A DNA stretch of 64,000 nucleotides from Ruegeria arenilitoris (lineage in GTDB: Bacteria; Pseudomonadota; Alphaproteobacteria; Rhodobacterales; Rhodobacteraceae): the NCBI RefSeq assembly GCF_013030265.1, contig NZ_WPZQ01000005.1, forward strand, positions 248,001 through 312,000. The letters run 5' to 3'. The first letter of the stretch is position 1; the number at the start of each line of letters is the position of its first letter. Position numbers and translations under genes: made by a program. This document shows positions 1 to 64,000 of the stretch, piece after piece. The notes under the pieces are model-generated. The model ran no database searches. It worked only from the letters and a program-made list of their open reading frames with translations, and was not told the DNA's origin.

Positions 1-1467
1 CGGGCCGGGCAGGGCGGAATAGGCTTTGTGTTTCCTGACGGGGCGCCAGACCTGAGTTGGTCAGAGCTGCGTGACACCGCTCGCCGTATAGCGACCATGC
101 TGACCGAAATGGGAGTGGCAAAAGGGGAAAGCATCGCCATCCTGTATCCAAACAGCCGAGAGGCATTGGAGGTTCTTTTTGGTATTCTCTACGGCGGGTT
201 CAGGGCGACCATGATCAATCTGGTCGCTGGCGACAGCGCGGTTTCGTATGCGCTTGAACACAGCGGCGCGCGATATGGATTTGTGCATCCGGGTCAAGCT
301 GACCTGTTCGAGCGGACCGCAGATTCATCGACAATCACTGCATTGCAGATCCCAACCACCGAGCCAGCGGCGACTGCTCTACATGATGTATCAGCGGTCG
401 ATCATGCGCTGTTGATGTACACCTCGGGCACCACCGGGCGCCCGAAAGGGGTCGTGCACAGCCAGGCAAGCTTGTTAGCGGGTGGCTGGACGACGACCAT
501 CGCCCACGAGTTGAGCGCAGCAGACCGCGGGTTCTGCGTTCTGCCGATCTATCATATCAACGGGCTTTGCGTGACCGTCATGGGTACACTCGTGTCCGGA
601 GGCTCGCTGGCCATGTGTGAAAAATTTTCAGCGAGCCGTTTCTGGGGGAATCTTGGGCGGTCGCAGGCAACATGGTTCTCGGTTGTGCCCACAATCATAT
701 CGCACCTGTTGCATTCCGATATCGACCCCGATGACGAAACCCGCCAGCGCGTTCGCTTTGGACGTTCGGCTTCGTCCGCATTGGCACCCGATGTCCAGCA
801 GGCATTTGAACATCGCTTTGGAATACCGATCGTTGAAACCATGGGCCTGACCGAGACGGCAGCGCAAATTCTGTCAAATCCGCTCCCGCCCGGTGTTCGC
901 AAGATCGGCTCACCCGGTATCGCCTATGGGAACGAAGCGGCGATAGTTGACGCAAACCTCAAACAGGTGCCAGCAGGTACCGAGGGCGAGTTGGTCATTC
1001 GCGGGCCAAACGTGATGTTGGAATATCTCAGGAATGCTGATGCGACGGCGAGTACTTTCACTCCGGATGGTTGGTTGCGAACGGGTGATCTGGCGCGCAT
1101 GGATGAAGACTGCTACGTCTATGTGACAGGGCGATTGAAAGAACTGATCATCAAGGGTGGCGAGAATATTGCCCCCCGTGAGATTGACGAAGCGCTGTAT
1201 TCCCACCCCGATGTCATAGAGGCTGCAGCCTTTGCCCGGCCCTGCAAAAGCTATGGCGAAACAGTTTCTGCAGCAGTCAAGATTCGGGACGGTTCAGACC
1301 TGACGCCGTTGGATTTATTGGGCATATGTGAAAGCAGGCTGGGTAAGTTCAAATCGCCTGATGAGATTTACATATTGGCCGATTTGCCAAAGGGGCCATC
1401 CGGGAAGATTCAGCGAAACAGGATACTCGCATCGATCCATAAAAAGGCTGATGCAACGACGTCATAG
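1..1467 (+). CDS. Acyl-CoA synthetase / AMP-dependent ligase, 5' end outside window
   Basis: This is an ANL-superfamily acyl-activating enzyme, expected to turn a carboxylic acid, ATP and CoA into an acyl-CoA through an acyl-adenylate. The reading frame is open to the left edge, so the true start lies outside. A GTG at 28 is the first possible internal start, but roughly the first 30 residues of a normal family member would then be missing. Visible motifs are the phosphate-binding loop YTSGTTGRPKG (about residue 140), GLTETAA in the adenylation core, GWLRTGDLA at the hinge, and the C-terminal PKGPSGKIQR with its catalytic lysine. The substrate cannot be read from sequence. It sits on the same strand as the glycoconjugate operon but 362 bp upstream, so it probably belongs to a different unit. 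Family assignment is firm; acyl specificity is open. Confidence 0.9.
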   Translation, partial: RAGQGGIGFVFPDGAPDLSWSELRDTARRIATMLTEMGVAKGESIAILYPNSREALEVLFGILYGGFRATMINLVAGDSAVSYALEHSGARYGFVHPGQADLFERTADSSTITALQIPTTEPAATALHDVSAVDHALLMYTSGTTGRPKGVVHSQASLLAGGWTTTIAHELSAADRGFCVLPIYHINGLCVTVMGTLVSGGSLAMCEKFSASRFWGNLGRSQATWFSVVPTIISHLLHSDIDPDDETRQRVRFGRSASSALAPDVQQAFEHRFGIPIVETMGLTETAAQILSNPLPPGVRKIGSPGIAYGNEAAIVDANLKQVPAGTEGELVIRGPNVMLEYLRNADATASTFTPDGWLRTGDLARMDEDCYVYVTGRLKELIIKGGENIAPREIDEALYSHPDVIEAAAFARPCKSYGETVSAAVKIRDGSDLTPLDLLGICESRLGKFKSPDEIYILADLPKGPSGKIQRNRILASIHKKADATTS

Positions 1468-1829
1468 GGTCTGGATCTTATTAGGGTGTGAAATCGATGT
1501 CTCGGACGCTTCACAGCTTTTCTGAATCTCCGTGGCTTGTCATCTGCCGAGGGTGGCAGGCGTGGTAGTAGATACGGGCCGCCCGATGCCTGCGTAAGGC
1601 ATTGTGATTAATGTGTATTACGTCCACTAGGACCATGTTTCGGATGCGCGGGTTAAATGATCTGCAAAGCTATTGCGGTGACAATCGTGCGTCGTGTGCC
1701 GCTGGATGTGCTTGCTGAAGTCCCCGGCAAGCTCGAATTCGTCAGGTTGCGGTCACGATTTGGACGCAATTACCCTGTTTTTTAGCTTTTGTTGAATGAA
1801 TCATACGGGCATCGGGAGCCCTCAGAGCA
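1468..1829. other. Intergenic region between acyl-CoA synthetase and glycosyltransferase operon
   Basis: No convincing gene is visible in this stretch. A 42-codon frame at 1657-1785 starts with ATG, but it has no clear ribosome binding site and no recognised family. The promoter of the downstream glycosyltransferase operon should lie here. No confident -35/-10 pair was found. Confidence 0.4.
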
Positions 1830-3077
1830 ATGGTACCGCACGAAAACTCCGTCGCCATCGTCATGCCGTGCCTGAATGAGGCCGAGACTATCTCGGCCTG
1901 CGTCAGTCGCGCGCGCGAGGCGTTGGTGATGCTAAAAGACGAGTACCAGCTGACCGGGGAAGTAATCGTTGCTGACAACGGCAGCACGGATGGGAGTCAG
2001 AAACTGGCAGAAGATGCCGGTGCGCGCGTAGTCAATGTCCCGCAGCGTGGATACGGCGCTGCGTTGATCGGTGGATTTGCTGCAACCAACGCGGCCTATC
2101 TGGTCATGGGTGACAGCGATTGCTCTTACGATTTTGTCGAAGCCGTTCCGATGATCCGGCGGCTGATGGATGGTGCCGATCTGTGCATGGGTAACCGGTT
2201 CAGCGGTGAGATCAAACCAGGCGCGATGCCCTGGAAAAACCGCTATATCGGCAATCCTGCCCTATCGGGTATCCTTCGGTTCCTGTTCCGTACCGAGATC
2301 GGCGACGCGCATTGTGGTCTGCGTGCGATCAAAAAAGAGGCGTTGAACCGACTTAACCTGTCTTCGACGGGCATGGAGTTCGCGTCGGAGATGTTGCTGA
2401 AATCCGTGTTGCGGAAATTCACCATCGCCGAGGTTCCGATTACGTTGTCACCGGACGGGCGCGGACGCGCGCCGCACCTGAATCCGTGGCGTGACGGACT
2501 AAGGCACCTGATCTACATGCTGATGCTCAGCCCTACATGGCTGTTTTTGGTGCCCGCCCTTTTCCTGTTTGCCATCGGCTTTGCGATCACTGTGTTGCTG
2601 CAGTTGGGTGGTGACCAGGAAATGGTATTGATTGGCGGGTTCAAGTTCGGCGACCACTGGGCTGTTGTTGCCAGCGCATCGATGGTTCTGGCATCCCAGA
2701 CCATTGTGCTGTGGCTGGCCGCGCTGATGGGCAGCTATCGTGACGGATTACGCGTTCCAACAGAAAGGGCGCGGTACTGGCTGGGCTTTTCCCGCCTGCA
2801 ATACTGGATTCTCGGTGGCGCATCACTGGCACTTATTGGTGCTTTTTGGGTTGCGACAATCACCACCGGCTGGATTGCGTCGAACTTCGGGTCTCTGAAC
2901 GAAATGCGGCCACTGATCGCGGCCTTCACGATGATCATTATCGGCGTGCAGCTGTTCTTTTCGGGTTTTCTTCTTTCCATCGTTGCCGGAAACAGATCCC
3001 GCCATGATGCGGTTCTGCCCGCACGCGAGACGGCCATCTCTGGTCATAGCGTTGCGGCGCTCAATCAACCGGCATGA
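1830..3077 (+). CDS. GT2 family glycosyltransferase with C-terminal membrane segments
   Basis: This 415-residue protein resembles dolichol-/polyprenyl-phosphate sugar transferases. A cytoplasmic GT-A domain covers about residues 1-230 and hydrophobic segments follow. The start of the GT2 fold is clear (VAIVMPCLNEAETI), followed by ADNGSTDGS and MGDSDCSYDF, which supplies the acidic metal/nucleotide-sugar site. Four hydrophobic stretches lie after residue 230, around 235-260, 285-305, 330-350 and 370-392. Such enzymes usually load a sugar from UDP- or GDP-sugar onto a lipid-phosphate carrier at the inner membrane. It is the first gene of a five-gene operon and its stop overlaps the next start by 4 bp, which implies translational coupling. 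The carrier and sugar are unknown. GT2 membership is certain. Confidence 0.9.
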   Translation: MVPHENSVAIVMPCLNEAETISACVSRAREALVMLKDEYQLTGEVIVADNGSTDGSQKLAEDAGARVVNVPQRGYGAALIGGFAATNAAYLVMGDSDCSYDFVEAVPMIRRLMDGADLCMGNRFSGEIKPGAMPWKNRYIGNPALSGILRFLFRTEIGDAHCGLRAIKKEALNRLNLSSTGMEFASEMLLKSVLRKFTIAEVPITLSPDGRGRAPHLNPWRDGLRHLIYMLMLSPTWLFLVPALFLFAIGFAITVLLQLGGDQEMVLIGGFKFGDHWAVVASASMVLASQTIVLWLAALMGSYRDGLRVPTERARYWLGFSRLQYWILGGASLALIGAFWVATITTGWIASNFGSLNEMRPLIAAFTMIIIGVQLFFSGFLLSIVAGNRSRHDAVLPARETAISGHSVAALNQPA

Positions 3078-4024
3078 CCTGGCTAAGATCATTAGTGTTT
3101 CTGGTATTGTCGCTGGTCCTCGTGACCTGCGCGGTTCTTTGGAGTGGCCTCAACCTTCGTGATCTGGTGCGTCGTTTGTCTGACGCGCCGCAGTGGTTGC
3201 TGATCAGCTTTTTTGCGCTGACCGGTCTACAAATATCTATATCGGCGCTGAAATGGCGCATAGTCGTCCGCAAGATAACCCCTGATCAGGCGCCGCAGGA
3301 GTTTTCCTTTTTTCTGGCCTGTTCATCAGCTTCGGCGCTGTTGTCGCAATTGTTGACCACCTATGTTTCGTCGATCGTGGTTCGGGGTTGGGCCGGTCGC
3401 AGGTTCCACGATATTCCCTTTACTCGCGGGGCGGGCAGCTCGGTTTTCGAGCAGTTCTTTGACGTGGCTGTCCTGATATGTATGGCACTGGGAACCCTGA
3501 TCACATGGACCATTGGCGGTGGCGCAATAACTTGGATTACCTGCACCATCATTGTTCTCAGTCTAGGCATGCTGGCGTCCATGCAACTGGATCATCTGAT
3601 CCCCGTATTGCGCAGGCTTCATCCTAGATTGGCAGAACATCCGGCTCTGCAGGATGATCGTGGTATCGCGCGGATATGTTCCGCGTCGACGGTATCCCAG
3701 CTTTATGGCCTTTCGGTCCTGCGTTATCTATCCATACTGGTCAAAGCGCCACTGGTTGTGATTGCCCTTGGGTACTCGATTTCGTCGCTGGACGCGGCCC
3801 AGGGCTTTACCATCGTTCAGACCACACAGCTTGCCGCATTCACGCCGGGAAATCTGGGCCTTCAGGAGTGGGGCTGGTCCGGGGTATTGGCGTTTCTGGG
3901 CTATGGCTTTGAAAAGGCATTAGAGTTTGCGCTTGCACTGCGGGTCGTGGGTTTTGCCAGCATGACTATCATCGCGCCGCTTCTGATGGCCCCAGCGTTT
4001 ACGAAACGGAGGGTGCTGGCATGA
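3074..4024 (+). CDS. UPF0104 / lysylphosphatidylglycerol synthase TM-region family membrane protein
   Basis: This 316-residue integral membrane protein has about seven to eight hydrophobic segments. It shows the features of the flippase-like LPG_synthase_TM family: an early WLLISFFALTGLQI segment, an internal LLSQLLTTYVSS region, and the C-terminal signature QLAAFTPGNLGLQEWGWSG, typical of these proteins. No catalytic aminoacyl-transfer domain is attached, so it is not a full MprF. Stand-alone members often sit beside glycosyltransferases and are suspected of lipid or lipid-linked sugar translocation. It overlaps the genes on both sides by 4 bp, placing it in the same pathway as the flanking glycosyltransferases. 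Family call is good; the flippase role is inference. Confidence 0.82.
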   Translation: MTWLRSLVFLVLSLVLVTCAVLWSGLNLRDLVRRLSDAPQWLLISFFALTGLQISISALKWRIVVRKITPDQAPQEFSFFLACSSASALLSQLLTTYVSSIVVRGWAGRRFHDIPFTRGAGSSVFEQFFDVAVLICMALGTLITWTIGGGAITWITCTIIVLSLGMLASMQLDHLIPVLRRLHPRLAEHPALQDDRGIARICSASTVSQLYGLSVLRYLSILVKAPLVVIALGYSISSLDAAQGFTIVQTTQLAAFTPGNLGLQEWGWSGVLAFLGYGFEKALEFALALRVVGFASMTIIAPLLMAPAFTKRRVLA

Positions 4025-6186
4025 CCGAAACGTCACAGCCACAGGCGACCGTTATCGTTGTCGCTCGGAATGCCGCACAGACAATCAGCATGTGCATGAG
4101 GTCACTGCATCAACAAAACCGCGCACCGTCCGAGGTGATACTGGTTGATGACGGGTCGACCGACGAGACGGTCAAGCTCGCCATTGAGGCCTTTCCCGGC
4201 CTTAGGGTCATCACCAGTGCCACGCGTTCGATCAGCAAGAACCGGAATGTCGGTTGGAGATCGGCCAGTACCGAGTTTGTTGCCTTTCTGGATGCGGATT
4301 GTGAGGCCCCTGCGCACTGGCTTGAGAACCTGCTGAATGCGGCAACCCGGCTCGACGTTGCCGCAGTGGGTGGAGGCAATGCACCGCCAGCGGGCCAGAG
4401 CACACATTATGATGCGCTGGCTATCATGCTTTCATCCTATGTAGGTTCACGCGGTTCTTTGCAGGGACAGATACCCATGTCTGAAGCAACGGTACCGCAT
4501 ATTCCAACGCTCAATGTGCTGTACAAAAGAGAAGCGCTTGAACGGGCGGGCGGTTTCGACCCGCGTTTCGCGCGCATGGGAGAGGACGAAGACCTTTCCC
4601 GGCGGTTGCGTGACATGGGGCAGTCGCTGGTGGCAATTCCGGATGCAGTTGTCGTGCATCATCAGCGTGCTGATCTGAGAAGCTGGGCAAAGAACATGTA
4701 CGCCTATGGAAAAGGCCGTACCTGGCTGATCAGACGTCACCCGAACGCCTGGTCGCCGGTGTTTCTTGTCCCGCCATTGGTACTGCTGGTGCTGCCGATT
4801 TACTTGATCTGCATTGCGGCTGTTTCCCTGGTCTTGTGCATTGGGGTCAGAAAACCGGCGCTTTGGCTGCGACTGACCGCCCTTTTTGCCATGACGCATC
4901 TTGCATACGGTTTGGGTCAGATCGCCGGGCTGTTCATCAGCGGCGACAATCCCGATGCGCGCCGCAAACGCCGTCGCGTTGGGATGATTGCGCTCAAGAA
5001 CGCGGGAAACAAAGGGGATGAGGCAATTCTTTGCGCGGTGTCCGAACGGCTGGAGAAATTCCTGTCCCAGCCCGGAAATGCGGTGGACCCATATCTGATT
5101 GCCTTCGGACCAAGTGGAATTGACACCCGTCCGCTGCCGGCCAGCAAAGAAGCGCGGGAACGTGTCATTCTGGATGCGCTGGCCCCGGCCAGCAGCTCGC
5201 GAGCGGTTCAGCCCCTTACCCTTATACCTGATGCGTTGCGCAGCCTTGTGGTGTTTTCGGGATTTCAGGGCATCTTTATCTCAGGTGGGCAATGGTTGCA
5301 TGACCTGAGCTTGCCCAAGCACGTGGTCGTCTGTTCGCTTTTTGCCTTTGGTCGGTTGTTTCGCACGCGAACCGGTGTGTTCTGTATCGGGGTCGGGCCA
5401 TTGCAGCGAGGTTTTTCCCGCCGGTTGACGCGATTGGCTTTGGGTCGCCGATCCCTTGTCATTACCCGCGATGATGCCTCGACCAAGTTGCTGCAGGATT
5501 GTGGTTTGAATCATGCAAGCACGGCGGCCGATCCGGCGCTTTTGCTGCCAACCTCACCGGTCACGGCATCTGCGAACCGCATACTGATATCCCCCTGCGC
5601 CTGGGCCAATTTCGAGAACCTGTATGAACTGGATCAGGCCAAGATCGACGAGAGCTTTCAGAACTGGACCAAACTGGTCACCCGATTGACCGAAGCCGGG
5701 CGCGAACTGGCCATGCTGCCGACAATGAATCCTGAAGATCGCGCCTTTGCCGAACAGATCGTCCAAAAGACGGGCTGCGACATCGAATGTATTGAAACCG
5801 AGGAACTGCTGCCTTCTCAGGTGCAGGGCCATATCGCTGCATCGTCAGCGCTTATTTCAATGCGGCTTCATCCGGTGATTTTCGCCTCGAACAGCAGCAC
5901 GCCGTTTGTTGCTCTGAACTACGCGGCCAAGGTCCGCGCCTTTTGCAAGCAGGCTGGGTACGAGGACCGTGTGGTTGAACTGAATGACCCCTGCTGGGCC
6001 GATACGGTGCTGCAAAAGCTTGACCAGCCAACCAAAGATGCGGTCCAGATCTCGTCGATCCGGTCAACGCAGATTGCGGCCCTGAACTCGGGTTATCAAC
6101 TGCTTGAACAATGGTTGTCTGGCGTGGGAAAGACATCAATACCCGCACACGGAAAGGGACCAACGCAATGCGAATCGCCTTTGTAA
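4021..6186 (+). CDS. Fusion protein: GT2 glycosyltransferase plus polysaccharide pyruvyl transferase domain
   Basis: The 721 residues contain two enzymes. The first part (about 1-230) is a GT2 glycosyltransferase, with ATVIVVARNAAQTI at the start, VDDGSTDET near residue 43 and the metal-binding FLDADCEAP near residue 90. Hydrophobic segments follow at about 240-305. The second part (about 320-690) begins with GMIALKNAGNKGDEAI, the N-terminal signature of the polysaccharide pyruvyl transferase family. It later has FISGGQW, GVGPL and a SMRLHPVIFA segment typical of that fold. Pyruvyl transferases add a ketal pyruvate from PEP to a sugar, giving it a negative charge. A single chain would thus add a sugar and cap it. 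The gene overlaps the previous stop by 4 bp and the next start by 19 bp. Domain identity is fairly secure; substrates are unknown. Confidence 0.85.
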   Translation: MTETSQPQATVIVVARNAAQTISMCMRSLHQQNRAPSEVILVDDGSTDETVKLAIEAFPGLRVITSATRSISKNRNVGWRSASTEFVAFLDADCEAPAHWLENLLNAATRLDVAAVGGGNAPPAGQSTHYDALAIMLSSYVGSRGSLQGQIPMSEATVPHIPTLNVLYKREALERAGGFDPRFARMGEDEDLSRRLRDMGQSLVAIPDAVVVHHQRADLRSWAKNMYAYGKGRTWLIRRHPNAWSPVFLVPPLVLLVLPIYLICIAAVSLVLCIGVRKPALWLRLTALFAMTHLAYGLGQIAGLFISGDNPDARRKRRRVGMIALKNAGNKGDEAILCAVSERLEKFLSQPGNAVDPYLIAFGPSGIDTRPLPASKEARERVILDALAPASSSRAVQPLTLIPDALRSLVVFSGFQGIFISGGQWLHDLSLPKHVVVCSLFAFGRLFRTRTGVFCIGVGPLQRGFSRRLTRLALGRRSLVITRDDASTKLLQDCGLNHASTAADPALLLPTSPVTASANRILISPCAWANFENLYELDQAKIDESFQNWTKLVTRLTEAGRELAMLPTMNPEDRAFAEQIVQKTGCDIECIETEELLPSQVQGHIAASSALISMRLHPVIFASNSSTPFVALNYAAKVRAFCKQAGYEDRVVELNDPCWADTVLQKLDQPTKDAVQISSIRSTQIAALNSGYQLLEQWLSGVGKTSIPAHGKGPTQCESPL

Positions 6187-7745
6187 ATCCGCCTCTCAGA
6201 GACTGGCGTTTTTCCAGGTCTCAACGCAGTCCCGGGGTGATCAAATCGGGGACGTTATACTATCCCTATTGGTTGGCGCATGCCACTGCATTGGCAATGT
6301 CGCGAGGCCATGAATGTCTGTTGCTGGACTGCGCCGCTGACGAGCTGTCGCGCGAGGACACCATCGGCAGATTGCGTGACTTCGACGCCGAGCTGGTGGT
6401 GATCGAAACATCAACCCCCAGTGTTAACCATGATCTGGAAACCGTTGATCTGTTCAAGGCTGCTCTGCCACAGGCCAGGTTCTGCTGTACTGGAACCCAT
6501 GTAACGGCTGAGTGGCAAGTGGCCCTGACCCAAAGCCAGGCCTTGGATTTTGTCGCGATTGGCGAATACGACTTTACCATCTCCGAGCTTGCCGAGGCGC
6601 TTGAGCAGGGGCAGCCGGTTTCGTCGGTCGACGGTTTGGCGTGGCGATCGGGCGATAGTTCGGAGCGGAGCGGTGATCGTACCCTTATCAGTGATATGGA
6701 TGCGTTGCCTTGGGTGGCACCGGTTTACAAGCAATTCCTGACACCTGAGAACTATCTGTTCACGATCGCGAACCAGCCAATGGTCATGCTGATTGGTGGT
6801 AGGGGCTGTAAGGCTCGGTGCTTTTTCTGCGTCTATCCGCAGGTGATGCATGGCCACAGCTATCGGTGTCGGTCGCCCGAAGATGTCGTGAACGAAATGA
6901 AGTGGATTCAGGACAACATGCCTGAAGTTCAAGAGATCGTTTTCGAGGATGACACCTTTACCTCAGACCGGGTCCGGGCACAGGAAATTGCCCGGCTGGT
7001 CAAAGAGGCCGGTATCACGCTGCCATGGTTTGCCAACATCCGCGTCAATGTCGATTACGAAACGTTGAAAGCCCTGAAAGAAGCCGGGCTTCGGCAATGT
7101 GCGACCGGGTTTGAATCCGGTGACCAGACCCTGCTGATCAACATGCGCAAGGGTCAGACACTGCAGCAACAAAAGGACTTTATGGAGAACTGCCGCAAGC
7201 TGGGTATTCTCGTCCACGGCTGCTTTATGGTTGGATTCCCCGGTGAAACAAAAGAGACGCTGGCCAAGACCCTTGTGCTGGCCAAAGAACTGAATCCCGA
7301 CAGTGCCCAGTTCTATCCGGTGATGCCTTATCCGGGCACCGGTGCCTATGAATGGGCACAGGAGGGCGGTTATCTGGCCACAACCAATTTCGACGAATGG
7401 CTGAATCCCGATGGTCAGCACCGATGTGTTCTGGACCTGCCTGGCCTGTCGCCCAAGGATCTTGAGGATTTTTGCGAATACGCAGTGCGCAAGTTCCACT
7501 TCCGTCCGACCTATATGGTGCGCAAAGCGCTGCAGGCGGTTACAAATCCCAAGGAAGGCCTGCGTTCGGTAAACGCATTCAAGAATTTCCTGTTGTCGAT
7601 CATCCGTGGTGACAAAGCGGTGACCAGTGCATTGCCGCCAAAGCAAACCGAAATTGACGAAGCCTGGAACGCTCGGACGCGGGTGCCGCGCGGACGGATG
7701 GAAATGATCGAAGGAAAGAAAAGCCAGCTTAAACGCGCCAGTTGA
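6168..7745 (+). CDS. B12-binding-domain radical SAM protein
   Basis: The start is taken at the ATG at 6168 (MRIAFVNPPLRDW), preceded by a GGAAAGGGA ribosome binding site, rather than an earlier in-frame ATG at 6111 inside the previous gene. The protein is 525 residues. Residues 1-150 resemble a cobalamin-binding Rossmann domain. The radical SAM core follows with the CxxxCxxC cluster motif GCKARCFFC (Cys214, 218 and 221), then a FEDDTFT strand and a GFESGDQTLL region. Class B enzymes of this type perform methylations or rearrangements on unactivated carbon, often on lipids or isoprenoids (the hopanoid and BchE-like groups). In this operon the substrate may be the lipid carrier or the sugar being built. 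It overlaps the genes on both sides. Family firm; reaction unknown. Confidence 0.88.
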   Translation: MRIAFVNPPLRDWRFSRSQRSPGVIKSGTLYYPYWLAHATALAMSRGHECLLLDCAADELSREDTIGRLRDFDAELVVIETSTPSVNHDLETVDLFKAALPQARFCCTGTHVTAEWQVALTQSQALDFVAIGEYDFTISELAEALEQGQPVSSVDGLAWRSGDSSERSGDRTLISDMDALPWVAPVYKQFLTPENYLFTIANQPMVMLIGGRGCKARCFFCVYPQVMHGHSYRCRSPEDVVNEMKWIQDNMPEVQEIVFEDDTFTSDRVRAQEIARLVKEAGITLPWFANIRVNVDYETLKALKEAGLRQCATGFESGDQTLLINMRKGQTLQQQKDFMENCRKLGILVHGCFMVGFPGETKETLAKTLVLAKELNPDSAQFYPVMPYPGTGAYEWAQEGGYLATTNFDEWLNPDGQHRCVLDLPGLSPKDLEDFCEYAVRKFHFRPTYMVRKALQAVTNPKEGLRSVNAFKNFLLSIIRGDKAVTSALPPKQTEIDEAWNARTRVPRGRMEMIEGKKSQLKRAS

Positions 7746-9460
7746 GTAAGACGTTGCAAGCCTCAGATCTGCAATACGCCCGTGCTGGTGAAACCAGTGA
7801 CCCTATGCTGCGCTATCAGTGGGCCATACGCGTTGCACTCTGCGCCAAGCTCGGCTTCTTGGTGTTCTTCGCGTTCAACACCCAGTTCGTGATGGACGAA
7901 TTCTGGCAGTTCGGGCAGTCCAAATATCTGCGTAATGGGTTCTTTAATACGATCTGGCCGTCCAAGGCGGTCGGCTATGCGGTGTTTTACAAACCGGCGC
8001 ACTGGCTGGGTTGGGATGCGGTGTCGGCCATCATGATCGGCCGCTTACAGACCGCTTTGCTGGCCTGCGGAACGCTGGCCCTGCTGTATGGCATCGCGCG
8101 GAAACTGGGGCAGGACCGGGTCCGCGCGTTGCTGGTCATTCTGCTGGCCCTCAGCTTTTCAACCTTTATCGAGCGGGTATTTCGTACCCGATCCGAGTCT
8201 CTGGCGCTGTTTTTCGCAACTGCTGCGCTGTATTGGATCGTGTCCCGAGACATATCGCGCGCAAAGACTATTCTGATCGCCGGATTGTTCAGCGGGCTTG
8301 CCTTCATCGCGACGCAAAAGGCGGTTTACTTCAATCTCGCGCTTGGCCTTGGACTGGTGGTTGAGGTGCTTTTGCGTCTGGATCCACTAACTGCACTTAG
8401 GCGCGGCCTAATGCTGGTCGCCGGGTGGGTCATTCCCATTCTTGTCTACAGCGTCGCGTTCGGTGGCTGGGACAGTCTGACGATACTGACCTCTCTTTTC
8501 CAAGGTCCGCTCAGGGTCGCCACAAGCGGACATGTCTATTACACCACTTTGGGCATGTTTTATGGGCAGACGATCGAGCGAAATCTGCTTCCTTATCTGC
8601 TCGCCGCTTTTGGACTGCTGGCAAGTCTCTACAGATGGAGGACGCTGACGTCCGGGCATAGGGTTGCGCTGGTTTTCACCCTTGTCATGATCGTGCTGAT
8701 TGCACGCCATAATCAGCCCTGGCCCTATGTGTTTATCATGGTGATCCCGTTTCTGTGCCTTTGGGCCCCGGCCACACTGGACTACGCGGCACGCGGCAAG
8801 TTTCAGGCCAGATTGATCCATGCGGTATGGATCGTTGCCGTTCTTCTCAGCTTTGCCCGCAACATCACGTATATTGAACACGACAACCGGGCTGAGATTG
8901 ATCTCATCCGGCAGGTCGAAACTCTGCTTGGGCCCAACGAAAAGTACTTTGATGGTATCGGTATGCTGTCAAACCACGCGGAATCTCAGCGCCGGTGGCT
9001 TGATACGCGACAGGTTCACATCGCGAATACCGAAGGCGAAGCTTCGGACTTCATGCGCAAACTGCGTGCCGTACCGCCGCATTTGATCATTGACACCTAC
9101 CGAACCCAAAAACTGCGCGAGCTGATGAAACCGTTTCTTAAAAACTCCTATGTTCGGGTTGCGCCGAACATTGGCGTTCCGGGAGTTCGCTTTTCGGATG
9201 TCAGCGAAGTGACGTTCGAAACGCCTCTTGAGCAGGAGTTCGGACTGTTCGACAAAAGCGGGCAACCTGTGGCGGTGTCATTGTTGGTCGAGGACGAACC
9301 AGTACAGCTGCCGGTGCTGTTGAAACCAGGGCCAAATCGCGTGCGTTTGGATGGCGTTGTCGATTGGCCTGTTTTCCTGCTGCCTGCGCACAAACCATAT
9401 TCGGGCCTCCATCCGATTCCTGCACCCGAGCCGATTTTTGTCAGGGTCTATGATTACTGA
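7742..9460 (+). CDS. ArnT/GT39-like polytopic membrane glycosyltransferase
   Basis: The start is a TTG at 7742 overlapping the TGA of the previous gene by 4 bp. An internal ATG at 7805 is the alternative. The protein is 572 residues with about ten to eleven hydrophobic segments in its first two thirds and a soluble C-terminal part after about residue 370. Near the N-terminus, FNTQFVMDEFWQFGQ places acidic residues in the first periplasmic loop, as in polyprenyl-phosphate-dependent glycosyltransferases of the GT39/GT83 type. These transfer a sugar from a lipid-phosphate donor in the periplasm. That would fit as the last step for a donor made by the first gene of the operon. It closes the overlapping five-gene unit. 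Family call is by topology and loop pattern, so moderate. Confidence 0.72.
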   Translation: MSKTLQASDLQYARAGETSDPMLRYQWAIRVALCAKLGFLVFFAFNTQFVMDEFWQFGQSKYLRNGFFNTIWPSKAVGYAVFYKPAHWLGWDAVSAIMIGRLQTALLACGTLALLYGIARKLGQDRVRALLVILLALSFSTFIERVFRTRSESLALFFATAALYWIVSRDISRAKTILIAGLFSGLAFIATQKAVYFNLALGLGLVVEVLLRLDPLTALRRGLMLVAGWVIPILVYSVAFGGWDSLTILTSLFQGPLRVATSGHVYYTTLGMFYGQTIERNLLPYLLAAFGLLASLYRWRTLTSGHRVALVFTLVMIVLIARHNQPWPYVFIMVIPFLCLWAPATLDYAARGKFQARLIHAVWIVAVLLSFARNITYIEHDNRAEIDLIRQVETLLGPNEKYFDGIGMLSNHAESQRRWLDTRQVHIANTEGEASDFMRKLRAVPPHLIIDTYRTQKLRELMKPFLKNSYVRVAPNIGVPGVRFSDVSEVTFETPLEQEFGLFDKSGQPVAVSLLVEDEPVQLPVLLKPGPNRVRLDGVVDWPVFLLPAHKPYSGLHPIPAPEPIFVRVYDY

Positions 9461-9631
9461 AACGAGCAAACGTCGCTCATGCAGCGCTGTATGCCTGATT
9501 GATACCACCCAACCTGCGGATTGATGAAAAGGTCCAATTTGAACTTAGAATTCTCATAGTCGGACACGAGCCTTAATTTCACCACCTTCTCGGATGAGAG
9601 AGAATCCAGAGCATCAGTTCGGATCTTATTT

Positions 9632-10858
9632 ATGACAATGAATTCAATCGTTTTGGTCGCCGGCTTATTCGCAGTATTAGTGGGGTTACGGTCTCGCAAT
9701 CCGCGGCCGATAGAAATCGACCTGATCGCGAACCCACAAACCCGGCAGGGGACCATTGGCCTGTATTTGTTGCGTGGGCCTTACACATTCATTGACCCCA
9801 GCGCGGACCCAACGATGTTGTTTAGTCTCCGCTACGGCGAAAGTCCGTTTACTTTGAAAACGATGGCTTGGGCACTTGGGCTATCCTCAGTCTTTGTGGT
9901 CAGTGCAATCTACTTGGGATGGGCGCTTTTTGATATCACAACCTACGGAGCGTGGAGCTTTTTCAACGATGACGTACCAGCGAACAAGCGTTGGTTTCAG
10001 GCAGCCATCAGCGTGCTGCCCATGTTTGCGTTTGTTGCGGCGGCAGTAGATCGGGACAAGCTGAGTGCCCGTTTCTTTGGGGGATCGGACACTTATTATG
10101 ATCTGGCGTATCAGATCGGCTACGGTGTGTTTCTGATTGTGCATAGTCGAGTCTTCGAAAACACTGGGCTGTTTATGATGTCCGGTTTCCTGGTCACTTT
10201 GGTGCCGAACGAGCGCAAGATGGCCTTTGTGCTTGGTTTGGCTCTGTGTGCGGCATTTGTGCTGGGGTATCTGGGTAATCTGGGTGCGACCCACGGAGCG
10301 ATGTTGATCTTCATCTTATTTATCGCCGTCAGTGCGTGGCTTGCGTTTGTCGCGATGGTCGAAATTCTCAGCGCGTTGCGATGGCATGATGCCGGTGATG
10401 TGGCCATCGTCGCCGGGCTGGTCTGCATTGCGGCGATCGGGCTTGTACTTGCGCTGATTATCCCGTTTCTGATGGTGTTCGTTCTCTATGCGATCATGGT
10501 TTTGACACCTGAGAGCGTAAGTAACGACTGGGTGAACCTGGTAGGTCCGTTCCGTGGGGGTGGTGTCCCGGCTGCCATTGTGCTGAGCATTGCCTGTATT
10601 CCGCCCCTCCTGCCAACGTTGTGGATCATGTGCCGTGGTCTGGGTACGCTGATTGCCAGAAACACCCCCATGATGTCTCGCTTCATTGCAGAACTTAAGG
10701 TGAGTGAAGGGCCCCTGAACCAATCAGGGTTTGACAATCTGATGCGCCCGTATCGCAATGCCAATGTGCTGGGTTTCGGAGTATCCACGGTAGCGACCTT
10801 TGCATTGCTGGCCGCTGCGTTGTGGATACTCAGCACCGTCTTTACAGTGACTGGCTGA
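9632..10858 (+). CDS. Unrecognised polytopic membrane protein
   Basis: This frame of 408 residues is largely hydrophobic, with about eight to nine membrane segments. A soluble stretch at about residues 25-75 contains PRPIEIDLIANPQTRQGT. No family was recognised and no catalytic motif stands out. It starts with ATG at 9632 without a good ribosome binding site, so the true start could be further in, such as the Met at 9814. It lies 171 bp after the glycosyltransferase operon and is followed at once by a small GC-rich hairpin. Its base composition seems a little lower in GC than its neighbours. Neighbours do not suggest a job. Confidence 0.6.
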   Translation: MTMNSIVLVAGLFAVLVGLRSRNPRPIEIDLIANPQTRQGTIGLYLLRGPYTFIDPSADPTMLFSLRYGESPFTLKTMAWALGLSSVFVVSAIYLGWALFDITTYGAWSFFNDDVPANKRWFQAAISVLPMFAFVAAAVDRDKLSARFFGGSDTYYDLAYQIGYGVFLIVHSRVFENTGLFMMSGFLVTLVPNERKMAFVLGLALCAAFVLGYLGNLGATHGAMLIFILFIAVSAWLAFVAMVEILSALRWHDAGDVAIVAGLVCIAAIGLVLALIIPFLMVFVLYAIMVLTPESVSNDWVNLVGPFRGGGVPAAIVLSIACIPPLLPTLWIMCRGLGTLIARNTPMMSRFIAELKVSEGPLNQSGFDNLMRPYRNANVLGFGVSTVATFALLAAALWILSTVFTVTG

Positions 10859-10873
10859 AGCCCTTCGGGCTTC
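10857..10873 (+). terminator. Hairpin at the stop of the membrane protein gene
   Basis: A perfect 7-bp stem (GAAGCCC with GGGCTTC) and a 3-base TTC loop overlaps the TGA stop. No U-run follows at once, so it may be a weak terminator or a 3' stabiliser. Confidence 0.4.
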
Positions 10874-10944
10874 GCCAACCGTTTCGGCAGTCGCTGCACC
10901 AGTTTTCGAAGCTTTGCGGGTCAAGTCAGCCGCATACGCAACAA

Positions 10945-11295
10945 CTAACCGGCCTCGTCTTCGAAGTACTGACGAAAAAAAACCGTGACGCCTTCGGATT
11001 TTATCGATCTTTCGATGGCCAGTCCTGCCCCCGGTGCAAACCACTCAAGCTGAACCCTGTGATTCAGCGCAGCTTCCAGATCTTCCACCCGGCGGTCATG
11101 CCAGTCCATATAGGCCATCTGAGCATAATGATGCGGGCTGGCCGGGAACACTTGTATTGCCAGATCAAAGTCGCTGTTTGCGGAATGCGTACCACGAGCC
11201 CGGCTGCCGAAGAGGATCACTTTTCGAATAATTGAATGCTGCTTTGCCCAATATTTTATGGCGTTGCTGTGTTGCTCGCTCAGTCCGTTAGTCAC
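10945..11295 (-). CDS. MNT-type minimal nucleotidyltransferase domain protein
   Basis: This small protein of 116 residues has the DNA polymerase-beta-like nucleotidyltransferase signature GSRARGTHSANSDFDLA (about residues 31-47): the GSxxxG loop followed by two metal-binding aspartates. A third acidic position may be the Glu in VQLEWF near residue 84. Proteins of this size are usually the antitoxin (MntA) half of HEPN-MNT modules, where they AMPylate the HEPN toxin, or stand-alone nucleotidyltransferases. No HEPN gene is visible on either side: 113 bp separates it from thiC upstream and an 86-bp gap follows downstream. It may be an orphan or remnant. The family is clear; the role is not. Confidence 0.75.
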   Translation of the reverse strand: MTNGLSEQHSNAIKYWAKQHSIIRKVILFGSRARGTHSANSDFDLAIQVFPASPHHYAQMAYMDWHDRRVEDLEAALNHRVQLEWFAPGAGLAIERSIKSEGVTVFFRQYFEDEAG

Positions 11296-11377
11296 CGGTA
11301 AACCCTGTTTTTTGCCTGATGCGGTCTATTTAGGTGTTCAATGTAACATCTCCTAGGTCCGGATTTCAGACGGATGC

Positions 11378-11398
11378 GAGACCGGTTGGACCGGTCTC
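11378..11398 (-). terminator. Hairpin just downstream of thiC
   Basis: A perfect 9-bp inverted repeat (GAGACCGGT / ACCGGTCTC) with a 3-base loop lies 11 bp past the thiC stop on the minus strand. There is no obvious U-run, so it is a terminator-like or stabilising hairpin. Confidence 0.5.
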
Positions 11399-11408
11399 AC
11401 CATATCGG

Positions 11409-13420
<2,012 letters not shown>

Positions 13421-13533
13421 GTGACCTTTGGTTAGCTCAGGCACCTCGTCTGAGACAAGCCCTTATTCAGCCATGTTTCGATTTATATAAACACAGCGTT
13501 AGGTAGGAGGGCGCTGTCATCAGGAATTTGCCC

Positions 13534-13558
13534 CTGCGGCACCGGGCAGGTGCCGCAG
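13534..13558 (-). terminator. GC-rich hairpin downstream of the autotransporter gene
   Basis: A perfect 9-bp stem (CTGCGGCAC / GTGCCGCAG) with a 7-base loop starts 11 bp after the autotransporter stop. On the minus strand no U-run follows it. A T-rich stretch lies on the plus-strand side. It probably ends or protects the autotransporter message. Confidence 0.5.
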
Positions 13559-13569
13559 AGATTTTTGTT

Positions 13570-16500
13570 TTAGAACGACCACTTAAGACCGGCGCGCAAG
13601 AACGGGCCCTGAGCATTGTCGCCGATCTCCTGTTCGGCCTTCAGCTCTAACAGCATGTCCTGAACCAGATCTTTCTCATAACCCACCGCGACGCTTGCAC
13701 CGGTAAAATCTGTCGATGCAAAGATCACATTCTGAGTTGATGAGAAGACGGAGACATCAGCCTGCGAATCCCCCAGACCACGGCGCAGCACACCGCTTAG
13801 CTGGCCTGACAGAACTCCGCCATTGTTGAATTGCTTTTCAACTTCGGCACCCAACCGGGCTTCGATCACCTCGGTCGTGATGTCTCCGACAGTAGCATTC
13901 GCAACCGAGCCGGTTTCCGTGTAACCATCATCCTTCTGATTCGTATATCTGGCGTCAGCAAAACCGATCAGCCCGAAATTGTCGCTGACATCGAACGCGC
14001 GCTCAACACCGATATGTGCAGTCAGCAGTGTGCTGTCATAATCTGCCTTTGCATCGGCGCTGCCCGTGATCTGACGTGTTCGATCAGTCGAAAGCCAGCC
14101 GTAACCAAGACCGGCCTCAACCGTGAACGCGCCAAACTGGCGACCCACCGCTGCATCCAGATAGAAGCCGGTGGTGTCAAAGTCGGTCGTGCGGCTATCA
14201 CCATCGGCCGTGAACACGCCCATACCAAAAGCCAGTGCAATGCCGTTTTCTGTCTGGCCAGAAAGTCCGGCACTGCCGTTGAACAGCTTCACATCGGTTT
14301 TGACGTCAGGATCATTCTCGAACTCGCGGTATTCTGCGTCGATCATTGCAAACGGGCGGAACCCACCGAAAGTTGCACCGGGTGCATTTCTGAACGAAAC
14401 ACCCTGTGTTACCTGCGGGGCCTGCTGGAACTGCAGCGCATTGCCGCTGCTGCCTACTACGCTGCCAAACATGGCGACGACATCGCCCGGCGTTGCAACG
14501 TCGGTCCCGTCAACGACAGCATATACCGGAGCTGCCCCACCTTCGTTCTGGACAAACCAGGCAGAGTCCTGATCCGAAATCTTGGTGGTGAATGTTCCCA
14601 CAGTTGGTGCAGCGTCCTCAAAGCTGAAAACTTTGCTACCCCCTTGTGCGTCCAGATTCACATCGTGATCACCCACACGGATCCGGCCCGAGATGTTGTC
14701 TTTCGTATCTACGTTCAGGACACCTTTGCCGGTTCCCAGATAGATCGCATAAGCATCACCGCCGTCGGAAGTGGCCGAGATGGTTCCCACATCCGTAATC
14801 ACGCCGTCAAAGTTCTCGAAATACAGACCATATGCGTTCGCAGCAGGACCACCCGTTGCGCTTGCCGTGATAGATCCGGTGTTTGAGAACGTGCCTTGCA
14901 TATTCTCGACCCAGATACCTGCGGCCAGCGCTTCGGCATCGTCAGTGCCGTTCGCTATTGCTGCAGCGGCGCTGATGGTGCCTGTGTTGGAGATGTCTGC
15001 GGTGACTTCATCATAGAGCAGGATCGACTGCGCCCTGACATTCTTGGCACCTTCGGCCCGAACCATGATGCTGCCGGTGTTCGCAACGCGACCCCCGGTG
15101 TTACCACGCACATAGACGCCACGCGCGGTAGCATCATCTGCACCTGAAACACTGGTGGTTCTGATGGTGCCAGAGTTCGAGAGCGTGCTGTCAAAGCCGT
15201 CCCTGATCTGGATGGCGCCTGCATAAGCTGACGCACTTGTTTCACCCTTGGCTGAAACAGTGATGGAGCCGCTGTTGGTGATGTCGCCCGCGACATCGTC
15301 CCCGACATAGAGACCATATCCTTCGGCCTCGTCCGTGGCATCCGTGGAGGTCACGTTGATCGAACCCGCATTGGTGAAGCTGCCCGCTAACGCGTTGCTG
15401 ATATAGACACCGCCTGCTGTTGCAGAGGTTTCACCATCGGCCTTAACCGTGATTGCTCCGCTGTTCGAAACGTTGCCGTCTACTCCGCTCGCGTAGATGC
15501 CATACGCTTGCGCTTCAGAGCCAAGACCCTGCGCCTGCGCTGATATCGTGCCGCTGTTTGCGATGTTCCCACTTACAAGCGCACCGGCATAGAAACCGGC
15601 TGCCGAAGCAAAAGAATCGGGTGCAGTTGCCTGTGCCGAGATCGTGCCGGTATTGGTAAAGTCACCATCCAGCGTTGAGGATGAGTAGATGCCATATGCA
15701 TAGGCCTGGGATTCATCGGCGATCGCCTGCACGGTTATGACGCCGTTGTTGATCGCATTGCCTTCGAACCCACCACTGACATACAGGCCATAGGCTTCGG
15801 CCGAGGATGTTTCGTCCTGTGCAAAGGCATTGACGGAGCCGGAATTGAAGAAGTCTCCGGTAAGTCCGTTGCGGATATAGAATCCATAGACGGTCGCAGA
15901 TGAGTAACCCTCTCCTCGGGCGCTCACCGAGCCGGTGTTGACGATATTGCCGGTCATCCCGCCTCTGACATACAGGCCGTAGGCTTCTGCTTCTTCCGTT
16001 TCGTCAGTCGCGACTGCGCTGATTGAACCGGAATTCACAAAGTTACCTTCAAGGCCATTGCGGATGTATATACCTGCGACGGTTGCTGAAGAATTCCCCT
16101 CACCTCGGACCGAGATGGTGCCGGTGTTGATGATATCACCATCCATTTCGCCGCTGACATACAGACCATAGGCATAAGCCTCATCCGTCTGGTCGATGGC
16201 GACGGCACTGATCGTTCCGCTGTTGCGGAAGGTTCCGTTGAAATCGCCGCTGATTTCAAAGGCTGTCGCAGTGACCGAGGAATAACCCTCGCCACGAATG
16301 TCGACAGTGCCAGTGTTGATGATGTTTCCGGTCATGCCATTGCGAACTTGAAGTCCAAAAGCCTCGACTTCATCATCCACGACATCGCGTGCATGCACCG
16401 TAATCGTTCCGGTGTTGACGAAATCGCCTGTCAGCCCATCGCGTATATCGAATGCGATCGCCGTAGCTGACGATACCCCATCCGCACGAATGTTGACGTT

Positions 16501-18942
16501 GCCGGAGTTGAAGATGCTTCCGGTCATTGCGCCGCCAACATACAACCCGGTGGCGACGCCCTCGTCATCGCTCGAGTTGGCCGAGACAGAGATGGAGCCC
16601 TGGTTTACGAAGTTGCCATCAAGATCTTCACCAATGTAGAAGCCTGCGGCATTTGCCTCGGTCACTGCATCGTGACGCACTGCGACGGAACCAGTGTTGA
16701 TGACATCGCTCGAGACGCCGCCGTCTACGAAGACGCCGCTCGCATCCGGTGGGACAACTGCAAATGGTGGTGGAGGGGGAACAGGTCGTGACCGAGCAGC
16801 GGCGCTAACCGATCTTACGTCGATGGTGCCCGAATTAAAGAAAGCTCCGTCCAGCCCCTCGCCGAAATGGAAACCGCGGGCAGAGGCAGAGGTCTGTCCC
16901 AACGCGCGCACAACCACCGAACCGCTGTTGCCGACATTCCCTGTCACATCGCCGCCACTGTAGAATCCGGCAGCAGATGCAAAGTCAGCGGTTTCCGTCG
17001 CCTGTGAAATCAGTGCGCCGGTGTTGACGAAATCGCCATTCACATCGGAGGATGAGTATATGCCATACGCATAAGCTCCATCCTCTTCGGCAAATGCCGT
17101 AGCCGAGATCGTCCCGCTGTTGGTGACGTTACCGTCCACGCCGCTTGAGACATACAGGCCATACGCCTCGGCGGAATCGGTCTGATCTGTGGCAATAGCG
17201 GTCACTGAACCGGAATTATTGAAATCACCGGTCAGGCCGCTTGTGATGTAAAAGCCGGCAATGGTCGCAGAAGAGTACGCATGTCCGATCGCCTGAACCG
17301 ATCCGGAGTTGACGATATTGCCAGTCATGCCGCCGCTGACATACAGGCCATAGGCTTCAGCTTCTTCGGTTTCATCAGTCGCAATGGCAGTGATCGATCC
17401 GGTGTTGTGAAAGTTGCCTTCCAGTCCACCGCGAATCTCGAATCCTGCGACTGTCGCCGATGAGTAGCCGTCGCCCCGGACAGCAATGGTGCCGCTGTTA
17501 AAGATATCGCCATCCATGCCACCACGCACGGTCAGGGCATAGGCCTCGGCTTCGTCATCAGTGGTGTCTGTGGCGTTAACGGTTACAGTCCCGGTGTTGA
17601 CGAAGTTACCGGTCAGGCCACCACGGATATCAAAGGCTGCTGCTGTCGCCGAAGAAACGCCCTCGGCCCGAATATCGATGCTGCCCCCGTTGACGATGTT
17701 ACCGGTCATGGCTCCGCTCACGTAGAGACCATTGGCAACGCCTTCGTCGTCGGTTGAGTTCGAGACAACCGAGATAGAGCCGGTGTTGGAAAAGCTGCCA
17801 TCGAAATCGCCGGACAGATAGACGGCGGCGGCGGTGGCCGATGAGCTTGCGTTGGCGCGAACGTTGATTGAACCGCTGTTCACCACGTTTCCGGTCGTAT
17901 CGCCTTCTACATACAGTCCTGCGGCATCAGCTTCGCCAGACGTCGCAGTCGCCGTTGCCGTAATCGTTCCGGTATTGTTGAAGCTTCCGTTCAGATCGCT
18001 TTCCAGGTGGTAGGCCCAGGCCGTGGCCGTCGTCTGCCCGGTTGCAACTGCCTGCACGTTGCCATTGTTGATCAAGTTGCCGTTGGCGTTGCCCTGAATT
18101 TCAACGGCAATAGCCTCGGCATTGGTGCCGTTGTTGGTCGCGGTGGCCTGCAGCGTGCCCGAGTTGTTGACATCGCCATTCAGCGCCCCGGTAATCAGGA
18201 TCGTGCGGGCTTCGAGGGTCGAGCCGTTTTCAGCAGTGGCGCTGATCGTGCCGCTGTTGTCGATATTCGTGCCGACATCGCCGACGAACACAAGCCCAAG
18301 TGCAGAAACATCGCTGGTTCCAGCTGCGCTTGCGGTGGCTGAAATTGTGCCCGAGTTGAAAACTGAACCTGTCGACTCAACACCGTTTGTGAACAACGCG
18401 CCAAGTGCGCTTGCGCTTCCACTGCTCGTGGCCTGTGCATTCGCAGTGACGGTGCCGGTGTTCACAAATGCACCGTTATAGTCTCCGCCCATCAGGAAAC
18501 CAAATGCCGCCCCATAGGTGCTGCTGCCGGCGTTGATAGCTATCGTGCCATTGTTGATGATCTCACCGGTCGCGCTGAGATCCCCGTCCAGAAGTACACC
18601 GAATCCGGTGGCGCTGGCCGAAGAGGGGCCCGAAATTGTGCCGTTGTTGATCGCTGTGCTGGAATAGTCCGTATCAATGAGAACGGCCGGACCGCCGCTG
18701 GTGGTCAGGTTGACCGCTCCGGTTGCCGTAATTGTGGTATCCACATCGGTGGAAACAACTGCTCGGGTGTTTTGTGTCGTCGAAATGACCTGCGATTGCG
18801 CAGTTCCAACCGACAATGCCACAACAGAAGCCGAAACAAGGAACAGCGACGGCGCAACACTCGCCACTTGCCCTTTCCATTTCACAATACGACCCCCGCG
18901 CGCCACACGAGTGTGTGGGCGCTTTATTGCGCTACTCTTCAT
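13570..18942 (-). CDS. Large repeat-rich autotransporter (type V secreted surface protein)
   Basis: This 1790-residue protein has an extended N-terminal signal region: basic residues 1-26, a hydrophobic stretch (SLFLVSASVVALSVGT) and probable cleavage after AQS near residue 51. Residues about 60-1400 form the passenger, built of about 40 imperfect units around the motif NSGTI/NTGSV spaced about 31-32 residues, as expected for a beta-helix. A proline-rich interruption (SRPVPPPPPFAVVPP) sits near residue 720. The C-terminal 270 residues form the autotransporter beta-barrel, starting near GFRPFAMIDAEYREF and ending in a terminal phenylalanine (AGLKWSF) as outer-membrane barrels do. The role is probably adhesion or surface coating. 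It is transcribed away from the TPR-sulfotransferase across a 272-bp AT-rich gap. No protease triad was seen. Confidence 0.92.
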   Translation of the reverse strand: MKSSAIKRPHTRVARGGRIVKWKGQVASVAPSLFLVSASVVALSVGTAQSQVISTTQNTRAVVSTDVDTTITATGAVNLTTSGGPAVLIDTDYSSTAINNGTISGPSSASATGFGVLLDGDLSATGEIINNGTIAINAGSSTYGAAFGFLMGGDYNGAFVNTGTVTANAQATSSGSASALGALFTNGVESTGSVFNSGTISATASAAGTSDVSALGLVFVGDVGTNIDNSGTISATAENGSTLEARTILITGALNGDVNNSGTLQATATNNGTNAEAIAVEIQGNANGNLINNGNVQAVATGQTTATAWAYHLESDLNGSFNNTGTITATATATSGEADAAGLYVEGDTTGNVVNSGSINVRANASSSATAAAVYLSGDFDGSFSNTGSISVVSNSTDDEGVANGLYVSGAMTGNIVNGGSIDIRAEGVSSATAAAFDIRGGLTGNFVNTGTVTVNATDTTDDEAEAYALTVRGGMDGDIFNSGTIAVRGDGYSSATVAGFEIRGGLEGNFHNTGSITAIATDETEEAEAYGLYVSGGMTGNIVNSGSVQAIGHAYSSATIAGFYITSGLTGDFNNSGSVTAIATDQTDSAEAYGLYVSSGVDGNVTNSGTISATAFAEEDGAYAYGIYSSSDVNGDFVNTGALISQATETADFASAAGFYSGGDVTGNVGNSGSVVVRALGQTSASARGFHFGEGLDGAFFNSGTIDVRSVSAAARSRPVPPPPPFAVVPPDASGVFVDGGVSSDVINTGSVAVRHDAVTEANAAGFYIGEDLDGNFVNQGSISVSANSSDDEGVATGLYVGGAMTGSIFNSGNVNIRADGVSSATAIAFDIRDGLTGDFVNTGTITVHARDVVDDEVEAFGLQVRNGMTGNIINTGTVDIRGEGYSSVTATAFEISGDFNGTFRNSGTISAVAIDQTDEAYAYGLYVSGEMDGDIINTGTISVRGEGNSSATVAGIYIRNGLEGNFVNSGSISAVATDETEEAEAYGLYVRGGMTGNIVNTGSVSARGEGYSSATVYGFYIRNGLTGDFFNSGSVNAFAQDETSSAEAYGLYVSGGFEGNAINNGVITVQAIADESQAYAYGIYSSSTLDGDFTNTGTISAQATAPDSFASAAGFYAGALVSGNIANSGTISAQAQGLGSEAQAYGIYASGVDGNVSNSGAITVKADGETSATAGGVYISNALAGSFTNAGSINVTSTDATDEAEGYGLYVGDDVAGDITNSGSITVSAKGETSASAYAGAIQIRDGFDSTLSNSGTIRTTSVSGADDATARGVYVRGNTGGRVANTGSIMVRAEGAKNVRAQSILLYDEVTADISNTGTISAAAAIANGTDDAEALAAGIWVENMQGTFSNTGSITASATGGPAANAYGLYFENFDGVITDVGTISATSDGGDAYAIYLGTGKGVLNVDTKDNISGRIRVGDHDVNLDAQGGSKVFSFEDAAPTVGTFTTKISDQDSAWFVQNEGGAAPVYAVVDGTDVATPGDVVAMFGSVVGSSGNALQFQQAPQVTQGVSFRNAPGATFGGFRPFAMIDAEYREFENDPDVKTDVKLFNGSAGLSGQTENGIALAFGMGVFTADGDSRTTDFDTTGFYLDAAVGRQFGAFTVEAGLGYGWLSTDRTRQITGSADAKADYDSTLLTAHIGVERAFDVSDNFGLIGFADARYTNQKDDGYTETGSVANATVGDITTEVIEARLGAEVEKQFNNGGVLSGQLSGVLRRGLGDSQADVSVFSSTQNVIFASTDFTGASVAVGYEKDLVQDMLLELKAEQEIGDNAQGPFLRAGLKWSF
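15430..16698 (-). repeat. Autotransporter repeat superblock B (C-terminal copy)
   Basis: This block encodes the same order of units as superblock A: GLYVGGAMTGSIF, then GVSSATAIAFDIRDGLTGDF, down to QAYAYGIYSSSTLDGDF. Its start aligns to A at an offset of 1182 bp (394 codons). Its end aligns at an offset of 1371 bp, because it contains one extra 189-bp (63-codon) dimer unit. The proline-rich linker separates it from A. Confidence 0.8.
16800..17880 (-). repeat. Autotransporter repeat superblock A (N-terminal copy)
   Basis: This block encodes the first copy of the repeated unit series (GLYVSGAMTGNIV, GVSSATAAAFDIRGGLTGNF, down to GAYAYGIYSSSDVNGDF). It matches superblock B closely at protein level, with one 63-residue dimer fewer. 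Within it, odd and even units alternate in sequence, so the basic evolutionary unit is a dimer of 189 bp. Confidence 0.8.
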
Positions 18943-19214
18943 TTTCCGAAAACCCCCTCGGAATTTTATTTGTTTACTATAGGTAAATTAGCTAGCTAGC
19001 TGCGAAGCTGGGCACAAATGTGACTTTTGTATAAACCTTTCAAATATTTTGCGGTATTGCACATACCACACACTACATATCGTTTTGATACTTGGTGTTA
19101 TCCGGAAAATCTGGCCAATAGACTGGGCTATAAGAATGCTCTACGAGTAGCTGGTCGATCCAAAAAACATGCGCTTTTGCAGGTCAAAAACGCTGCAGGA
19201 ATGAGGTAACACTA
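18943..19214. promoter_or_regulatory. Divergent AT-rich intergenic region (autotransporter / TPR-sulfotransferase)
   Basis: This 272-bp gap is visibly more AT-rich than its surroundings and must hold the promoters of both divergent genes. A short inverted repeat TTTAC / GTAAA lies at 18973-18987, next to a GCTAGCTAGC repeat at 18991-19000. A 60-codon frame in it has no coding character. The autotransporter start is preceded by a GAGGGGG ribosome binding site. Confidence 0.4.
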
Positions 19215-21308
19215 ATGGCAAGGCAGCAACAGCTTTCGGTGCAGGATGCGTTCTCACAGGGCATGTCTCACTATGAAAAGGGACATCTCAAACCTGCTGT
19301 GGGTCTGTTCTCCGAGATCGTTCGCGCGGCACCACAATTTGCACCGGCGCATCACATGCTGGGATTGATCGCATTTCAAACCGGCCAGCTTGATCCCGCC
19401 GTCAAAGCGCTTGGTGAGGCCGTGCGTTTGCAGCCTGAGAATGGAAACTTCCTGACGAACTTCACCGAAGTACTGCGCGGTGCCGGTCAATTGGATCAGG
19501 CACGAGAGATTGGAGAGCGCGCGGCGCGAATCGTACCCGGCAGCGCCGCGGCACATTCGAATCTCGGTTTGGTCTACTATGATCAGGGCCATCTTGATCA
19601 GGCAGAAGCGTCTCAGGAACGTGCGCTGGCTTTGGCCCCTGAATTCGACCGCGCGATCAACAATCTGGGAAGCATCGCGCGCGACAACGGTGATCGGGAT
19701 AAGGCGGCACTGCTGTATCAAAAGGCGCTGAGGATCAATCCGTCATCTGCCGAGACGGCCAACAATCTCATCTCGGTGCTGATTGAGGTGGAAAAACTGT
19801 CCGAGGCCCGCAGCGTTGCGGAAAACCGGTTGGAGCAGACACCGCGTGACGCCGAGCTGCACCGGAATTTCGGACGGTTGTTCATGCTCGAAAACGATCT
19901 GGACAAGGCAGAGAATGCGTTTCGAAACGCCATTTCACTGGATGGGAACAAAGCCGACAGCTTTGTTGGTCTGTCGCAGGTTCTGTTTGAGAAGAACCAT
20001 CCAAAGCTTGCCCTTATCGAAGCCGAGCAGGCACTGCGCTTGGATGAAAACAGTGCAACGGCGTGTCATCAGGCAGCGATGGCCAAGGCTCATTTGGGCG
20101 ATGTCGCGGGCGCGACAGCTTTGTATGAACGCGCCATGGAGCTGAAGCCGGATCTGACTGCAAGCCGGCTTGCATTGGGCCATCTGGCTATCGAACAGGG
20201 CGATTTTGAGATTGCGCGTCAGCATTTCGAGACCGCGGCAGAATCGGCTGATGATAAGCTTAGCGCTCTGATCGCTTTGGCGCGGCTGGAAAAAGTCACC
20301 GAAGAAAGTCCCGTATTCCAGCAGCTGGAAGCCGTCCTGCCGGACGCTGCGGATATGCTGCCGCAAAAGGCGGTCGCCTATCGTTATGCAATGGGTGACT
20401 GCTATGAAAAGCTGGGGCGTTATGATGAAGCTTTTGAGAATTACGAGAAAGGGGCGCGGATCAAGCGCTCGCTTGTTGCCTACGACCCATCAGAAACCGA
20501 TGAACTGACGGATGACCTGATCGCCACGTTTGACCAGTCCATGATTGAACGTTTGCGCGGCAACTCCATTTCAAGTGAAAAGCCGATCTTTGTGGTTGGC
20601 ATGCCGCGTTCGGGCACAACGTTGACCGAGTCAATTCTGGATGCACATCCCGAGGTGGTCGGCGCCGGGGAACTGAACGACCTGCAGAACCTTTTTGGGC
20701 GTCTGGATGATGGGGCATCGAACGTGCCGCGATCTGTACGCTCAGTCACTGATGAGACCCTGATCCGCCGCGCTGAAGACTATGTGGATGCTTTGTCTCT
20801 TCATGCGCCGGGTGCTGGTCACGTCGTTGATAAAATGCCTGCGAATTTTCAGTTGATCGGTCTGATCCATGGGATCATGCCCAACGCAAAGATCATCCAT
20901 ATCGATCGCGATCCGTTGGACATATGTCTGTCCTGCTATACCCGCCTTTTCGAGCGCAGCCAGTTGCACAGCTACGATCAGGAAGAGCTTGGACGGTATT
21001 ACAACAACTACGTGCGTCTTATGAACCACTGGCACGCGACATTGCCCAAAGGCGCTTTTCACAGCATCCGCTATGAGGAGCTGGTGGACGATATCGACAG
21101 CGTGGCACGCGGGATCATCGACTATTGCGGGCTGGAGTGGACCGATGCCTGCCTTGAGTTCTACTCGGGCAAGCGACGTGTAAGAACCGCCAGTGTGCAA
21201 CAGGTGCGCCAGCCGCTCTACTCTTCGTCCAAGGCCAAGTGGCGTCGGTATGAACGCCATTTGCAGCCCCTGATCGATACGATAGGTGACCGTCGGATTG
21301 TATCTTGA
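19215..21308 (+). CDS. TPR-repeat sulfotransferase family protein
   Basis: This 697-residue protein has an N-terminal array of about nine to ten TPR helices (residues 10-420) and a C-terminal sulfotransferase domain (about 455-690). The PAPS 5'-phosphosulfate loop is KPIFVVGMPRSGTTLTESIL at about residue 456. The 3'-phosphate part appears as HIDRDPLDICLSCY. A late SSKAKWRRYERHLQPL is typical of bacterial TPR-sulfotransferases related to tyrosylprotein sulfotransferases. The family moves sulfate from PAPS to a hydroxyl, and the TPR array may bind a protein substrate. The start is supported by AGGAATGAGGTAA upstream. It lies beside a type I secretion operon (convergent, 204 bp) and is divergent from the autotransporter, so one of these surface proteins is a plausible target. 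There is no signal peptide, so it is cytoplasmic. Confidence 0.88.
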   Translation: MARQQQLSVQDAFSQGMSHYEKGHLKPAVGLFSEIVRAAPQFAPAHHMLGLIAFQTGQLDPAVKALGEAVRLQPENGNFLTNFTEVLRGAGQLDQAREIGERAARIVPGSAAAHSNLGLVYYDQGHLDQAEASQERALALAPEFDRAINNLGSIARDNGDRDKAALLYQKALRINPSSAETANNLISVLIEVEKLSEARSVAENRLEQTPRDAELHRNFGRLFMLENDLDKAENAFRNAISLDGNKADSFVGLSQVLFEKNHPKLALIEAEQALRLDENSATACHQAAMAKAHLGDVAGATALYERAMELKPDLTASRLALGHLAIEQGDFEIARQHFETAAESADDKLSALIALARLEKVTEESPVFQQLEAVLPDAADMLPQKAVAYRYAMGDCYEKLGRYDEAFENYEKGARIKRSLVAYDPSETDELTDDLIATFDQSMIERLRGNSISSEKPIFVVGMPRSGTTLTESILDAHPEVVGAGELNDLQNLFGRLDDGASNVPRSVRSVTDETLIRRAEDYVDALSLHAPGAGHVVDKMPANFQLIGLIHGIMPNAKIIHIDRDPLDICLSCYTRLFERSQLHSYDQEELGRYYNNYVRLMNHWHATLPKGAFHSIRYEELVDDIDSVARGIIDYCGLEWTDACLEFYSGKRRVRTASVQQVRQPLYSSSKAKWRRYERHLQPLIDTIGDRRIVS

Positions 21309-21512
21309 CCCGCATGCTCAAACCATCTCCGGCGGTTCAGAAGCAAATAGTTTGACCGTGGTGATCTTTTGTCATGGGGTCAAAAGAACTAACAGCACCA
21401 GCCCGGGCTACCTTAGGTGCACAAGGACTAATCATCCGACCCGCACCTGTGTTTTGAACCCGCTACTAGCGAAGTACAACTGCTCGGTCAGAACCCCAAT
21501 CCGCGCTGGTTT

Positions 21513-22823
21513 TTATTCACGCAGGGCCTGGTCCTTGATCTTCAATACGGGTTGAATCAGGTAATCCATCACGGATTTGCGCCCCGACAGGATGTCGACC
21601 TCGGCGATCATTCCCGGAATGATTTCGACTGCTACACCTCCTGCATCCAGAATTGCGTTTCTGGTCCGTATTTCGACGACAAAAACCTCTTCATCATTCC
21701 GTTCGGATCGGGTGATCGTATCTGCGCCGATGCGGACGATTTCTCCATTCAGGCCACCATATCTCGCATAATCATAGGCCGTGATCTTGACCTTGACCCG
21801 TTGTCCTGCGTGCAAAAACGCGATGTCGCTAGGTCTGACATAGGCTTCGACCAGCAAGGTGTCGTCCAGTGGTACGATCTCGATCAGCTCTTCGCCGCCG
21901 CGCGCCAAGCCGCCAAGTGTCGTGCGGTGTATTCGATTGACAACACCTTTGACCGGAGCACGAACCTGAGCCCGGGAAGCACGATTGCGAAGCGCGGGCA
22001 GGGTGGGTTTCAAAGCCGCCAATTCAGCGGTGACCAGAGCCAGATCGGTTAAAGCCGCGCTGCGAAACCTGCTGCGCGCTGCTGCAATCTTGTCATCAAC
22101 TTCAACCAGGCCAGTTTCCAGTCGGCTGACCACGGCCTTGGCCCTGATTTTGCGTCCCTGCCATTCCGCCTCGCTTCGGCGTAACGCCAGTAAAGTTGTG
22201 GCCGGTTCCATACGGCGTTGCACAAGCGGGGCCATCATCGCGCGCTCCTCGGCAAGAACCTTTAGGGTCTCATCTGCTGTAACCTGATCCACCAACCCCT
22301 CTTCGTACTCGCGCTGCCGTTGCTGACGCTGTCGTTCCAGAATGGCTATCTCAGCCAGCAATTCGGCTTGTCGACCCTGAAATAATGCAGTTTCCGAACG
22401 AACCACCTCTGGGGCCTCGTTGATCAGGATGTTGTCAAATTGCAGCTCGGTCCCGTTTATCTCGGCCGAAAGCCGTTGTGCTCGAGCCATCAGGCCAAAA
22501 GCGCGCTGCTGTTCCCGCCCCAACTCACCGTCGATCTGGGTGGTATCGAACTCCATCAACAGCGTGCCCTTGTCGACCATCTGCCCTTCGCGGACGTGCA
22601 CCTGTTGCAGCACGCCCGGTTCTGTTGCCTCGATCAGTTGTATGTCAGCCGAGGGAACAACGCGCCCGTCTGCCCTGACCACATCATCCAGTTCGGTGTG
22701 ATAGGCCCACAGCCCGGCTGCGATGAGGCATGACAAGATAACCAACAATAGCAGCGATCCACGTAAAGAAGAGCGCCCGCGCATCTCCCGCGCGAGGGTG
22801 TCGAGATCAGGATGCCGCGACAT
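21513..22823 (-). CDS. HlyD-family type I secretion membrane fusion protein (set 1)
   Basis: This periplasmic adaptor has 436 residues. One N-terminal membrane helix lies at about 22-42 (LLLLVILSCLIAAGLWAY), followed by the lipoyl-like start DDVVRADGRVVPS, a long coiled-coil hairpin (about 90-280) and a beta-barrel region ending with SGRKSVMDYLIQPVLKIKDQALRE. That C-terminal signature belongs to the HlyD/PrtE type. It links the inner-membrane ABC exporter to the TolC-like channel. Its start overlaps the ABC gene by 17 bp. It is the last gene of the adhesin operon, which supports its use for export of that adhesin. Confidence 0.92.
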   Translation of the reverse strand: MSRHPDLDTLAREMRGRSSLRGSLLLLVILSCLIAAGLWAYHTELDDVVRADGRVVPSADIQLIEATEPGVLQQVHVREGQMVDKGTLLMEFDTTQIDGELGREQQRAFGLMARAQRLSAEINGTELQFDNILINEAPEVVRSETALFQGRQAELLAEIAILERQRQQRQREYEEGLVDQVTADETLKVLAEERAMMAPLVQRRMEPATTLLALRRSEAEWQGRKIRAKAVVSRLETGLVEVDDKIAAARSRFRSAALTDLALVTAELAALKPTLPALRNRASRAQVRAPVKGVVNRIHRTTLGGLARGGEELIEIVPLDDTLLVEAYVRPSDIAFLHAGQRVKVKITAYDYARYGGLNGEIVRIGADTITRSERNDEEVFVVEIRTRNAILDAGGVAVEIIPGMIAEVDILSGRKSVMDYLIQPVLKIKDQALRE

Positions 22824-24954
22824 TCAGATGCCTCCGCTTTTTGGGGGCATGCTGAGTCAACAGGCTCTTTGGCCCGTCTGCTCCGACCTTGCCGTCTTCG
22901 ATCACTATGACCCGATCAACCAGTTCCAACAGGCTGGTGCGATGCGTGACCACCACCATAGTTGAATCCTGTGTTGCCTCTTTTAGTCTTCGGATGATTT
23001 CGGCTTCGTTTTTGACGTCCATTGCGCTGGTGGGTTCATCAAACAGCAAAACAGGCGGTCGCCCGATCAGCGCCCGTGCCAGTGCGATGGCCTGACGCTG
23101 ACCGCCCGACAGGCCTTCGCCACGTTCGGCCAACCTGAGGTCGTATCCATTCGGGTGTCTGGCAATGAAATCTTCTACTCCGGAAATCCGCCCGGCACAG
23201 ATCAGATCCTCGTCCCGTGGTCGAATGGCGCCGCTGGTGATGTTTTCGCGAACAGTGCCCGAGAACAGCCAGATATCCTGTAATACAGATCCGACGTTAC
23301 GGCGTAGATCTCCCGGATCAATCTGACGGAGGTCCAACCCGTCCAGCATCACCGATCCGACACGGGGCTGGTAAAGACCCAGCAGCAAGCGTGCGACAGT
23401 GCTTTTTCCCGATCCGATCTGACCAAGGATCGCAACCTTTTCGCCAGGATTGATGGAGAAACTCACACCTTTCAGCGCATCCTCATCCTGATTGGGATAG
23501 GCAAAGTGGACATTGTTGAATGTGACGCGCCCGTCAAATCGGGGGCGACTAATCCAACTGCGTCCCTCTGGGCGTTCGCTTTCAGCTTGCATCAACGCAT
23601 TCAGATTTCGAAACGCGCTCCGGGCCTGATTGACGCGGGTCAACGTCTGCGCCAGCTGGCCGAGTGGTGCCAATGCGCGTCCGGTGAGCATAACCGACGC
23701 GACCAGGGCCCCCATGCTGGCCTGGCCATCCGAGATCAGGAAAACGCCGTAGAATACGATCAGCACTTGTGCCGCCTGTTGTGTAAAACCTGTCAGATTG
23801 AGAGCCAGCTGCGTAACCGCACGGCTGCGCATTCCATGCTCTGACTGGCGGGCGACGGCCTCCTCCCAACGCGAGCGCATCTGTCGTCCTGCGGCCGTCG
23901 TCTTGATGGTTTCCAGACCTGTCACGGCTTCGACCAAGACAGACTGTTTGGACTGACCGTCCGAGAAGCTTTGTTCTGCAAGGCGAGAGAGTAGCGGTTG
24001 AACCGCCAACCCCGTCAACAGCACGATTGGCACCGCCAAGGCGGGTATCAGTGCAAGCGATCCGCCGATCATGTAGATGGTGAAGACAAACAATCCGATG
24101 AATGGCAGATCAACAACCGCAACCAGTGTCGCCGAGGTGAAGAATTCTCTCAGCGTTTCGAACTCGCGCACGGTACTTGTCATTGCTCCGGTTGATCCGG
24201 TGCGTGATTTCATTTTGATGTTCAGTAACTGGTCGAATATGCGGCGGCCCATGAATTTGTCCGCGTTTTGCCCGGCGCGATCAATAAATCCTGCCCGCAA
24301 TATCTTCAGAATAAAGTCGAATAGCAGCGCCAGGCAAACACCCATTGTCAGGGCAATCAGCGACTCCGTTGCCTCGTTTGGCAAGACCCGGTCGTATACG
24401 ATCATGATAAAGACCGAAGTCGACAAGCCCAGTATGTTCGTTAAAGCTGCTGCCAACGCAACCTGAGTGTAAGACCAGCGATTTGCCGCAAGGGCTGACC
24501 AGAACCAATGCCCCGTTGGTTTGACCTTTCCCTCGGCAATCTCTTCGCGATGTTCCCGGCGAAACAGGATGGCATAGCCTGTGTAAATTTCACCAAAGCT
24601 GCTCTCTGAGACTGCGCCAACGCCTTCGCCAAGGGTTGGATCGTAGATCAGAAGATCGTTGTTTTCTGCACGCCCGCGATAGACAACTGCTTTGTTTCCT
24701 TCCATCAGCAGGATTGCAGGAGCCAGGCTACCATCGAATTCCTTGAGTTTGCGGGTCCCAAAACCCGCCTGCATTCCGGCCTGCTGCGCAACGGTAATCA
24801 CGTCCCGGTGGGTCAGTGCACCCGACGGGTTGGAATGCGCAGCGTACAGAGCAGCCTTCGTCAATGGGCGTTGCAGCGTGGTGGCAACGTGCAACACACA
24901 CGCTTCCAGCGAGGAGAGGGTGTCGAGGCCGGACGGGGTACCGTTTTCGGTCAT
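22807..24954 (-). CDS. Type I secretion ABC exporter with degenerate C39-like domain (LssB type)
   Basis: The start at 24954 gives an exact ATGA overlap with the TolC-like gene; an ATG five codons upstream (24969) is less likely. The protein is about 715 residues. Residues 1-125 form a C39-peptidase-like domain. It does not appear to keep the usual catalytic His, the relevant region reading KAVVYRGRAENNDLLIYDP, so it is probably a substrate-binding rather than a cleaving domain. The membrane domain (about 150-440) has six helices. The ATPase has Walker A GQIGSGKST, the signature LSGGQRQ, Walker B VLLFDEPTSAMD and the switch histidine VVTHR. It is likely to export the Ig-repeat adhesin at the head of the operon. 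Confidence 0.93.
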   Translation of the reverse strand: MTENGTPSGLDTLSSLEACVLHVATTLQRPLTKAALYAAHSNPSGALTHRDVITVAQQAGMQAGFGTRKLKEFDGSLAPAILLMEGNKAVVYRGRAENNDLLIYDPTLGEGVGAVSESSFGEIYTGYAILFRREHREEIAEGKVKPTGHWFWSALAANRWSYTQVALAAALTNILGLSTSVFIMIVYDRVLPNEATESLIALTMGVCLALLFDFILKILRAGFIDRAGQNADKFMGRRIFDQLLNIKMKSRTGSTGAMTSTVREFETLREFFTSATLVAVVDLPFIGLFVFTIYMIGGSLALIPALAVPIVLLTGLAVQPLLSRLAEQSFSDGQSKQSVLVEAVTGLETIKTTAAGRQMRSRWEEAVARQSEHGMRSRAVTQLALNLTGFTQQAAQVLIVFYGVFLISDGQASMGALVASVMLTGRALAPLGQLAQTLTRVNQARSAFRNLNALMQAESERPEGRSWISRPRFDGRVTFNNVHFAYPNQDEDALKGVSFSINPGEKVAILGQIGSGKSTVARLLLGLYQPRVGSVMLDGLDLRQIDPGDLRRNVGSVLQDIWLFSGTVRENITSGAIRPRDEDLICAGRISGVEDFIARHPNGYDLRLAERGEGLSGGQRQAIALARALIGRPPVLLFDEPTSAMDVKNEAEIIRRLKEATQDSTMVVVTHRTSLLELVDRVIVIEDGKVGADGPKSLLTQHAPKKRRHLNVAAS

Positions 24955-26294
24955 TGCAAGCCATCCCAATTTGTAAGCTTGATCCCCAGCAGATCCACGA
25001 TGTCACCGGTCAGACCAAGTGCGGCGTAGTTGGTGAGAAAAAAATTCTGTTCGGCTAAAATCAAACGTTCCTGTGCATTCACATAGTCGCGCTGAGCATC
25101 CAGTATTTCGATCAGACTGCTGCGGCCGATCGTAAATTGTTCTTGCGTAGCGGCGACACTGTCGGCGTTGGCTCGAACAGCAATCCGGGCCTCGCGCAGG
25201 CGCTGCGCTCCGGCTTGTTGGTCAGAGCGAATGAAGTCGAGTTCTCTTGTGATTTCACGGATCAGAGTCTCGCGTGCGAACTCAGCCTCTTTAACCTGCG
25301 CCTCAGCTGCAGCGATAGCGGCACGGCGTTTGCCCGTGCTATCCAGTTCGTAGTTGACCGAGAGGTCCACGCCAAAATTGGCATCCCGATTAACGTCCTG
25401 ATCAGCAAAGGCTGAAACACGGATATCTGGTTGGCGACGGGCCAGTGCAGCTGCTCTCTCAGCTTTCGCGGCCGCCAGCGTGGCGTCGGCCCGCCTGATC
25501 TGAGGACTGTCGAGCACGATCTGCAGATCGCTGCGGGACAGATTCGGAGCGGGGACGGGCGCTGTGAGACTGCCTGGCGGAGCGCCAAAAACTTCGAGAA
25601 ACCGTGCGTTTGCGCGATCCGAGCGGGCTCTGGCATCAGCAAAGCGGGTGCGGGCATCCGCGACACGTGAGCGTGCGGTTAAAACATCTGCGTTTGATCC
25701 TGCGCCACTGGCTGTCCGATCGGCAATCTGTTGTTCGATTGTTTCATGCACTTCGACATTGCGGCGCGAGATTTCTACGATTTCTCGTCGGTTTAGTACC
25801 AGAACGTATGTCTCGATCGCCGCCAGTGCAGTGGCGGAAGCGGTCTGTAGTTGATCGCCCCGGCTTTCCAGAACACGTGCCCGCGCTGCAGTCAGGTTGC
25901 CTGCGGCCGCACCCCCATCATAAACAAGCTGTGACACGCGCAGATAAGGCGTTGTATCGGCAATATCCGAGTCCACGCGTTGTGAGCGTGCGTTGAGACC
26001 CAGAGAAACTTCTGGCAGGAATGCCCCTTTTGCAGCGTCACGCCCGGCCTTTGCCGCCTCAAGCCTTGTATTGCTCTGCGCCAGTGTTGGACTGGTCTGA
26101 ACCGCGTCCCGCACGCGTTTGCCAAATGTACTTTGGGTAAGAGCAGCCGAAGGTTGGGTTGCCCCAGCCCCTGCTGAGCCTGCGGAGAAGGACATCTCGA
26201 CCGGGACCAGATCCGGAATCGGCTCACAGGCCGATATCAGAGTGGCAGGGATCAGAATGGTCAGAACCTTCCAGAGTTTTTTAGTAATCTGCAT
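24951..26294 (-). CDS. TolC-family outer-membrane efflux lipoprotein
   Basis: This 447-residue protein has a signal sequence ending in a probable lipobox, LISAC, so Cys at about residue 23 would be lipidated. The rest is the TolC-type alternation of long helices and short strands: two halves with VRDAVQTSPTLAQSNTRLEA and RREIVEISRRNVEV, and a C-terminal SLIEILDAQRDYVNAQERL, a strong family signature. It forms the outer-membrane channel of the type I exporter. It overlaps the SapC-like gene by 14 bp and the ABC gene by 4 bp. It is the only TolC-like gene in the window although there are two ABC-HlyD pairs, so it may serve both. Confidence 0.92.
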   Translation of the reverse strand: MQITKKLWKVLTILIPATLISACEPIPDLVPVEMSFSAGSAGAGATQPSAALTQSTFGKRVRDAVQTSPTLAQSNTRLEAAKAGRDAAKGAFLPEVSLGLNARSQRVDSDIADTTPYLRVSQLVYDGGAAAGNLTAARARVLESRGDQLQTASATALAAIETYVLVLNRREIVEISRRNVEVHETIEQQIADRTASGAGSNADVLTARSRVADARTRFADARARSDRANARFLEVFGAPPGSLTAPVPAPNLSRSDLQIVLDSPQIRRADATLAAAKAERAAALARRQPDIRVSAFADQDVNRDANFGVDLSVNYELDSTGKRRAAIAAAEAQVKEAEFARETLIREITRELDFIRSDQQAGAQRLREARIAVRANADSVAATQEQFTIGRSSLIEILDAQRDYVNAQERLILAEQNFFLTNYAALGLTGDIVDLLGIKLTNWDGLQ

Positions 26295-27084
26295 GGATGC
26301 CCTCCAACTGCTGGGCGCTTGCCATGGCGCACAGGAACCCGTTCAGTTCCGGACTTTCGGCATCTGGTGATCGATGCAGTTGTTTTTGCTGTGCTTTGAA
26401 CACCCATGCACAATGCGAGAGGGAGACCTGATGTGCGTGGATCAGTCCCAGGGCGTTGTTGTTCATGAGAAGCAGTTTGTGCGGCTGCGAAAGTGCTTCC
26501 ATCCGCGCAAAGTCGATCCCAAGCCACTCCGGCTCAAGATCGATCCCATCGTGATGTAGCAACGGCTTAAAGAGGTCCATTTTATCAATGATGTCGCACA
26601 TTCGACGTGTCGCGGCGTTGGCGGTTGTGTGGCTTTGGAAAAAGGCGCAGACCGCGCAGAGGTCAGGTGTCAGGGTTCCATCAGTCGTAAAGAATGGTTC
26701 GTCCCGAATATCATCGGTCACCAGTCCTGACGCCTCGTCCACCAGCAGGCGGAACGGCTGGTTGGTATTTGGTGGGGTGTCGGTCAATGGCTCTGCGCTG
26801 AAAGGATAGCAGCGCAATATCGACGGGACATAGCTTGCCAGCCAGCGTCCTTGCGTGGAAACGAATGGCACCGGTCCGGCAGTCAGCGAGAATACCGCAA
26901 AGGGTCGGATGCCGGATCTGGTCTTGCGAAACATGATCGGGAACGCCGCGGCGATCTGACAAAGCTCTGTGTGAATGACAGGACATTCTGAGAGCTCACG
27001 CGCGAAACCGTACGAGGTGAAACGTTGCCAATAGCGAGCCTGGTGTCGGTCGCGGCTTACAGGAAAAAGACCATTCTGAGTCAT
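26281..27084 (-). CDS. SapC family protein
   Basis: The start is taken at 27084 (MTQNGLFPVSRDRHQ), about 267 residues. The earlier ATG at 27129 sits inside the arm of a hairpin and is unlikely. The N-terminal FPVSRDRHQARYWQRFTSYGF pattern, the central PFAVFSLTAGPVPFV, and GRWLASYVPSILRCYPF match the SapC family (named from a Campylobacter S-layer locus). The C-terminus ends with WVFKAQQKQLHRS and a short tail. The biochemical function of the family is not established, but members recur beside type I secretion genes. Here it lies between the adhesin and the TolC-like gene, so it probably assists secretion or control of the substrate. No signal peptide is seen. Confidence 0.85.
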   Translation of the reverse strand: MTQNGLFPVSRDRHQARYWQRFTSYGFARELSECPVIHTELCQIAAAFPIMFRKTRSGIRPFAVFSLTAGPVPFVSTQGRWLASYVPSILRCYPFSAEPLTDTPPNTNQPFRLLVDEASGLVTDDIRDEPFFTTDGTLTPDLCAVCAFFQSHTTANAATRRMCDIIDKMDLFKPLLHHDGIDLEPEWLGIDFARMEALSQPHKLLLMNNNALGLIHAHQVSLSHCAWVFKAQQKQLHRSPDAESPELNGFLCAMASAQQLEGIHADY

Positions 27085-27107
27085 GCGCCCCCCGGGAGGT
27101 TGATTGT

Positions 27108-27132
27108 GCGATGCCCGGACATCGGGCATCGC
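27108..27132 (-). terminator. Hairpin between the adhesin gene and the export genes
   Basis: A perfect 10-bp stem (GCGATGCCCG / CGGGCATCGC) with a 5-base loop lies 22 bp past the adhesin stop and ahead of the sapC-like start. No U-run follows on the minus strand. It may act as an attenuator or a 3' stabiliser, so the adhesin message accumulates above that of the exporter genes. Confidence 0.6.
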
Positions 27133-27154
27133 GGTTCACTGTATTTCCCGCGGT

Positions 27155-30100
27155 TCAGGCCGTAGCGCCGGTCGGGTCGGTGTGAAGGATGTTGTCGGAA
27201 CTCAATCCGGTCAGATCCGCCAAGCCGTCGAATTGGGCAATTGTTTGTACGCTGGCGGTGTCGGGGGCCGAATAGTCTGCCCTGACCAGAACGCTGTTGG
27301 TCCCATCTGTTGCGAGGACATAGATTTCGTCGCCTGCCAGTGCACCTGAAAGGCTCTCAATGGCAGTGGTGAGTGTATACGCATCAAGGTCCGCCAGCGT
27401 GGTGGTCAACCCGATGAAACCGGTATCGGTGCCAATTGCTCCACCGACTGCTAAGGTCTCCACATCAGTTCCATCGCCCCGCAGCGTTGAGACATCCAGA
27501 CCGCTGAACATCAGCGCATCCGTCACATCTGTAGCAGGACCAATTGTGAACCCGGTAATCGTGTCTGTGCCATTGGCCGCGGGATCGGCCTCGAAGACAA
27601 CAATGTCCCTGCCCGCGCCGGTCAGGTCGATCGTGTCATCGCCATCTCCGCCGCGGATCACGTCGTCGATGTTTGATGAGGTCAAGTTGTCGGCGCCGTC
27701 GGTTCCGATCTGCCACTTTGTTGGTCCGCCATCTGGTGTCGTGATGGTCAGTTCAATCGGCTTTGTCGGATCTTGTACCGTCATGGTAAACGTTACAACG
27801 GGTTGAGACAGGTCGTTGTAGCTTGTTGCGGCACCTGCAAAACTGATGGCAGACCCACCATTCGGGTTTGCGAGGAACAGATTGAAGTCGCCGTTTTCTA
27901 CCTCTGATCCGGTATCGTAAGTGACGACTGATGGATCAAAACCCAGCTCGGCTGTGATTGCGAAACCGCTTGAGATGTCGACGTCGGGATCCGCGTGAAT
28001 TTCAAACGTAACAGTGTTGCCGCTGCGTCCCGCTTCGGTAATCACATAGGCGGCGGGGACATGTGCCACAGCCTGATCATTGACGGGCAGCGGATCGGTT
28101 CCACCTGAAACGTTCGCAGCAGCTGAAAAATCAAGGCTGTCACCGGCGTCAATCGCAGTGAAAGCAGATGACGGTACTGTCAGGTTCCAGGTACCGTCGG
28201 CTGCGACGGTTGCGGTACCCACGGATACACTGTTGAGCGTGACATCCACGGTCTGTCCCGCACTAAGCCCGCTTGAGGTGCCCGAGACGGTCATGCCTGA
28301 AGATTTTGCATCGGCAAGCGAAACCGCGTTGTTTGGACCAACCGCGTTCATTCCGAGGATCGGCCGGAAATCGGTAGCAAGTGTCGTTGTTGCGTCGGAA
28401 ATCGGATTTCCCGCAACATCTTCTACAGATGCCGTGACAGTGAAGTTTCCGCCATCCGCCAATGCATCCAGATCGGAAGCCGGGACCGTCACCTGCCAAT
28501 TGCCGCCAGAGGCAGTTGCGGTGTAGTTTTGCCCCCCAAGGCTTACTGTAACGGTCTGGCCATCTTCGGCGGTCGTCGTGCCGGAAATATCCAAATCGGT
28601 GTCCTTTTCCACAACATCAAGAACTGATCCCACCGATAACGGGTTCACCGAGATGGTTGGGGCCGTAAAATCGGTTTCAAAACTGGTTGAGGCGCTATTG
28701 CTGTTGCCAGCTGCATCGCTGACCGTAGCGGTCACGTCATAGGTTTCGTTGTCCTGTAGCCCGCCAAGGGCGGTAGCGGTGTAGGTCCAGGTGCCGCTTT
28801 TCACCGTTGCGGTGCCAGTGATATCGACAGTCCCGTCTTCACGTATGATTTCAACGGTGATGATGGTTCCATCTGCGGCGTCAGAGGTGCCTGTGATCGT
28901 CAGATTTGTTCCCTGTTCGGCCGCATTCATAACAGCCCCGTCCGACAGGTTGGTGATGGCCACCGCAGGTGCGGTGAAATCGGTGTCAAAACTGCCGGTT
29001 GCCTGTGTCGCCGGGTTGCCGGCGGCGTCGGAAACATCCGCCGTGACTGCAATTGTCGACCCATCCGACAAGGTACCAAGATCGGCTGCAGGTATGTTCA
29101 CGTTCCACGCGCCACCGGCAGCGGTTCCTGTGTAGGTCTGGCCATTCACTGAAACGCTTACGGTTTGCCCATCCTCGGCCGAAGTGGAGCCAGAGATCGT
29201 GAGATTGGTGCCCTGCTCCGCGGCATTCAGGACTGCGCCACCGGAATAGGTGTCGATGCTCAATGTTGGTGGTGATGTATCTGTGGATACGCCGACACTA
29301 GCTTGCGGCGCGGCAATCCCGTCTGTGTCCGTGACATCCGCTGTGACGGTGAAAGAACTGCCGTCAGCCAACGCGCCGAGATCAGCGGTTGGAACGGTTA
29401 CAGACCAGGTCCCTCCAGACACCGTGCCGGTATAGCTCTGCCCATTGAGCGAGACGGTAACTTGCTGACCGTCAGGGACATTGCCCGTGGCCCCGTTGAT
29501 GACAAGATCCGACCCGGATTCCGACAGATTAAGGACTGCGCCGACCGATAAAGGCGAAATCGCAATCGAAGGTCCTGTCAAATCAACGGGAACAGATACC
29601 GATGTCGGAACTGCAGGGTTCCCGGCCGCATCGCTGACCGCAACGCTGATCGCCGCCGGAGTGCCAGTCGAAAGCCCCGCCAGATCAGCGCGCGGGACGG
29701 TAACGCTCCAGCTTCCGCCCGATGCGGTTCCGGTATAGGTCTGCCCTTCGAATGTCGCCGTCACTGTTTGCCCGTCTTCGGCACTTGTCGAACCAGTCAG
29801 AACTAGGTCATTCGCCACATCGGCGAGGTCAATTGAACCACCTGCAACGGTGTCGAGCGAGATGTTGGGGGCGCCAAAATCTGTGTCGAAACTGCTGCTT
29901 GCCTGAACTGCCGGATTGCCTGCTGCATCGGAAACAACTGCCGTGGCTGTGACGGTGACCCCGTCCGGCAGGGCTGCCAGATCGCTGGCGGGGACCGTCA
30001 CACTCCATTGTCCGTCTGAAACCGTTGCGGTGTAGGTTTCTCCGTTGAGCGTGACCATTACCGACTGACCGTTTTCGGCGTCAGTTGTGCCCGAGATCGT

Positions 30101-31015
30101 CAGGTCGGTGCCCTGTTCCAGAGCGTTCATCACAGCGCCATCCGAGAATCCGGTGATCGCCAGTGTTGGCGGTTGGGTATCAACCACGAATTCCAAGGTT
30201 TCAGCGGAGAGTTCCTCTCCATCGCTATCCAGATTTCTGACAGTGATGGTTGTCAGGCCCTGCGACAGACCGGCGGCTTCGGCTGGGGTCAGGGAAATCA
30301 TCCAGCTTCCGTCAGGCTCCGGCGTGACCGTCTTTGTTACTGAACCAATCGTAACCTCCACCGTTTCCGTGCCTTGGGGGAGGGCCAGTTTCAGGTTGTC
30401 GCTGCTGAGTCCAGTCGTCTGCAACTCTGAAAGGTTCAGGCTAGGTATTTTAGGTGCCGGAGGCGCAGGTGGTGGCGCGGTGGGAGCTGGAGCAGGGGGT
30501 GTCGGTGCCGCACCTGTGGAAGGGGCGTCATCACCACCGCCGCCTCCGGCGGCCGCAGCTCCTGCGAGGCCAACTCCGCCAAGTACGGCGCCTGCGCCAC
30601 CTAGGCCGCCGGTCGCTGCTCCGCCTGCTTCGGCCGCGAGGCTGAATTGAGCGATCTCGGCCACGACTCCCTCAGCAATCATGATCGCGCCGCCGTCGAG
30701 AACTTGTACGTTCTCAGCGGCCACTATCAGCGAACGGCCATCAGCCATCTTCAACAGAACATCGCCATTCTTCAGCAATTTGGCGGACCGTACACCGGGG
30801 ATGGTTTCGGCAAATTGAAATGCATACAGGTCTTCGATGCTGGCCTGACCCAGCGCGGGCAATGCCATCAAACTTGAACCCAACCCTCCCGCGATTCCGC
30901 GACCAGCCCATTGCCGCATCTTGCGATCCAGCCATTGCCTCACATGCCTTTTGCGCCCGTCTTCAGGCAGATTTTCCGAGTTCGCTTGTTTATTCGAAAC
31001 GGGTTCTTTCATCAT
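27155..31015 (-). CDS. Large BapA-type Ig-repeat adhesin with cohesin-like module, type I substrate
   Basis: The start at 31015 has an AGGTGAGGG ribosome binding site, giving about 1286 residues. An upstream ATG at 31045 is less likely. Order of parts: an N-terminal head with a Bap-like prefix (LLKNGDVLLKMADGRSLIV), an Ala/Gly-rich then Pro-rich linker (about 125-185), and about eight Ig-like repeats of about 95 residues (DGQTVTVSLGGQNYT, GGNWQVTVPASDL, VSDAAGNPA). Next comes a cohesin-like module at about 985-1095 (NTVTFEIHADPDVDISSGF, ELGFDPSVVTYD, PVVTFTMTV). An RTX-like GGDGDDTIDL at about 1120 precedes a C-terminal secretion region. No Sec signal is needed for such proteins. It heads the operon with sapC, tolC, ABC and hlyD. 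Its role is probably cell-cell or cell-surface attachment. Overall class firm; the cohesin call is by pattern. Confidence 0.88.
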   Translation of the reverse strand: MMKEPVSNKQANSENLPEDGRKRHVRQWLDRKMRQWAGRGIAGGLGSSLMALPALGQASIEDLYAFQFAETIPGVRSAKLLKNGDVLLKMADGRSLIVAAENVQVLDGGAIMIAEGVVAEIAQFSLAAEAGGAATGGLGGAGAVLGGVGLAGAAAAGGGGGDDAPSTGAAPTPPAPAPTAPPPAPPAPKIPSLNLSELQTTGLSSDNLKLALPQGTETVEVTIGSVTKTVTPEPDGSWMISLTPAEAAGLSQGLTTITVRNLDSDGEELSAETLEFVVDTQPPTLAITGFSDGAVMNALEQGTDLTISGTTDAENGQSVMVTLNGETYTATVSDGQWSVTVPASDLAALPDGVTVTATAVVSDAAGNPAVQASSSFDTDFGAPNISLDTVAGGSIDLADVANDLVLTGSTSAEDGQTVTATFEGQTYTGTASGGSWSVTVPRADLAGLSTGTPAAISVAVSDAAGNPAVPTSVSVPVDLTGPSIAISPLSVGAVLNLSESGSDLVINGATGNVPDGQQVTVSLNGQSYTGTVSGGTWSVTVPTADLGALADGSSFTVTADVTDTDGIAAPQASVGVSTDTSPPTLSIDTYSGGAVLNAAEQGTNLTISGSTSAEDGQTVSVSVNGQTYTGTAAGGAWNVNIPAADLGTLSDGSTIAVTADVSDAAGNPATQATGSFDTDFTAPAVAITNLSDGAVMNAAEQGTNLTITGTSDAADGTIITVEIIREDGTVDITGTATVKSGTWTYTATALGGLQDNETYDVTATVSDAAGNSNSASTSFETDFTAPTISVNPLSVGSVLDVVEKDTDLDISGTTTAEDGQTVTVSLGGQNYTATASGGNWQVTVPASDLDALADGGNFTVTASVEDVAGNPISDATTTLATDFRPILGMNAVGPNNAVSLADAKSSGMTVSGTSSGLSAGQTVDVTLNSVSVGTATVAADGTWNLTVPSSAFTAIDAGDSLDFSAAANVSGGTDPLPVNDQAVAHVPAAYVITEAGRSGNTVTFEIHADPDVDISSGFAITAELGFDPSVVTYDTGSEVENGDFNLFLANPNGGSAISFAGAATSYNDLSQPVVTFTMTVQDPTKPIELTITTPDGGPTKWQIGTDGADNLTSSNIDDVIRGGDGDDTIDLTGAGRDIVVFEADPAANGTDTITGFTIGPATDVTDALMFSGLDVSTLRGDGTDVETLAVGGAIGTDTGFIGLTTTLADLDAYTLTTAIESLSGALAGDEIYVLATDGTNSVLVRADYSAPDTASVQTIAQFDGLADLTGLSSDNILHTDPTGATA

Positions 31016-31056
31016 CGTGCCCTCACCTTTGATGGCCGCAAGCAATCCGGCGACAG

Positions 31057-31072
31057 TTCGGCATTTGCCGAA
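31057..31072. promoter_or_regulatory. Palindromic candidate operator between the two surface-protein genes
   Basis: TTCGGCA-TT-TGCCGAA is a perfect 7-bp inverted repeat in the 223-bp gap between the divergent adhesin and dockerin-protein genes. It lies 42 bp upstream of the adhesin start. The symmetry and position suit a dimeric regulator, but no cognate factor is identified. Confidence 0.4.
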
Positions 31073-31238
31073 TTCTGTTCATTGTTCTTGTCACCCGGTT
31101 ATCCATGCGGTCGGACCAGAAAAATTGAGTTAAACTGGAGCCGAACTTCTCGTTTTCACCACATTCCTGCTCTGGTTTCGGTCCGGGCGCTTGATCATCC
31201 TGATTTCAATGCCAGCGGTGGCATGGGGGTGATTTGCA

Positions 31239-33290
31239 ATGACGCTTCAGTTCGAAAGAGTGGTGGCAACGGGGAAGCCGGCGCTCGATTCAGGTATCGG
31301 CGATACGGCTTTAAAAACGTTTAACGGTGTCACGTATCTGTACAGCACGACCGGTCCTGGCGGCGGAGTCGTGGCCTGGCGGATTGTGGAGGGTGGTGCT
31401 CCGCAAGTAATCGATGAACAGTACTTTACTGGTTCTATCAGCATGCAGGTCGGACGCAGTGGTGTGCCCGTGTCGCTGGCGGGAAATGATCAACTGATAT
31501 TGGATGTTGATACGGCTACGGGCCTTGTTGGATACGCACTCAACGCCGACGGAACCATCGGCGCGCTGCAGGAAACCGGAACGCTGATCGGTGGAGGCGA
31601 TATCTCTGCAGTGGTTCAGGTGTCTTTGGGTGCGACGAGCCTGCTGACCATTGCGCATGAAGATACCGACCAGATCAACACGTATAGTGTAAACGCAGAC
31701 GGATCGCTGAGCCTGACCGGAGCAATCTCGGGGGTGGCCGATTCGCTTCAGACACTGCAGGTGGGTACGGGGCAGTTCATCGTCGCGGCGGATGCGGCCA
31801 GCAATTCGATCAACACTTATGGGATCAATCCGAATTCGGGCGTGCTGAACACCATCGACAACGGGGATGCGATTGCGACGCTTGGAATCAACGCCCCAAC
31901 TGCAGTTGAAGTGGTGCAGGCTTACGGAAATTCCTGGGTTGTCGTGGCTGGCGCGGGCAGCAACTCAATCAGTGTCATGCATATGGGTGCGGACGGAAAA
32001 CTGACGCCTACAGATCACGTACTGGACACGCTCCATACCCGATTTGAATCGGTTCAGGACCTGTCAGTTATTGAGGTCGATGGCAGAGTGTTTGTTGTGG
32101 CAGGTGGGGGGGATGACGGGATCACTCTGTTCACCATGACGCCCGAAGGCCAGCTCATCCATCTGGACAGTTTCGCAGATACGCTGGCCAGCGGGTTGCA
32201 GAATGTTCAGACGCTGTCTGTTGCCCATGTGGGGGACGAACTGCAGATATTTGCGGCTTCGCAAGAGGATGCAGGTCTGACTCAGCTGACGGTTTCGGTT
32301 GGGGATCTGGGTGTTGTTCGTGAGGGGTCTGGTGTGGTTTCAGGCTCGGCACAGGATGATATGTTGACCGGTGGTATCCTCAGCTCAACTCTGTCCGCCG
32401 GAGATGGAGATGACATTCTCATCGCGGGCACGGGTGCCACGACGATGAGTGGTGGAAGCGGAGCGGACATTTTTGTTATGCGTTCTGGCAGCGAACTGAC
32501 CACGATTATCGATTTCGAAGCCGGCACCGACAGGTTGGATTTGTTCGACTATCTACTTTTGCGCAGCCCGGCCCAGCTAAGTTTCAACTCAACGGCGCAG
32601 GGTGCCCGGATCGAATACCGTGACGAAACGATCGAGGTCATTTCAGCAGCAGGTGGACCACTGACAAGTGCGGATGTGTTTGGGAGCGGTTTTGACGGAC
32701 CTGACCACGTACCGGTTTATTTTGGGGATTTCGGTGGCCTGACCCCGCCCGGTTCGCCCGGTGTTGTGGGGGACGTCAAAATCAGTACGGAAACAGCCAA
32801 CCCGGCGCTCGCTGATGCGGAAATCCGGTTTACACCACAGGGTGGAGGGACCGTCGTAGCCACTGCAGATTCCGCAGGGCGGTTTGACTTGGGTCTGCCT
32901 GACGGAACATTTCAGGGCGAGTTTGACGTCGTCAAAAGTTACTCCACGGCCAGCGCTGAGATTACTGCGCTTGATGCGCTGCAGGTACTACGCATGTCCG
33001 TTGGACTGGATCCGACATGGGGGCCCGCCGCCCCAGAGAACTTGATTGCGGCGGATATTAATCAGGATGGGACGATCAACGCACTTGATGCGCTGGCCAT
33101 TCTTCAAGTTGCCGTTGGTCAACCCACTCCGCATGAAGCGAAGTGGGTCTTTCTGGATGCTGATGCCGATCTGTCCGGTATGACCCGAACCAATGTCGAC
33201 TACGAAACAGGTGTGTCAGTCACAGCGGTCGACGGGGTGGTGACAACCGAGATGACCTCGATCCTGCTGGGTAATCTCGAAGCCGTTTGA
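31239..33290 (+). CDS. Beta-propeller / RTX / dockerin-like secreted protein
   Basis: This 683-residue protein has no Sec signal peptide. Residues about 1-370 form about seven repeats of a beta-propeller of lactonase/YVTN type (NSINTYGINPNSG, NSISVMHMGADGKL, GITLFTMTPEGQL). An RTX-like block follows at about 385-415 (AGDGDDILIAG, SGGSGADIFVMR) and a typical post-RTX IIDFEAGTDRLDLFDY. A regulatory-like beta domain lies at about 510-560. A dockerin-like pair lies at about 570-630: a degenerate first repeat ITALDALQVLRMSVG and a canonical second repeat ADINQDGTINALDALAILQ, with DxNxDG calcium ligands. Secretion by type I is inferred from RTX and context. It is divergent from the adhesin and convergent with the second HlyD gene. 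Domain calls good; function unknown. Confidence 0.85.
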   Translation: MTLQFERVVATGKPALDSGIGDTALKTFNGVTYLYSTTGPGGGVVAWRIVEGGAPQVIDEQYFTGSISMQVGRSGVPVSLAGNDQLILDVDTATGLVGYALNADGTIGALQETGTLIGGGDISAVVQVSLGATSLLTIAHEDTDQINTYSVNADGSLSLTGAISGVADSLQTLQVGTGQFIVAADAASNSINTYGINPNSGVLNTIDNGDAIATLGINAPTAVEVVQAYGNSWVVVAGAGSNSISVMHMGADGKLTPTDHVLDTLHTRFESVQDLSVIEVDGRVFVVAGGGDDGITLFTMTPEGQLIHLDSFADTLASGLQNVQTLSVAHVGDELQIFAASQEDAGLTQLTVSVGDLGVVREGSGVVSGSAQDDMLTGGILSSTLSAGDGDDILIAGTGATTMSGGSGADIFVMRSGSELTTIIDFEAGTDRLDLFDYLLLRSPAQLSFNSTAQGARIEYRDETIEVISAAGGPLTSADVFGSGFDGPDHVPVYFGDFGGLTPPGSPGVVGDVKISTETANPALADAEIRFTPQGGGTVVATADSAGRFDLGLPDGTFQGEFDVVKSYSTASAEITALDALQVLRMSVGLDPTWGPAAPENLIAADINQDGTINALDALAILQVAVGQPTPHEAKWVFLDADADLSGMTRTNVDYETGVSVTAVDGVVTTEMTSILLGNLEAV

Positions 33291-33292
33291 AT

Positions 33293-33331
33293 GCGCGCTG
33301 CCTGAAACCCGATCTTGGGCGGCGCGCTTTC
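33293..33331 (+). terminator. Terminator between the dockerin protein gene and hlyD set 2
   Basis: The arms GCGCGCTGCC and GGCGGCGCGC pair over 10 bp with one G-T wobble around a 15-base loop, and TTTCT follows on the plus strand. It begins 2 bp after the dockerin-protein stop and separates it from the convergent exporter genes. Confidence 0.6.
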
Positions 33332-33338
33332 TACCCGG

Positions 33339-34646
33339 TTATTCGCGGAAGGCCCGATTGAAGTAATCCGCCAGCGGTTTGACAAGATATGACAGCGGTG
33401 TCCGTTCATCTGTCTTGATCAGTGTCTCGACCGGCATGCCCGGCAGCAGGTTTTGCCCATTCAGGCGTTCGACCTGCCCCTCATCCGGAACAACCTCGGC
33501 GCGATAGAAGGTCAGCCCCGAGTTTTCATCGGTGAAGGTATCAGCGGATACGTTGATCACATGACCTTCGATTTCTGGTGTGTCCTTTTGATTAAAGGCT
33601 GGAAATCGTAAGGCAACAGGCTGACCCAGATGCAATTGATCCACATGGATGGCATCCACCCGGGCGGCTACCAGCAATGGCGTGTCCTGTGGCACAACAT
33701 ACATCATCGGTTCAGCGGGTTGGATCACCGACTGCACAGCAAAGACCTGACTGCCGTAGACTGTCCCCGACACAGGCGAACGAATGTCGAGGCGTGACAG
33801 ACGCTCGGTCAGCGACAACCTTTGTTCCGACAATTCCACGACCTGTGACTGAACATCCCGCAATTGGGTAATTGCCTCTTCCCGCCGGGTGGCAGAAAGT
33901 TCGACAATCTGAATTTCGGTTGCTGCAATCTGCCCTTTGAGCCGCGCGACTGCTGCTTCCAGATTGCCGATCTGGCCAGTCAGGCTGGCTTCTTCTCGTT
34001 GCAGGGCCGAGACGCGACTGGCCTGGGTCAGGCCGCGCGTCAGCAGGCTCTGCTGATCTTCCAGCTCTTCGCCGATTAGTTCAACTTGTCGGCGCAACGA
34101 AACCAACTGGGCTTCGGTTCCATCGATTTCACTTTCGATCTGAATTCTTTGCTTACCAAGCTGGTCGGTCTTCTGGGCAAGAGTTTCCAGACGTGCCGCA
34201 AACAGGCGGGCCTGACCTGCCAAAAGCCCCGGATCGATTGGTTCCTGATCTTTCAATTCCTGCAATTTTGCGTCCAGCATGGCCTTGTCCACACCATCAC
34301 GCTCAGCTTCCAGTCGGGTTTTGCGGGCCAGCAGCTCGAACAGTTGAGATTCAACGATGAACTTTTCAGATGCCAGAAAGGTATCATCCAACCTCAGCAA
34401 CATGGCACCGGAAGCAACCTCATCACCGTCGCGGACGAAGATTTCCCCAACAACACCCCCGTCAGGGTGCTCGATCACCTGCCGGTTGCTTTGAACCTCG
34501 ATCACGCCCTGAGAGACAATTGCGCCGGCCAGACGGGTCCGAACACTCCATACACCGATGCCGCCGACAAGGATGGCCAGTGCGACAAAGCCGACAATGG
34601 CCGGACCGGTAATGCGCCAGGCTGGCCGTGTTTGGTTACCCGCCAT
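33339..34646 (-). CDS. HlyD-family type I secretion membrane fusion protein (set 2)
   Basis: This 435-residue adaptor has one membrane helix at about 12-35 (IVGFVALAILVGGIGVW). The half-lipoyl start AGAIVSQGVIEVQSN and FVRDGDEVASGAMLLRLDD come next, then a long coiled-coil (about 85-270), then DIRSPVSGTVYGSQVF and a C-terminal ERTPLSYLVKPLADYFNRAFRE, the hallmark of PrtE-like fusion proteins. It follows its ABC partner with a 1-base overlap (TAATG), so the two are translated together. The pair may export the dockerin protein that ends 48 bp away, the adhesin, or both. No TolC gene accompanies it. Confidence 0.92.
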   Translation of the reverse strand: MAGNQTRPAWRITGPAIVGFVALAILVGGIGVWSVRTRLAGAIVSQGVIEVQSNRQVIEHPDGGVVGEIFVRDGDEVASGAMLLRLDDTFLASEKFIVESQLFELLARKTRLEAERDGVDKAMLDAKLQELKDQEPIDPGLLAGQARLFAARLETLAQKTDQLGKQRIQIESEIDGTEAQLVSLRRQVELIGEELEDQQSLLTRGLTQASRVSALQREEASLTGQIGNLEAAVARLKGQIAATEIQIVELSATRREEAITQLRDVQSQVVELSEQRLSLTERLSRLDIRSPVSGTVYGSQVFAVQSVIQPAEPMMYVVPQDTPLLVAARVDAIHVDQLHLGQPVALRFPAFNQKDTPEIEGHVINVSADTFTDENSGLTFYRAEVVPDEGQVERLNGQNLLPGMPVETLIKTDERTPLSYLVKPLADYFNRAFRE

Positions 34647-36385
34647 TATTCACCCACCTTGTTGAGTTGCCGCTTGATGACATTGGCGTTCTGCACCATC
34701 GAACCCAGTACCTCGTCTCGGCTGCCGGATTTGACGACTTGCCCCTTTTCGATGACAACCAGATCATCACATTCCGAGATCGCCTGTGGTCGGTGTGTCA
34801 TGACAATTGCTGCTTTGCCTTCTGCTTTCAGGCCGCGGATCGCTGCGTTCAATGCCTCGGTCCCATCGGCATCAAGGGCCGAGTTCGGTTCGTCCAAGAT
34901 CAGCAGAACCGGGTCGCCATATAACGCTCTTGCCAATGCGATCCTTTGTTTTTGACCACCGGAAAGCTGACTGTCATTTCCTTCCAGGAACGTATCGTAT
35001 CCCTTTTCCAGGCTCAGGATCAGTTCATGCGCGTTTGCCTTTCTGGCAGCGGCGACGACCGCGTCAGGATCTGGCTGTTGTGACATTCGGGCGATGTTTT
35101 CCGCCACCGTTCCATTGAACAACGTGACCTGTTGCGGCAGGTAACCCACGTGGCGACCCAGATCATTCGGATCGTATTGATCCAGTGTGGCACCACCCAG
35201 TCTGATCTCGCCGACCGCAGGCGGCCAAAGGCCCAGCAAGGCCTTGGCAAGGGTGGTTTTGCCTGAGCCGCTTTTGCCGATAACGCCAAGGGCCTTCCCG
35301 GGTTCGAGCTGCAGCGAAGCGTTGCGCAAGGTCGGTCCAGTTGCACCGGGGGGGATCACCGTCAGACCCTTTGCCGTCAGCCGCGCTTCGGGAACCGGCA
35401 GTTTGGTTCGAGGCGCTTCGGGTGGCGTACTATCGAGGAACTGATTCAATGAGGACCACGCTGATCGTGCTCTCTCGATCGTGCCCCATTGCCCTACGGC
35501 CTGTTCCACGGGCGCCAACGCGCGGCCCAACAGGATGGACCCTGCGATCATTGCGCCAGCCGTCATTTCGTTTTGCAGCACCAGCCACGCCCCCAAGGCC
35601 AGCATCGCGGATTGCAGGAACAGGCGCAGGGATTTTGTCAGTGAGGTAAAGCTGCCGGTCCAGTCACTGGCAGCGATCGTTTGCGACAGCGCGTCAGAGC
35701 GTTGCTGCAACCAGCGCTTTGTGACGTCTTCCTGCATGCCCTGCGAGCGCACGACTTCGGCTGCCTGACGTGCGTGTTCCGAGAATGAGTTTGCGCGCGC
35801 CGAGGCAGATTGCGCTGCGGCCACTTTGCGATGGGTCAGTGCCTGATTGAGTATTGCAATCACGATCAACAATGCACCACCACCTACGGCGAGCCACCCC
35901 AGCAGGGGATGAAACAGGAATATGGCCGCCAGAAAAACCGGGGTCCATGGAATGTCCATGACTGCCAGCAAAATAGGCGATGAGCAGAGGTTCTGAATCG
36001 ATTCCAAATTGCGCAGCGCCGTTGCCGGGGCTGAACGCGCCTGCGGAAGCAGGGCGCGGCGCAGAGTGGCATCGAAAACGCGTTGATCCAGTGTGGATTG
36101 AAACCTAGCCCCGAACCGGGCCACAATGCGGCCCCGGGCGAAATCAAGCATCGCCATCAGCCCATAGAGCAAAGCCACCAGAAGGAAGAGCGCGGTCAGT
36201 GTCTCAACCGCACGTGAACCCAACACCCGGTCATAGACCTGCAGCATGAACAGTGGACCCGTCAGCATCAGCAGGTTTACGAAGATGCTGAACAAAAAGG
36301 CCAGGGCTAGGAACATCGTCCCCTGATTGCGCACTTTACGAAGCTCGTGGCGCGGCGGTGCAGATGCTTGGTTTTTGAAACTCAC
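34646..36385 (-). CDS. Type I secretion ABC exporter, PrtD type (set 2)
   Basis: The frame is open to an ATG at 36493, but those 36 extra residues look non-coding. A GTG at 36385 (giving MSFKNQASAPPRHELRKV) has an AAGGG upstream and is preferred, giving 579 residues. There is no C39 domain. Two hydrophobic segments (AFLFSIFVNLLMLTGPLFML and ALFLLVALLYGLMAML) open the membrane domain, which also contains MDIPWTPVFLAAIFLFHPLL, typical of PrtD-like exporters of RTX proteins. The ATPase has Walker A GKSGSGKTT, the signature LSGGQKQR, Walker B LLILDEPNSALD and the switch VMTHR. It is a distinct subfamily from the set-1 exporter, so the two probably differ in substrate. Confidence 0.9.
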   Translation of the reverse strand: MSFKNQASAPPRHELRKVRNQGTMFLALAFLFSIFVNLLMLTGPLFMLQVYDRVLGSRAVETLTALFLLVALLYGLMAMLDFARGRIVARFGARFQSTLDQRVFDATLRRALLPQARSAPATALRNLESIQNLCSSPILLAVMDIPWTPVFLAAIFLFHPLLGWLAVGGGALLIVIAILNQALTHRKVAAAQSASARANSFSEHARQAAEVVRSQGMQEDVTKRWLQQRSDALSQTIAASDWTGSFTSLTKSLRLFLQSAMLALGAWLVLQNEMTAGAMIAGSILLGRALAPVEQAVGQWGTIERARSAWSSLNQFLDSTPPEAPRTKLPVPEARLTAKGLTVIPPGATGPTLRNASLQLEPGKALGVIGKSGSGKTTLAKALLGLWPPAVGEIRLGGATLDQYDPNDLGRHVGYLPQQVTLFNGTVAENIARMSQQPDPDAVVAAARKANAHELILSLEKGYDTFLEGNDSQLSGGQKQRIALARALYGDPVLLILDEPNSALDADGTEALNAAIRGLKAEGKAAIVMTHRPQAISECDDLVVIEKGQVVKSGSRDEVLGSMVQNANVIKRQLNKVGE

Positions 36386-36794
36386 GATGCGTGGCCCTTG
36401 TCTTTCATTCGAGGCATCTTTGACAGGCCAAAGCGGTACAGGTTTTGGCCAACAGATATCAATATGCCCATTGTGCGTATCAGTAGCGAACAACTAGCTG
36501 TAGAGGCGCTGGCAACGTAAGGGTGAAAGCTGGCGATAGTTTGCTCGCCCGGCTGGTTTTCTCTCACGTTTTGCGAGAATGCTGAAAATATGATGGATTT
36601 GGTAGGCAATAATTTTCCTGTTTTGATCTACTGGCGGCAAAGGATTGTCAGAACAGGCGGTGTAGTTGTGCCACTGCCGTAGCAAATCCAAGCCTCTGAT
36701 AATACTAACTTATATTAGTAGTTAGTCTTGAGCCTGTGGCAGGTCAAATGAGATCAAGCACTTCAATGCGATTGAAATGTAATGATTTTAGCCG
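36386..36794. other. Intergenic region upstream of the second exporter operon
   Basis: The stretch is AT-richer than its flanks and no gene is supported in it. An inverted repeat TACTAA / TTAGTA lies at 36703-36720, followed directly by GTTAGT. The promoter of the exporter operon is probably here, and the regulator gene on the far side ends at 36795. Confidence 0.4.
36703..36720. promoter_or_regulatory. Short inverted repeat, possible operator
   Basis: TACTAA and TTAGTA form a 6-bp inverted repeat with a 6-base spacer in an AT-rich gap. An overlapping ACTAAC / GTTAGT pair can also be drawn. It lies about 320 bp from the exporter start, so a regulatory role is only possible. Confidence 0.25.
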
Positions 36795-37670
36795 TCACGT
36801 TTCGTGGCTGCGAAAAATCCGGGTCGAAGAGAAATAGCGTTCCAGCTCTTCGATTCGTTCCTTGCTTTCATCCCAGCGCGCTTCTTGCACTTCGGCAATC
36901 AGAGTTTCCGAGATCAGTTGCAGGGCGATGGTCGAATCCCAACTGGATGGCGCCTCGACCAATGCATGAAACGTGTAGTTAGCGGTCCTGCCGATGGGAG
37001 AACCCCATTGGTCGGTGAACAGAACCACCGTAACTCCTCGGCTCGACGCAACCTGAGCCAGCTTTTCCAGATGTGCCTCATACCGGCGGATGTCGAAGAT
37101 CACCAAGACCGATGCTTCGTCCATATCCAGCAGATATTGAGGCCAGACATTGGCGGAATTGCCCAACATGGTCACGTTGGGGCGAATGATCTGCATATGG
37201 TTGAACAGGTAATCGGCGTTAGATCGGGTGATGCGCCCGCCAACCACATAAAGATGCCGATCCGTGTCTGCCAATAGCTGAGCAACCGCGTCGAACATCT
37301 CTTTGTCGAGGCGTTCCAGCGTGTGGCGCATGTTGGTCCAGACGGCCTGTGCAAACCGGGTGATAGGATGCTCGGCCTCGTCATCCACAACCCAGGCGTC
37401 GCGCTTGGAGATCGGTTTCTTGATCTGCGCTGCGACCTCTTCGCGGAGCGCTTCCTGCAAGTCCGGGAACCCGTCAAAACCCAACTTGCGCGCCATGCGG
37501 ATCACAGTCGGGGTCGAAACCTGAGCCGCTGCCGCGAGCTTGGTGATCGATTGCAACCCGGCCATGGGATAGTCCTGCAGCAGGATCGAGGCAAGCTGGC
37601 GCTCTGACCGGGTCAGGCCATCAAGCTCATCCTGTATTCGCTGTTTGACAAGTTTGGCGACGGTTGCCAT
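36795..37670 (-). CDS. RpiR/MurR-family transcriptional regulator (HTH plus SIS domain)
   Basis: This 291-residue protein has an N-terminal HTH_6 domain (about 1-77: LTRSERQLASILLQDYP, ITKLAAAAQVSTPTVIRMARKLGFDGF). A SIS domain follows at about 125-255 (DRHLYVVGGRITRSNADYLFNHM, then VLVIFDIRRYEAHLEKL). The family senses phosphosugars or related ligands and usually represses or activates an adjacent catabolic operon. It is divergent from the N-formylglutamate amidohydrolase/TRAP operon, which it probably controls. A candidate promoter on its strand (TAGACA at 37718-37723, TATTCT at 37696-37701) is overlapped by two CTACAG copies, suggesting autoregulation. The ligand is unknown, and no sugar gene is nearby. 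Confidence 0.92.
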   Translation of the reverse strand: MATVAKLVKQRIQDELDGLTRSERQLASILLQDYPMAGLQSITKLAAAAQVSTPTVIRMARKLGFDGFPDLQEALREEVAAQIKKPISKRDAWVVDDEAEHPITRFAQAVWTNMRHTLERLDKEMFDAVAQLLADTDRHLYVVGGRITRSNADYLFNHMQIIRPNVTMLGNSANVWPQYLLDMDEASVLVIFDIRRYEAHLEKLAQVASSRGVTVVLFTDQWGSPIGRTANYTFHALVEAPSSWDSTIALQLISETLIAEVQEARWDESKERIEELERYFSSTRIFRSHET

Positions 37671-37691
37671 CGGCCCCTCTTTTTCAATTCT

Positions 37692-37758
37692 CTACAGAAT
37701 ATTTGTGTTTGTAATTTTGTCTACAGTAATTTTCTTGACAGGTTAGTTTCCGCTGTAG
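37692..37758. promoter_or_regulatory. Divergent control region with repeated CTACAG sites
   Basis: CTACAG occurs at 37692-37697 and 37721-37726 (29 bp apart), with its inverse CTGTAG at 37753-37758. The first two overlap the -10 and -35 of the candidate regulator promoter. A possible plus-strand promoter is TTGTGT at 37703-37708 with TAATTT at 37727-37732. These are candidate binding sites of the RpiR-type regulator. Confidence 0.45.
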
Positions 37759-37761
37759 CAA

Positions 37762-38556
37762 ATGTTACCTATGCCAATTGATACCGAGTCATCATTGCTA
37801 CAGCCGACCGAGGCACCAGCGGCACGCGCACTGAATGCGCGGGGCGGTGCGTCTGCCGTTCTGGTCTGCGAGCATGCCAGTCGTTTTATCCCGGCGTCTT
37901 TGAACGGGCTGGGGCTGGATGAGGCTGCTGCGCGTTCGCACGCGGCCTGGGATATCGGTGCGTTTGAGTTGTCTGTGGAACTGATGGGGGCGCTGGACGC
38001 GCCATTGGTTCACTCGCGTGTCAGCCGATTGGTCTATGACTGCAACCGCCCGCCAGAACGTGCGGATGCGATGCCTCAGCTAAGCGAAGTGTTCCCGGTT
38101 CCCGGCAACCAAAATCTGTCCGATGATCAACGGACCCGGCGGATACGGGAAGTTTATGAGCCGTTTCGGCAGCTGCTGGCATCGACATTGGACGCAAGGC
38201 CCGCACCGCCTGTGCTGATTACCATCCACAGCTTTACACCGGTATATAAGGGTGAGGTTCGGGCCGTCGAACTGGGCATTCTGCACGATGCGGATGATCG
38301 TGCGGCTCAGATCATGCTTCGTCATGCCAAAGACTGTGGACTGCGCGTGGCATTGAACGAACCTTATTCCGCCACCGATGGTGTCACTCACACGTTGCGT
38401 GAGCATGCGATCTCACGTGGCATTCCAAATGTGATGATCGAAGTGCGCAACGATCTGATCGACACACCCACAGGCATAAATCGCATCGCCGGTCAGCTGG
38501 CGCCGATCCTGCGATCAGTGGTCGATGAGCTTTCTCAGGTTGAGGCAAAGATATGA
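37762..38556 (+). CDS. N-formylglutamate amidohydrolase family protein
   Basis: This 264-residue protein belongs to the N-formylglutamate amidohydrolase (HutG2-like) family. Seen are VLVCEHASRFIPASLNGLG, with the metal-binding Glu-His pair, then WDIGAFEL, SRLVYDCNRPP, VLITIHSFTPVY and IPNVMIEVRNDLI, all in family order. Known members release glutamate from N-formylglutamate at the end of histidine breakdown. No hut genes are here, so this one may act on another N-acyl or gamma-glutamyl amide. Two starts are possible, ATG at 37762 or 37771, neither with a strong ribosome binding site. It heads the TRAP operon, with 16 bp to dctQ. Family good; substrate inferred. Confidence 0.85.
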   Translation: MLPMPIDTESSLLQPTEAPAARALNARGGASAVLVCEHASRFIPASLNGLGLDEAAARSHAAWDIGAFELSVELMGALDAPLVHSRVSRLVYDCNRPPERADAMPQLSEVFPVPGNQNLSDDQRTRRIREVYEPFRQLLASTLDARPAPPVLITIHSFTPVYKGEVRAVELGILHDADDRAAQIMLRHAKDCGLRVALNEPYSATDGVTHTLREHAISRGIPNVMIEVRNDLIDTPTGINRIAGQLAPILRSVVDELSQVEAKI

Positions 38557-38572
38557 GAGCAGGAAAGCAGGC

Positions 38573-39091
38573 ATGAAGTTCATGCGGGGATATGTGGCGG
38601 TCATTGACCGTATGAACCGCTGGATTGGCCGTGTGGTCATGTACGGCATCTTTGTGATGATGGGCATTCTGCTCTGGTCTTCGGTCTCAAAAACTTTCTT
38701 TCTTCCATCGCTCTGGACCTTGGAAATGGCGCAGTTCGCGATGGTTGCCTACTACATCCTTGGCGGGCCTTATTCGGTTCAGATGGGATCGAATGTACGG
38801 ATGGACCTTCTCTATAGTGAATGGTCGCATCGCAGACGGGCCTGGACCGATGCGATTACCGTGTTTTTCCTGATCGTCTATCTCGGCGTGATGATTTATG
38901 GCGGGTACGACTCGCTGAGCTATTCGTTGCAATATGGCGAGCGCAGCCCGACCGCCTGGCGACCCTATCTCTGGCCGATCAAGGTGATCATGGTCTTCGG
39001 CCTGTTCCTGATGCTGCTGCAGGCCATATCCGAGCTTTTCAAAGATATTCTCCGCCTTAAGGGCGACGACATCCCGCGTGAGGTGATCTGA
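38573..39091 (+). CDS. TRAP transporter small membrane subunit (DctQ type)
   Basis: The start at 38573 (MKFMRGYVAVIDRMNRW) is supported by AGGAAAGCAGG. An in-frame ATG 48 bp earlier lies inside the previous gene. The 172 residues show four hydrophobic helices, with the conserved DctQ pattern SVSKTFFLPSLWTLEMAQFA and the loop GSNVRMDLLYSEWSHRRRAW. DctQ forms the membrane complex with DctM and helps hand over ligand from the periplasmic receptor. It ends with a 1-base TGATG overlap to the large subunit. The whole QMP set is present here. Confidence 0.9.
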   Translation: MKFMRGYVAVIDRMNRWIGRVVMYGIFVMMGILLWSSVSKTFFLPSLWTLEMAQFAMVAYYILGGPYSVQMGSNVRMDLLYSEWSHRRRAWTDAITVFFLIVYLGVMIYGGYDSLSYSLQYGERSPTAWRPYLWPIKVIMVFGLFLMLLQAISELFKDILRLKGDDIPREVI

Positions 39092-40416
39092 TGTCATACG
39101 AATTGATCGCCATCCTGATGTTCTCGACCATGATGCTGATGCTGCTGACCGGGCAGCGTGTATTTGGTGCCATCGGGTTTGTTGCTGTCGTCGCCGCGCT
39201 TTTGCTTTGGGGCGACCGCGGGGGGTACGATATCGGCTTTGCCGCCGCCATGAAGCTGATGAAATGGTATCCGCTGCTGACGCTGCCGATGTTCATCTTC
39301 ATGGGCTATGTATTGGCAGAGTCCAAAATCGCCGACGATCTCTATAAGATGTTCCACGTCTGGATGGGCGGGCTGAACGGTGGTCTGGCCATCGGTACAA
39401 TCGGGCTGATGGTTCTGATATCGGCCATGAACGGATTGAGCGTTGCCGGTATGGCCATCGGTGCCACCATCGCTCTGCCGGAATTGCTCAAACGCGGCTA
39501 TAACAAGAAGATGGTGACCGGGGTCATTCAGGCCGGGTCATCCCTGGGCATTCTGGTGCCGCCATCTGTGGTGCTTGTGCTTTATGCAATGATTGCAAGG
39601 CAACCGGTTGGTCAGCTTTGGCTGGCGGGTATTCTGCCGGGTCTGATGATGGCGGCGATGTTCATTCTGTACATCGTGATCCGCTGCAAGATTAATCCGG
39701 AATTGGGCCCTGCGCTGCCGAAGGAAGAGCGTGATGTGCCGATGGCGGAAAAACTGCGCCTCTTGCGCGCGGGTCTGCTGCCGATCGGGATCTTTGCTGC
39801 GATGATGGTTCCCTTTGTCAACGGCTGGACCTCGCTTGTTGAAAGCTCGGCCATTGGTGCGCTGACCGCTTTTGCGGCAGCCGTTTTGAAAGGGCGAATG
39901 ACCCGTGAGGTCTTTGAAACCTCTGTTCGCTCAACCCTTGGCATCACCTGCATGTTCATGTGGATTATTCTTGCCGCATTGGCGTTTGGCGCGGTGTTCG
40001 ATGGTCTGGGTGCGGTGCGTGCGATCGAAAATCTGTTCACGGAACGTCTGGGCCTGAACCCGTGGATGATCCTGATCCTGATGCAGCTCAGCTTTATCCT
40101 GATGGGCACCTTTCTGGACGATACCGCGATGCTGGTGATCGTTGCCCCGCTATACGTCCCGCTTGTGGGCGAGTTAGGTTTCGACCTGATCTGGTACGGC
40201 GTGCTTTATACGATCACCACGCAGATCGCCTATATGACACCGCCGTTCGGCTATAACCTGTTCCTGATGCGGGCCATGGCTCCGCCCGAGATTTCACTGC
40301 GCGACATCTACGGATCGATCCTGCCATTCGTTCTGGTGATGACACTTGCATTGGCCATCATCATGACCTTTCCGCAGATCGCGCTGTGGCTGCCGGATTA
40401 CATTTACAACAAATGA
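39091..40416 (+). CDS. TRAP transporter large membrane subunit (DctM type)
   Basis: This 441-residue protein has about eleven to twelve hydrophobic helices. Family signatures include PLLTLPMFIFMGYVLAESKI, SAMNGLSVAGMAIGA, IQAGSSLGILVPPSVVLVLY and a late QIAYMTPPFGYNLFLMRAMAP. It is the ion-coupled translocation subunit of a tripartite periplasmic transporter for an organic acid or similar solute. It is fused in translation to dctQ by a TGATG overlap and followed 72 bp later by the receptor gene. The ligand cannot be stated from this subunit. Confidence 0.94.
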   Translation: MSYELIAILMFSTMMLMLLTGQRVFGAIGFVAVVAALLLWGDRGGYDIGFAAAMKLMKWYPLLTLPMFIFMGYVLAESKIADDLYKMFHVWMGGLNGGLAIGTIGLMVLISAMNGLSVAGMAIGATIALPELLKRGYNKKMVTGVIQAGSSLGILVPPSVVLVLYAMIARQPVGQLWLAGILPGLMMAAMFILYIVIRCKINPELGPALPKEERDVPMAEKLRLLRAGLLPIGIFAAMMVPFVNGWTSLVESSAIGALTAFAAAVLKGRMTREVFETSVRSTLGITCMFMWIILAALAFGAVFDGLGAVRAIENLFTERLGLNPWMILILMQLSFILMGTFLDDTAMLVIVAPLYVPLVGELGFDLIWYGVLYTITTQIAYMTPPFGYNLFLMRAMAPPEISLRDIYGSILPFVLVMTLALAIIMTFPQIALWLPDYIYNK

Positions 40417-40433
40417 TCCCGGACCAACCGGGA
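40417..40433 (+). terminator. Small hairpin between dctM and dctP
   Basis: A 6-bp stem (TCCCGG / CCGGGA) with a 5-base loop starts right after the dctM stop. There is no U-run. It may stop decay from the 5' side and allow higher expression of the receptor gene. Confidence 0.35.
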
Positions 40434-40488
40434 CAAGGGTGAGGGGATATCCTTTCGCAAATTTGAAACTGACCAACGGAGAGAGAGA

Positions 40489-41520
40489 ATGACGAACAGA
40501 CGTACATTTCTAAAAGGGGCCGCAGCGGCACCTGCTGCTGCTTTGGCAACACCGGCGCTGGCGCAATCGACGATCAGATGGCGGATGCAGACCTATGCGG
40601 GCCCGGCACTGGCTGAGCATGTGATCGACCCTGCAATCAAGATGTTCAACGACATCGCTGGTGACCGGATGCAGATCGAGCTGTTCTATGCAGATCAGCT
40701 GGTTCCGACGGGCGAGCTGTTCCGCGCCATGCAGCGCGGCACGATCGATGCGGTGCAGTCGGATGATGACTCGATGGCGTCCCCAACCGAAGTGACCGTG
40801 TTTGGCGGCTACTTCCCGTTTGCATCGCGCTATTCGCTGGATGTACCGGTTCTCTTCAACCAGTACGGTCTGAATGAGATCTGGGACGAGGAATACTCGA
40901 AGGTCGGCGTAAAGCACATCTCTGCCGGTGCATGGGATCCGTGCCACTTTGCGACCAAAGACCCGATCAACAGTCTGGCGGACCTGAAGGGCAAGCGCAT
41001 CTTTACTTTCCCGACAGCGGGTCGCTTCCTGTCGCAGTTCGGCGTTGTTCCTGTCACCCTGCCATGGGAAGACATTGAAGTTGCGGTACAGACCGGCGAG
41101 CTGGACGGCATCGCATGGTCCGGCATCACCGAAGACTACACAGTCGGCTGGGCGGACGTGACCAACTACTTCCTGACCAACAACGTGTCGGGCGCATGGG
41201 CGGGTCACTTCTTTGCCAACATGGATCGCTGGAACGAACTGCCCGAAGATCTGAAGACCCTGTTCAAGGTCTGCTGTGACCAATCACATTACTACCGTCA
41301 GTGGTGGTATTGGGGTGGCGAAGCGTCCCTGCGCGTCAATGGCGACAAGCTGAAACTGACCACGATCCCGGATGAAGAATGGGCGCAGGTCGAAGAGGCT
41401 GCCGTCAAGTTCTGGGATGAAATCGCAGCCGAAAGCCCTGTAAAGGCGAAGGTTGTCGAAATCTTCAAACAGTACAACGCAACCATGCAAAAAGCTGGCC
41501 GGCCTTATCGCTACGGCTAA
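40489..41520 (+). CDS. TRAP transporter periplasmic receptor (DctP type), Tat-type signal
   Basis: This 343-residue binding protein has a twin-arginine signal peptide (NRRTFLKGAAAAPAAALATP, cleavage after ALA near residue 24). The mature part begins STIRWRMQTYAGPALAEHV and follows the DctP fold. It includes FYADQLVPTGELFRAMQRG and KDPINSLADLKGKRIFT, with a family-type Arg at the later RFLSQFGVVPVTLPWEDIE segment. Export in folded form suggests the ligand or fold matures in the cytoplasm. The ribosome binding site GGAGAGAGAGA is very strong, as expected for a receptor needed in excess. It is followed by a stable hairpin. The ligand is not identified. Confidence 0.94.
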   Translation: MTNRRTFLKGAAAAPAAALATPALAQSTIRWRMQTYAGPALAEHVIDPAIKMFNDIAGDRMQIELFYADQLVPTGELFRAMQRGTIDAVQSDDDSMASPTEVTVFGGYFPFASRYSLDVPVLFNQYGLNEIWDEEYSKVGVKHISAGAWDPCHFATKDPINSLADLKGKRIFTFPTAGRFLSQFGVVPVTLPWEDIEVAVQTGELDGIAWSGITEDYTVGWADVTNYFLTNNVSGAWAGHFFANMDRWNELPEDLKTLFKVCCDQSHYYRQWWYWGGEASLRVNGDKLKLTTIPDEEWAQVEEAAVKFWDEIAAESPVKAKVVEIFKQYNATMQKAGRPYRYG

Positions 41521-41534
41521 GACTTTGCCAAAAC

Positions 41535-41560
41535 GACCCGCCCCTTTTGTGGGGCGGGTC
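41535..41560 (+). terminator. Strong hairpin after the TRAP receptor gene
   Basis: A perfect 10-bp GC-rich stem (GACCCGCCCC / GGGGCGGGTC) with loop TTTTGT follows the dctP stop by 14 bp. No U-run follows, so it is either a partial terminator or a 3' stabiliser ahead of the glutamine synthetase-like gene. Confidence 0.6.
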
Positions 41561-41613
41561 AAACGGATTGAATAGCCGGTGATCTCTGAGACCGGTCAGC
41601 ATAAAGGTGGCAC

Positions 41614-42966
41614 ATGCTCACGTTCGAACATCTCAAGACCCAGGTTTCAGAAGGGGCCGTAGATACGGTTCTGGTTTGCATGGTGGACATGCAGGGCCGG
41701 TTGATGGGCAAGCGGTTTCATGCAGGGCATTTTGTGGCAGGCGCGTGGGAAGAGACCCATTGCTGCAACTATCTGCTGGCCACCGATCTTGAGATGGGCA
41801 CGCCCGACGGATACGCCTCGACCAGTTGGGAGCGGGGCTATGGCGACTATGTCATGAAACCCGATCTGGATACTTTGCGCCCTGTGCCGTGGCTGGAAGG
41901 TACGGTGATGGTGATGTGCGACGTGCTGGATCACCACACGCATGATGAGGTGCCGCATTCACCTCGGGCCATCCTCAAAAAGCAGGTCAACCGTCTGAAA
42001 GCCATGGGCTATGACGCGATGACTGCTACCGAGCTGGAATTCTTCCTGTTCGAGAAGAGCTTTGACCAGATCCGCAAAGAAGGCTTCCGCGATCTGGAGC
42101 CGATCTCGGGCTATAACGAAGACTATCATATCCTGCAGACCACCAAGGAAGAGCATGTGATGCGCCCGATCCGCAACAATCTGTGGAATGCGGGCATACC
42201 GGTCGAGAACACAAAGGGTGAGGCCGAGACCGGGCAGGAAGAGCTGAACATCAAATACGCACAGGCGATGGACACGGCCGAGTATCACTCGATCGCCAAG
42301 AACGCAGTGAAAGAGATTGCCTGGCAGCATGGCCACGCCGCGACGTTCCTGCCGAAATGGCATCATGACAAGGTCGGTAGTTCCTCGCACGTGCACCAGT
42401 CGCTCTGGGCTGATGGCAAACCTGCCTTCTACGACGCATCGGATGAGTTGGGCATGTCGGCGCTGATGAAAAGCTATATGGCAGGTCTGCTGAAATATGC
42501 CGGTGATTATACCTATTTCATGGCCCCTTACATCAACAGCTACAAACGCTTCATGAAGGGCACCTTTGCACCGACACGGATCATCTGGTCAGTCGACAAC
42601 CGGACTGCCGGGTTCCGTCTGTGCGGGGATGGGACCAAGGCGGTTCGAGTTGAATGCCGGATCCCGGGCTCGGACATGAACCCGTATCTGGCAATGGCCG
42701 GAATGCTGGCGGCCGGGATTTCAGGTATCGAAGAGGGTCTGGAGTTGCAGCCGCCCACCAAGGGCGATGTGTACCAAGGCGAAACCGGCATGATCCCGGG
42801 TAACCTGCGAGCAGCGCGGGATGCGTTGCATGGCTCGGCCATGTTACGTGCGTCCATGGGCGATGAGGTGGTCGATCATTATACCCGAGCGGCCGAGGTT
42901 GAGATCGAGGAATTCGAGCGCGTGGTGACGGATTGGGAAGTCGCTCGTGGGTTTGAACGGGCGTAA
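41614..42966 (+). CDS. Glutamine synthetase-like gamma-glutamylamide ligase
   Basis: This 450-residue protein belongs to the glutamine synthetase superfamily. Metal and substrate motifs are kept: the ELEFFLF pair, GEAETGQEELNIKYA, the GSSSHVHQSLW loop, INSYKRF, and VECRIPGSDMNPYLAMAGMLA. It lacks a KLYDLPPE-type adenylylation site, which fits catabolic paralogues (PuuA, IpuC) rather than housekeeping GlnA. Those enzymes join glutamate to an amine with ATP. Here the gene lies between a TRAP transporter and aldehyde and alcohol dehydrogenases, with an N-formylglutamate-amidohydrolase-like hydrolase at the head of the cluster. A gamma-glutamylation route for an imported amine is therefore likely. 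Superfamily certain; amine substrate unknown. Confidence 0.9.
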   Translation: MLTFEHLKTQVSEGAVDTVLVCMVDMQGRLMGKRFHAGHFVAGAWEETHCCNYLLATDLEMGTPDGYASTSWERGYGDYVMKPDLDTLRPVPWLEGTVMVMCDVLDHHTHDEVPHSPRAILKKQVNRLKAMGYDAMTATELEFFLFEKSFDQIRKEGFRDLEPISGYNEDYHILQTTKEEHVMRPIRNNLWNAGIPVENTKGEAETGQEELNIKYAQAMDTAEYHSIAKNAVKEIAWQHGHAATFLPKWHHDKVGSSSHVHQSLWADGKPAFYDASDELGMSALMKSYMAGLLKYAGDYTYFMAPYINSYKRFMKGTFAPTRIIWSVDNRTAGFRLCGDGTKAVRVECRIPGSDMNPYLAMAGMLAAGISGIEEGLELQPPTKGDVYQGETGMIPGNLRAARDALHGSAMLRASMGDEVVDHYTRAAEVEIEEFERVVTDWEVARGFERA

Positions 42967-43056
42967 CAGACGGGATGTGAGGCCGACCTCACATGTTTAT
43001 CAGAGTTACTGAAAGAAGAAGCAGGGCGCAGACGCCCTCTATGTGGAGTTGATGGC

Positions 43057-44439
43057 ATGAGCCAGACACTAAAATGCATCTCGCCGATTGATGGATCGGT
43101 TTATGCGGAACGTGAAGTTCTGTCGCGTGAGGCTGCGTTTGAAGCCGCAGGCCGCGCAAGGGCAACACAGGCTGAATGGGCTGCGCGTCCGTTGCAGGAG
43201 CGGATTGATCTTGTGATGGCGGGCGTGGCGGCTGTTGGCGCCATGAACGATGAGATCGTGCCCGAACTGGCGCATATGATGGGACGCCCGGTGCGTTATG
43301 GCGGTGAGTTTGGTGGCTTTAATGAGCGCGCCAGCCATATGGCCGAGATCGCCGGGGCGTCTCTTACTGACATCGCCGTGGGCGAGGACGAGACGTTCAA
43401 GCGCTACATCAAGCGCATCCCACATGGCGTGGTTTTTGTGGTTGCGCCGTGGAATTACCCCTACATGACCGCAATCAATACGGTCGCGCCCGCACTGATT
43501 GCAGGAAACACTGTGATCCTGAAACATGCCACACAGACACTGCTGGTGGGTGAGCGTATGGCACAGGCCTTCCATTCCGCAGGTGTGCCTGAGGACGTGT
43601 TCCAAAATGTGTTCCTGAGCCATGACGTGACCAATGACCTGATCGCGGGCAACGCGTTTGATTTCGTGAACTTCACCGGCTCGGTCGGTGGCGGTCAGGC
43701 GATGGAGCGTGCAGCGGCGGGTACGTTTACCGGTGTTGGCACCGAGCTGGGAGGTAAAGATCCCGGCTATGTCATGGAAGATGCCGATCTGGATGCAGCC
43801 GTTGATACTCTGATCGACGGAGCAATGTTCAACTCGGGCCAGTGCTGTTGCGGGATCGAGCGGATTTACGTGCATGAAAGCCTCTATGACGACTTCGTTG
43901 CCAAGGCAGTTGAGGTCGTAAAGGGTTATAAGCTGGGTAATCCGCTGGATGCTGAGACGACAATTGGTCCGATGGCTAATGTCCGGTTCGCTAATGAGGT
44001 CCGAGCGCAGATCGCCGAGGCTGTCGAAGCCGGGGCGGTAGCCCATATCGACACCTTCGCCGAGGATGACGGGGGCGCTTATCTGACGCCACAGATCCTG
44101 ACCAGTGTCACTCATGACATGCGCGTGATGCGGGATGAGAGCTTTGGTCCGGTGGTCGGCATCATGAAAGTGTCGTCGGATGACGAGGCCATCGCGTTGA
44201 TGAACGACAGCGAGTTTGGCCTGACCGCCAGCCTGTGGACCCGCGATGTGGATCGCGCGGCACGGGTAGGTGACGCCATCGAAACCGGCACTGTGTTCAT
44301 GAACCGCGCGGACTATCTGGACCCCGGTCTCTGCTGGACCGGTTGCAAGAATACCGGGCGCGGCGGCGGCTTGTCCGTCATCGGCTATCACAACCTGACA
44401 CGTCCCAAATCCTATCACCTCAAAAAGGTAGCGGGCTAA
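43057..44439 (+). CDS. Aldehyde dehydrogenase family protein
   Basis: The 460 residues carry the NAD(P)-dependent aldehyde dehydrogenase fold. Seen are VVFVVAPWNYPYMTAINT, the NTVILKHA cofactor segment, FTGSVGGGQAMERAA, the general-base Glu in GTELGGKDPGY and the catalytic Cys in SGQCCCGIERIYV. The C-terminal ESFGPVVGIMKV is also present. It should oxidise an aldehyde to an acid, perhaps the gamma-glutamylated aldehyde made by the alcohol dehydrogenase next to it. It lies 90 bp after the glutamine synthetase-like gene and 65 bp before the alcohol dehydrogenase. Family certain. Confidence 0.94.
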   Translation: MSQTLKCISPIDGSVYAEREVLSREAAFEAAGRARATQAEWAARPLQERIDLVMAGVAAVGAMNDEIVPELAHMMGRPVRYGGEFGGFNERASHMAEIAGASLTDIAVGEDETFKRYIKRIPHGVVFVVAPWNYPYMTAINTVAPALIAGNTVILKHATQTLLVGERMAQAFHSAGVPEDVFQNVFLSHDVTNDLIAGNAFDFVNFTGSVGGGQAMERAAAGTFTGVGTELGGKDPGYVMEDADLDAAVDTLIDGAMFNSGQCCCGIERIYVHESLYDDFVAKAVEVVKGYKLGNPLDAETTIGPMANVRFANEVRAQIAEAVEAGAVAHIDTFAEDDGGAYLTPQILTSVTHDMRVMRDESFGPVVGIMKVSSDDEAIALMNDSEFGLTASLWTRDVDRAARVGDAIETGTVFMNRADYLDPGLCWTGCKNTGRGGGLSVIGYHNLTRPKSYHLKKVAG

Positions 44440-44504
44440 GGACGACATGCCTGCCTCGCTTCCCCCTCGGCGAGGCAGGCCTCTATCTTGAAGGAAACTC
44501 TGAC

Positions 44505-45650
44505 ATGAGCCTTGTTGGAAACTGGTCGTATCCGACCGCAATCAAATTTGGTGCCGGGCGCATCAAGGAACTGCCCGAAGCCTGTGCGGCTGCAGGCATG
44601 AAAAAGCCTCTGCTGGTCACGGACAAAGGGCTTGCCGATCTGCCGATTACCACAGCGACGCTGGATATCATGGAGGCGGCCGGTCTTGGCCGCGGCCTGT
44701 TCAGCGATGTCGATCCCAACCCGAATGAAAAGAACCTGGAAGCTGGCGTTGCCGCCTATAACGCGGGAGGCCATGACGGCGTGATCGCGTTTGGTGGTGG
44801 CTCAGGTCTGGACTTGGGCAAGATGGTGGCCTTTATGGCCGGTCAGACGCGGCCCGTCTGGGATTTCGAGGACATCGGAGACTGGTGGACCCGCGCTAAC
44901 GCTGACGTCATCGCGCCGATCATCGCCGTTCCGACAACTGCCGGTACGGGGTCCGAGGTCGGACGCGCCAGCGTCATCACCAACTCCGAGACGCATGCGA
45001 AGAAGATTATCTTCCATCCCAAAGTTCTGCCAACAGTCGTGATCTGTGATCCTGAGCTGACAGTGGGCATGCCCAAGTTCATCACAGCGGGAACCGGCCT
45101 TGATGCCTTTGCGCATTGTGTCGAAGCCTATTCCAGCCCGCACTACCATCCGATGAGCCAGGGTATTGCGCTGGAAGGCATGCGTTTGGTCAAGGAATAC
45201 CTGCCACGAGCCTATGCAGACGGTACCGATATCGAGGCGCGTGCCCAGATGATGAGTGCAGCGGCGATGGGTGCAACCGCGTTCCAAAAGGGTCTGGGTG
45301 CAATCCACGCCATGAGCCATCCTATTGGTGCGGTGTTCAACACCCATCACGGCACGACCAACGCGGTTTGTATGCCAGCGGTTCTGGATTTCAATGCGTC
45401 GGCTATTGCAGACCGGTTCAATGCGGCGGCAGCTTATCTGGGTATCGAGGGCGGTTTCGAGGGGTTCCGTGCCTTCGTACAGGAATTCAATGATTCATTG
45501 GGCATCCCGCGCAAACTGTCGGAACTGGGTGTGACCGAAGCATCAATCCCTGAATTGGTTAAGGGCGCGATCATTGACCCATCCTGCGGTGGCAACCCAA
45601 TCGAACTGACCGAGGAAAATCTGACGCAATTGTTCAAAGCGGCGCTTTGA
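44505..45650 (+). CDS. Iron-containing alcohol dehydrogenase
   Basis: The start at 44505 (MSLVGNWSYPTAIKFGAGRI) has an AAGGAAA ribosome binding site. The frame is open upstream to 44343 inside the previous gene, which is not a real start. The protein of 381 residues is a group III alcohol dehydrogenase: GGGSGLDLGK binds NAD(P), VPTTAGTGSEVG follows, and the metal ligands are Asp in GTGLDAFAHCVEAY, His in AIHAMSHPIGA and His in NTHHGTTNA. It should oxidise a primary or amino alcohol to the aldehyde handled by the upstream aldehyde dehydrogenase. It is the last gene of the operon and is followed by a strong terminator. Confidence 0.94.
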   Translation: MSLVGNWSYPTAIKFGAGRIKELPEACAAAGMKKPLLVTDKGLADLPITTATLDIMEAAGLGRGLFSDVDPNPNEKNLEAGVAAYNAGGHDGVIAFGGGSGLDLGKMVAFMAGQTRPVWDFEDIGDWWTRANADVIAPIIAVPTTAGTGSEVGRASVITNSETHAKKIIFHPKVLPTVVICDPELTVGMPKFITAGTGLDAFAHCVEAYSSPHYHPMSQGIALEGMRLVKEYLPRAYADGTDIEARAQMMSAAAMGATAFQKGLGAIHAMSHPIGAVFNTHHGTTNAVCMPAVLDFNASAIADRFNAAAAYLGIEGGFEGFRAFVQEFNDSLGIPRKLSELGVTEASIPELVKGAIIDPSCGGNPIELTEENLTQLFKAAL

Positions 45651-45657
45651 TACAACC

Positions 45658-45734
45658 AAAAAACAGGCAGAGCAGTACGGGGCAGGGGACAGTTTCCCTG
45701 CCCCTTTTTGTGAACAAAGCACTCTGCCTTTTTT
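45658..45734. terminator. Bidirectional terminator between convergent catabolic operons
   Basis: An inner stem GGGGCAGGG / CCCTGCCCC (45679-45704) followed by TTTTTG is a strong plus-strand terminator. A wider inverted repeat GGCAGAG (45666-45672) / CTCTGCC (45722-45728), flanked by an A-tract on the left and a T-tract on the right, serves both directions. Confidence 0.85.
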
Positions 45735-45748
45735 GCGCTGATACCCGA

Positions 45749-47299
45749 TTAACGGTCAGAATTTCCAGTGAGCTTGCGAATGGGAAAGCGGCTTCGGATC
45801 TCCTGATCCAGCTTGTCCGATATGTGAGAGGGCGCAGGCATCGAAAGCAGTTCACGGGTTTTGCTGCGGGCCCGCTCAAGAAGATCCTTGTCGGGGGCCG
45901 CTGCCCATTCCTGCGGTGTGCGCCGGTCGGCCAGCGCGGGATAAAAGTAGTCACTTTCCATCCTGTTCAGGGTTTGACCATGCCCTAGAAAATGACCCGG
46001 CCCATCCACACAAACCTCGCGTATCGCCTCAAGCGACAATGTCTCTTTTGAGACCTCAAACCCACGTGTTGCGCGCATGACCGAACCGATCAGATCATTG
46101 TCCAGAATGAAACTTTCGAGTGAGCAACCCAGTAATGAGCCGTACATGCCCGCCGCCTCATAAATCAGATTGGCGCCGGCAAGGGAGGCGAGCAATTCGG
46201 TGTACCCTTTCTCAAACCCGGCCTGAAAATCAGGCAACTTGCTGTCCGTCATGCCTGCGCTGACGGCGCAGGGAATGCCGTAGAACCGGGCCATCTGCGC
46301 ACAGGCGGCCATCAGCAGACCCTGTTCCGCGCTGCCCCCGGACATTGCGCCGGTGCGCAGGTCGCTGACAAAGGGCAAGGCACCGAATGTGGCGGGATGA
46401 CCTGGGTTCAGCAGGTTGACATAAACGATGCCCGCCAGGACTTCGGCGGTTTGCTGTGCGACGGCACCGGCCAGTGGGGCAGGGCTAGTCGCCCCGGCCT
46501 GCCCGGCGGACACCAGTTTGAGAGGGATACCGTGACGGGCGGCACATTCGATGACGCCCAATGCCTCCTCGGCGAAGGTCAGAGGCGGCACGATGAAACA
46601 GGTCGATACACAGATTGGCGGTCTTGCCCGCAGGGCTTCTGGCCCACCGGTTATCATCTCAAGGATCTGAACGGCATCTTCCATCGCCTCGGTCGAGCCG
46701 AACGAGGTTCCTGTTGGTTTTGCAGTTCCTTTCAGGCAGGCATAGGCTGTGTTCAGATCCATCTCGCGTGGATCAGAAAGATCCCGTGCGACAACCGTAC
46801 GCTGGAACATGTGGATGTTTGGCAGAACATGGGCCAGTCGCGCCATGTCATAGAGGTCCTGCAGCGTGGTATCACGAATGTCACCGGTCTGGCTGTCGAT
46901 AATGTGCACAGCCGCCCCTGATGTGCCGAAATGAGTGCGTGCGCCTGAAGGGTCCAGATCGAACTGCGGGCTCTGCCCGAACAGTTTGAAATCTCGACCT
47001 GCTCCCTTGAGCGCTTCCCGCACCATGTGCTCGGGAAAAAGCAGGCGTCCATCTCCGGTCAATGAGCCTCCGGCGGCACAGACAGTATCTATACAGGTTC
47101 GGGTCGCGCCTTTGACGCCGATCTCTTCAAGGACGCGCATCGCCGTTTCATCGATCATCCTGATTTCGTCGTTTGTCAGAGGGGCATATTGCCCGCCTTC
47201 GATACCAGGCCAGATAGCAGTGCTTGGTCCCGAACCTGCGCCTTCGTTGCGCACTTCTTTTCGGGCTGCGCGCCCGCCGCTGCGTCTGCGTGCTGTCAT
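45749..47299 (-). CDS. MttB-family (trimethylamine methyltransferase-like) protein, no amber codon
   Basis: This 516-residue protein belongs to the MttB superfamily, which includes pyrrolysine-containing trimethylamine methyltransferases and the non-pyrrolysine glycine betaine methyltransferases. Seen are an N-terminal basic head (TARRRSGGRAARK), YAPLTNDEIRMIDETAMRVLEEIG, then THFGTSGAAVHIID, and a late MYGSLLGCSLESFILDNDLIG. The frame reads through without an internal TAG, so this is a non-pyrrolysine member. Such proteins move a methyl group from a quaternary amine to a corrinoid protein. No corrinoid protein or activator is encoded next to it. Its start overlaps the MmgE/PrpD stop by 4 bp. 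Family good; substrate unknown. Confidence 0.87.
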   Translation of the reverse strand: MTARRRSGGRAARKEVRNEGAGSGPSTAIWPGIEGGQYAPLTNDEIRMIDETAMRVLEEIGVKGATRTCIDTVCAAGGSLTGDGRLLFPEHMVREALKGAGRDFKLFGQSPQFDLDPSGARTHFGTSGAAVHIIDSQTGDIRDTTLQDLYDMARLAHVLPNIHMFQRTVVARDLSDPREMDLNTAYACLKGTAKPTGTSFGSTEAMEDAVQILEMITGGPEALRARPPICVSTCFIVPPLTFAEEALGVIECAARHGIPLKLVSAGQAGATSPAPLAGAVAQQTAEVLAGIVYVNLLNPGHPATFGALPFVSDLRTGAMSGGSAEQGLLMAACAQMARFYGIPCAVSAGMTDSKLPDFQAGFEKGYTELLASLAGANLIYEAAGMYGSLLGCSLESFILDNDLIGSVMRATRGFEVSKETLSLEAIREVCVDGPGHFLGHGQTLNRMESDYFYPALADRRTPQEWAAAPDKDLLERARSKTRELLSMPAPSHISDKLDQEIRSRFPIRKLTGNSDR

Positions 47300-48633
47300 T
47301 TGGCTATCTCGCTGAAAAAATTTTCAACATCTGGCGCATCTGGCCAGTTCATGAGCTTTGAGAAACCGTCTTTGTCGCGACCGGTGACTTCGGCGAACTT
47401 GTGGGCGAGTTGTTCGTTCATCATCGGGTTTTGGGGCGCACCAAATGGATAGGCGCAGCGGGTCTCAAGAACTTCGCCCCCTGAAAGTTCAACCCGCAAA
47501 CAATCGGGCTGATCCGGGTCGTAGTTCAGGTCGGGATTTAGAGCGGGTTCTGCCGTCACTGTCGTCAGCTGGATCAACCGCGCAACTTCGGGGCTTTCCC
47601 AAAAACGAGCTTCACTATCGTTCAACGTCAGATCACCTGCCACAAGTGCCTGTCCGACACAGGCAGGCGCTGAAAACAAAGCCTCGCTCCGGGTGACGGG
47701 GTTCTGAAATGGTAGGATTTCAAAGTGAAAGTCGGGCAGGGTCGCGGATATCGCCGTGACCTTTTCCAACCGATTGATGATGTGCGGGCGCAGCTCCAAT
47801 GCGGCCGTCATCAACCGATGCGTATATCCGCAAGAGGGCCAGGGTTTGAGGATCAGACCATATTGCTGCAAGGCCCATGGTGCGCCCAGATCGGCCAAAG
47901 CCTTTTCAAACCGCGCTTCACTGTGATCGCCCAAAAGGCCCGCGAAACCACGAGGGTGGTCGAGAACATGGGCCTGCGCCGTATTTCCCTCTGCTGCCAT
48001 CAAGGCGGCTTCAAGACCGTTTCGTGCTGCCCATCCGGCTTGCAATGGTTTGGCATTCGAGCCGAATTGAAGGGTCAGGCCCGTCGCCTGCGACACGGAC
48101 AGAGCCAGCGCATGCGACGTCTGTTCGGGTGAAAGTTGCAGCAATCGGGATACGGCGCTGGCCGCGCCTATGGTTCCTAGTGTTGCTGTGCTGTGAAACC
48201 CACGGGCGTAGTGATCCAGCGACACAGCTTCGCCGAGCCGCATGATAATCTCGGCCCCGATGGCATAAGCGTTGCTCAGTTCTTTGCCGCTGGTTGGGCT
48301 GAGATGGGCGGCTGCCAAAAGGGCAGGCAGCAGCACGACAGTCGGGTGCGTGTTTCCCGGCTCTTCCCAGTCGTCCAGATCCCAAGCGTGACCTGCAACC
48401 GCGTTGGCCAGTGCTGCATGGGGCGCCGACAGTTTCTGATCGCTGCCATAAACAGGCGCCGATCCGGTGCCTGTTCGGCTCAAGGCACAAATTGCACGTT
48501 GTGTGACTTCGGCGTCGGCCCCGGCGAGGATACATCCAAAGCAATCAGCGACAGCGGGTGCAATAATCAGCCGCAACTCATCGCACGGCTTTGCGGATGT
48601 GGCGAAATTTGCGAGGCGCTTTATTGCAGTCAC
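47296..48633 (-). CDS. MmgE/PrpD family protein
   Basis: The preferred start is GTG at 48633 (MTAIKRLANFATSA), preceded by GAAGGA. The frame runs on to 48744 inside the upstream gene. The protein is about 445 residues. Family marks are DCFGCILAGADAEVT near the N-terminus, AVAGHAWDLDDWEEPGNTHP with its conserved Asp/His, and a mid-chain FGSNAKPLQAGWAARNGLEAA. Known members include 2-methylcitrate dehydratase and cis-aconitate decarboxylase, so a dehydration or decarboxylation of a carboxylic acid is likely. No other methylcitrate gene is present. It is coupled to the MttB-like gene by ATGA. Confidence 0.9.
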   Translation of the reverse strand: MTAIKRLANFATSAKPCDELRLIIAPAVADCFGCILAGADAEVTQRAICALSRTGTGSAPVYGSDQKLSAPHAALANAVAGHAWDLDDWEEPGNTHPTVVLLPALLAAAHLSPTSGKELSNAYAIGAEIIMRLGEAVSLDHYARGFHSTATLGTIGAASAVSRLLQLSPEQTSHALALSVSQATGLTLQFGSNAKPLQAGWAARNGLEAALMAAEGNTAQAHVLDHPRGFAGLLGDHSEARFEKALADLGAPWALQQYGLILKPWPSCGYTHRLMTAALELRPHIINRLEKVTAISATLPDFHFEILPFQNPVTRSEALFSAPACVGQALVAGDLTLNDSEARFWESPEVARLIQLTTVTAEPALNPDLNYDPDQPDCLRVELSGGEVLETRCAYPFGAPQNPMMNEQLAHKFAEVTGRDKDGFSKLMNWPDAPDVENFFSEIAK

Positions 48634-48646
48634 GGTTGGCCGTCCT

Positions 48647-50128
48647 TCATTCAAATGGATCGGGTTGATGCGGGTCGGTCGATAGCCAGACAGATTTCGT
48701 CTGCATGAAGCAACGCATCCCTTCCCAACCGTTTTCACGGCCATAGCCAGATTGTTTCATGCCACCGACAGGTGATTGGGTGGCGGCGTTGAAGTAATTG
48801 TTGATGTAAACGGTGCCTGCCTCGATGCGGTTCGCAACCCGCATCGCGCGGGCCACATCCTGCGACCAGATGCCGGCGGCTAGACCGTAGATGGTATCGT
48901 TAGCGAGGCGGATTGCGTCTGCCTCATCCGTCCAGGCTTCGGTGCTTACAACGGGGCCAAATACCTCGTTCTGGGCAAGATCGGCGCTGTTTGGAACATC
49001 GGCAAAGATGGTCGGGCCGATGTAGTACCCGGCGTCTCGACAGGCTGAGCGCCCGTCCAGCAGCAGGATGTGCCCTGCTGCTTCGGCGGCTGCGATCCGG
49101 TTCAATACGGCCTCGTAATGTGGCCGGTTCGCCATTGGACCGATCTGTGTTGCCGGATCCAGAGGGTCACCGACGCGGGCTTTGCGAACCACGTCGACCA
49201 GCCTGTTGGTGAATTCATCGATGACGTCTGCATGAACCAATAGTCGAGAGCCCGAGATGCAGCTTTGACCGCCCGGTGGAAAAATCCCGGCTGCAACTCC
49301 GTTGACGGCAAGTTCGATGTCCGCGTCAGGGAAGACGATCTGAGGGGATTTCCCACCAAGCTCCATCACCACGGGCTTTACCTGTTGCGCGGCGGCAACC
49401 GCTGCCGCCTTTCCACCTGCGGTGCCGCCCGTAAAGCTGACCATTCGGACATCGGGGTGTTCGATCATCGGAGCTGCCGTCGTCGGCCCATAGCCGGTGA
49501 CGACGTTCAGGACACCCGGAGGTAGGTCTGCCTCAAGCAGAACATCCATCAGTTCCAGCGTCGAGCAGCTGGAATGCTCAGAAGGTTTCAGAACCACGGT
49601 GTTTCCCGCAGCCAGACAGGGCGCTAGTTTCCAGATCAGTGTTCCAAGCGGTGAGTTCCACGGCAAAACCTGCGCCACAACGCCGAACGGCTCCCACGTC
49701 ATGTAATTGTGGATGTTCGGTGCTTCGGCAGGGATGACGCGACCTTCGAACTTGTCGCACATACCCGCGTAATAATGCCAGCTGTCCACTTGCCATTGCC
49801 CCGGTTTCAGTCCCGGCGTGATCATCGATGGAAGCTTGCCGTTATCCTGTGTCTCGATCGCACCCAGACGGTCAGCGTTTTTTGAGATGACATCGCCAAT
49901 CCGACGCAAAGCCCGCCCACGCTCGGCAGGTTGCATGCGGCCCCATGGTCCGTCGTAAAAGGCGGATTTTGCTACGGCCACCGCCCGGTTTACATCGGCT
50001 TCACGGCAATCGGGTATACGGGCCCAAACCTCTCCGGTCGCGGGGTTTTCGCTGTCGATGTATTCCCCTTCGGCCGGGTCATGCCATTGATTGTTGGCGA
50101 AGTACTGAAAGATACGTTTCTCGGTCAT
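48647..50128 (-). CDS. Aldehyde dehydrogenase (betaine aldehyde dehydrogenase-like)
   Basis: This 493-residue NAD-dependent aldehyde dehydrogenase has VVAQVLPWNSPLGTLIWKLA, NTVVLKPSEHSS and FTGGTAGGKAAAVAA. The general base is in VVMELGGKSPQIVF and the catalytic cysteine in PPGGQSCISGSRLLV. The C-terminus has NEVFGPVVSTEAW and INNYFNAATQSPVGGMKQSG. It is preceded by a GMC alcohol oxidoreductase whose stop overlaps its start by 4 bp. The two look like an alcohol-to-aldehyde-to-acid pair of the BetA/BetB type. The substrate could be an amino alcohol such as choline or a relative, but this is inference from neighbours. Confidence 0.94.
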   Translation of the reverse strand: MTEKRIFQYFANNQWHDPAEGEYIDSENPATGEVWARIPDCREADVNRAVAVAKSAFYDGPWGRMQPAERGRALRRIGDVISKNADRLGAIETQDNGKLPSMITPGLKPGQWQVDSWHYYAGMCDKFEGRVIPAEAPNIHNYMTWEPFGVVAQVLPWNSPLGTLIWKLAPCLAAGNTVVLKPSEHSSCSTLELMDVLLEADLPPGVLNVVTGYGPTTAAPMIEHPDVRMVSFTGGTAGGKAAAVAAAQQVKPVVMELGGKSPQIVFPDADIELAVNGVAAGIFPPGGQSCISGSRLLVHADVIDEFTNRLVDVVRKARVGDPLDPATQIGPMANRPHYEAVLNRIAAAEAAGHILLLDGRSACRDAGYYIGPTIFADVPNSADLAQNEVFGPVVSTEAWTDEADAIRLANDTIYGLAAGIWSQDVARAMRVANRIEAGTVYINNYFNAATQSPVGGMKQSGYGRENGWEGMRCFMQTKSVWLSTDPHQPDPFE

Positions 50129-51789
50129 TCGGGTCTCTTTCCGGGGTATTCAGGTGGTAAAGCTGTGCGTCCAAGGATCATGTCAGCAGCCTTTTCAGCC
50201 ATCATGACAACGGTTGCGTAGAGGTTTCCAGTGATTTGAGTGGGCATCGCAGAGGCGTCGCAAACGCGCAGCCCGTCGACGCCGTGAACACGCAGTCCGT
50301 TGTCCAGCACATCTCCCATTCGAGCTGTGCAGCAGGGATGATGCCCTGTATAGGCGCTTTGACGGATCGCTTCGGTGACTTCAGCCTCCGTATGCGCATC
50401 TTTCCAAACCCCGATTTCGCCCGTGTGGTATCGGGCGATGTCGGGCTGAGACATCACCTCACGCGTGACGGCAACGCCTTTTCTCAAATCATCCAGATCT
50501 TTTGTGTGGGCCAGATAATTCGGATCAATCAACGGATGCGTGCGTGGATCGGAATTGGCCAACCGAACGGTTCCGGTTGATTGAGGCCGTTCAAGATTGA
50601 TGTCGATCTGAATGCCCGGCCGGGCCATCTTGCGGCCGCGGACTAATAGCTTGCGACCCAGGCGCTGAAGCAGTGGCACATTCTCATCCGCGCCGTTTCC
50701 TAGGTTCTCCTCGACCACCATGGGCGTCATAAACACCTCTAGCTCAGGCAGGGCTGGGTCCTCGAAAGCGTGGAAGAGCACGGTTGAAAAAAATGCGCCA
50801 CCGCCGGGGCCAGAGCCATTCAGCAGCCACTTGCCCATCAAGATTGCGGCCTTGTCCAGCCGCTGGTGTTTTGCGTGGCTCAGATCGATCCGCTCTGATC
50901 CGTATTGCATCGAAACATCCGGGTGATCAGCCAGGTGAGCTCCAACCGAAGGCAAATCCGAGACGACATCAATTCCGTGATCGCGCAGATGATCCGCTGG
51001 TCCGATACCTGAAAGCATCAGCAACTGCGGCGAACCAAAAGCACCCTGACATACGATGACTTCTTGATCTGCGCGGACGACCTCACCGTTGGTGGTTTCA
51101 ACCCCGATTGCGCGTTTGCCTTCGAATATGATCCGCCCGATCTGGGCATTTGTACGGACCGTCAGATTTGAGTGTCGGTTCTGCAGGTACGCAATCGCCG
51201 AAGATTGTCGGATGCCGTTTGATACGGTGCTGTCGTTTCGCGCGACGCCTGTTCTTTCAGATCCGTTGAAGTCATCAAGCTCTGTGTGTCCTGCTGCCTT
51301 GGCGGCTGAGATAAAGGCGCGTTCGACTTCACCGAAGTTACGCGCTGGTTCCGTTTTGAGCGGTCCATTGGTGCCGTGCCATTCATCCTGACGATCGCGT
51401 GACCCTTCGGCGCGGCGGAAGTAGGGCAGGACATCCGCATAAGACCACCCCTCCAACCCCAGTTGCCGCCAGTTATCATAATCGGCTGCCACGCCACGCA
51501 TATAGATCATACCGTTAACGATGGAAGATCCACCCAATGCCTTGCCACGGGCATAGTAGATGCTGCGCCCATTCAGGCCGGCTTGCGGGACCGAAGTGTA
51601 ACCCCAATCCAGCCGTGGATTGCCAAATACAAATCCGTTTCCGGCTGGCATCCGGATGAAAAGGTCGCGCCCATGGCCACCTGCCTCGATCAAACAGACC
51701 GATACATCCGGGTTTTCTGAGAGCCGGGCCGCCAGTACGCATCCCGCCGAGCCGCCACCGGCAATTATATAGTCGTAGGCAGGGTTCAT
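50125..51789 (-). CDS. GMC-family FAD-dependent alcohol oxidoreductase (choline dehydrogenase-like)
   Basis: The 554 residues form a GMC oxidoreductase. The FAD loop is YIIAGGGSAGCVLAARLSE with LIEAG. A second signature is KALGGSSIVNGMIYMRG. The GMC pattern GAFGSPQLLMLSGIGP is near residue 250. The active-site pair is His in GHHPCCTARMG and Asn in QITGNLYATVVMM near the C-terminus. It oxidises a primary alcohol, passing electrons to a quinone or other acceptor. It overlaps the genes on both sides by 4 bp. Family certain; choline itself is only one option, as no other betaine gene is nearby. Confidence 0.93.
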   Translation of the reverse strand: MNPAYDYIIAGGGSAGCVLAARLSENPDVSVCLIEAGGHGRDLFIRMPAGNGFVFGNPRLDWGYTSVPQAGLNGRSIYYARGKALGGSSIVNGMIYMRGVAADYDNWRQLGLEGWSYADVLPYFRRAEGSRDRQDEWHGTNGPLKTEPARNFGEVERAFISAAKAAGHTELDDFNGSERTGVARNDSTVSNGIRQSSAIAYLQNRHSNLTVRTNAQIGRIIFEGKRAIGVETTNGEVVRADQEVIVCQGAFGSPQLLMLSGIGPADHLRDHGIDVVSDLPSVGAHLADHPDVSMQYGSERIDLSHAKHQRLDKAAILMGKWLLNGSGPGGGAFFSTVLFHAFEDPALPELEVFMTPMVVEENLGNGADENVPLLQRLGRKLLVRGRKMARPGIQIDINLERPQSTGTVRLANSDPRTHPLIDPNYLAHTKDLDDLRKGVAVTREVMSQPDIARYHTGEIGVWKDAHTEAEVTEAIRQSAYTGHHPCCTARMGDVLDNGLRVHGVDGLRVCDASAMPTQITGNLYATVVMMAEKAADMILGRTALPPEYPGKRPE

Positions 51790-52871
51790 CCGGTGACCCG
51801 TGCAAGGATTGCATCGGTCATTTCAGAACCATTTGCTTCACCAACCAAATCCGGCGTCAAAATGCCGTCATACAGTGTTTCTTCGACAGCGTTTTCTAAC
51901 AGAGATGCAAACTCAGGCAGACCGAAACTGTATTTGAACATCATGCCGACCGAAAGGATTGTACCGACTGGATTGGCGATGCCGCGCCTGGCAATGTCGG
52001 GGGCCGACCCAGCGGTGCTTTCATACATGCCGAAAACCGGACCGCTGGCGGGATTGGCTGACAGTGACGCCGACGGTAGCATTCCCAGCGACCCGGCATA
52101 AACGGCCGTCAGATCACTAAGTACATCGCCCATTTGGTTGCAGCACAGAACCACATCAAAATCTCCCGGGCGCTGCATCAGCTGATAAGCGCAATTGTCC
52201 GCAAACATGTGCTCAAAAGCCACGTCTGGATAATCCTGCGCGACCTCTGTCACCACTGTGCGCCAGAGTTTGTAGCTTTCCATCACATTGGATTTGTCGC
52301 AGCTAACCAGCCGTCCACGCCGTTCGCGCGCAAGTTCGAACCCTCCACGCGCGAAACGCGATACTTCATCCTCATCATAGGCGGTCAGGTCATATCCCTG
52401 TCGCACACCATTCCTGATCCGTTGGCCACGTTCGTGCGCAAACATCGCCCCGCCACACATTTCGCGCAGGATCAGGACATCTGCTGTATCCGCGAGGCCG
52501 GATCGAAATGGTGTTTGGCGCATCAACGGTTTCCAGCCGCGCGCAGGCCTCAGGCCAAGGTAAGTCTGCAGATGGTGCCGCAGATACATCAGGCCATCCT
52601 GTTTCTCAGCACCGCCCGGGACGCGGATGTTGTCCCATTGAGGGCCGCCAACAGCACCAACCAGAACCGCATCGGATTGACGGGCTTTTTGCAGTACCTC
52701 GTCCGAACAGAAAGTGCCCAAAGCATCCCAAGAGGCACCATGCAGCAAATCCTGTTCGATTATGAGCTTGATACCAGCTTGTCGCGCCAGAACCTCTGCC
52801 GTGCGCAAGCCGTATCCCAAAATCTCTGGGCCAATCCCGTCACCGCCCAAAGCCAGGATCCGTTTTTCCAT
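51786..52871 (-). CDS. Isopropylmalate/isocitrate dehydrogenase family protein (LeuB-like)
   Basis: This 361-residue protein belongs to the NAD-dependent beta-decarboxylating hydroxyacid dehydrogenases. Seen are ILALGGDGIGPEILG, VLVGAVGGPQWDN, the substrate loop LMYLRHHLQTYLGLRPAR, and then CDKSNVMESYKLWRTVV. The metal site is NQMGDVLSDLTAVYAGSLGMLPSASL, followed by YESTAGSAPDIARRGIANPVGTILS. It is close to 3-isopropylmalate dehydrogenase, but leuCD are absent, so it may be a tartrate/malate-type or other hydroxyacid dehydrogenase of this catabolic route. It is the first gene of the operon, divergent from the LysR regulator. Confidence 0.9.
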   Translation of the reverse strand: MEKRILALGGDGIGPEILGYGLRTAEVLARQAGIKLIIEQDLLHGASWDALGTFCSDEVLQKARQSDAVLVGAVGGPQWDNIRVPGGAEKQDGLMYLRHHLQTYLGLRPARGWKPLMRQTPFRSGLADTADVLILREMCGGAMFAHERGQRIRNGVRQGYDLTAYDEDEVSRFARGGFELARERRGRLVSCDKSNVMESYKLWRTVVTEVAQDYPDVAFEHMFADNCAYQLMQRPGDFDVVLCCNQMGDVLSDLTAVYAGSLGMLPSASLSANPASGPVFGMYESTAGSAPDIARRGIANPVGTILSVGMMFKYSFGLPEFASLLENAVEETLYDGILTPDLVGEANGSEMTDAILARVTG

Positions 52872-52964
52872 AGATCATTCCCTAACCGGTCGCTGAGATA
52901 GATTTGCGCGCTTGAAATGAGAGAAAAAGACGGAAATGGTGAATGACAATAGTTCCTGAAAGGA

Positions 52965-53855
52965 ATGAATGTGTTGCATCAATCTCTTCCGCTTCAACAG
53001 ATTAAAGCGTTCGAAGCAGCAGCGCGACGTCTCAGCTTTTCGCGGGCGGCCGAGGAGTTGAATGTGCTTCAGCCGGCAATCAGCCGCCATGTCGCGGCAT
53101 TGGAGGCAGAGCTTGGGGTCAGGCTTTTCTTACGGACCAAGCCGCGCCTTACTTTGACAGAGGATGGTGTGTTGCTGGCAGATGCGGTGTCGCGCGGCTT
53201 TGATGCGATCAGAAATGGGATGGATGCCTTACGGGCCAGGCGGGGTGATGAAACCATCGTGGTCAGTGCCAGTATCGGCTTTACCAGCCTTTATCTTCTA
53301 CCGCGTCTGGCGGAGTTTCAGGCCTTGCATCCGTCTACAAAGATCCAGATCGTGACCCGGGATCAGAACCCTGATTTTAACGCGAATAAGTGTGATGTGG
53401 TCATATTGTTCGGTGATCAGGGTATTCCGGGCGCCAGCAGTCGCCGAATTTTTGCTGAACGGATGGTAGCTGTCTGCCATCCCGATCTGTTGAACAACGG
53501 ACAGAGTTTAACCCATGCTGAGCTGGCGCACCGCAAGCTTTTGCACATGTCCGAACTGGATCATAACGGTGACTGGAAAAGGTTCTTTGAAGGAACAGGG
53601 ATCGAAATCTCAAAGCCACCGGCCCATGATGCGTACCTCAGCTACATGGTTTACCTGAGGGCCATCCAGAACGGATTGGGCATTGGCATCGGCTGGCGAC
53701 CCTTACTGGATGAGTATCTGAACAGCGGCGCACTGGCACTGGCCAGCGCACATGAGTGCAACACCAAGCGAGGTTATTTCTGTTCGATTACGCCCGCGGG
53801 GCAATCAAAGCCAGGAACGGGTTTGTTTCTGGATTGGATCGGAGAAGTTGACTGA
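52965..53855 (+). CDS. LysR-family transcriptional regulator
   Basis: This 296-residue regulator has a winged helix-turn-helix at about residues 9-66 (LQQIKAFEAAARRLSFSRAA, NVLQPAISRHVAALEAELG). A periplasmic-binding-like effector domain follows from about residue 95 (IVVSASIGFTSLYLLPRLAEF). It resembles the GcvA group. The start follows CTGAAAGGAATGA. It is divergent (93 bp) from the LeuB-like/GMC/ALDH operon and, as is usual for the family, probably activates it when a pathway intermediate binds. No precise T-N11-A site was fixed by eye. Confidence 0.94.
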   Translation: MNVLHQSLPLQQIKAFEAAARRLSFSRAAEELNVLQPAISRHVAALEAELGVRLFLRTKPRLTLTEDGVLLADAVSRGFDAIRNGMDALRARRGDETIVVSASIGFTSLYLLPRLAEFQALHPSTKIQIVTRDQNPDFNANKCDVVILFGDQGIPGASSRRIFAERMVAVCHPDLLNNGQSLTHAELAHRKLLHMSELDHNGDWKRFFEGTGIEISKPPAHDAYLSYMVYLRAIQNGLGIGIGWRPLLDEYLNSGALALASAHECNTKRGYFCSITPAGQSKPGTGLFLDWIGEVD

Positions 53856-53908
53856 ATGGGTAGTGCGCCAGGCTCTATGCACTAATCGTCTGACCGTAGA
53901 ATTAAAAA

Positions 53909-53938
53909 ACCAGCAGCCTTACGAAAGGGCTGCTGGTC
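53909..53938. terminator. Terminator between lysR and the membrane protein gene
   Basis: The stem ACCAGCAGCC / GGCTGCTGGT is a perfect 10-bp repeat with a 10-base loop. On the minus strand it is followed by TTTTTTAATT, a strong intrinsic terminator for the membrane protein gene. On the plus strand it is followed by CTAATTTTTG and probably also stops lysR. Confidence 0.9.
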
Positions 53939-53964
53939 TAATTTTTGCGCGCCGTGCGTCGTGA

Positions 53965-54741
53965 TTATTTGAACACGTCCACCAGATCGGAAACGCTGAC
54001 ACCTTCTTTGATCTCTTTAAGGCGCGCGAAAATCATCGCTATCGCGATACTCGCCAAACCATAAGAGATGGCGTTGATGATTGTCTCAAGAAGCACTCCA
54101 AGCCCAAAGAGAGAGCCACCTGATATAGCTGCCAGGATAAAGGCGGTCACGAAGCCGAACAGGAACAGGCAGAGGAATATCAGGAACAATGCCCCGATAA
54201 TCGGCCAGCGGTAACCTTTGGTCAGTTCAGCACTGCGCCCTAGGGCGCTAAATCCCGCGCCTTCGATTACGATGACAGGTACGAGCATCGAGAAAACGGC
54301 GTAAAGCCAGATACCGGGTATGATCAACAGCATGAAGCCGATTGCATACAGGATCGAAGCTACAATCGACAACACAATGATGGCAGGTAGATTTCTGATC
54401 GCGGTGGAAAAATAGCGACCAATCTGAGCCGACCGACCAAGTTTGGCGTCATAAGAAAACTGCACCAGAGTTGCCGTAATGATCGACATCATCACGAGGC
54501 TAAACAGAAACGCCACACCGAACCTGCCAACGAAACCGGCTGTGTCGAATTCGGCGCCCGGCTCAAGGCTTGTGGTGGTGTCCAAGTTCATGGAGTTGGT
54601 CAAAATTACATCGAACAACGCCGGAATGAAGCCCAGAAGCGCGACCACGGGGAGCTTGCTGAACAGAATTGAAAAAGAGTCGCCGACAACCGATCCGACA
54701 CCAAAAGGGGTATGTGCCCCAGAGTTAACTGCATCTGTCAT
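53965..54741 (-). CDS. Uncharacterised integral membrane protein
   Basis: This 258-residue protein has about six hydrophobic helices with a short soluble N-terminus (MTDAVNSGAHTPFGVGSVVG). It shows the pattern of poorly characterised multi-helix proteins in which FSYDAKLGRSAQIGRYF precedes LLIIPGIWLYAVFSMLVPVI and the ALGRSAELTKGYRWPI segment. Those last two motifs recur in a broad family of bacterial membrane proteins of unknown function. It lies 121 bp downstream of the RDD gene on the same strand and ends at a strong terminator. It may form the tail of that gene set, but the gap suggests its own promoter. Confidence 0.75.
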   Translation of the reverse strand: MTDAVNSGAHTPFGVGSVVGDSFSILFSKLPVVALLGFIPALFDVILTNSMNLDTTTSLEPGAEFDTAGFVGRFGVAFLFSLVMMSIITATLVQFSYDAKLGRSAQIGRYFSTAIRNLPAIIVLSIVASILYAIGFMLLIIPGIWLYAVFSMLVPVIVIEGAGFSALGRSAELTKGYRWPIIGALFLIFLCLFLFGFVTAFILAAISGGSLFGLGVLLETIINAISYGLASIAIAMIFARLKEIKEGVSVSDLVDVFK

Positions 54742-54862
54742 ACTGAATACCTCATCAATATCTTAGACTATCTGATTGAGATAAAGCCTCGCAGCGACAC
54801 TCATCCGCAAGAAGAAATGCGCAGAGCCCGCTCTCGTCAGTGTAAAATTACAACAGGCTTTA

Positions 54863-55756
54863 TCAGGCCTGATCATCCTGCGCGGCATGATATTTGTCAG
54901 CGCGTTTGTCGCCAAAGAGCTGCCGCTGCTCAAGATATCCGCGTTGCGCTTTGTAAAAAGCCTCAAGAAAAGCTTGCTGATCCTGTGCCCGGACGGGATC
55001 GGCATATTCGATCTTACGCCTGATCTGATCAACGATTGCTGCAAGGGTTTCCTTGTGGCGCTTGTAGGCTGCGGGACCTTTGGGCCTGTCGCTTGCGCGC
55101 AGGAACCCTTCAAGTGTTTGCAGCTCGAACGCGCCGTAATGTTCCAGATGATGGGTCAGGAAACGAAACTTCTGCTCGTCTGCCACTGGTTGTCTGGTTG
55201 CCTTTGACATGTCCTCAAGAAGAACCGGTTTGGGCAGGTGGATTACATATGTTCCAGCAATGATGTCGCCCAGCCGTCTGCGCCGTTTGTTGAACAGCGG
55301 AACAGCCAATACGGCCATGATCCATAAAAGTGATATGATCGAGGGCACCATCTGGTTCGCATCCAGTGTCAGCAGAAGGGTGCCCGGCAGAAAAATCTCG
55401 GCCTCTTTCATCAGGTTGCGCACGACAAGTGATTGCGTGGTCAGCGCCTGCCCATCCGACGCAACAACCTTGATCTTCATGAGCCGCTTGCCGATGGTCT
55501 GGCCATTCCAGATCAGTTCAGACATCGCGTAGTAGGGGATGCGGATGAAAAAGAACAACATCGAGGCGATGGCAATCGCGGTTCCAGGCGTCACGATGTC
55601 CAAGGCCAGCGTCAGCAGAAACAGCGCCAAAGCACCAACCCCTGTGATCAGCAGATCGCTTATCTGTGCCGCCGTCCGCACACCGATGCCAGCGATCCTG
55701 AAATTCAGCGGCACCCCTTCGGGTGGCAGCAACTGATCCATCGGGCGAATGGTCAT
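54863..55756 (-). CDS. RDD family membrane protein
   Basis: The start at 55756 (MTIRPMDQLLPPEGVPLNF) gives an exact ATGA overlap with the SpoIIM-like gene. The longer frame to 56071 is a shadow of that gene. The protein is about 297 residues. The RDD mark appears as GVRTAAQISDLLITGVGALAL, then three hydrophobic helices, WNGQTIGKRLMKIKVVASDG, and RRRRLGDIIAGTYVI. A soluble C-terminus from about residue 180 is rich in charged residues (AYKRHKETLAAIVDQIRRKI). RDD proteins are membrane proteins of poorly known, perhaps transport, function. Here it belongs to the MoxR/DUF58/SpoIIM set. Confidence 0.88.
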   Translation of the reverse strand: MTIRPMDQLLPPEGVPLNFRIAGIGVRTAAQISDLLITGVGALALFLLTLALDIVTPGTAIAIASMLFFFIRIPYYAMSELIWNGQTIGKRLMKIKVVASDGQALTTQSLVVRNLMKEAEIFLPGTLLLTLDANQMVPSIISLLWIMAVLAVPLFNKRRRRLGDIIAGTYVIHLPKPVLLEDMSKATRQPVADEQKFRFLTHHLEHYGAFELQTLEGFLRASDRPKGPAAYKRHKETLAAIVDQIRRKIEYADPVRAQDQQAFLEAFYKAQRGYLEQRQLFGDKRADKYHAAQDDQA

Positions 55757-56748
55757 GACCGCTCCCTTCCACCCAGTGCAAACCACAGCAACCACAAAGC
55801 ACCTACACCCCAGCCAATTGCAATGCGCGTGCTCTGGTCCTGAACAAGCTGACGCCCGAACCCTTCGAGTAACGCAGCAACGACCAGCATCATGGCCGCG
55901 ATCATGGCCAGTTTGACTGCATCGTGGCCTGCAGCCCGCAATGCAGAAGCACGGGTCTGATTGCCGGGGAACAGCACAGCAAGCCCAAGTTTCAGGCCAC
56001 CGGCGCACGCTATGCAGATCGCCGAAAGCTCGGTCACGCCGTGAATGGAGAGCCAGCCAAACAGATCCCAACCAAGGTTTCGGTCGACATGAAGTGCAAA
56101 GAAAACACCTAAGATCAGCCCGTTATAGAATGTCAGCAGGATGGATGGTGCGCACAGAAAGGCACCCAGACCAAATACGAAAATGGCAATGCGGGTGTTA
56201 TGCGAGAAGAGGTAAGTCGCAAATGCGCCAAGCCCCGATCCGTCTTCCTCACCATAGAGCTGCGCGTGCAGGTAGTCGGTGCTGGCGTCAGGGCTGCGCC
56301 CCCCCGCCAGTTCTGAGGGCATGAAGACATAGAACCATTCGGGATTGTCGAAATAGAAGAAATAGCCAGCCACTGCCCCTGCTGCCATGCAGAGGAACCC
56401 AAGCAACAAAACCCGCCACGAGGCACGCATGGCCCTTGGCCCTCCGCTGGTCAGAAATCTGCGGATGATCCCGCCGAGCCGTTGCTGTGGCGCATAAACG
56501 CTCAGATATGCCCTGCTTGTCAGTGCCTCGAGATAGTCCAATAGCCCGCGATCCAGTGAAATCTCACGCGCGATGGACAGCGATGTGGTTGCCTGACGAT
56601 AAAGATCGGCCAGATCACGCGCTTCCTGAAAGCTCAGGCGGTGCATACCCTGATTTTCGGCTTTGTCGACCAACGTCGACAGCTTAATCCAGTCGGCTTC
56701 GCGTTCCTGCCGGAAACGGGCAGAGCGGATCAGGTCACTGTCTGACAT
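55753..56748 (-). CDS. SpoIIM (stage II sporulation protein M)-family membrane protein
   Basis: The 331 residues start with a soluble helical domain (RFRQEREADWIKLSTLVDKA, FQEARDLADLYRQATTSL) of about 100 residues. Five or so membrane helices follow, including SWRVLLLGFLCMAAGAVAGYF and FLCAPSILLTFYNGLILGVFF, and the family segment LFGWLSIHGVTELSAICIACAGG. Despite the name, the family is widespread in non-sporulating bacteria and is often beside MoxR, DUF58 and RDD genes, as here. Its start overlaps the DUF58 stop by 1 base (TGATG) and its stop overlaps the RDD start. Function is not known. Confidence 0.9.
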   Translation of the reverse strand: MSDSDLIRSARFRQEREADWIKLSTLVDKAENQGMHRLSFQEARDLADLYRQATTSLSIAREISLDRGLLDYLEALTSRAYLSVYAPQQRLGGIIRRFLTSGGPRAMRASWRVLLLGFLCMAAGAVAGYFFYFDNPEWFYVFMPSELAGGRSPDASTDYLHAQLYGEEDGSGLGAFATYLFSHNTRIAIFVFGLGAFLCAPSILLTFYNGLILGVFFALHVDRNLGWDLFGWLSIHGVTELSAICIACAGGLKLGLAVLFPGNQTRASALRAAGHDAVKLAMIAAMMLVVAALLEGFGRQLVQDQSTRIAIGWGVGALWLLWFALGGRERS

Positions 56749-58010
56749 CAGATCATCTCCCGCGCTTTGATTTCCAGATAGGTCGAAATCAGCCGTGCTG
56801 AAACATTACCCGGCTCTGTGTCGATGATGGTGACCCCTAGCTGATGCAGACGCTCGAGCACTACGCGTCGTTCATGCAGCAACTGTCCGGTGGACACGGT
56901 TTCGGCAACATCGTTCATGTCTGAGGGAGTGCTTTTTACCTGAGCTTCCAAGATCGGGTCGCGCAGTGCAACGAACACGATCAGATGCCGCTTTGCCAGA
57001 ACACCAACATTCTCGACCATCAACTCGGCCGAGGTAGTATCGACAAAATCGGAAAACACGATGATCAAGCTGCGTTTTGGTGTACGCCTGTTCAGTTCGG
57101 TCATGGCCAGCGTATGGTTTGTTTCGCGGCTTTCATAGCTTAGCTCTGCGGTGCGGCTGCGCAGTCGTGTGAAGGCTGCGCGCCCTGGCTCTGGTGGTAA
57201 AAACAGCCGAGGTTCTGCGTCATAGGCGTATAACCCAACCAGATCGCCGCCGATTGCTGCGGCCCATGCCGTCGCCAAAGCTGCGGTAATCGCATGGTCG
57301 ATCTTTGGTAGCCCGGCGATCTCTTCGCGCATTTGATATCCATTATCGAGCGCGATGATCACATGATGGTTGCGTTCTGCGCGAACCTCTTTCGCGACTA
57401 GCGAACGATGGCGCGCTGACCGTTTCCAGTCGATTGAACTGGCATCCATTCCCGGTACAAAATCCCTTAATTGATGGAACTCTGTCCCTTCACCAATGGC
57501 GCGGTTTTCCTTGACTCCAAACAGCCGGGATTGAACGGTCGTGGATATTTCACCTGACTGGACGCGGCGGATATTGGGTACGACTGCGACCTCAAGCCCG
57601 AAACCGATCTTGGGCACAAATTCGAACAGTGTCAGGCGCGAGGACCAGAACAGCCACACGTTTGGAAAAACCCATGTGCCACGCCGCACGGCCTCGCCTT
57701 TGATTGTCGCTTTGCCGATCCCGAGATCAAATTCTGACGGACCCTTCAGGCCTTCGGGCCAATCAAGATGTCCGCGCAGGCCCGCCGTGGAAGGTGAAAC
57801 CTCCAGCGCTATGCCGAAAGGTTCGCCAACAAAAACCTCCCCCACCGGTTCCACTGAGATTGATCGGCGGCGGGGCCAAGACAACAGCAGATCCACCGCA
57901 GCGATCACACCCAGCAAAATCCAGGGCATGACGGCCACGTTTCGGGTTGCGTCACCCAGTACGATCGCTGCAAGCGACAGGCAAAGGGCCACATAGGCCG
58001 CAACCAGCAA
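56748..58010 (-). CDS. DUF58 domain protein
   Basis: This 420-residue protein has two N-terminal hydrophobic helices (VAAYVALCLSLAAIVLGD, MPWILLGVIAAVDLLLSW). A beta-rich part follows, then the DUF58 signature at about residues 180-200: FHQLRDFVPGMDASSIDWKR, SARHRSLVAKE. A vWA-like region then follows, with VIIALDNGYQMREEIAG and SLIIVFSDFVD. DUF58 proteins are membrane-tethered partners of MoxR AAA+ ATPases. MoxR is encoded 17 bp upstream. The pair may act as a chaperone for the maturation or activation of membrane or metalloprotein complexes. Confidence 0.92.
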   Translation of the reverse strand: MLVAAYVALCLSLAAIVLGDATRNVAVMPWILLGVIAAVDLLLSWPRRRSISVEPVGEVFVGEPFGIALEVSPSTAGLRGHLDWPEGLKGPSEFDLGIGKATIKGEAVRRGTWVFPNVWLFWSSRLTLFEFVPKIGFGLEVAVVPNIRRVQSGEISTTVQSRLFGVKENRAIGEGTEFHQLRDFVPGMDASSIDWKRSARHRSLVAKEVRAERNHHVIIALDNGYQMREEIAGLPKIDHAITAALATAWAAAIGGDLVGLYAYDAEPRLFLPPEPGRAAFTRLRSRTAELSYESRETNHTLAMTELNRRTPKRSLIIVFSDFVDTTSAELMVENVGVLAKRHLIVFVALRDPILEAQVKSTPSDMNDVAETVSTGQLLHERRVVLERLHQLGVTIIDTEPGNVSARLISTYLEIKAREMI

Positions 58011-58027
58011 TTTTTGCGATGGTCGGA

Positions 58028-58984
58028 TCAGCGGGGTGCCTCGATTTGGTTGAGGATGTTCTCAAGAACCTGCCGGGCGCTGCGCCCTTCGATTTCAGCA
58101 GAGGGGCTGAGAACGATCCTGTGTTGCAAAGCGTAAATAATCAGGTTTTTGACGTCATCCGGAATGGCGAAGTCGCGCCCGTTCAGGGCGGCAGTCGCAC
58201 GGGCGGCCCCGGCGATAGCATCTGCAGCCCGGGTCGATGCACCAAAGGCGATGTCCGAACTCTCTCGCGTCGCGCGCACCAGCCTAAGGATATAGGCCAG
58301 AATATCGTCATCCAGAACGATGCCATCGATCAGGCGACGCGCAGCGGCGGTGGTTTCGCCGTCCAGTAACGGTGCAACCGCCTGTGTTGCTGTCAGGAAA
58401 TCCAGTGGTTCAGCAGCGTGCTGGCGCAGAATGGCAAGTTCGACATCTTCGGGCGGGAAAGTCAGGTTTATCTTGAACAGAAAGCGGTCAAGCTGCGCCT
58501 CGGGCAGTGGGTAGGTTCCCTGCTGTTCAATCGGGTTCTGTGTGGCGACCACCATGAATTCCGATCCCAGATCGTGGTCAGTACCGTCTATGGTCACCAT
58601 CCGCTCGTTCATGGCCTGCAACAGCGCTGCTTGTGTCTTTGGGGGCGCTCGGTTGATCTCGTCCGCCAGAAGTATCTGACTGAAGACGGGCCCTTTGGTC
58701 AGAACGAATTCGCTGGTTTGAAAATTGTAGATCGAAGTTCCCAAAACATCGCCCGGCATCAGGTCAGGCGTGAACTGAATACGTCCGAACGCGAGGTTGA
58801 GGGCACCTGCAAAGCTGCGCGCCAGCAGGGTTTTGGCTGTTCCCGGCGGCCCTTCCAACAGCACATGGCCGCGTGAAAACAGGGCAGTCAGCAGCAGGTC
58901 GATGGCCTCTTCCTGTCCCTGAACGACTTTGCCGATCTCCGTGCGCAGAGCCTCGGCATGGGCAAACAATTCATCAAGCGTCAT
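58028..58984 (-). CDS. MoxR-family AAA+ ATPase
   Basis: The start at 58984 (MTLDELFAHAEALRTEIGKV) gives about 318 residues and an 11-bp overlap with the DUF4350 gene. Walker A is GPPGTAKT (residues 45-52), Walker B LLADEINRAPPKTQAALLQA, sensor 1 VVATQNPIEQQGTYPLPEAQ and then LDRFLFKINL, with the sensor 2 region RASDAI-like in STRAADAIAGAARA. MoxR ATPases work as chaperones for cofactor insertion or assembly, with DUF58/vWA partners. The context here fits that arrangement. Confidence 0.95.
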   Translation of the reverse strand: MTLDELFAHAEALRTEIGKVVQGQEEAIDLLLTALFSRGHVLLEGPPGTAKTLLARSFAGALNLAFGRIQFTPDLMPGDVLGTSIYNFQTSEFVLTKGPVFSQILLADEINRAPPKTQAALLQAMNERMVTIDGTDHDLGSEFMVVATQNPIEQQGTYPLPEAQLDRFLFKINLTFPPEDVELAILRQHAAEPLDFLTATQAVAPLLDGETTAAARRLIDGIVLDDDILAYILRLVRATRESSDIAFGASTRAADAIAGAARATAALNGRDFAIPDDVKNLIIYALQHRIVLSPSAEIEGRSARQVLENILNQIEAPR

Positions 58985-60287
58985 CGGCAAATCGCTCCAG
59001 TATCGATTCAAATTTGTCTACATAAGTGATGGCGTCGCTGGCATTCAGATGCGCAGGTAATCCCCGGATTGTTCCCAGCAAGTCAGTCAGTTCAGCGGCC
59101 AGCGCAGGCTGGCGCGCTTGCATGTATCGCAGGTAGGCGGCTTCGACGCCGCCATTGACCACATGCCCCGGCCCAAATACCTCGGCCGCTTGTGCACGTA
59201 TCCGGGTATCGACGAAATCTGACAGCAATGCGCCGTCCTGCCCGGTCAGCCGCATCAATCGCGCCCGCGCCCGGTTGGCTGCACGCTTCCCAGTGCCAAG
59301 CGATGGACCCTGATTGATAACCGGCCCGTTGCGAATGCCGCCGCGCCATATGGCAAGCGCCAGAAGCAATGCTGCACCGATCCACAAAATCCGGAACGGA
59401 TACTCGAACAAACGCGCCAGATCCTCCCAGGTTCTTTCCCTTTGGACGATCTGCTCCGGCTCGGTCAGCCAGTTTCTGTCGCTGTAATCGATGACAATCC
59501 GGTTTTCCCCTGCGATTTGCGGCAGCAGTTGCGCGGCGATCAAAGCATTGTCGCCGAGGCGCAAACCGTGATTGTTTAGAACATCCGGATCGGACAGAAC
59601 ATAGACCTGATCCCGGTCTCCGTCGCCAGGTAATGGGCAAAGGCCAAGTAGCATCGCGCCCGGTCTGCCGATAACTGGCTCGCATCCGACCCCTTCGAAT
59701 GCCTGTCCTGCGTAAACTCGGGCGGCGAGCACTTCCCTATCCCCGTCATAATCGAAGTCCGAGAAAGGGGTGCGCATGTAGAACACCTGCCCCACATTCG
59801 GGCCGACGATCTGATGCAGAACCGTTTGAACATCACCGCGTGGCGCCAGCAGGAAAGGATGACCATACCCTGTAAGCCGCATGCCGCTGCGCCACTTGGG
59901 CAGAATGATCAGGCTTTGAACGGAACCGGCTTTCTCCTGAATGATATCGATCTGCTGATCAAATTCGTCCGTCTGCAGCAGCAATTCTTCTTTGGTTCGA
60001 GCAGCCTTTCGATCTGTATCGGGATGCGTGTCGAATATCGGCTGGACCAACAAACCGATGGTGCTGCGATCCAATGGCCAGCCACCGGTGAAACTTTGGG
60101 TCGGTTGAGACTCGCTGTTCAACCAGATTTTTAGCCCGTCAAAACCGTTGGTGGATTCGCGCAGTACATATTGGCGTTGTGCGGCGAGATACAGGAAAAC
60201 ACCCAGAGACAGCAGAACCACCAGAGCGATTATGATCCAATCCAGCCTGATCTGAGGTGGGGGACTGGTTTGGCTGATGTCAGTCAT
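58974..60287 (-). CDS. DUF4350 domain protein
   Basis: This 437-residue protein has one N-terminal membrane helix (LDWIIIALVVLLSLGVFLYLA). A periplasmic or cytoplasmic region typical of DUF4350 follows (YVLRESTNGFDGLKIWLNSE, then GLRLGDNALIAAQLLPQI). A second hydrophobic helix near residue 295 (IGAALLLALAIWRGG) is followed by a charged cytoplasmic tail with RARARLMRLTGQDGALLSDF. This protein class is seen beside MoxR-DUF58 pairs and has no known activity. It overlaps the DUF4129 stop by 4 bp and the MoxR start by 11 bp, so it belongs firmly to this operon. Confidence 0.82.
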   Translation of the reverse strand: MTDISQTSPPPQIRLDWIIIALVVLLSLGVFLYLAAQRQYVLRESTNGFDGLKIWLNSESQPTQSFTGGWPLDRSTIGLLVQPIFDTHPDTDRKAARTKEELLLQTDEFDQQIDIIQEKAGSVQSLIILPKWRSGMRLTGYGHPFLLAPRGDVQTVLHQIVGPNVGQVFYMRTPFSDFDYDGDREVLAARVYAGQAFEGVGCEPVIGRPGAMLLGLCPLPGDGDRDQVYVLSDPDVLNNHGLRLGDNALIAAQLLPQIAGENRIVIDYSDRNWLTEPEQIVQRERTWEDLARLFEYPFRILWIGAALLLALAIWRGGIRNGPVINQGPSLGTGKRAANRARARLMRLTGQDGALLSDFVDTRIRAQAAEVFGPGHVVNGGVEAAYLRYMQARQPALAAELTDLLGTIRGLPAHLNASDAITYVDKFESILERFADDA

Positions 60288-60997
60288 GCGCGAGTCTCCC
60301 GCAATATCGGTCGAACCCGCGCGACATGTGCTGCAAAGTCACTTTCGCTGATCGATCGGCCACCGAAATGAACACGTTCACTGTCCAGAACCAGCGCCCG
60401 CAGGTCTTGTATGTAAGACAGTGTTTGCGGCAGTTTTCGCAGGGCTTCACGATGTGTCCAGCTGCGTTTGAACAGGACGCCGTTTTCGTTCAGGCATCGC
60501 GTCAGGGCAAGTTGGGCCAATCCAATGAGCGCAAGCTGGCGGTCGGGAATATTGAGGATTGTGTCCAGATCAGATTGGTCCGCTGGGTCAGGCCCATCAC
60601 CGTTGGATTTCTGCCTCGATTTGCGCCGGGTGTTCTCTACGCCTTTGCCGAATGAAACGGATGTTCCACCTGCCGTGAAGTAGACGAATGCCACCAGGAT
60701 CCCCAAAATCAACAGCATGATTATGACGGTTGTCGTTTGAGACCCTCCTGAAAAGGTCCAGGAACGGTTTTCCTCTGAACGCTCAGGCTTTGGCTTGGCA
60801 TCTGTTTCCAGCGGTGGGGCTGGTCGCGTCGGATCAAAATACACGACGTTGCTGTCAATGCCGTGATATCGGATCGCATCCAGATAGGCCCTGCCGGACT
60901 CACTGAGTTCAGGAGGATCAATGACCGCTTCCTGCGCGATCACATAGGAAGCCGCGCACGCGAAAAAAGAGAAAATCAACGCAAAAACACAACGCAT
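60284..60997 (-). CDS. DUF4129 domain protein
   Basis: The 237 residues begin with a signal peptide (RCVFALIFSFFACAASYVIA). A membrane helix lies near residue 92-115 (VIIMLLILGILVAFVYFTAG). A C-terminal DUF4129-type domain carries LTRCLNENGVLFKRSWTHRE, and a tail ends in LVLDSERVHFGGRSISESDF. DUF4129 domains occur in membrane proteins near transglutaminase-like, DUF58 and MoxR proteins. It is the first gene of the set. The 85-bp gap to the BASS-type gene may hold the operon promoter. Function unknown. Confidence 0.83.
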   Translation of the reverse strand: MRCVFALIFSFFACAASYVIAQEAVIDPPELSESGRAYLDAIRYHGIDSNVVYFDPTRPAPPLETDAKPKPERSEENRSWTFSGGSQTTTVIIMLLILGILVAFVYFTAGGTSVSFGKGVENTRRKSRQKSNGDGPDPADQSDLDTILNIPDRQLALIGLAQLALTRCLNENGVLFKRSWTHREALRKLPQTLSYIQDLRALVLDSERVHFGGRSISESDFAAHVARVRPILRETRA

Positions 60998-61082
60998 TAG
61001 CGTATCGATAGATCACCGGTGTTTTGCATGCAATACGACAAATCTCCGGTATCTAAATGAGAGCAAAAGGTGTTGCAGTTCG

Positions 61083-62009
61083 TCAGGTCTGACCTCTGCG
61101 ATAGAGCGGTCGCATGATCAGCGGCGTCAGATACATCGGTATTTGATAGGCTCCAATAAAGACCATGATCGGGGCGGTAACCTCGGGTGGAAGTGAAACA
61201 AAAAATAGTGCGATGTTCCGGTTCCCCGCGATCAACGAAAGGGCAGTCGCCTTTGGCATCGACAACCTGTTGCGGGTCAACTGAAACGTGATGAACTGCG
61301 CCCCCAGATTGGCAGCGCAGGCAAATGCGATCCAGAAGGCAGCGCGCATCGGATCGGCCAACGCGACTGCGCTGACGGATGGCATGAGACCTATCACAAA
61401 AACCGCAAGCGTGATCGAGGCGGCGCCTTCGAGACTCAGAAGCGTGTTCTCGGATGGATTGCGCAAAACGGTCCGCCGCACCGCCACAGCAGCAATTGTA
61501 GCTAGGGCAATCGTCAGGAATAGCCGAAGCGCTGCCCATAATACCGCGCTTACCCCGCCCAGCTCGGGCAACAGCCAGAAAATCGGCACCACCGTCAGGG
61601 GCAACAGGGCGGTACCCACAACCATCAACCTCATGGCGTGTTCCGGCGGATGCCCCATCATCATGCACATGTTGGGACTGCCAGAAATCGACGGCGCCGC
61701 GGCCATGATGATCATCGACAAAAACAGTGGAGTGCCGATCCAGCCACCCGCAATCCCCACTGTTACGATAACCAACGGCAGAAGCAGCTGAATGCTTAAA
61801 ACCGTCAACATCACTTTCGGCAGTTCTGTCAGTGAACCCAGAATGGCTGCAGGCTCCATTCGCAGCACGGTGACGAACAACAGCAGCACAACAAGCGGCG
61901 GCAGAAAATCCCGCATCGGTTCGGCAAGTGCTGGCAATGCAAGACCCGCCAAAAGACCTGCGACCAATACGTAAGGTCCGTGGCGGGCCGCATGATGGAG
62001 CGGGTTCAA
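61083..62009 (-). CDS. BASS (bile acid:sodium symporter)-like membrane transporter
   Basis: This 308-residue protein is nearly all hydrophobic, with about nine to ten helices arranged as in the SBF/BASS superfamily (GPYVLVAGLLAGLALPAL, MLTVLSIQLLLPLVIV, and a crossover-like AAAPSISGSPNMCMMMGHPP with small and polar residues). The start is a TTG at 62009, spaced ten bases from GGGAGGA, the ribosome binding site lying in the stop region of the TRAP gene. It lies only 7 bp after the TRAP large subunit and should be co-transcribed. BASS members import organic anions with Na+, so the neighbouring TRAP and this protein may handle related solutes. Superfamily placement moderate. Confidence 0.7.
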   Translation of the reverse strand: MNPLHHAARHGPYVLVAGLLAGLALPALAEPMRDFLPPLVVLLLFVTVLRMEPAAILGSLTELPKVMLTVLSIQLLLPLVIVTVGIAGGWIGTPLFLSMIIMAAAPSISGSPNMCMMMGHPPEHAMRLMVVGTALLPLTVVPIFWLLPELGGVSAVLWAALRLFLTIALATIAAVAVRRTVLRNPSENTLLSLEGAASITLAVFVIGLMPSVSAVALADPMRAAFWIAFACAANLGAQFITFQLTRNRLSMPKATALSLIAGNRNIALFFVSLPPEVTAPIMVFIGAYQIPMYLTPLIMRPLYRRGQT

Positions 62010-62016
62010 GGCCGGG

Positions 62017-63330
62017 TTATCCTCCCGGCCTCTGACGCAGGTTCTCTGGCAGCCAGGTGGCCAGTTCTGGGAACCAGATCAGGACAAACACCATCAGAAC
62101 CATGATCAGGAACATCGGGATGGCAGCGCGTGCGATATAGCTCATCTCATGGTTGGTCATGCCCTGCATCACGAACAGGTTGAACCCGATTGGCGGTGTG
62201 ATCTGCGCCATCTCGACGACGACAACGATGAAGATGCCGAACCAGATCAGGTCGATGCCTGCGTCCCGGATCATTGGTTCGACCACAGCCATCGTCAGCA
62301 CCACTGAGGAGATGCCATCAAGAAAACAGCCCAGAATGATGTAGAAGACCAGCAGAACCATCAGCAGTTCGAACCGCGTCAGTTCCCACCCGGCAATCAG
62401 ATCAGCCAGTCCACGCGGCAGTCCGGTGAAGCCCATGGATAGGGACAAGAACGCAGCGCCCGCAAGGATCAGTGCAATCATCGCGCTGGTTCTGGTGGCA
62501 CCCATCAGGCTTTCAGTGAATGTCTTCCAAGTCAGTGACCCTTGACCTGCGGCCAGCAGCAGCCCTCCGATCACACCAAAGGCCGCAGCCTCGGTCGCTG
62601 TAGCATATCCCAGGTACATCGATCCGATTACCACCATGATCAGCAGGATCACCGGCAGCAGGAAGCGTGAGTTCTTGATTTTCTCCGAAAAACTCAGCTT
62701 GCCTTCGTTGTTGGGATTCCAGTCTTTGCCGAATTTCGAATAGATCGCCACGTAACCCATGAACATCGCGGCCAGCACCAGCCCGGGCAGGATACCGGCA
62801 AAGAATAGCTTGGTGATCGATTCATTGATGGTGACGCCGTAAACAATAAGCGTAAGCGACGGTGGGATCATGAGGCCCAGCGTTGCAGCGCCTGTCAGAG
62901 TGCCGATGATCATGCGTTCGGGGTAGTTTCGCTTTCTCAGTTCCGGGATCGACATCTTGCCGACCGTGGTCAGTGTAGCGGCCGAGGATCCGGACACAGC
63001 GGCGAAGACCGTACAGCCGACAATATTGGTGTGCACCAGACCGCCGGGCAGGGGGGCCATCCAAGGCGAAAGACCTTTGAACATGTCCTCAGATAATCGG
63101 GTTCGATACAGGATTTCGCCCATCCAGATGAACATGGGCAGTGCCGTCAGAGTCCACGAGGATGAAGCCGACCAGATGGTTGTGATCATGACATCGCCGA
63201 CAGGGCGGGTCGTGAACAGTTCCATCCCGACCCATGCGACGCCCATCAGGGCAAGGCCGACCCAGACACCGGTGCCCAGCAAGGTGAACAGTACAAAGAG
63301 AAAGAGGATGATGATTGATACGTTTTCCAT
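62017..63330 (-). CDS. TRAP transporter large membrane subunit (second set)
   Basis: The start at 63330 (MENVSIIILFLFVLFTLLGT) has GAGAGTGAGGAC upstream. A longer frame to 63384 lies in the DctQ gene. The protein is about 437 residues with about twelve helices. DctM family marks are TALPMFIWMGEILYRTRLSE, AAVSGSSAATLTTVGKMSIP, LTGAATLGLMIPPSLTLIVY and QITPPIGFNLFVMQGMTN. It imports an organic acid or similar solute with the DctP receptor that starts beyond the right edge. It differs from the first TRAP set and need not share its ligand. Confidence 0.94.
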   Translation of the reverse strand: MENVSIIILFLFVLFTLLGTGVWVGLALMGVAWVGMELFTTRPVGDVMITTIWSASSSWTLTALPMFIWMGEILYRTRLSEDMFKGLSPWMAPLPGGLVHTNIVGCTVFAAVSGSSAATLTTVGKMSIPELRKRNYPERMIIGTLTGAATLGLMIPPSLTLIVYGVTINESITKLFFAGILPGLVLAAMFMGYVAIYSKFGKDWNPNNEGKLSFSEKIKNSRFLLPVILLIMVVIGSMYLGYATATEAAAFGVIGGLLLAAGQGSLTWKTFTESLMGATRTSAMIALILAGAAFLSLSMGFTGLPRGLADLIAGWELTRFELLMVLLVFYIILGCFLDGISSVVLTMAVVEPMIRDAGIDLIWFGIFIVVVVEMAQITPPIGFNLFVMQGMTNHEMSYIARAAIPMFLIMVLMVFVLIWFPELATWLPENLRQRPGG

Positions 63331-63334
63331 GTCC

Positions 63335-63868
63335 TCACTCTCCGTGGCTTTGGTCGGCAAGGTCGCGGGTGATGCGGTGATCACCCCGGAACAGCACGTG
63401 GATCAGATGATCGGTCAGCGCGATGGCAAGAATGACAGCGCCGAACAGCATCGCTGATTGCGGTATCCAGAGGGCGGTTTTGTCCTGTCCCTGGCTGATG
63501 TCGTTGAACTTCCAGCTCCAGTAGACAAAGCGATAGGCGTACCAGCAGAAATACCACATTACAGCGGCGCCAACGGCAAAGCACCAAATCTCGAGAATGC
63601 GTCGAACCCCGTCCGGCACTGAATTCAACAGGATCGAGACGCGGATGTGACTGCCTCGGTTCAGCGCATTGGCAAAGGCAAGGAACGAAGCAGCTGCCAT
63701 CGCATAGCCGGCATAGTCCGGTGCTCCCGGAAACACCTCTCCAGTCCATCGGGCCAGCATCTGAACGACGATCAGCACAAGAATGGCTATCAGGCTAAGC
63801 GCGGCCAGAACACCCGCCGCCAGATAAATGAAATCCAGTACGGACCGAAGCCCTCTCAATACCGCCAT
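63335..63868 (-). CDS. TRAP transporter small membrane subunit (second set)
   Basis: The preferred start is ATG at 63868 (MAVLRGLRSVLDFIYLAAGV), about 177 residues. A TTG at 63901 would add eleven residues but sits right against a stable hairpin, leaving no room for a ribosome binding site. Four hydrophobic helices are seen, with LIVVQMLARWTGEVFPGAPD and SHIRVSILLNSVPDGVRRIL, the DctQ pattern. The gene ends 4 bp before the large subunit start. It is part of a TRAP set in the order dctP-dctQ-dctM. Confidence 0.9.
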   Translation of the reverse strand: MAVLRGLRSVLDFIYLAAGVLAALSLIAILVLIVVQMLARWTGEVFPGAPDYAGYAMAAASFLAFANALNRGSHIRVSILLNSVPDGVRRILEIWCFAVGAAVMWYFCWYAYRFVYWSWKFNDISQGQDKTALWIPQSAMLFGAVILAIALTDHLIHVLFRGDHRITRDLADQSHGE

Positions 63869-63901
63869 GCTGTCCCCGTTTGGTTGTGATTGAATGGACA
63901 A

Positions 63902-63924
63902 CGGGCGGCAGGATCAGCCGCCCG
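63902..63924 (-). terminator. Hairpin between dctP and dctQ of the second TRAP operon
   Basis: A perfect 8-bp GC stem (CGGGCGGC / GCCGCCCG) with a 7-base loop follows the receptor stop by 11 bp on the minus strand. There is no U-run. It is a common arrangement for keeping receptor mRNA above that of the membrane subunits. Confidence 0.6.
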
Positions 63925-63935
63925 GGTCAGGTTGT

Positions 63936-64000
63936 TTACTGAGACGAATTAAACGCGTCGACGATGGCTTTGCCCTCGTCGCCAGCGGCCTCAAGCCATT
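63936..64000 (-). CDS. TRAP receptor (DctP type), C-terminal fragment, cut by window edge
   Basis: Reading the minus strand from the right edge, the frame ends with WLEAAGDEGKAIVDAFNSSQ and a TAA stop at 63936-63938. About 20 residues are visible. Position directly upstream of dctQ and dctM, and the ending typical of DctP receptors, identify it as the periplasmic receptor of the second TRAP set. Confidence 0.7.
   Translation of the reverse strand, partial: WLEAAGDEGKAIVDAFNSSQ

Follow-up and report, generated by a model that had tools for sequence, protein, structure and literature searches.

A run of genes in Ruegeria arenilitoris very probably constitutes an eto operon (probability roughly 0.93), serving the uptake of ethanolamine and its degradation by gamma-glutamylation. 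It lies in the window, the whole stretch of 64,000 nucleotides that was analysed (contig NZ_WPZQ01000005.1), and comprises seven plus-strand genes at 37762-45650, encoding an N-formylglutamate amidohydrolase (FGase)-type hydrolase, the TRAP transporter proteins DctQ, DctM and DctP, a glutamine synthetase (GS)-like ligase, an aldehyde dehydrogenase, and an iron-containing alcohol dehydrogenase (Table 1). Judged by sequence and gene order, the operon is of an already known type, a syntenic copy of the published eto operon MED193_10021-10056 of Phaeobacter/Roseobacter sp. MED193 (PMC10132767). The placement in a gamma-glutamylation pathway made by the original prediction is well supported, both receptor and ligase lying near ethanolamine proteins of Chromohalobacter and the MED193 eto operon.

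Gene organisation and synteny

Pfam matches bear out the genes and families first proposed for the region, though not their description as one co-directional run, as the RpiR gene is divergent and lies on the minus strand. Some starts require comment. For the hydrolase, the initial ATG at 37762 sits within a predicted operator, and the next one, at 37771, is probably the true start; in the predicted model, moreover, pLDDT is low over the ten N-terminal residues. The DctQ gene has an ATG at 38573, after the FGase stop, and the alcohol dehydrogenase starts at the ATG at 44505, the profile search having run from 44508.

Table 1. Genes and predicted regulatory elements of the eto operon region (positions in the window).
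Feature	Position	Strand	Basis or remark
RpiR/MurR-type regulator, HTH_6 + SIS	36795..37670	-	Pfam; 49% to MED193 copy (L067)
Predicted regulator operator 1, TGTAATTTTGTCTACA (TGTA-N8-TACA)	37710..37725		9 bp upstream of -35-like TTGACA
-35-like element TTGACA, between both predicted operators	37735..37740	+	Intergenic alignment
Predicted regulator operator 2, TGTAGCAAATGTTACC, 7/8 dyad bases	37754..37769		44 bp downstream of operator 1
FGase-family protein PF05013, predicted gamma-glutamylglycine amidohydrolase (GGAH)	37762..38556	+	Pfam, 144.8 bits; PDB 2odf
TRAP small permease EtoV, DctQ	38525..39091	+	Pfam; MED193 counterpart
TRAP large permease EtoW, DctM	39091..40416	+	Pfam, NCBIfam; MED193 counterpart
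TRAP receptor EtoX, DctP, ethanolamine-binding type	40489..41520	+	4uab/4xf5; 90% to MED193 EtoX
GS-like ligase (Gln-synt_C), predicted ethanolamine gamma-glutamylase (gamma-glutamylethanolamide synthetase)	41614..42966	+	5dm3; 84% to MED193
Aldehyde dehydrogenase (Aldedh), predicted gamma-glutamylacetaldehyde-amide to gamma-glutamylglycine	43057..44439	+	Pfam; 88% to MED193 copy
Iron-containing alcohol dehydrogenase, predicted gamma-glutamylethanolamide dehydrogenase	44505..45650	+	Pfam; 91% to MED193 copy

The MED193 locus (L067) shares all eight genes with the window in the same order and orientation, the identities from RpiR to the alcohol dehydrogenase being 49, 53, 53, 60, 90, 84, 88 and 91%; the two operons differ most in RpiR, FGase and DctQ, at just 49-53%, and in DctM, at 60%. 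Among the 80 receptor loci most similar to that of the window, 66 keep the order and orientation of all eight (tblastn), including L049 and L063, in each of which a contig end truncates one gene; the 80 are the best of at least 583 relatives and closely related, hence not independent. The arrangement is not due to chance. Gene content, relatedness, synteny, conserved family residues, and the operator pair are all directly observed.

Receptor and ligase

The receptor matches Csal_0678 of Chromohalobacter salexigens (4uab/4xf5) over nearly its full length (E 1.2e-192), a protein that was crystallised with ethanolamine (4uab; PMC12410723, PMC4646407) and is described as having no carboxylate-binding residue of the Arg-147 type (PMC4646407). 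Its MED193 counterpart EtoX, 90% identical, is reported to bind ethanolamine with a Kd of 7.9 uM (PMC10132767). E215 of the window receptor is invariant in 81 of 81 sequences and was equated with the published Glu220 by proximity, being the closest Glu (chain index 217), rather than from coordinates.

The ligase likewise has a near-full-length match in C. salexigens, to structure 5dm3 (E 2.6e-237), which we take to be Csal_0679. As originally predicted, it is GS-like and without an adenylylation motif: the alignment places DVYQGETG where the organism's own GlnA has NLYDLPAEE, which is that motif. The ammonium-site Glu327 of glutamine synthetase is also absent from the window ligase, as expected of an eto-type ligase, its position being taken by F318 (GTFAP; GFEAP in own GlnA), and GTFAP, GSFAP or ATFAP was found in all 73 ligase relatives. 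The ethanolamine ligase GlnA4 of Streptomyces coelicolor has F331 at this position (PMC6529630). By published description rather than by sequence, the GlnA4 route (SCO1611-1615; PMC6529630) resembles the window further in having two dehydrogenases and a predicted FGase-family amidohydrolase, and differs in that no TRAP transporter is mentioned in the account consulted.

Proposed pathway

For R. arenilitoris we infer every catalytic step, above all the substrate of the hydrolase. The TRAP transporter would import ethanolamine, which the GS-like enzyme would join to the gamma-carboxyl of glutamate at the expense of ATP. The iron-containing alcohol dehydrogenase would then oxidise the glutamate-protected alcohol to an aldehyde, the aldehyde dehydrogenase would turn this into gamma-glutamylglycine, and the FGase-type protein, which has a zinc-carboxypeptidase-like fold, would cleave the latter to glutamate and glycine. 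The Puu and Ipu routes follow the same sequence of ligation to glutamate, oxidation, and hydrolysis, but act on other substrates and use hydrolases of other families (PuuD-type, IpuF). A search for EutB across the genome found no match, while the E. coli control was detected, so there is no sign of a cobalamin-type ethanolamine lyase as an alternative.

Regulator and predicted operators

The RpiR gene corresponds to the regulator gene flanking the published eto operon, and its product may act through two TGTA-N8-TACA operators, 44 bp apart, that flank the promoter; the contact between regulator and operators is a prediction. This pair occurs once in the whole genome. The -35-like element is kept as TTGAC[A] across 19 aligned intergenic regions, and at the position of operator 2 several relatives have an exact dyad. 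An exact TGTA-N8-TACA was found in 21 of 73 intergenic regions (shuffles: mean 0.07, maximum 1) and a site matching 7 or more of the 8 dyad bases in 37 of 73 (mean 2.65, maximum 8), one 4-base region being too short for shuffling and the relatedness of the sequences meaning that the contrast with shuffles overstates their independence. Dyads 42-46 bp apart are present in 16 of the 73 (a raw count, outside the shuffle control). The pair is confined to one subgroup, to which the window belongs; searches of the MED193 intergenic region and many others found no TGTA-N8-TACA dyads, so that MED193, unlike the window, is without paired operators.

The FGase-type hydrolase

The hydrolase scores well above the curated PF05013 cut-off of 28.9 bits, and its predicted model superimposes on 2odf (Z 38.8, 249 residues aligned, 1.2 A) and on 2q7s (Z 23.7, 235 aligned, 2.8 A). 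Identity to the MED193 copy ranges from 49% (full) to 53% (tblastn). The role of deglutamylase, which had been put forward as new for the family, was already predicted in print by 2019 at the latest; no assay of an FGase-family protein on gamma-glutamylglycine was found in the portion of the literature covered, in which this step still rests on prediction.

Some PF05013 gene is present in 61 of 61 family genomes, making FGase presence alone uninformative; the tests were therefore based on how close the gene lies to that of the ligase and on a more stringent match to the protein of the window (E <= 1e-40, window-type FGase). In a family survey of 100 genomes, mostly one per genus, a window-type FGase was found in 46 of 59 genomes with the ligase versus 6 of 41 without it (Fisher p 2.5e-10, uncorrected for kinship), a co-occurrence that supports a role of the FGase in gamma-glutamylglycine hydrolysis. 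In 44 of the 59 ligase-bearing genomes its gene and that of the ligase are no more than 6 kb apart, with direct adjacency in 4, and an FGase gene is present at 75 of the 80 receptor loci (best 80 of at least 583 relatives).

These distributions weigh against the protein being a hydrolase of N-formylglutamate or another N-acyl amino acid, with a different enzyme cleaving gamma-glutamylglycine, which we consider unlikely. The family name does rest on N-formylglutamate, and of the eight proteins the FGase varies most, with a mean identity of 52.8% (66 loci) versus 86% for each dehydrogenase, more divergence than one would expect of an enzyme fixed in the pathway. Such a reading would also fit the 13 of 59 ligase-bearing family genomes in which no window-type FGase reached E <= 1e-40 and which raise the question of a replacement enzyme, as well as two individual cases: G061 (L068) keeps the ligase and both dehydrogenases and has three FGase-family matches, all of other kinds, and G065 (L055), with a ligase homolog at 62%, gave no FGase match. 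In G061 the match at C138 was assigned by identity (56% to a different paralog), since the two low-scoring FGase kinds cannot be told apart by bit score (145.2 and 146.7 bits in own genome), and the others were judged by score. Where receptor and ligase lie apart, in five genomes, the FGase accompanies the ligase in two and the TRAP genes in another two, the fifth being without it; a Peptidase_C26-family protein elsewhere in the R. arenilitoris genome (C11:475202, 206 bits) could supply the other activity. Against this, the role of HutG looks filled by another paralog, because one of the four FGase-family genes in the genome (C6:127247-127900; 26% identical to the window FGase) sits between apparent hutH and hutU, ORFs judged by eye like the contexts of the other FGases, and the window gene lies in the eto operon, not the hut operon. 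In MED193, five operon proteins including GGAH are reported to be raised on phosphoethanolamine (PMC10132767).

Alternative substrates

Of the substrates originally suggested, an amino alcohol is well supported by the relatives of receptor and ligase and by the affinity of MED193 EtoX; a diamine handled by a Puu-type route does not hold up. In that case putrescine or a similar compound would enter through the TRAP system and be opened by a gamma-glutamylputrescine synthetase, a chemistry analogous to that of the eto pathway, and the ligase does match the NCBIfam model for this enzyme, but at 191.6 bits, far under the PuuA cut-off of 650. A diamine route needs no alcohol dehydrogenase, yet the cluster includes one, and it is without a PuuD-type hydrolase (Peptidase_C26 is absent from the ten proteins scanned, and the seven matches in the genome are all on other contigs). 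Two other GS-like genes at C24 with a GATase-family match nearby would be better Puu candidates, and the closest solved relative of the receptor is ethanolamine-binding. The low profile score, the lack of a PuuD-type gene and the relatives of the receptor all tell against the diamine, leaving it barely any probability.

Hardly more probable is that transporter and pathway are as proposed but in nature act chiefly on a different short amino alcohol, for instance L-alaninol (2-amino-1-propanol), which would yield gamma-glutamylalanine and then alanine. One receptor sequence underlies both solved entries, 4uab and 4xf5, and we take 4xf5 to hold 2-amino-1-propanol; CqsR, a structurally unrelated ethanolamine receptor, is reported as solved with ethanolamine, serinol and L-alaninol. 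Ethanolamine is nevertheless favoured as the abundant membrane-derived compound, for which EtoX has the affinity given above, and phosphoethanolamine induces the MED193 operon (PMC10132767).

Ecological context and a phosphoester cassette in relatives

The recycling of ethanolamine from membrane lipids has been published as widespread in the ocean, and the operon would place R. arenilitoris among the marine bacteria that perform it. In a few relatives the ethanolamine pathway adjoins genes for a phosphodiesterase (4upk-type), a phosphatase, and a Na/Pi transporter, neighbours that the window operon does not have. It is conceivable, if rather doubtful, that in some relatives the pathway completes a phosphoester route inside the cell that starts from an intact membrane-lipid headgroup. 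The headgroup, e.g. glycerophosphoethanolamine, would enter via a PotD-type ABC transporter, and the phosphodiesterase and a HisN/inositol-phosphatase-like enzyme would free ethanolamine and phosphate, the former to be burnt by the eto enzymes and the latter disposed of by a Na/Pi protein with a PhoU domain, while a GlpR-type regulator would sense glycerol-3-phosphate. Among the openly licensed papers listed, titles and abstract openings yielded no claim of a phospholipid role or genomic context for phosphonate monoester hydrolase, the name under which the phosphodiesterase is filed. If true, such a route would give this protein a native role and be a candidate for the Pho-independent route left open by PMC10132767, the cassette offering a testable answer to how headgroups may be used without Pho phosphatases.

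Operon identity

The RpiR/MurR-type regulator gene and the seven operon genes, which encode an N-formylglutamate amidohydrolase (FGase)-family hydrolase, three TRAP parts, a GS-like ligase, an aldehyde dehydrogenase (ALDH) and an iron alcohol dehydrogenase (FeADH), belong to a genome assembly of 25 contigs totalling 4.62 Mb, at 99.99% completeness. The original prediction of one co-directional run holds for the seven + strand genes and fails for the regulator, which is divergent, so that the run numbers seven genes, not eight.

Features of the window and of loci from relatives (L-numbers)
Feature	Location	Strand	Remark
RpiR/MurR-type regulator and seven operon genes	36795-45650	regulator -, others +	profile matches
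Dyad 1, TGTAATTTTGTCTACA	37710-37725		between regulator and hydrolase genes
TTGACA	37735-37740		between the two dyads
Dyad 2, TGTAGCAAATGTTACC	37754-37769		between regulator and hydrolase genes
MttB-family methyltransferase, MmgE/PrpD, aldehyde dehydrogenase, GMC oxidoreductase, isocitrate/isopropylmalate-type dehydrogenase	45749-52871	-	profile matches
LysR regulator gene	52965-53855	+	beside the MttB run
4upk-type phosphodiesterase/GlpR-type regulator/HisN-inositol-phosphatase-like/Na/Pi transporter cassette	L150:8239-13240, L149:7005-12427, L151:3247-9881, L174, L176, L177, L178		some parts missing in some loci

The system encoded by this operon has been described before; the host is new. 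For the TRAP receptor, the best PDB match is Csal_0678 of Chromohalobacter salexigens, whose entries 4uab and 4xf5 share one sequence (E 1.2e-192; the second-best match reaches E 1.4e-19). The ligase is matched by 5dm3 (Csal_0679) at E 2.6e-237 and by 11zs at E 7.1e-171. MED193 (L067 among the receptor loci), the Phaeobacter/Roseobacter strain with the published eto operon, carries the identical gene set of eight, order and orientation unchanged, with identities of 49, 53, 53, 60, 90, 84, 88 and 91% in operon order. The relevant passages of PMC10132767 list MED193_10021-10056 as RpiR, gamma-glutamylglycine amidohydrolase (GGAH), EtoV, EtoW, EtoX, ethanolamine gamma-glutamylase, gamma-glutamylacetaldehyde-amide dehydrogenase and gamma-glutamylethanolamide dehydrogenase, and report a Kd of 7.9 uM for EtoX and ethanolamine as well as increases in GGAH, EtoX, ligase and both dehydrogenases with phosphoethanolamine; ethanolamine is also present in the Csal_0678 crystal structure, according to excerpts of PMC12410723 and PMC4646407. 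The predicted glutamylation chemistry is well supported. Among the best 80 receptor loci of at least 583 relatives, 66 contain all eight genes in order by tblastn (one gene being cut by a contig end in L049 and L063); the other 14 comprise five cut by contig ends (L006, L013, L019, L058, L078) and nine without at least one gene in the available stretch.

Alignment with the GlnA of the source genome confirmed that the ligase has no adenylylation motif and placed Phe318 (GTFAP) at the position of Glu (GFEAP), Phe being found there in 73/73 relatives (counting the window, an initial pattern search found 64/74, and inspection the remaining 10). In the Streptomyces ethanolamine ligase GlnA4, Phe331 replaces Glu327 (PMC6529630, in part). 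Judged from sequence, Phe318 would fit an amine rather than ammonia as glutamylation substrate. All 81 receptor sequences share E215, the Glu that lies closest to Glu220, the platform residue reported in the literature.

The hydrolase as a predicted deglutamylase

At least one PF05013 gene occurs in 61/61 family genomes, so mere presence is uninformative. At thresholds of E <= 1e-40 for the window-type FGase and E <= 1e-150 for the eto-type ligase, the former was found in 46/59 family genomes with the ligase vs 6/41 without it (Fisher p 2.5e-10, kinship ignored), lying within 6 kb of the ligase in 44/59, mostly about 3 kb away, the length of the TRAP genes. In four genomes (G021, G083, G097, G101) it directly adjoins the ligase with no space for TRAP genes. 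For five receptor loci that lack the pathway genes, the search was extended to the remainder of their genomes: in G062 and G063, the distant ligase is immediately preceded by an FGase with 53% identity to that of the window; in G064 and G066, the FGase remains beside the TRAP genes and apart from the ligase; and no window-type match was found in the genome of G065 (ligase locus L148:5458-8104). G061 (L068) has the ligase and dehydrogenases with no adjoining FGase, its one low-scoring FGase elsewhere being closer to a different paralog (56% identity) than to the window copy (36%). For G065 and the 13/59 ligase-bearing genomes in which no window-type FGase was found at E <= 1e-40, a different deglutamylase would be needed, if the genomes are complete.

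The predicted hydrolase model (mean pLDDT 95.7) aligns with 2odf (Atu2144; Z 38.8, 249 aligned, 1.2 A) and with the N-formylglutamate amidohydrolase 2q7s (Z 23.7, 235 aligned, 2.8 A), followed by poly-gamma-glutamate hydrolases and one kin (Z 12.4-13.4) and zinc carboxypeptidases; a fold common to the model and both structures is no demonstration of function. Residues with presumed roles, H38, R89, D93, N95, R96, R127, H156 and E227 among others, are invariant in 76/76 copies (window plus 75 receptor loci), and these eight are kept in the source genome's three other FGase paralogs (26, 29 and 34% identity to the window copy), one of which sits between hutH and hutU (both called by eye).

The suggestion that deglutamylation would be new for the family does not stand, as the idea appears in the sections consulted of three papers: PMC6529630 (2019) predicts the role and credits in-silico prediction of a glutamylation route in Chromohalobacter to Gerlt 2016, Table 2 of PMC9397018 gives PF05013 as gamma-glutamylglycine amidohydrolase, and PMC10132767 names the operon gene GGAH. 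Those sections contain no enzyme assay of gamma-glutamylglycine hydrolysis; a novel ethanolamine pathway is the subject of a 2015 meeting abstract that appears in a reference list.

Regulation

Exact TGTA-N8-TACA dyads occur in 21/73 intergenic regions (72 relatives plus the window), with a mean of 0.07 in 100 dinucleotide shuffles controlling for single dyads, and none with spacers of 4-7 or 9-14 was found in these regions. Pairs 42-46 bp apart occur in 16/73, exactly 44 bp in 15 of these, the pair in L024 being two imperfect sites. Across the complete source genome, the pair was found a single time and the reversed control pattern never; unlike the window, MED193 does not have the pair. It is proposed as a candidate binding site of the window-type regulator.

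Phosphate-linked cassettes and neighbouring loci

A Na/Pi transporter gene lies between etoX and the ligase in 8/80 loci (L014, L020, L021, L022, L027, L029, L034, L041). These inserted cotransporter genes are in Ruegeria operons (L020:9154-10869, for example), and a Pfam scan of three confirmed their identity, with a PhoU domain in two. In L149 and L150, a GlpR/DeoR-type regulator, a HisN/inositol-phosphatase-like gene and a Na/Pi transporter run directly into FGase-ligase-ALDH-FeADH, the cassette being joined to eto catabolic genes in L149, L150 and L151. A gene for a sulfatase-fold enzyme, whose L150 copy matches 4upk ('phosphonate monoester hydrolase') at E 2.9e-258, is a divergent neighbour of the L150 regulator and, in L151, has a regulator of this type on one side and the ligase on the other; PotD-type receptor genes are nearby in L149, L150 and L177. 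Of 100 family genomes, 14 have a close relative of the 4upk-type enzyme (E up to 1e-150), and 13 of these 14 also have an eto-type ligase vs 46/86 others (Fisher p 0.007, kinship ignored). Among 12 of the 14 neighbourhoods, three have GlpR, phosphatase and Na/Pi genes, one has GlpR and Na/Pi without the phosphatase, and eight, including the source genome, have neither arrangement; in G099, one of the eight, a ligase is about 8 kb away. The cassette is a possible intracellular route for lipid headgroups and a candidate for the intact headgroup import that PMC10132767, in the part consulted, leaves to be determined.

The MttB run, convergent with the eto operon, looks like a separate catabolic operon. 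MttB-family genes with 48% identity to that of the window, at L036:9380-10921 (-) and in L040 from 13917 (-), are likewise close to eto-type TRAP genes. Elsewhere in the source genome, two more GS-like genes (G000:C24:143387-146473) lie near weak Peptidase_C26-family matches and perhaps form a separate polyamine gamma-glutamylation cluster.
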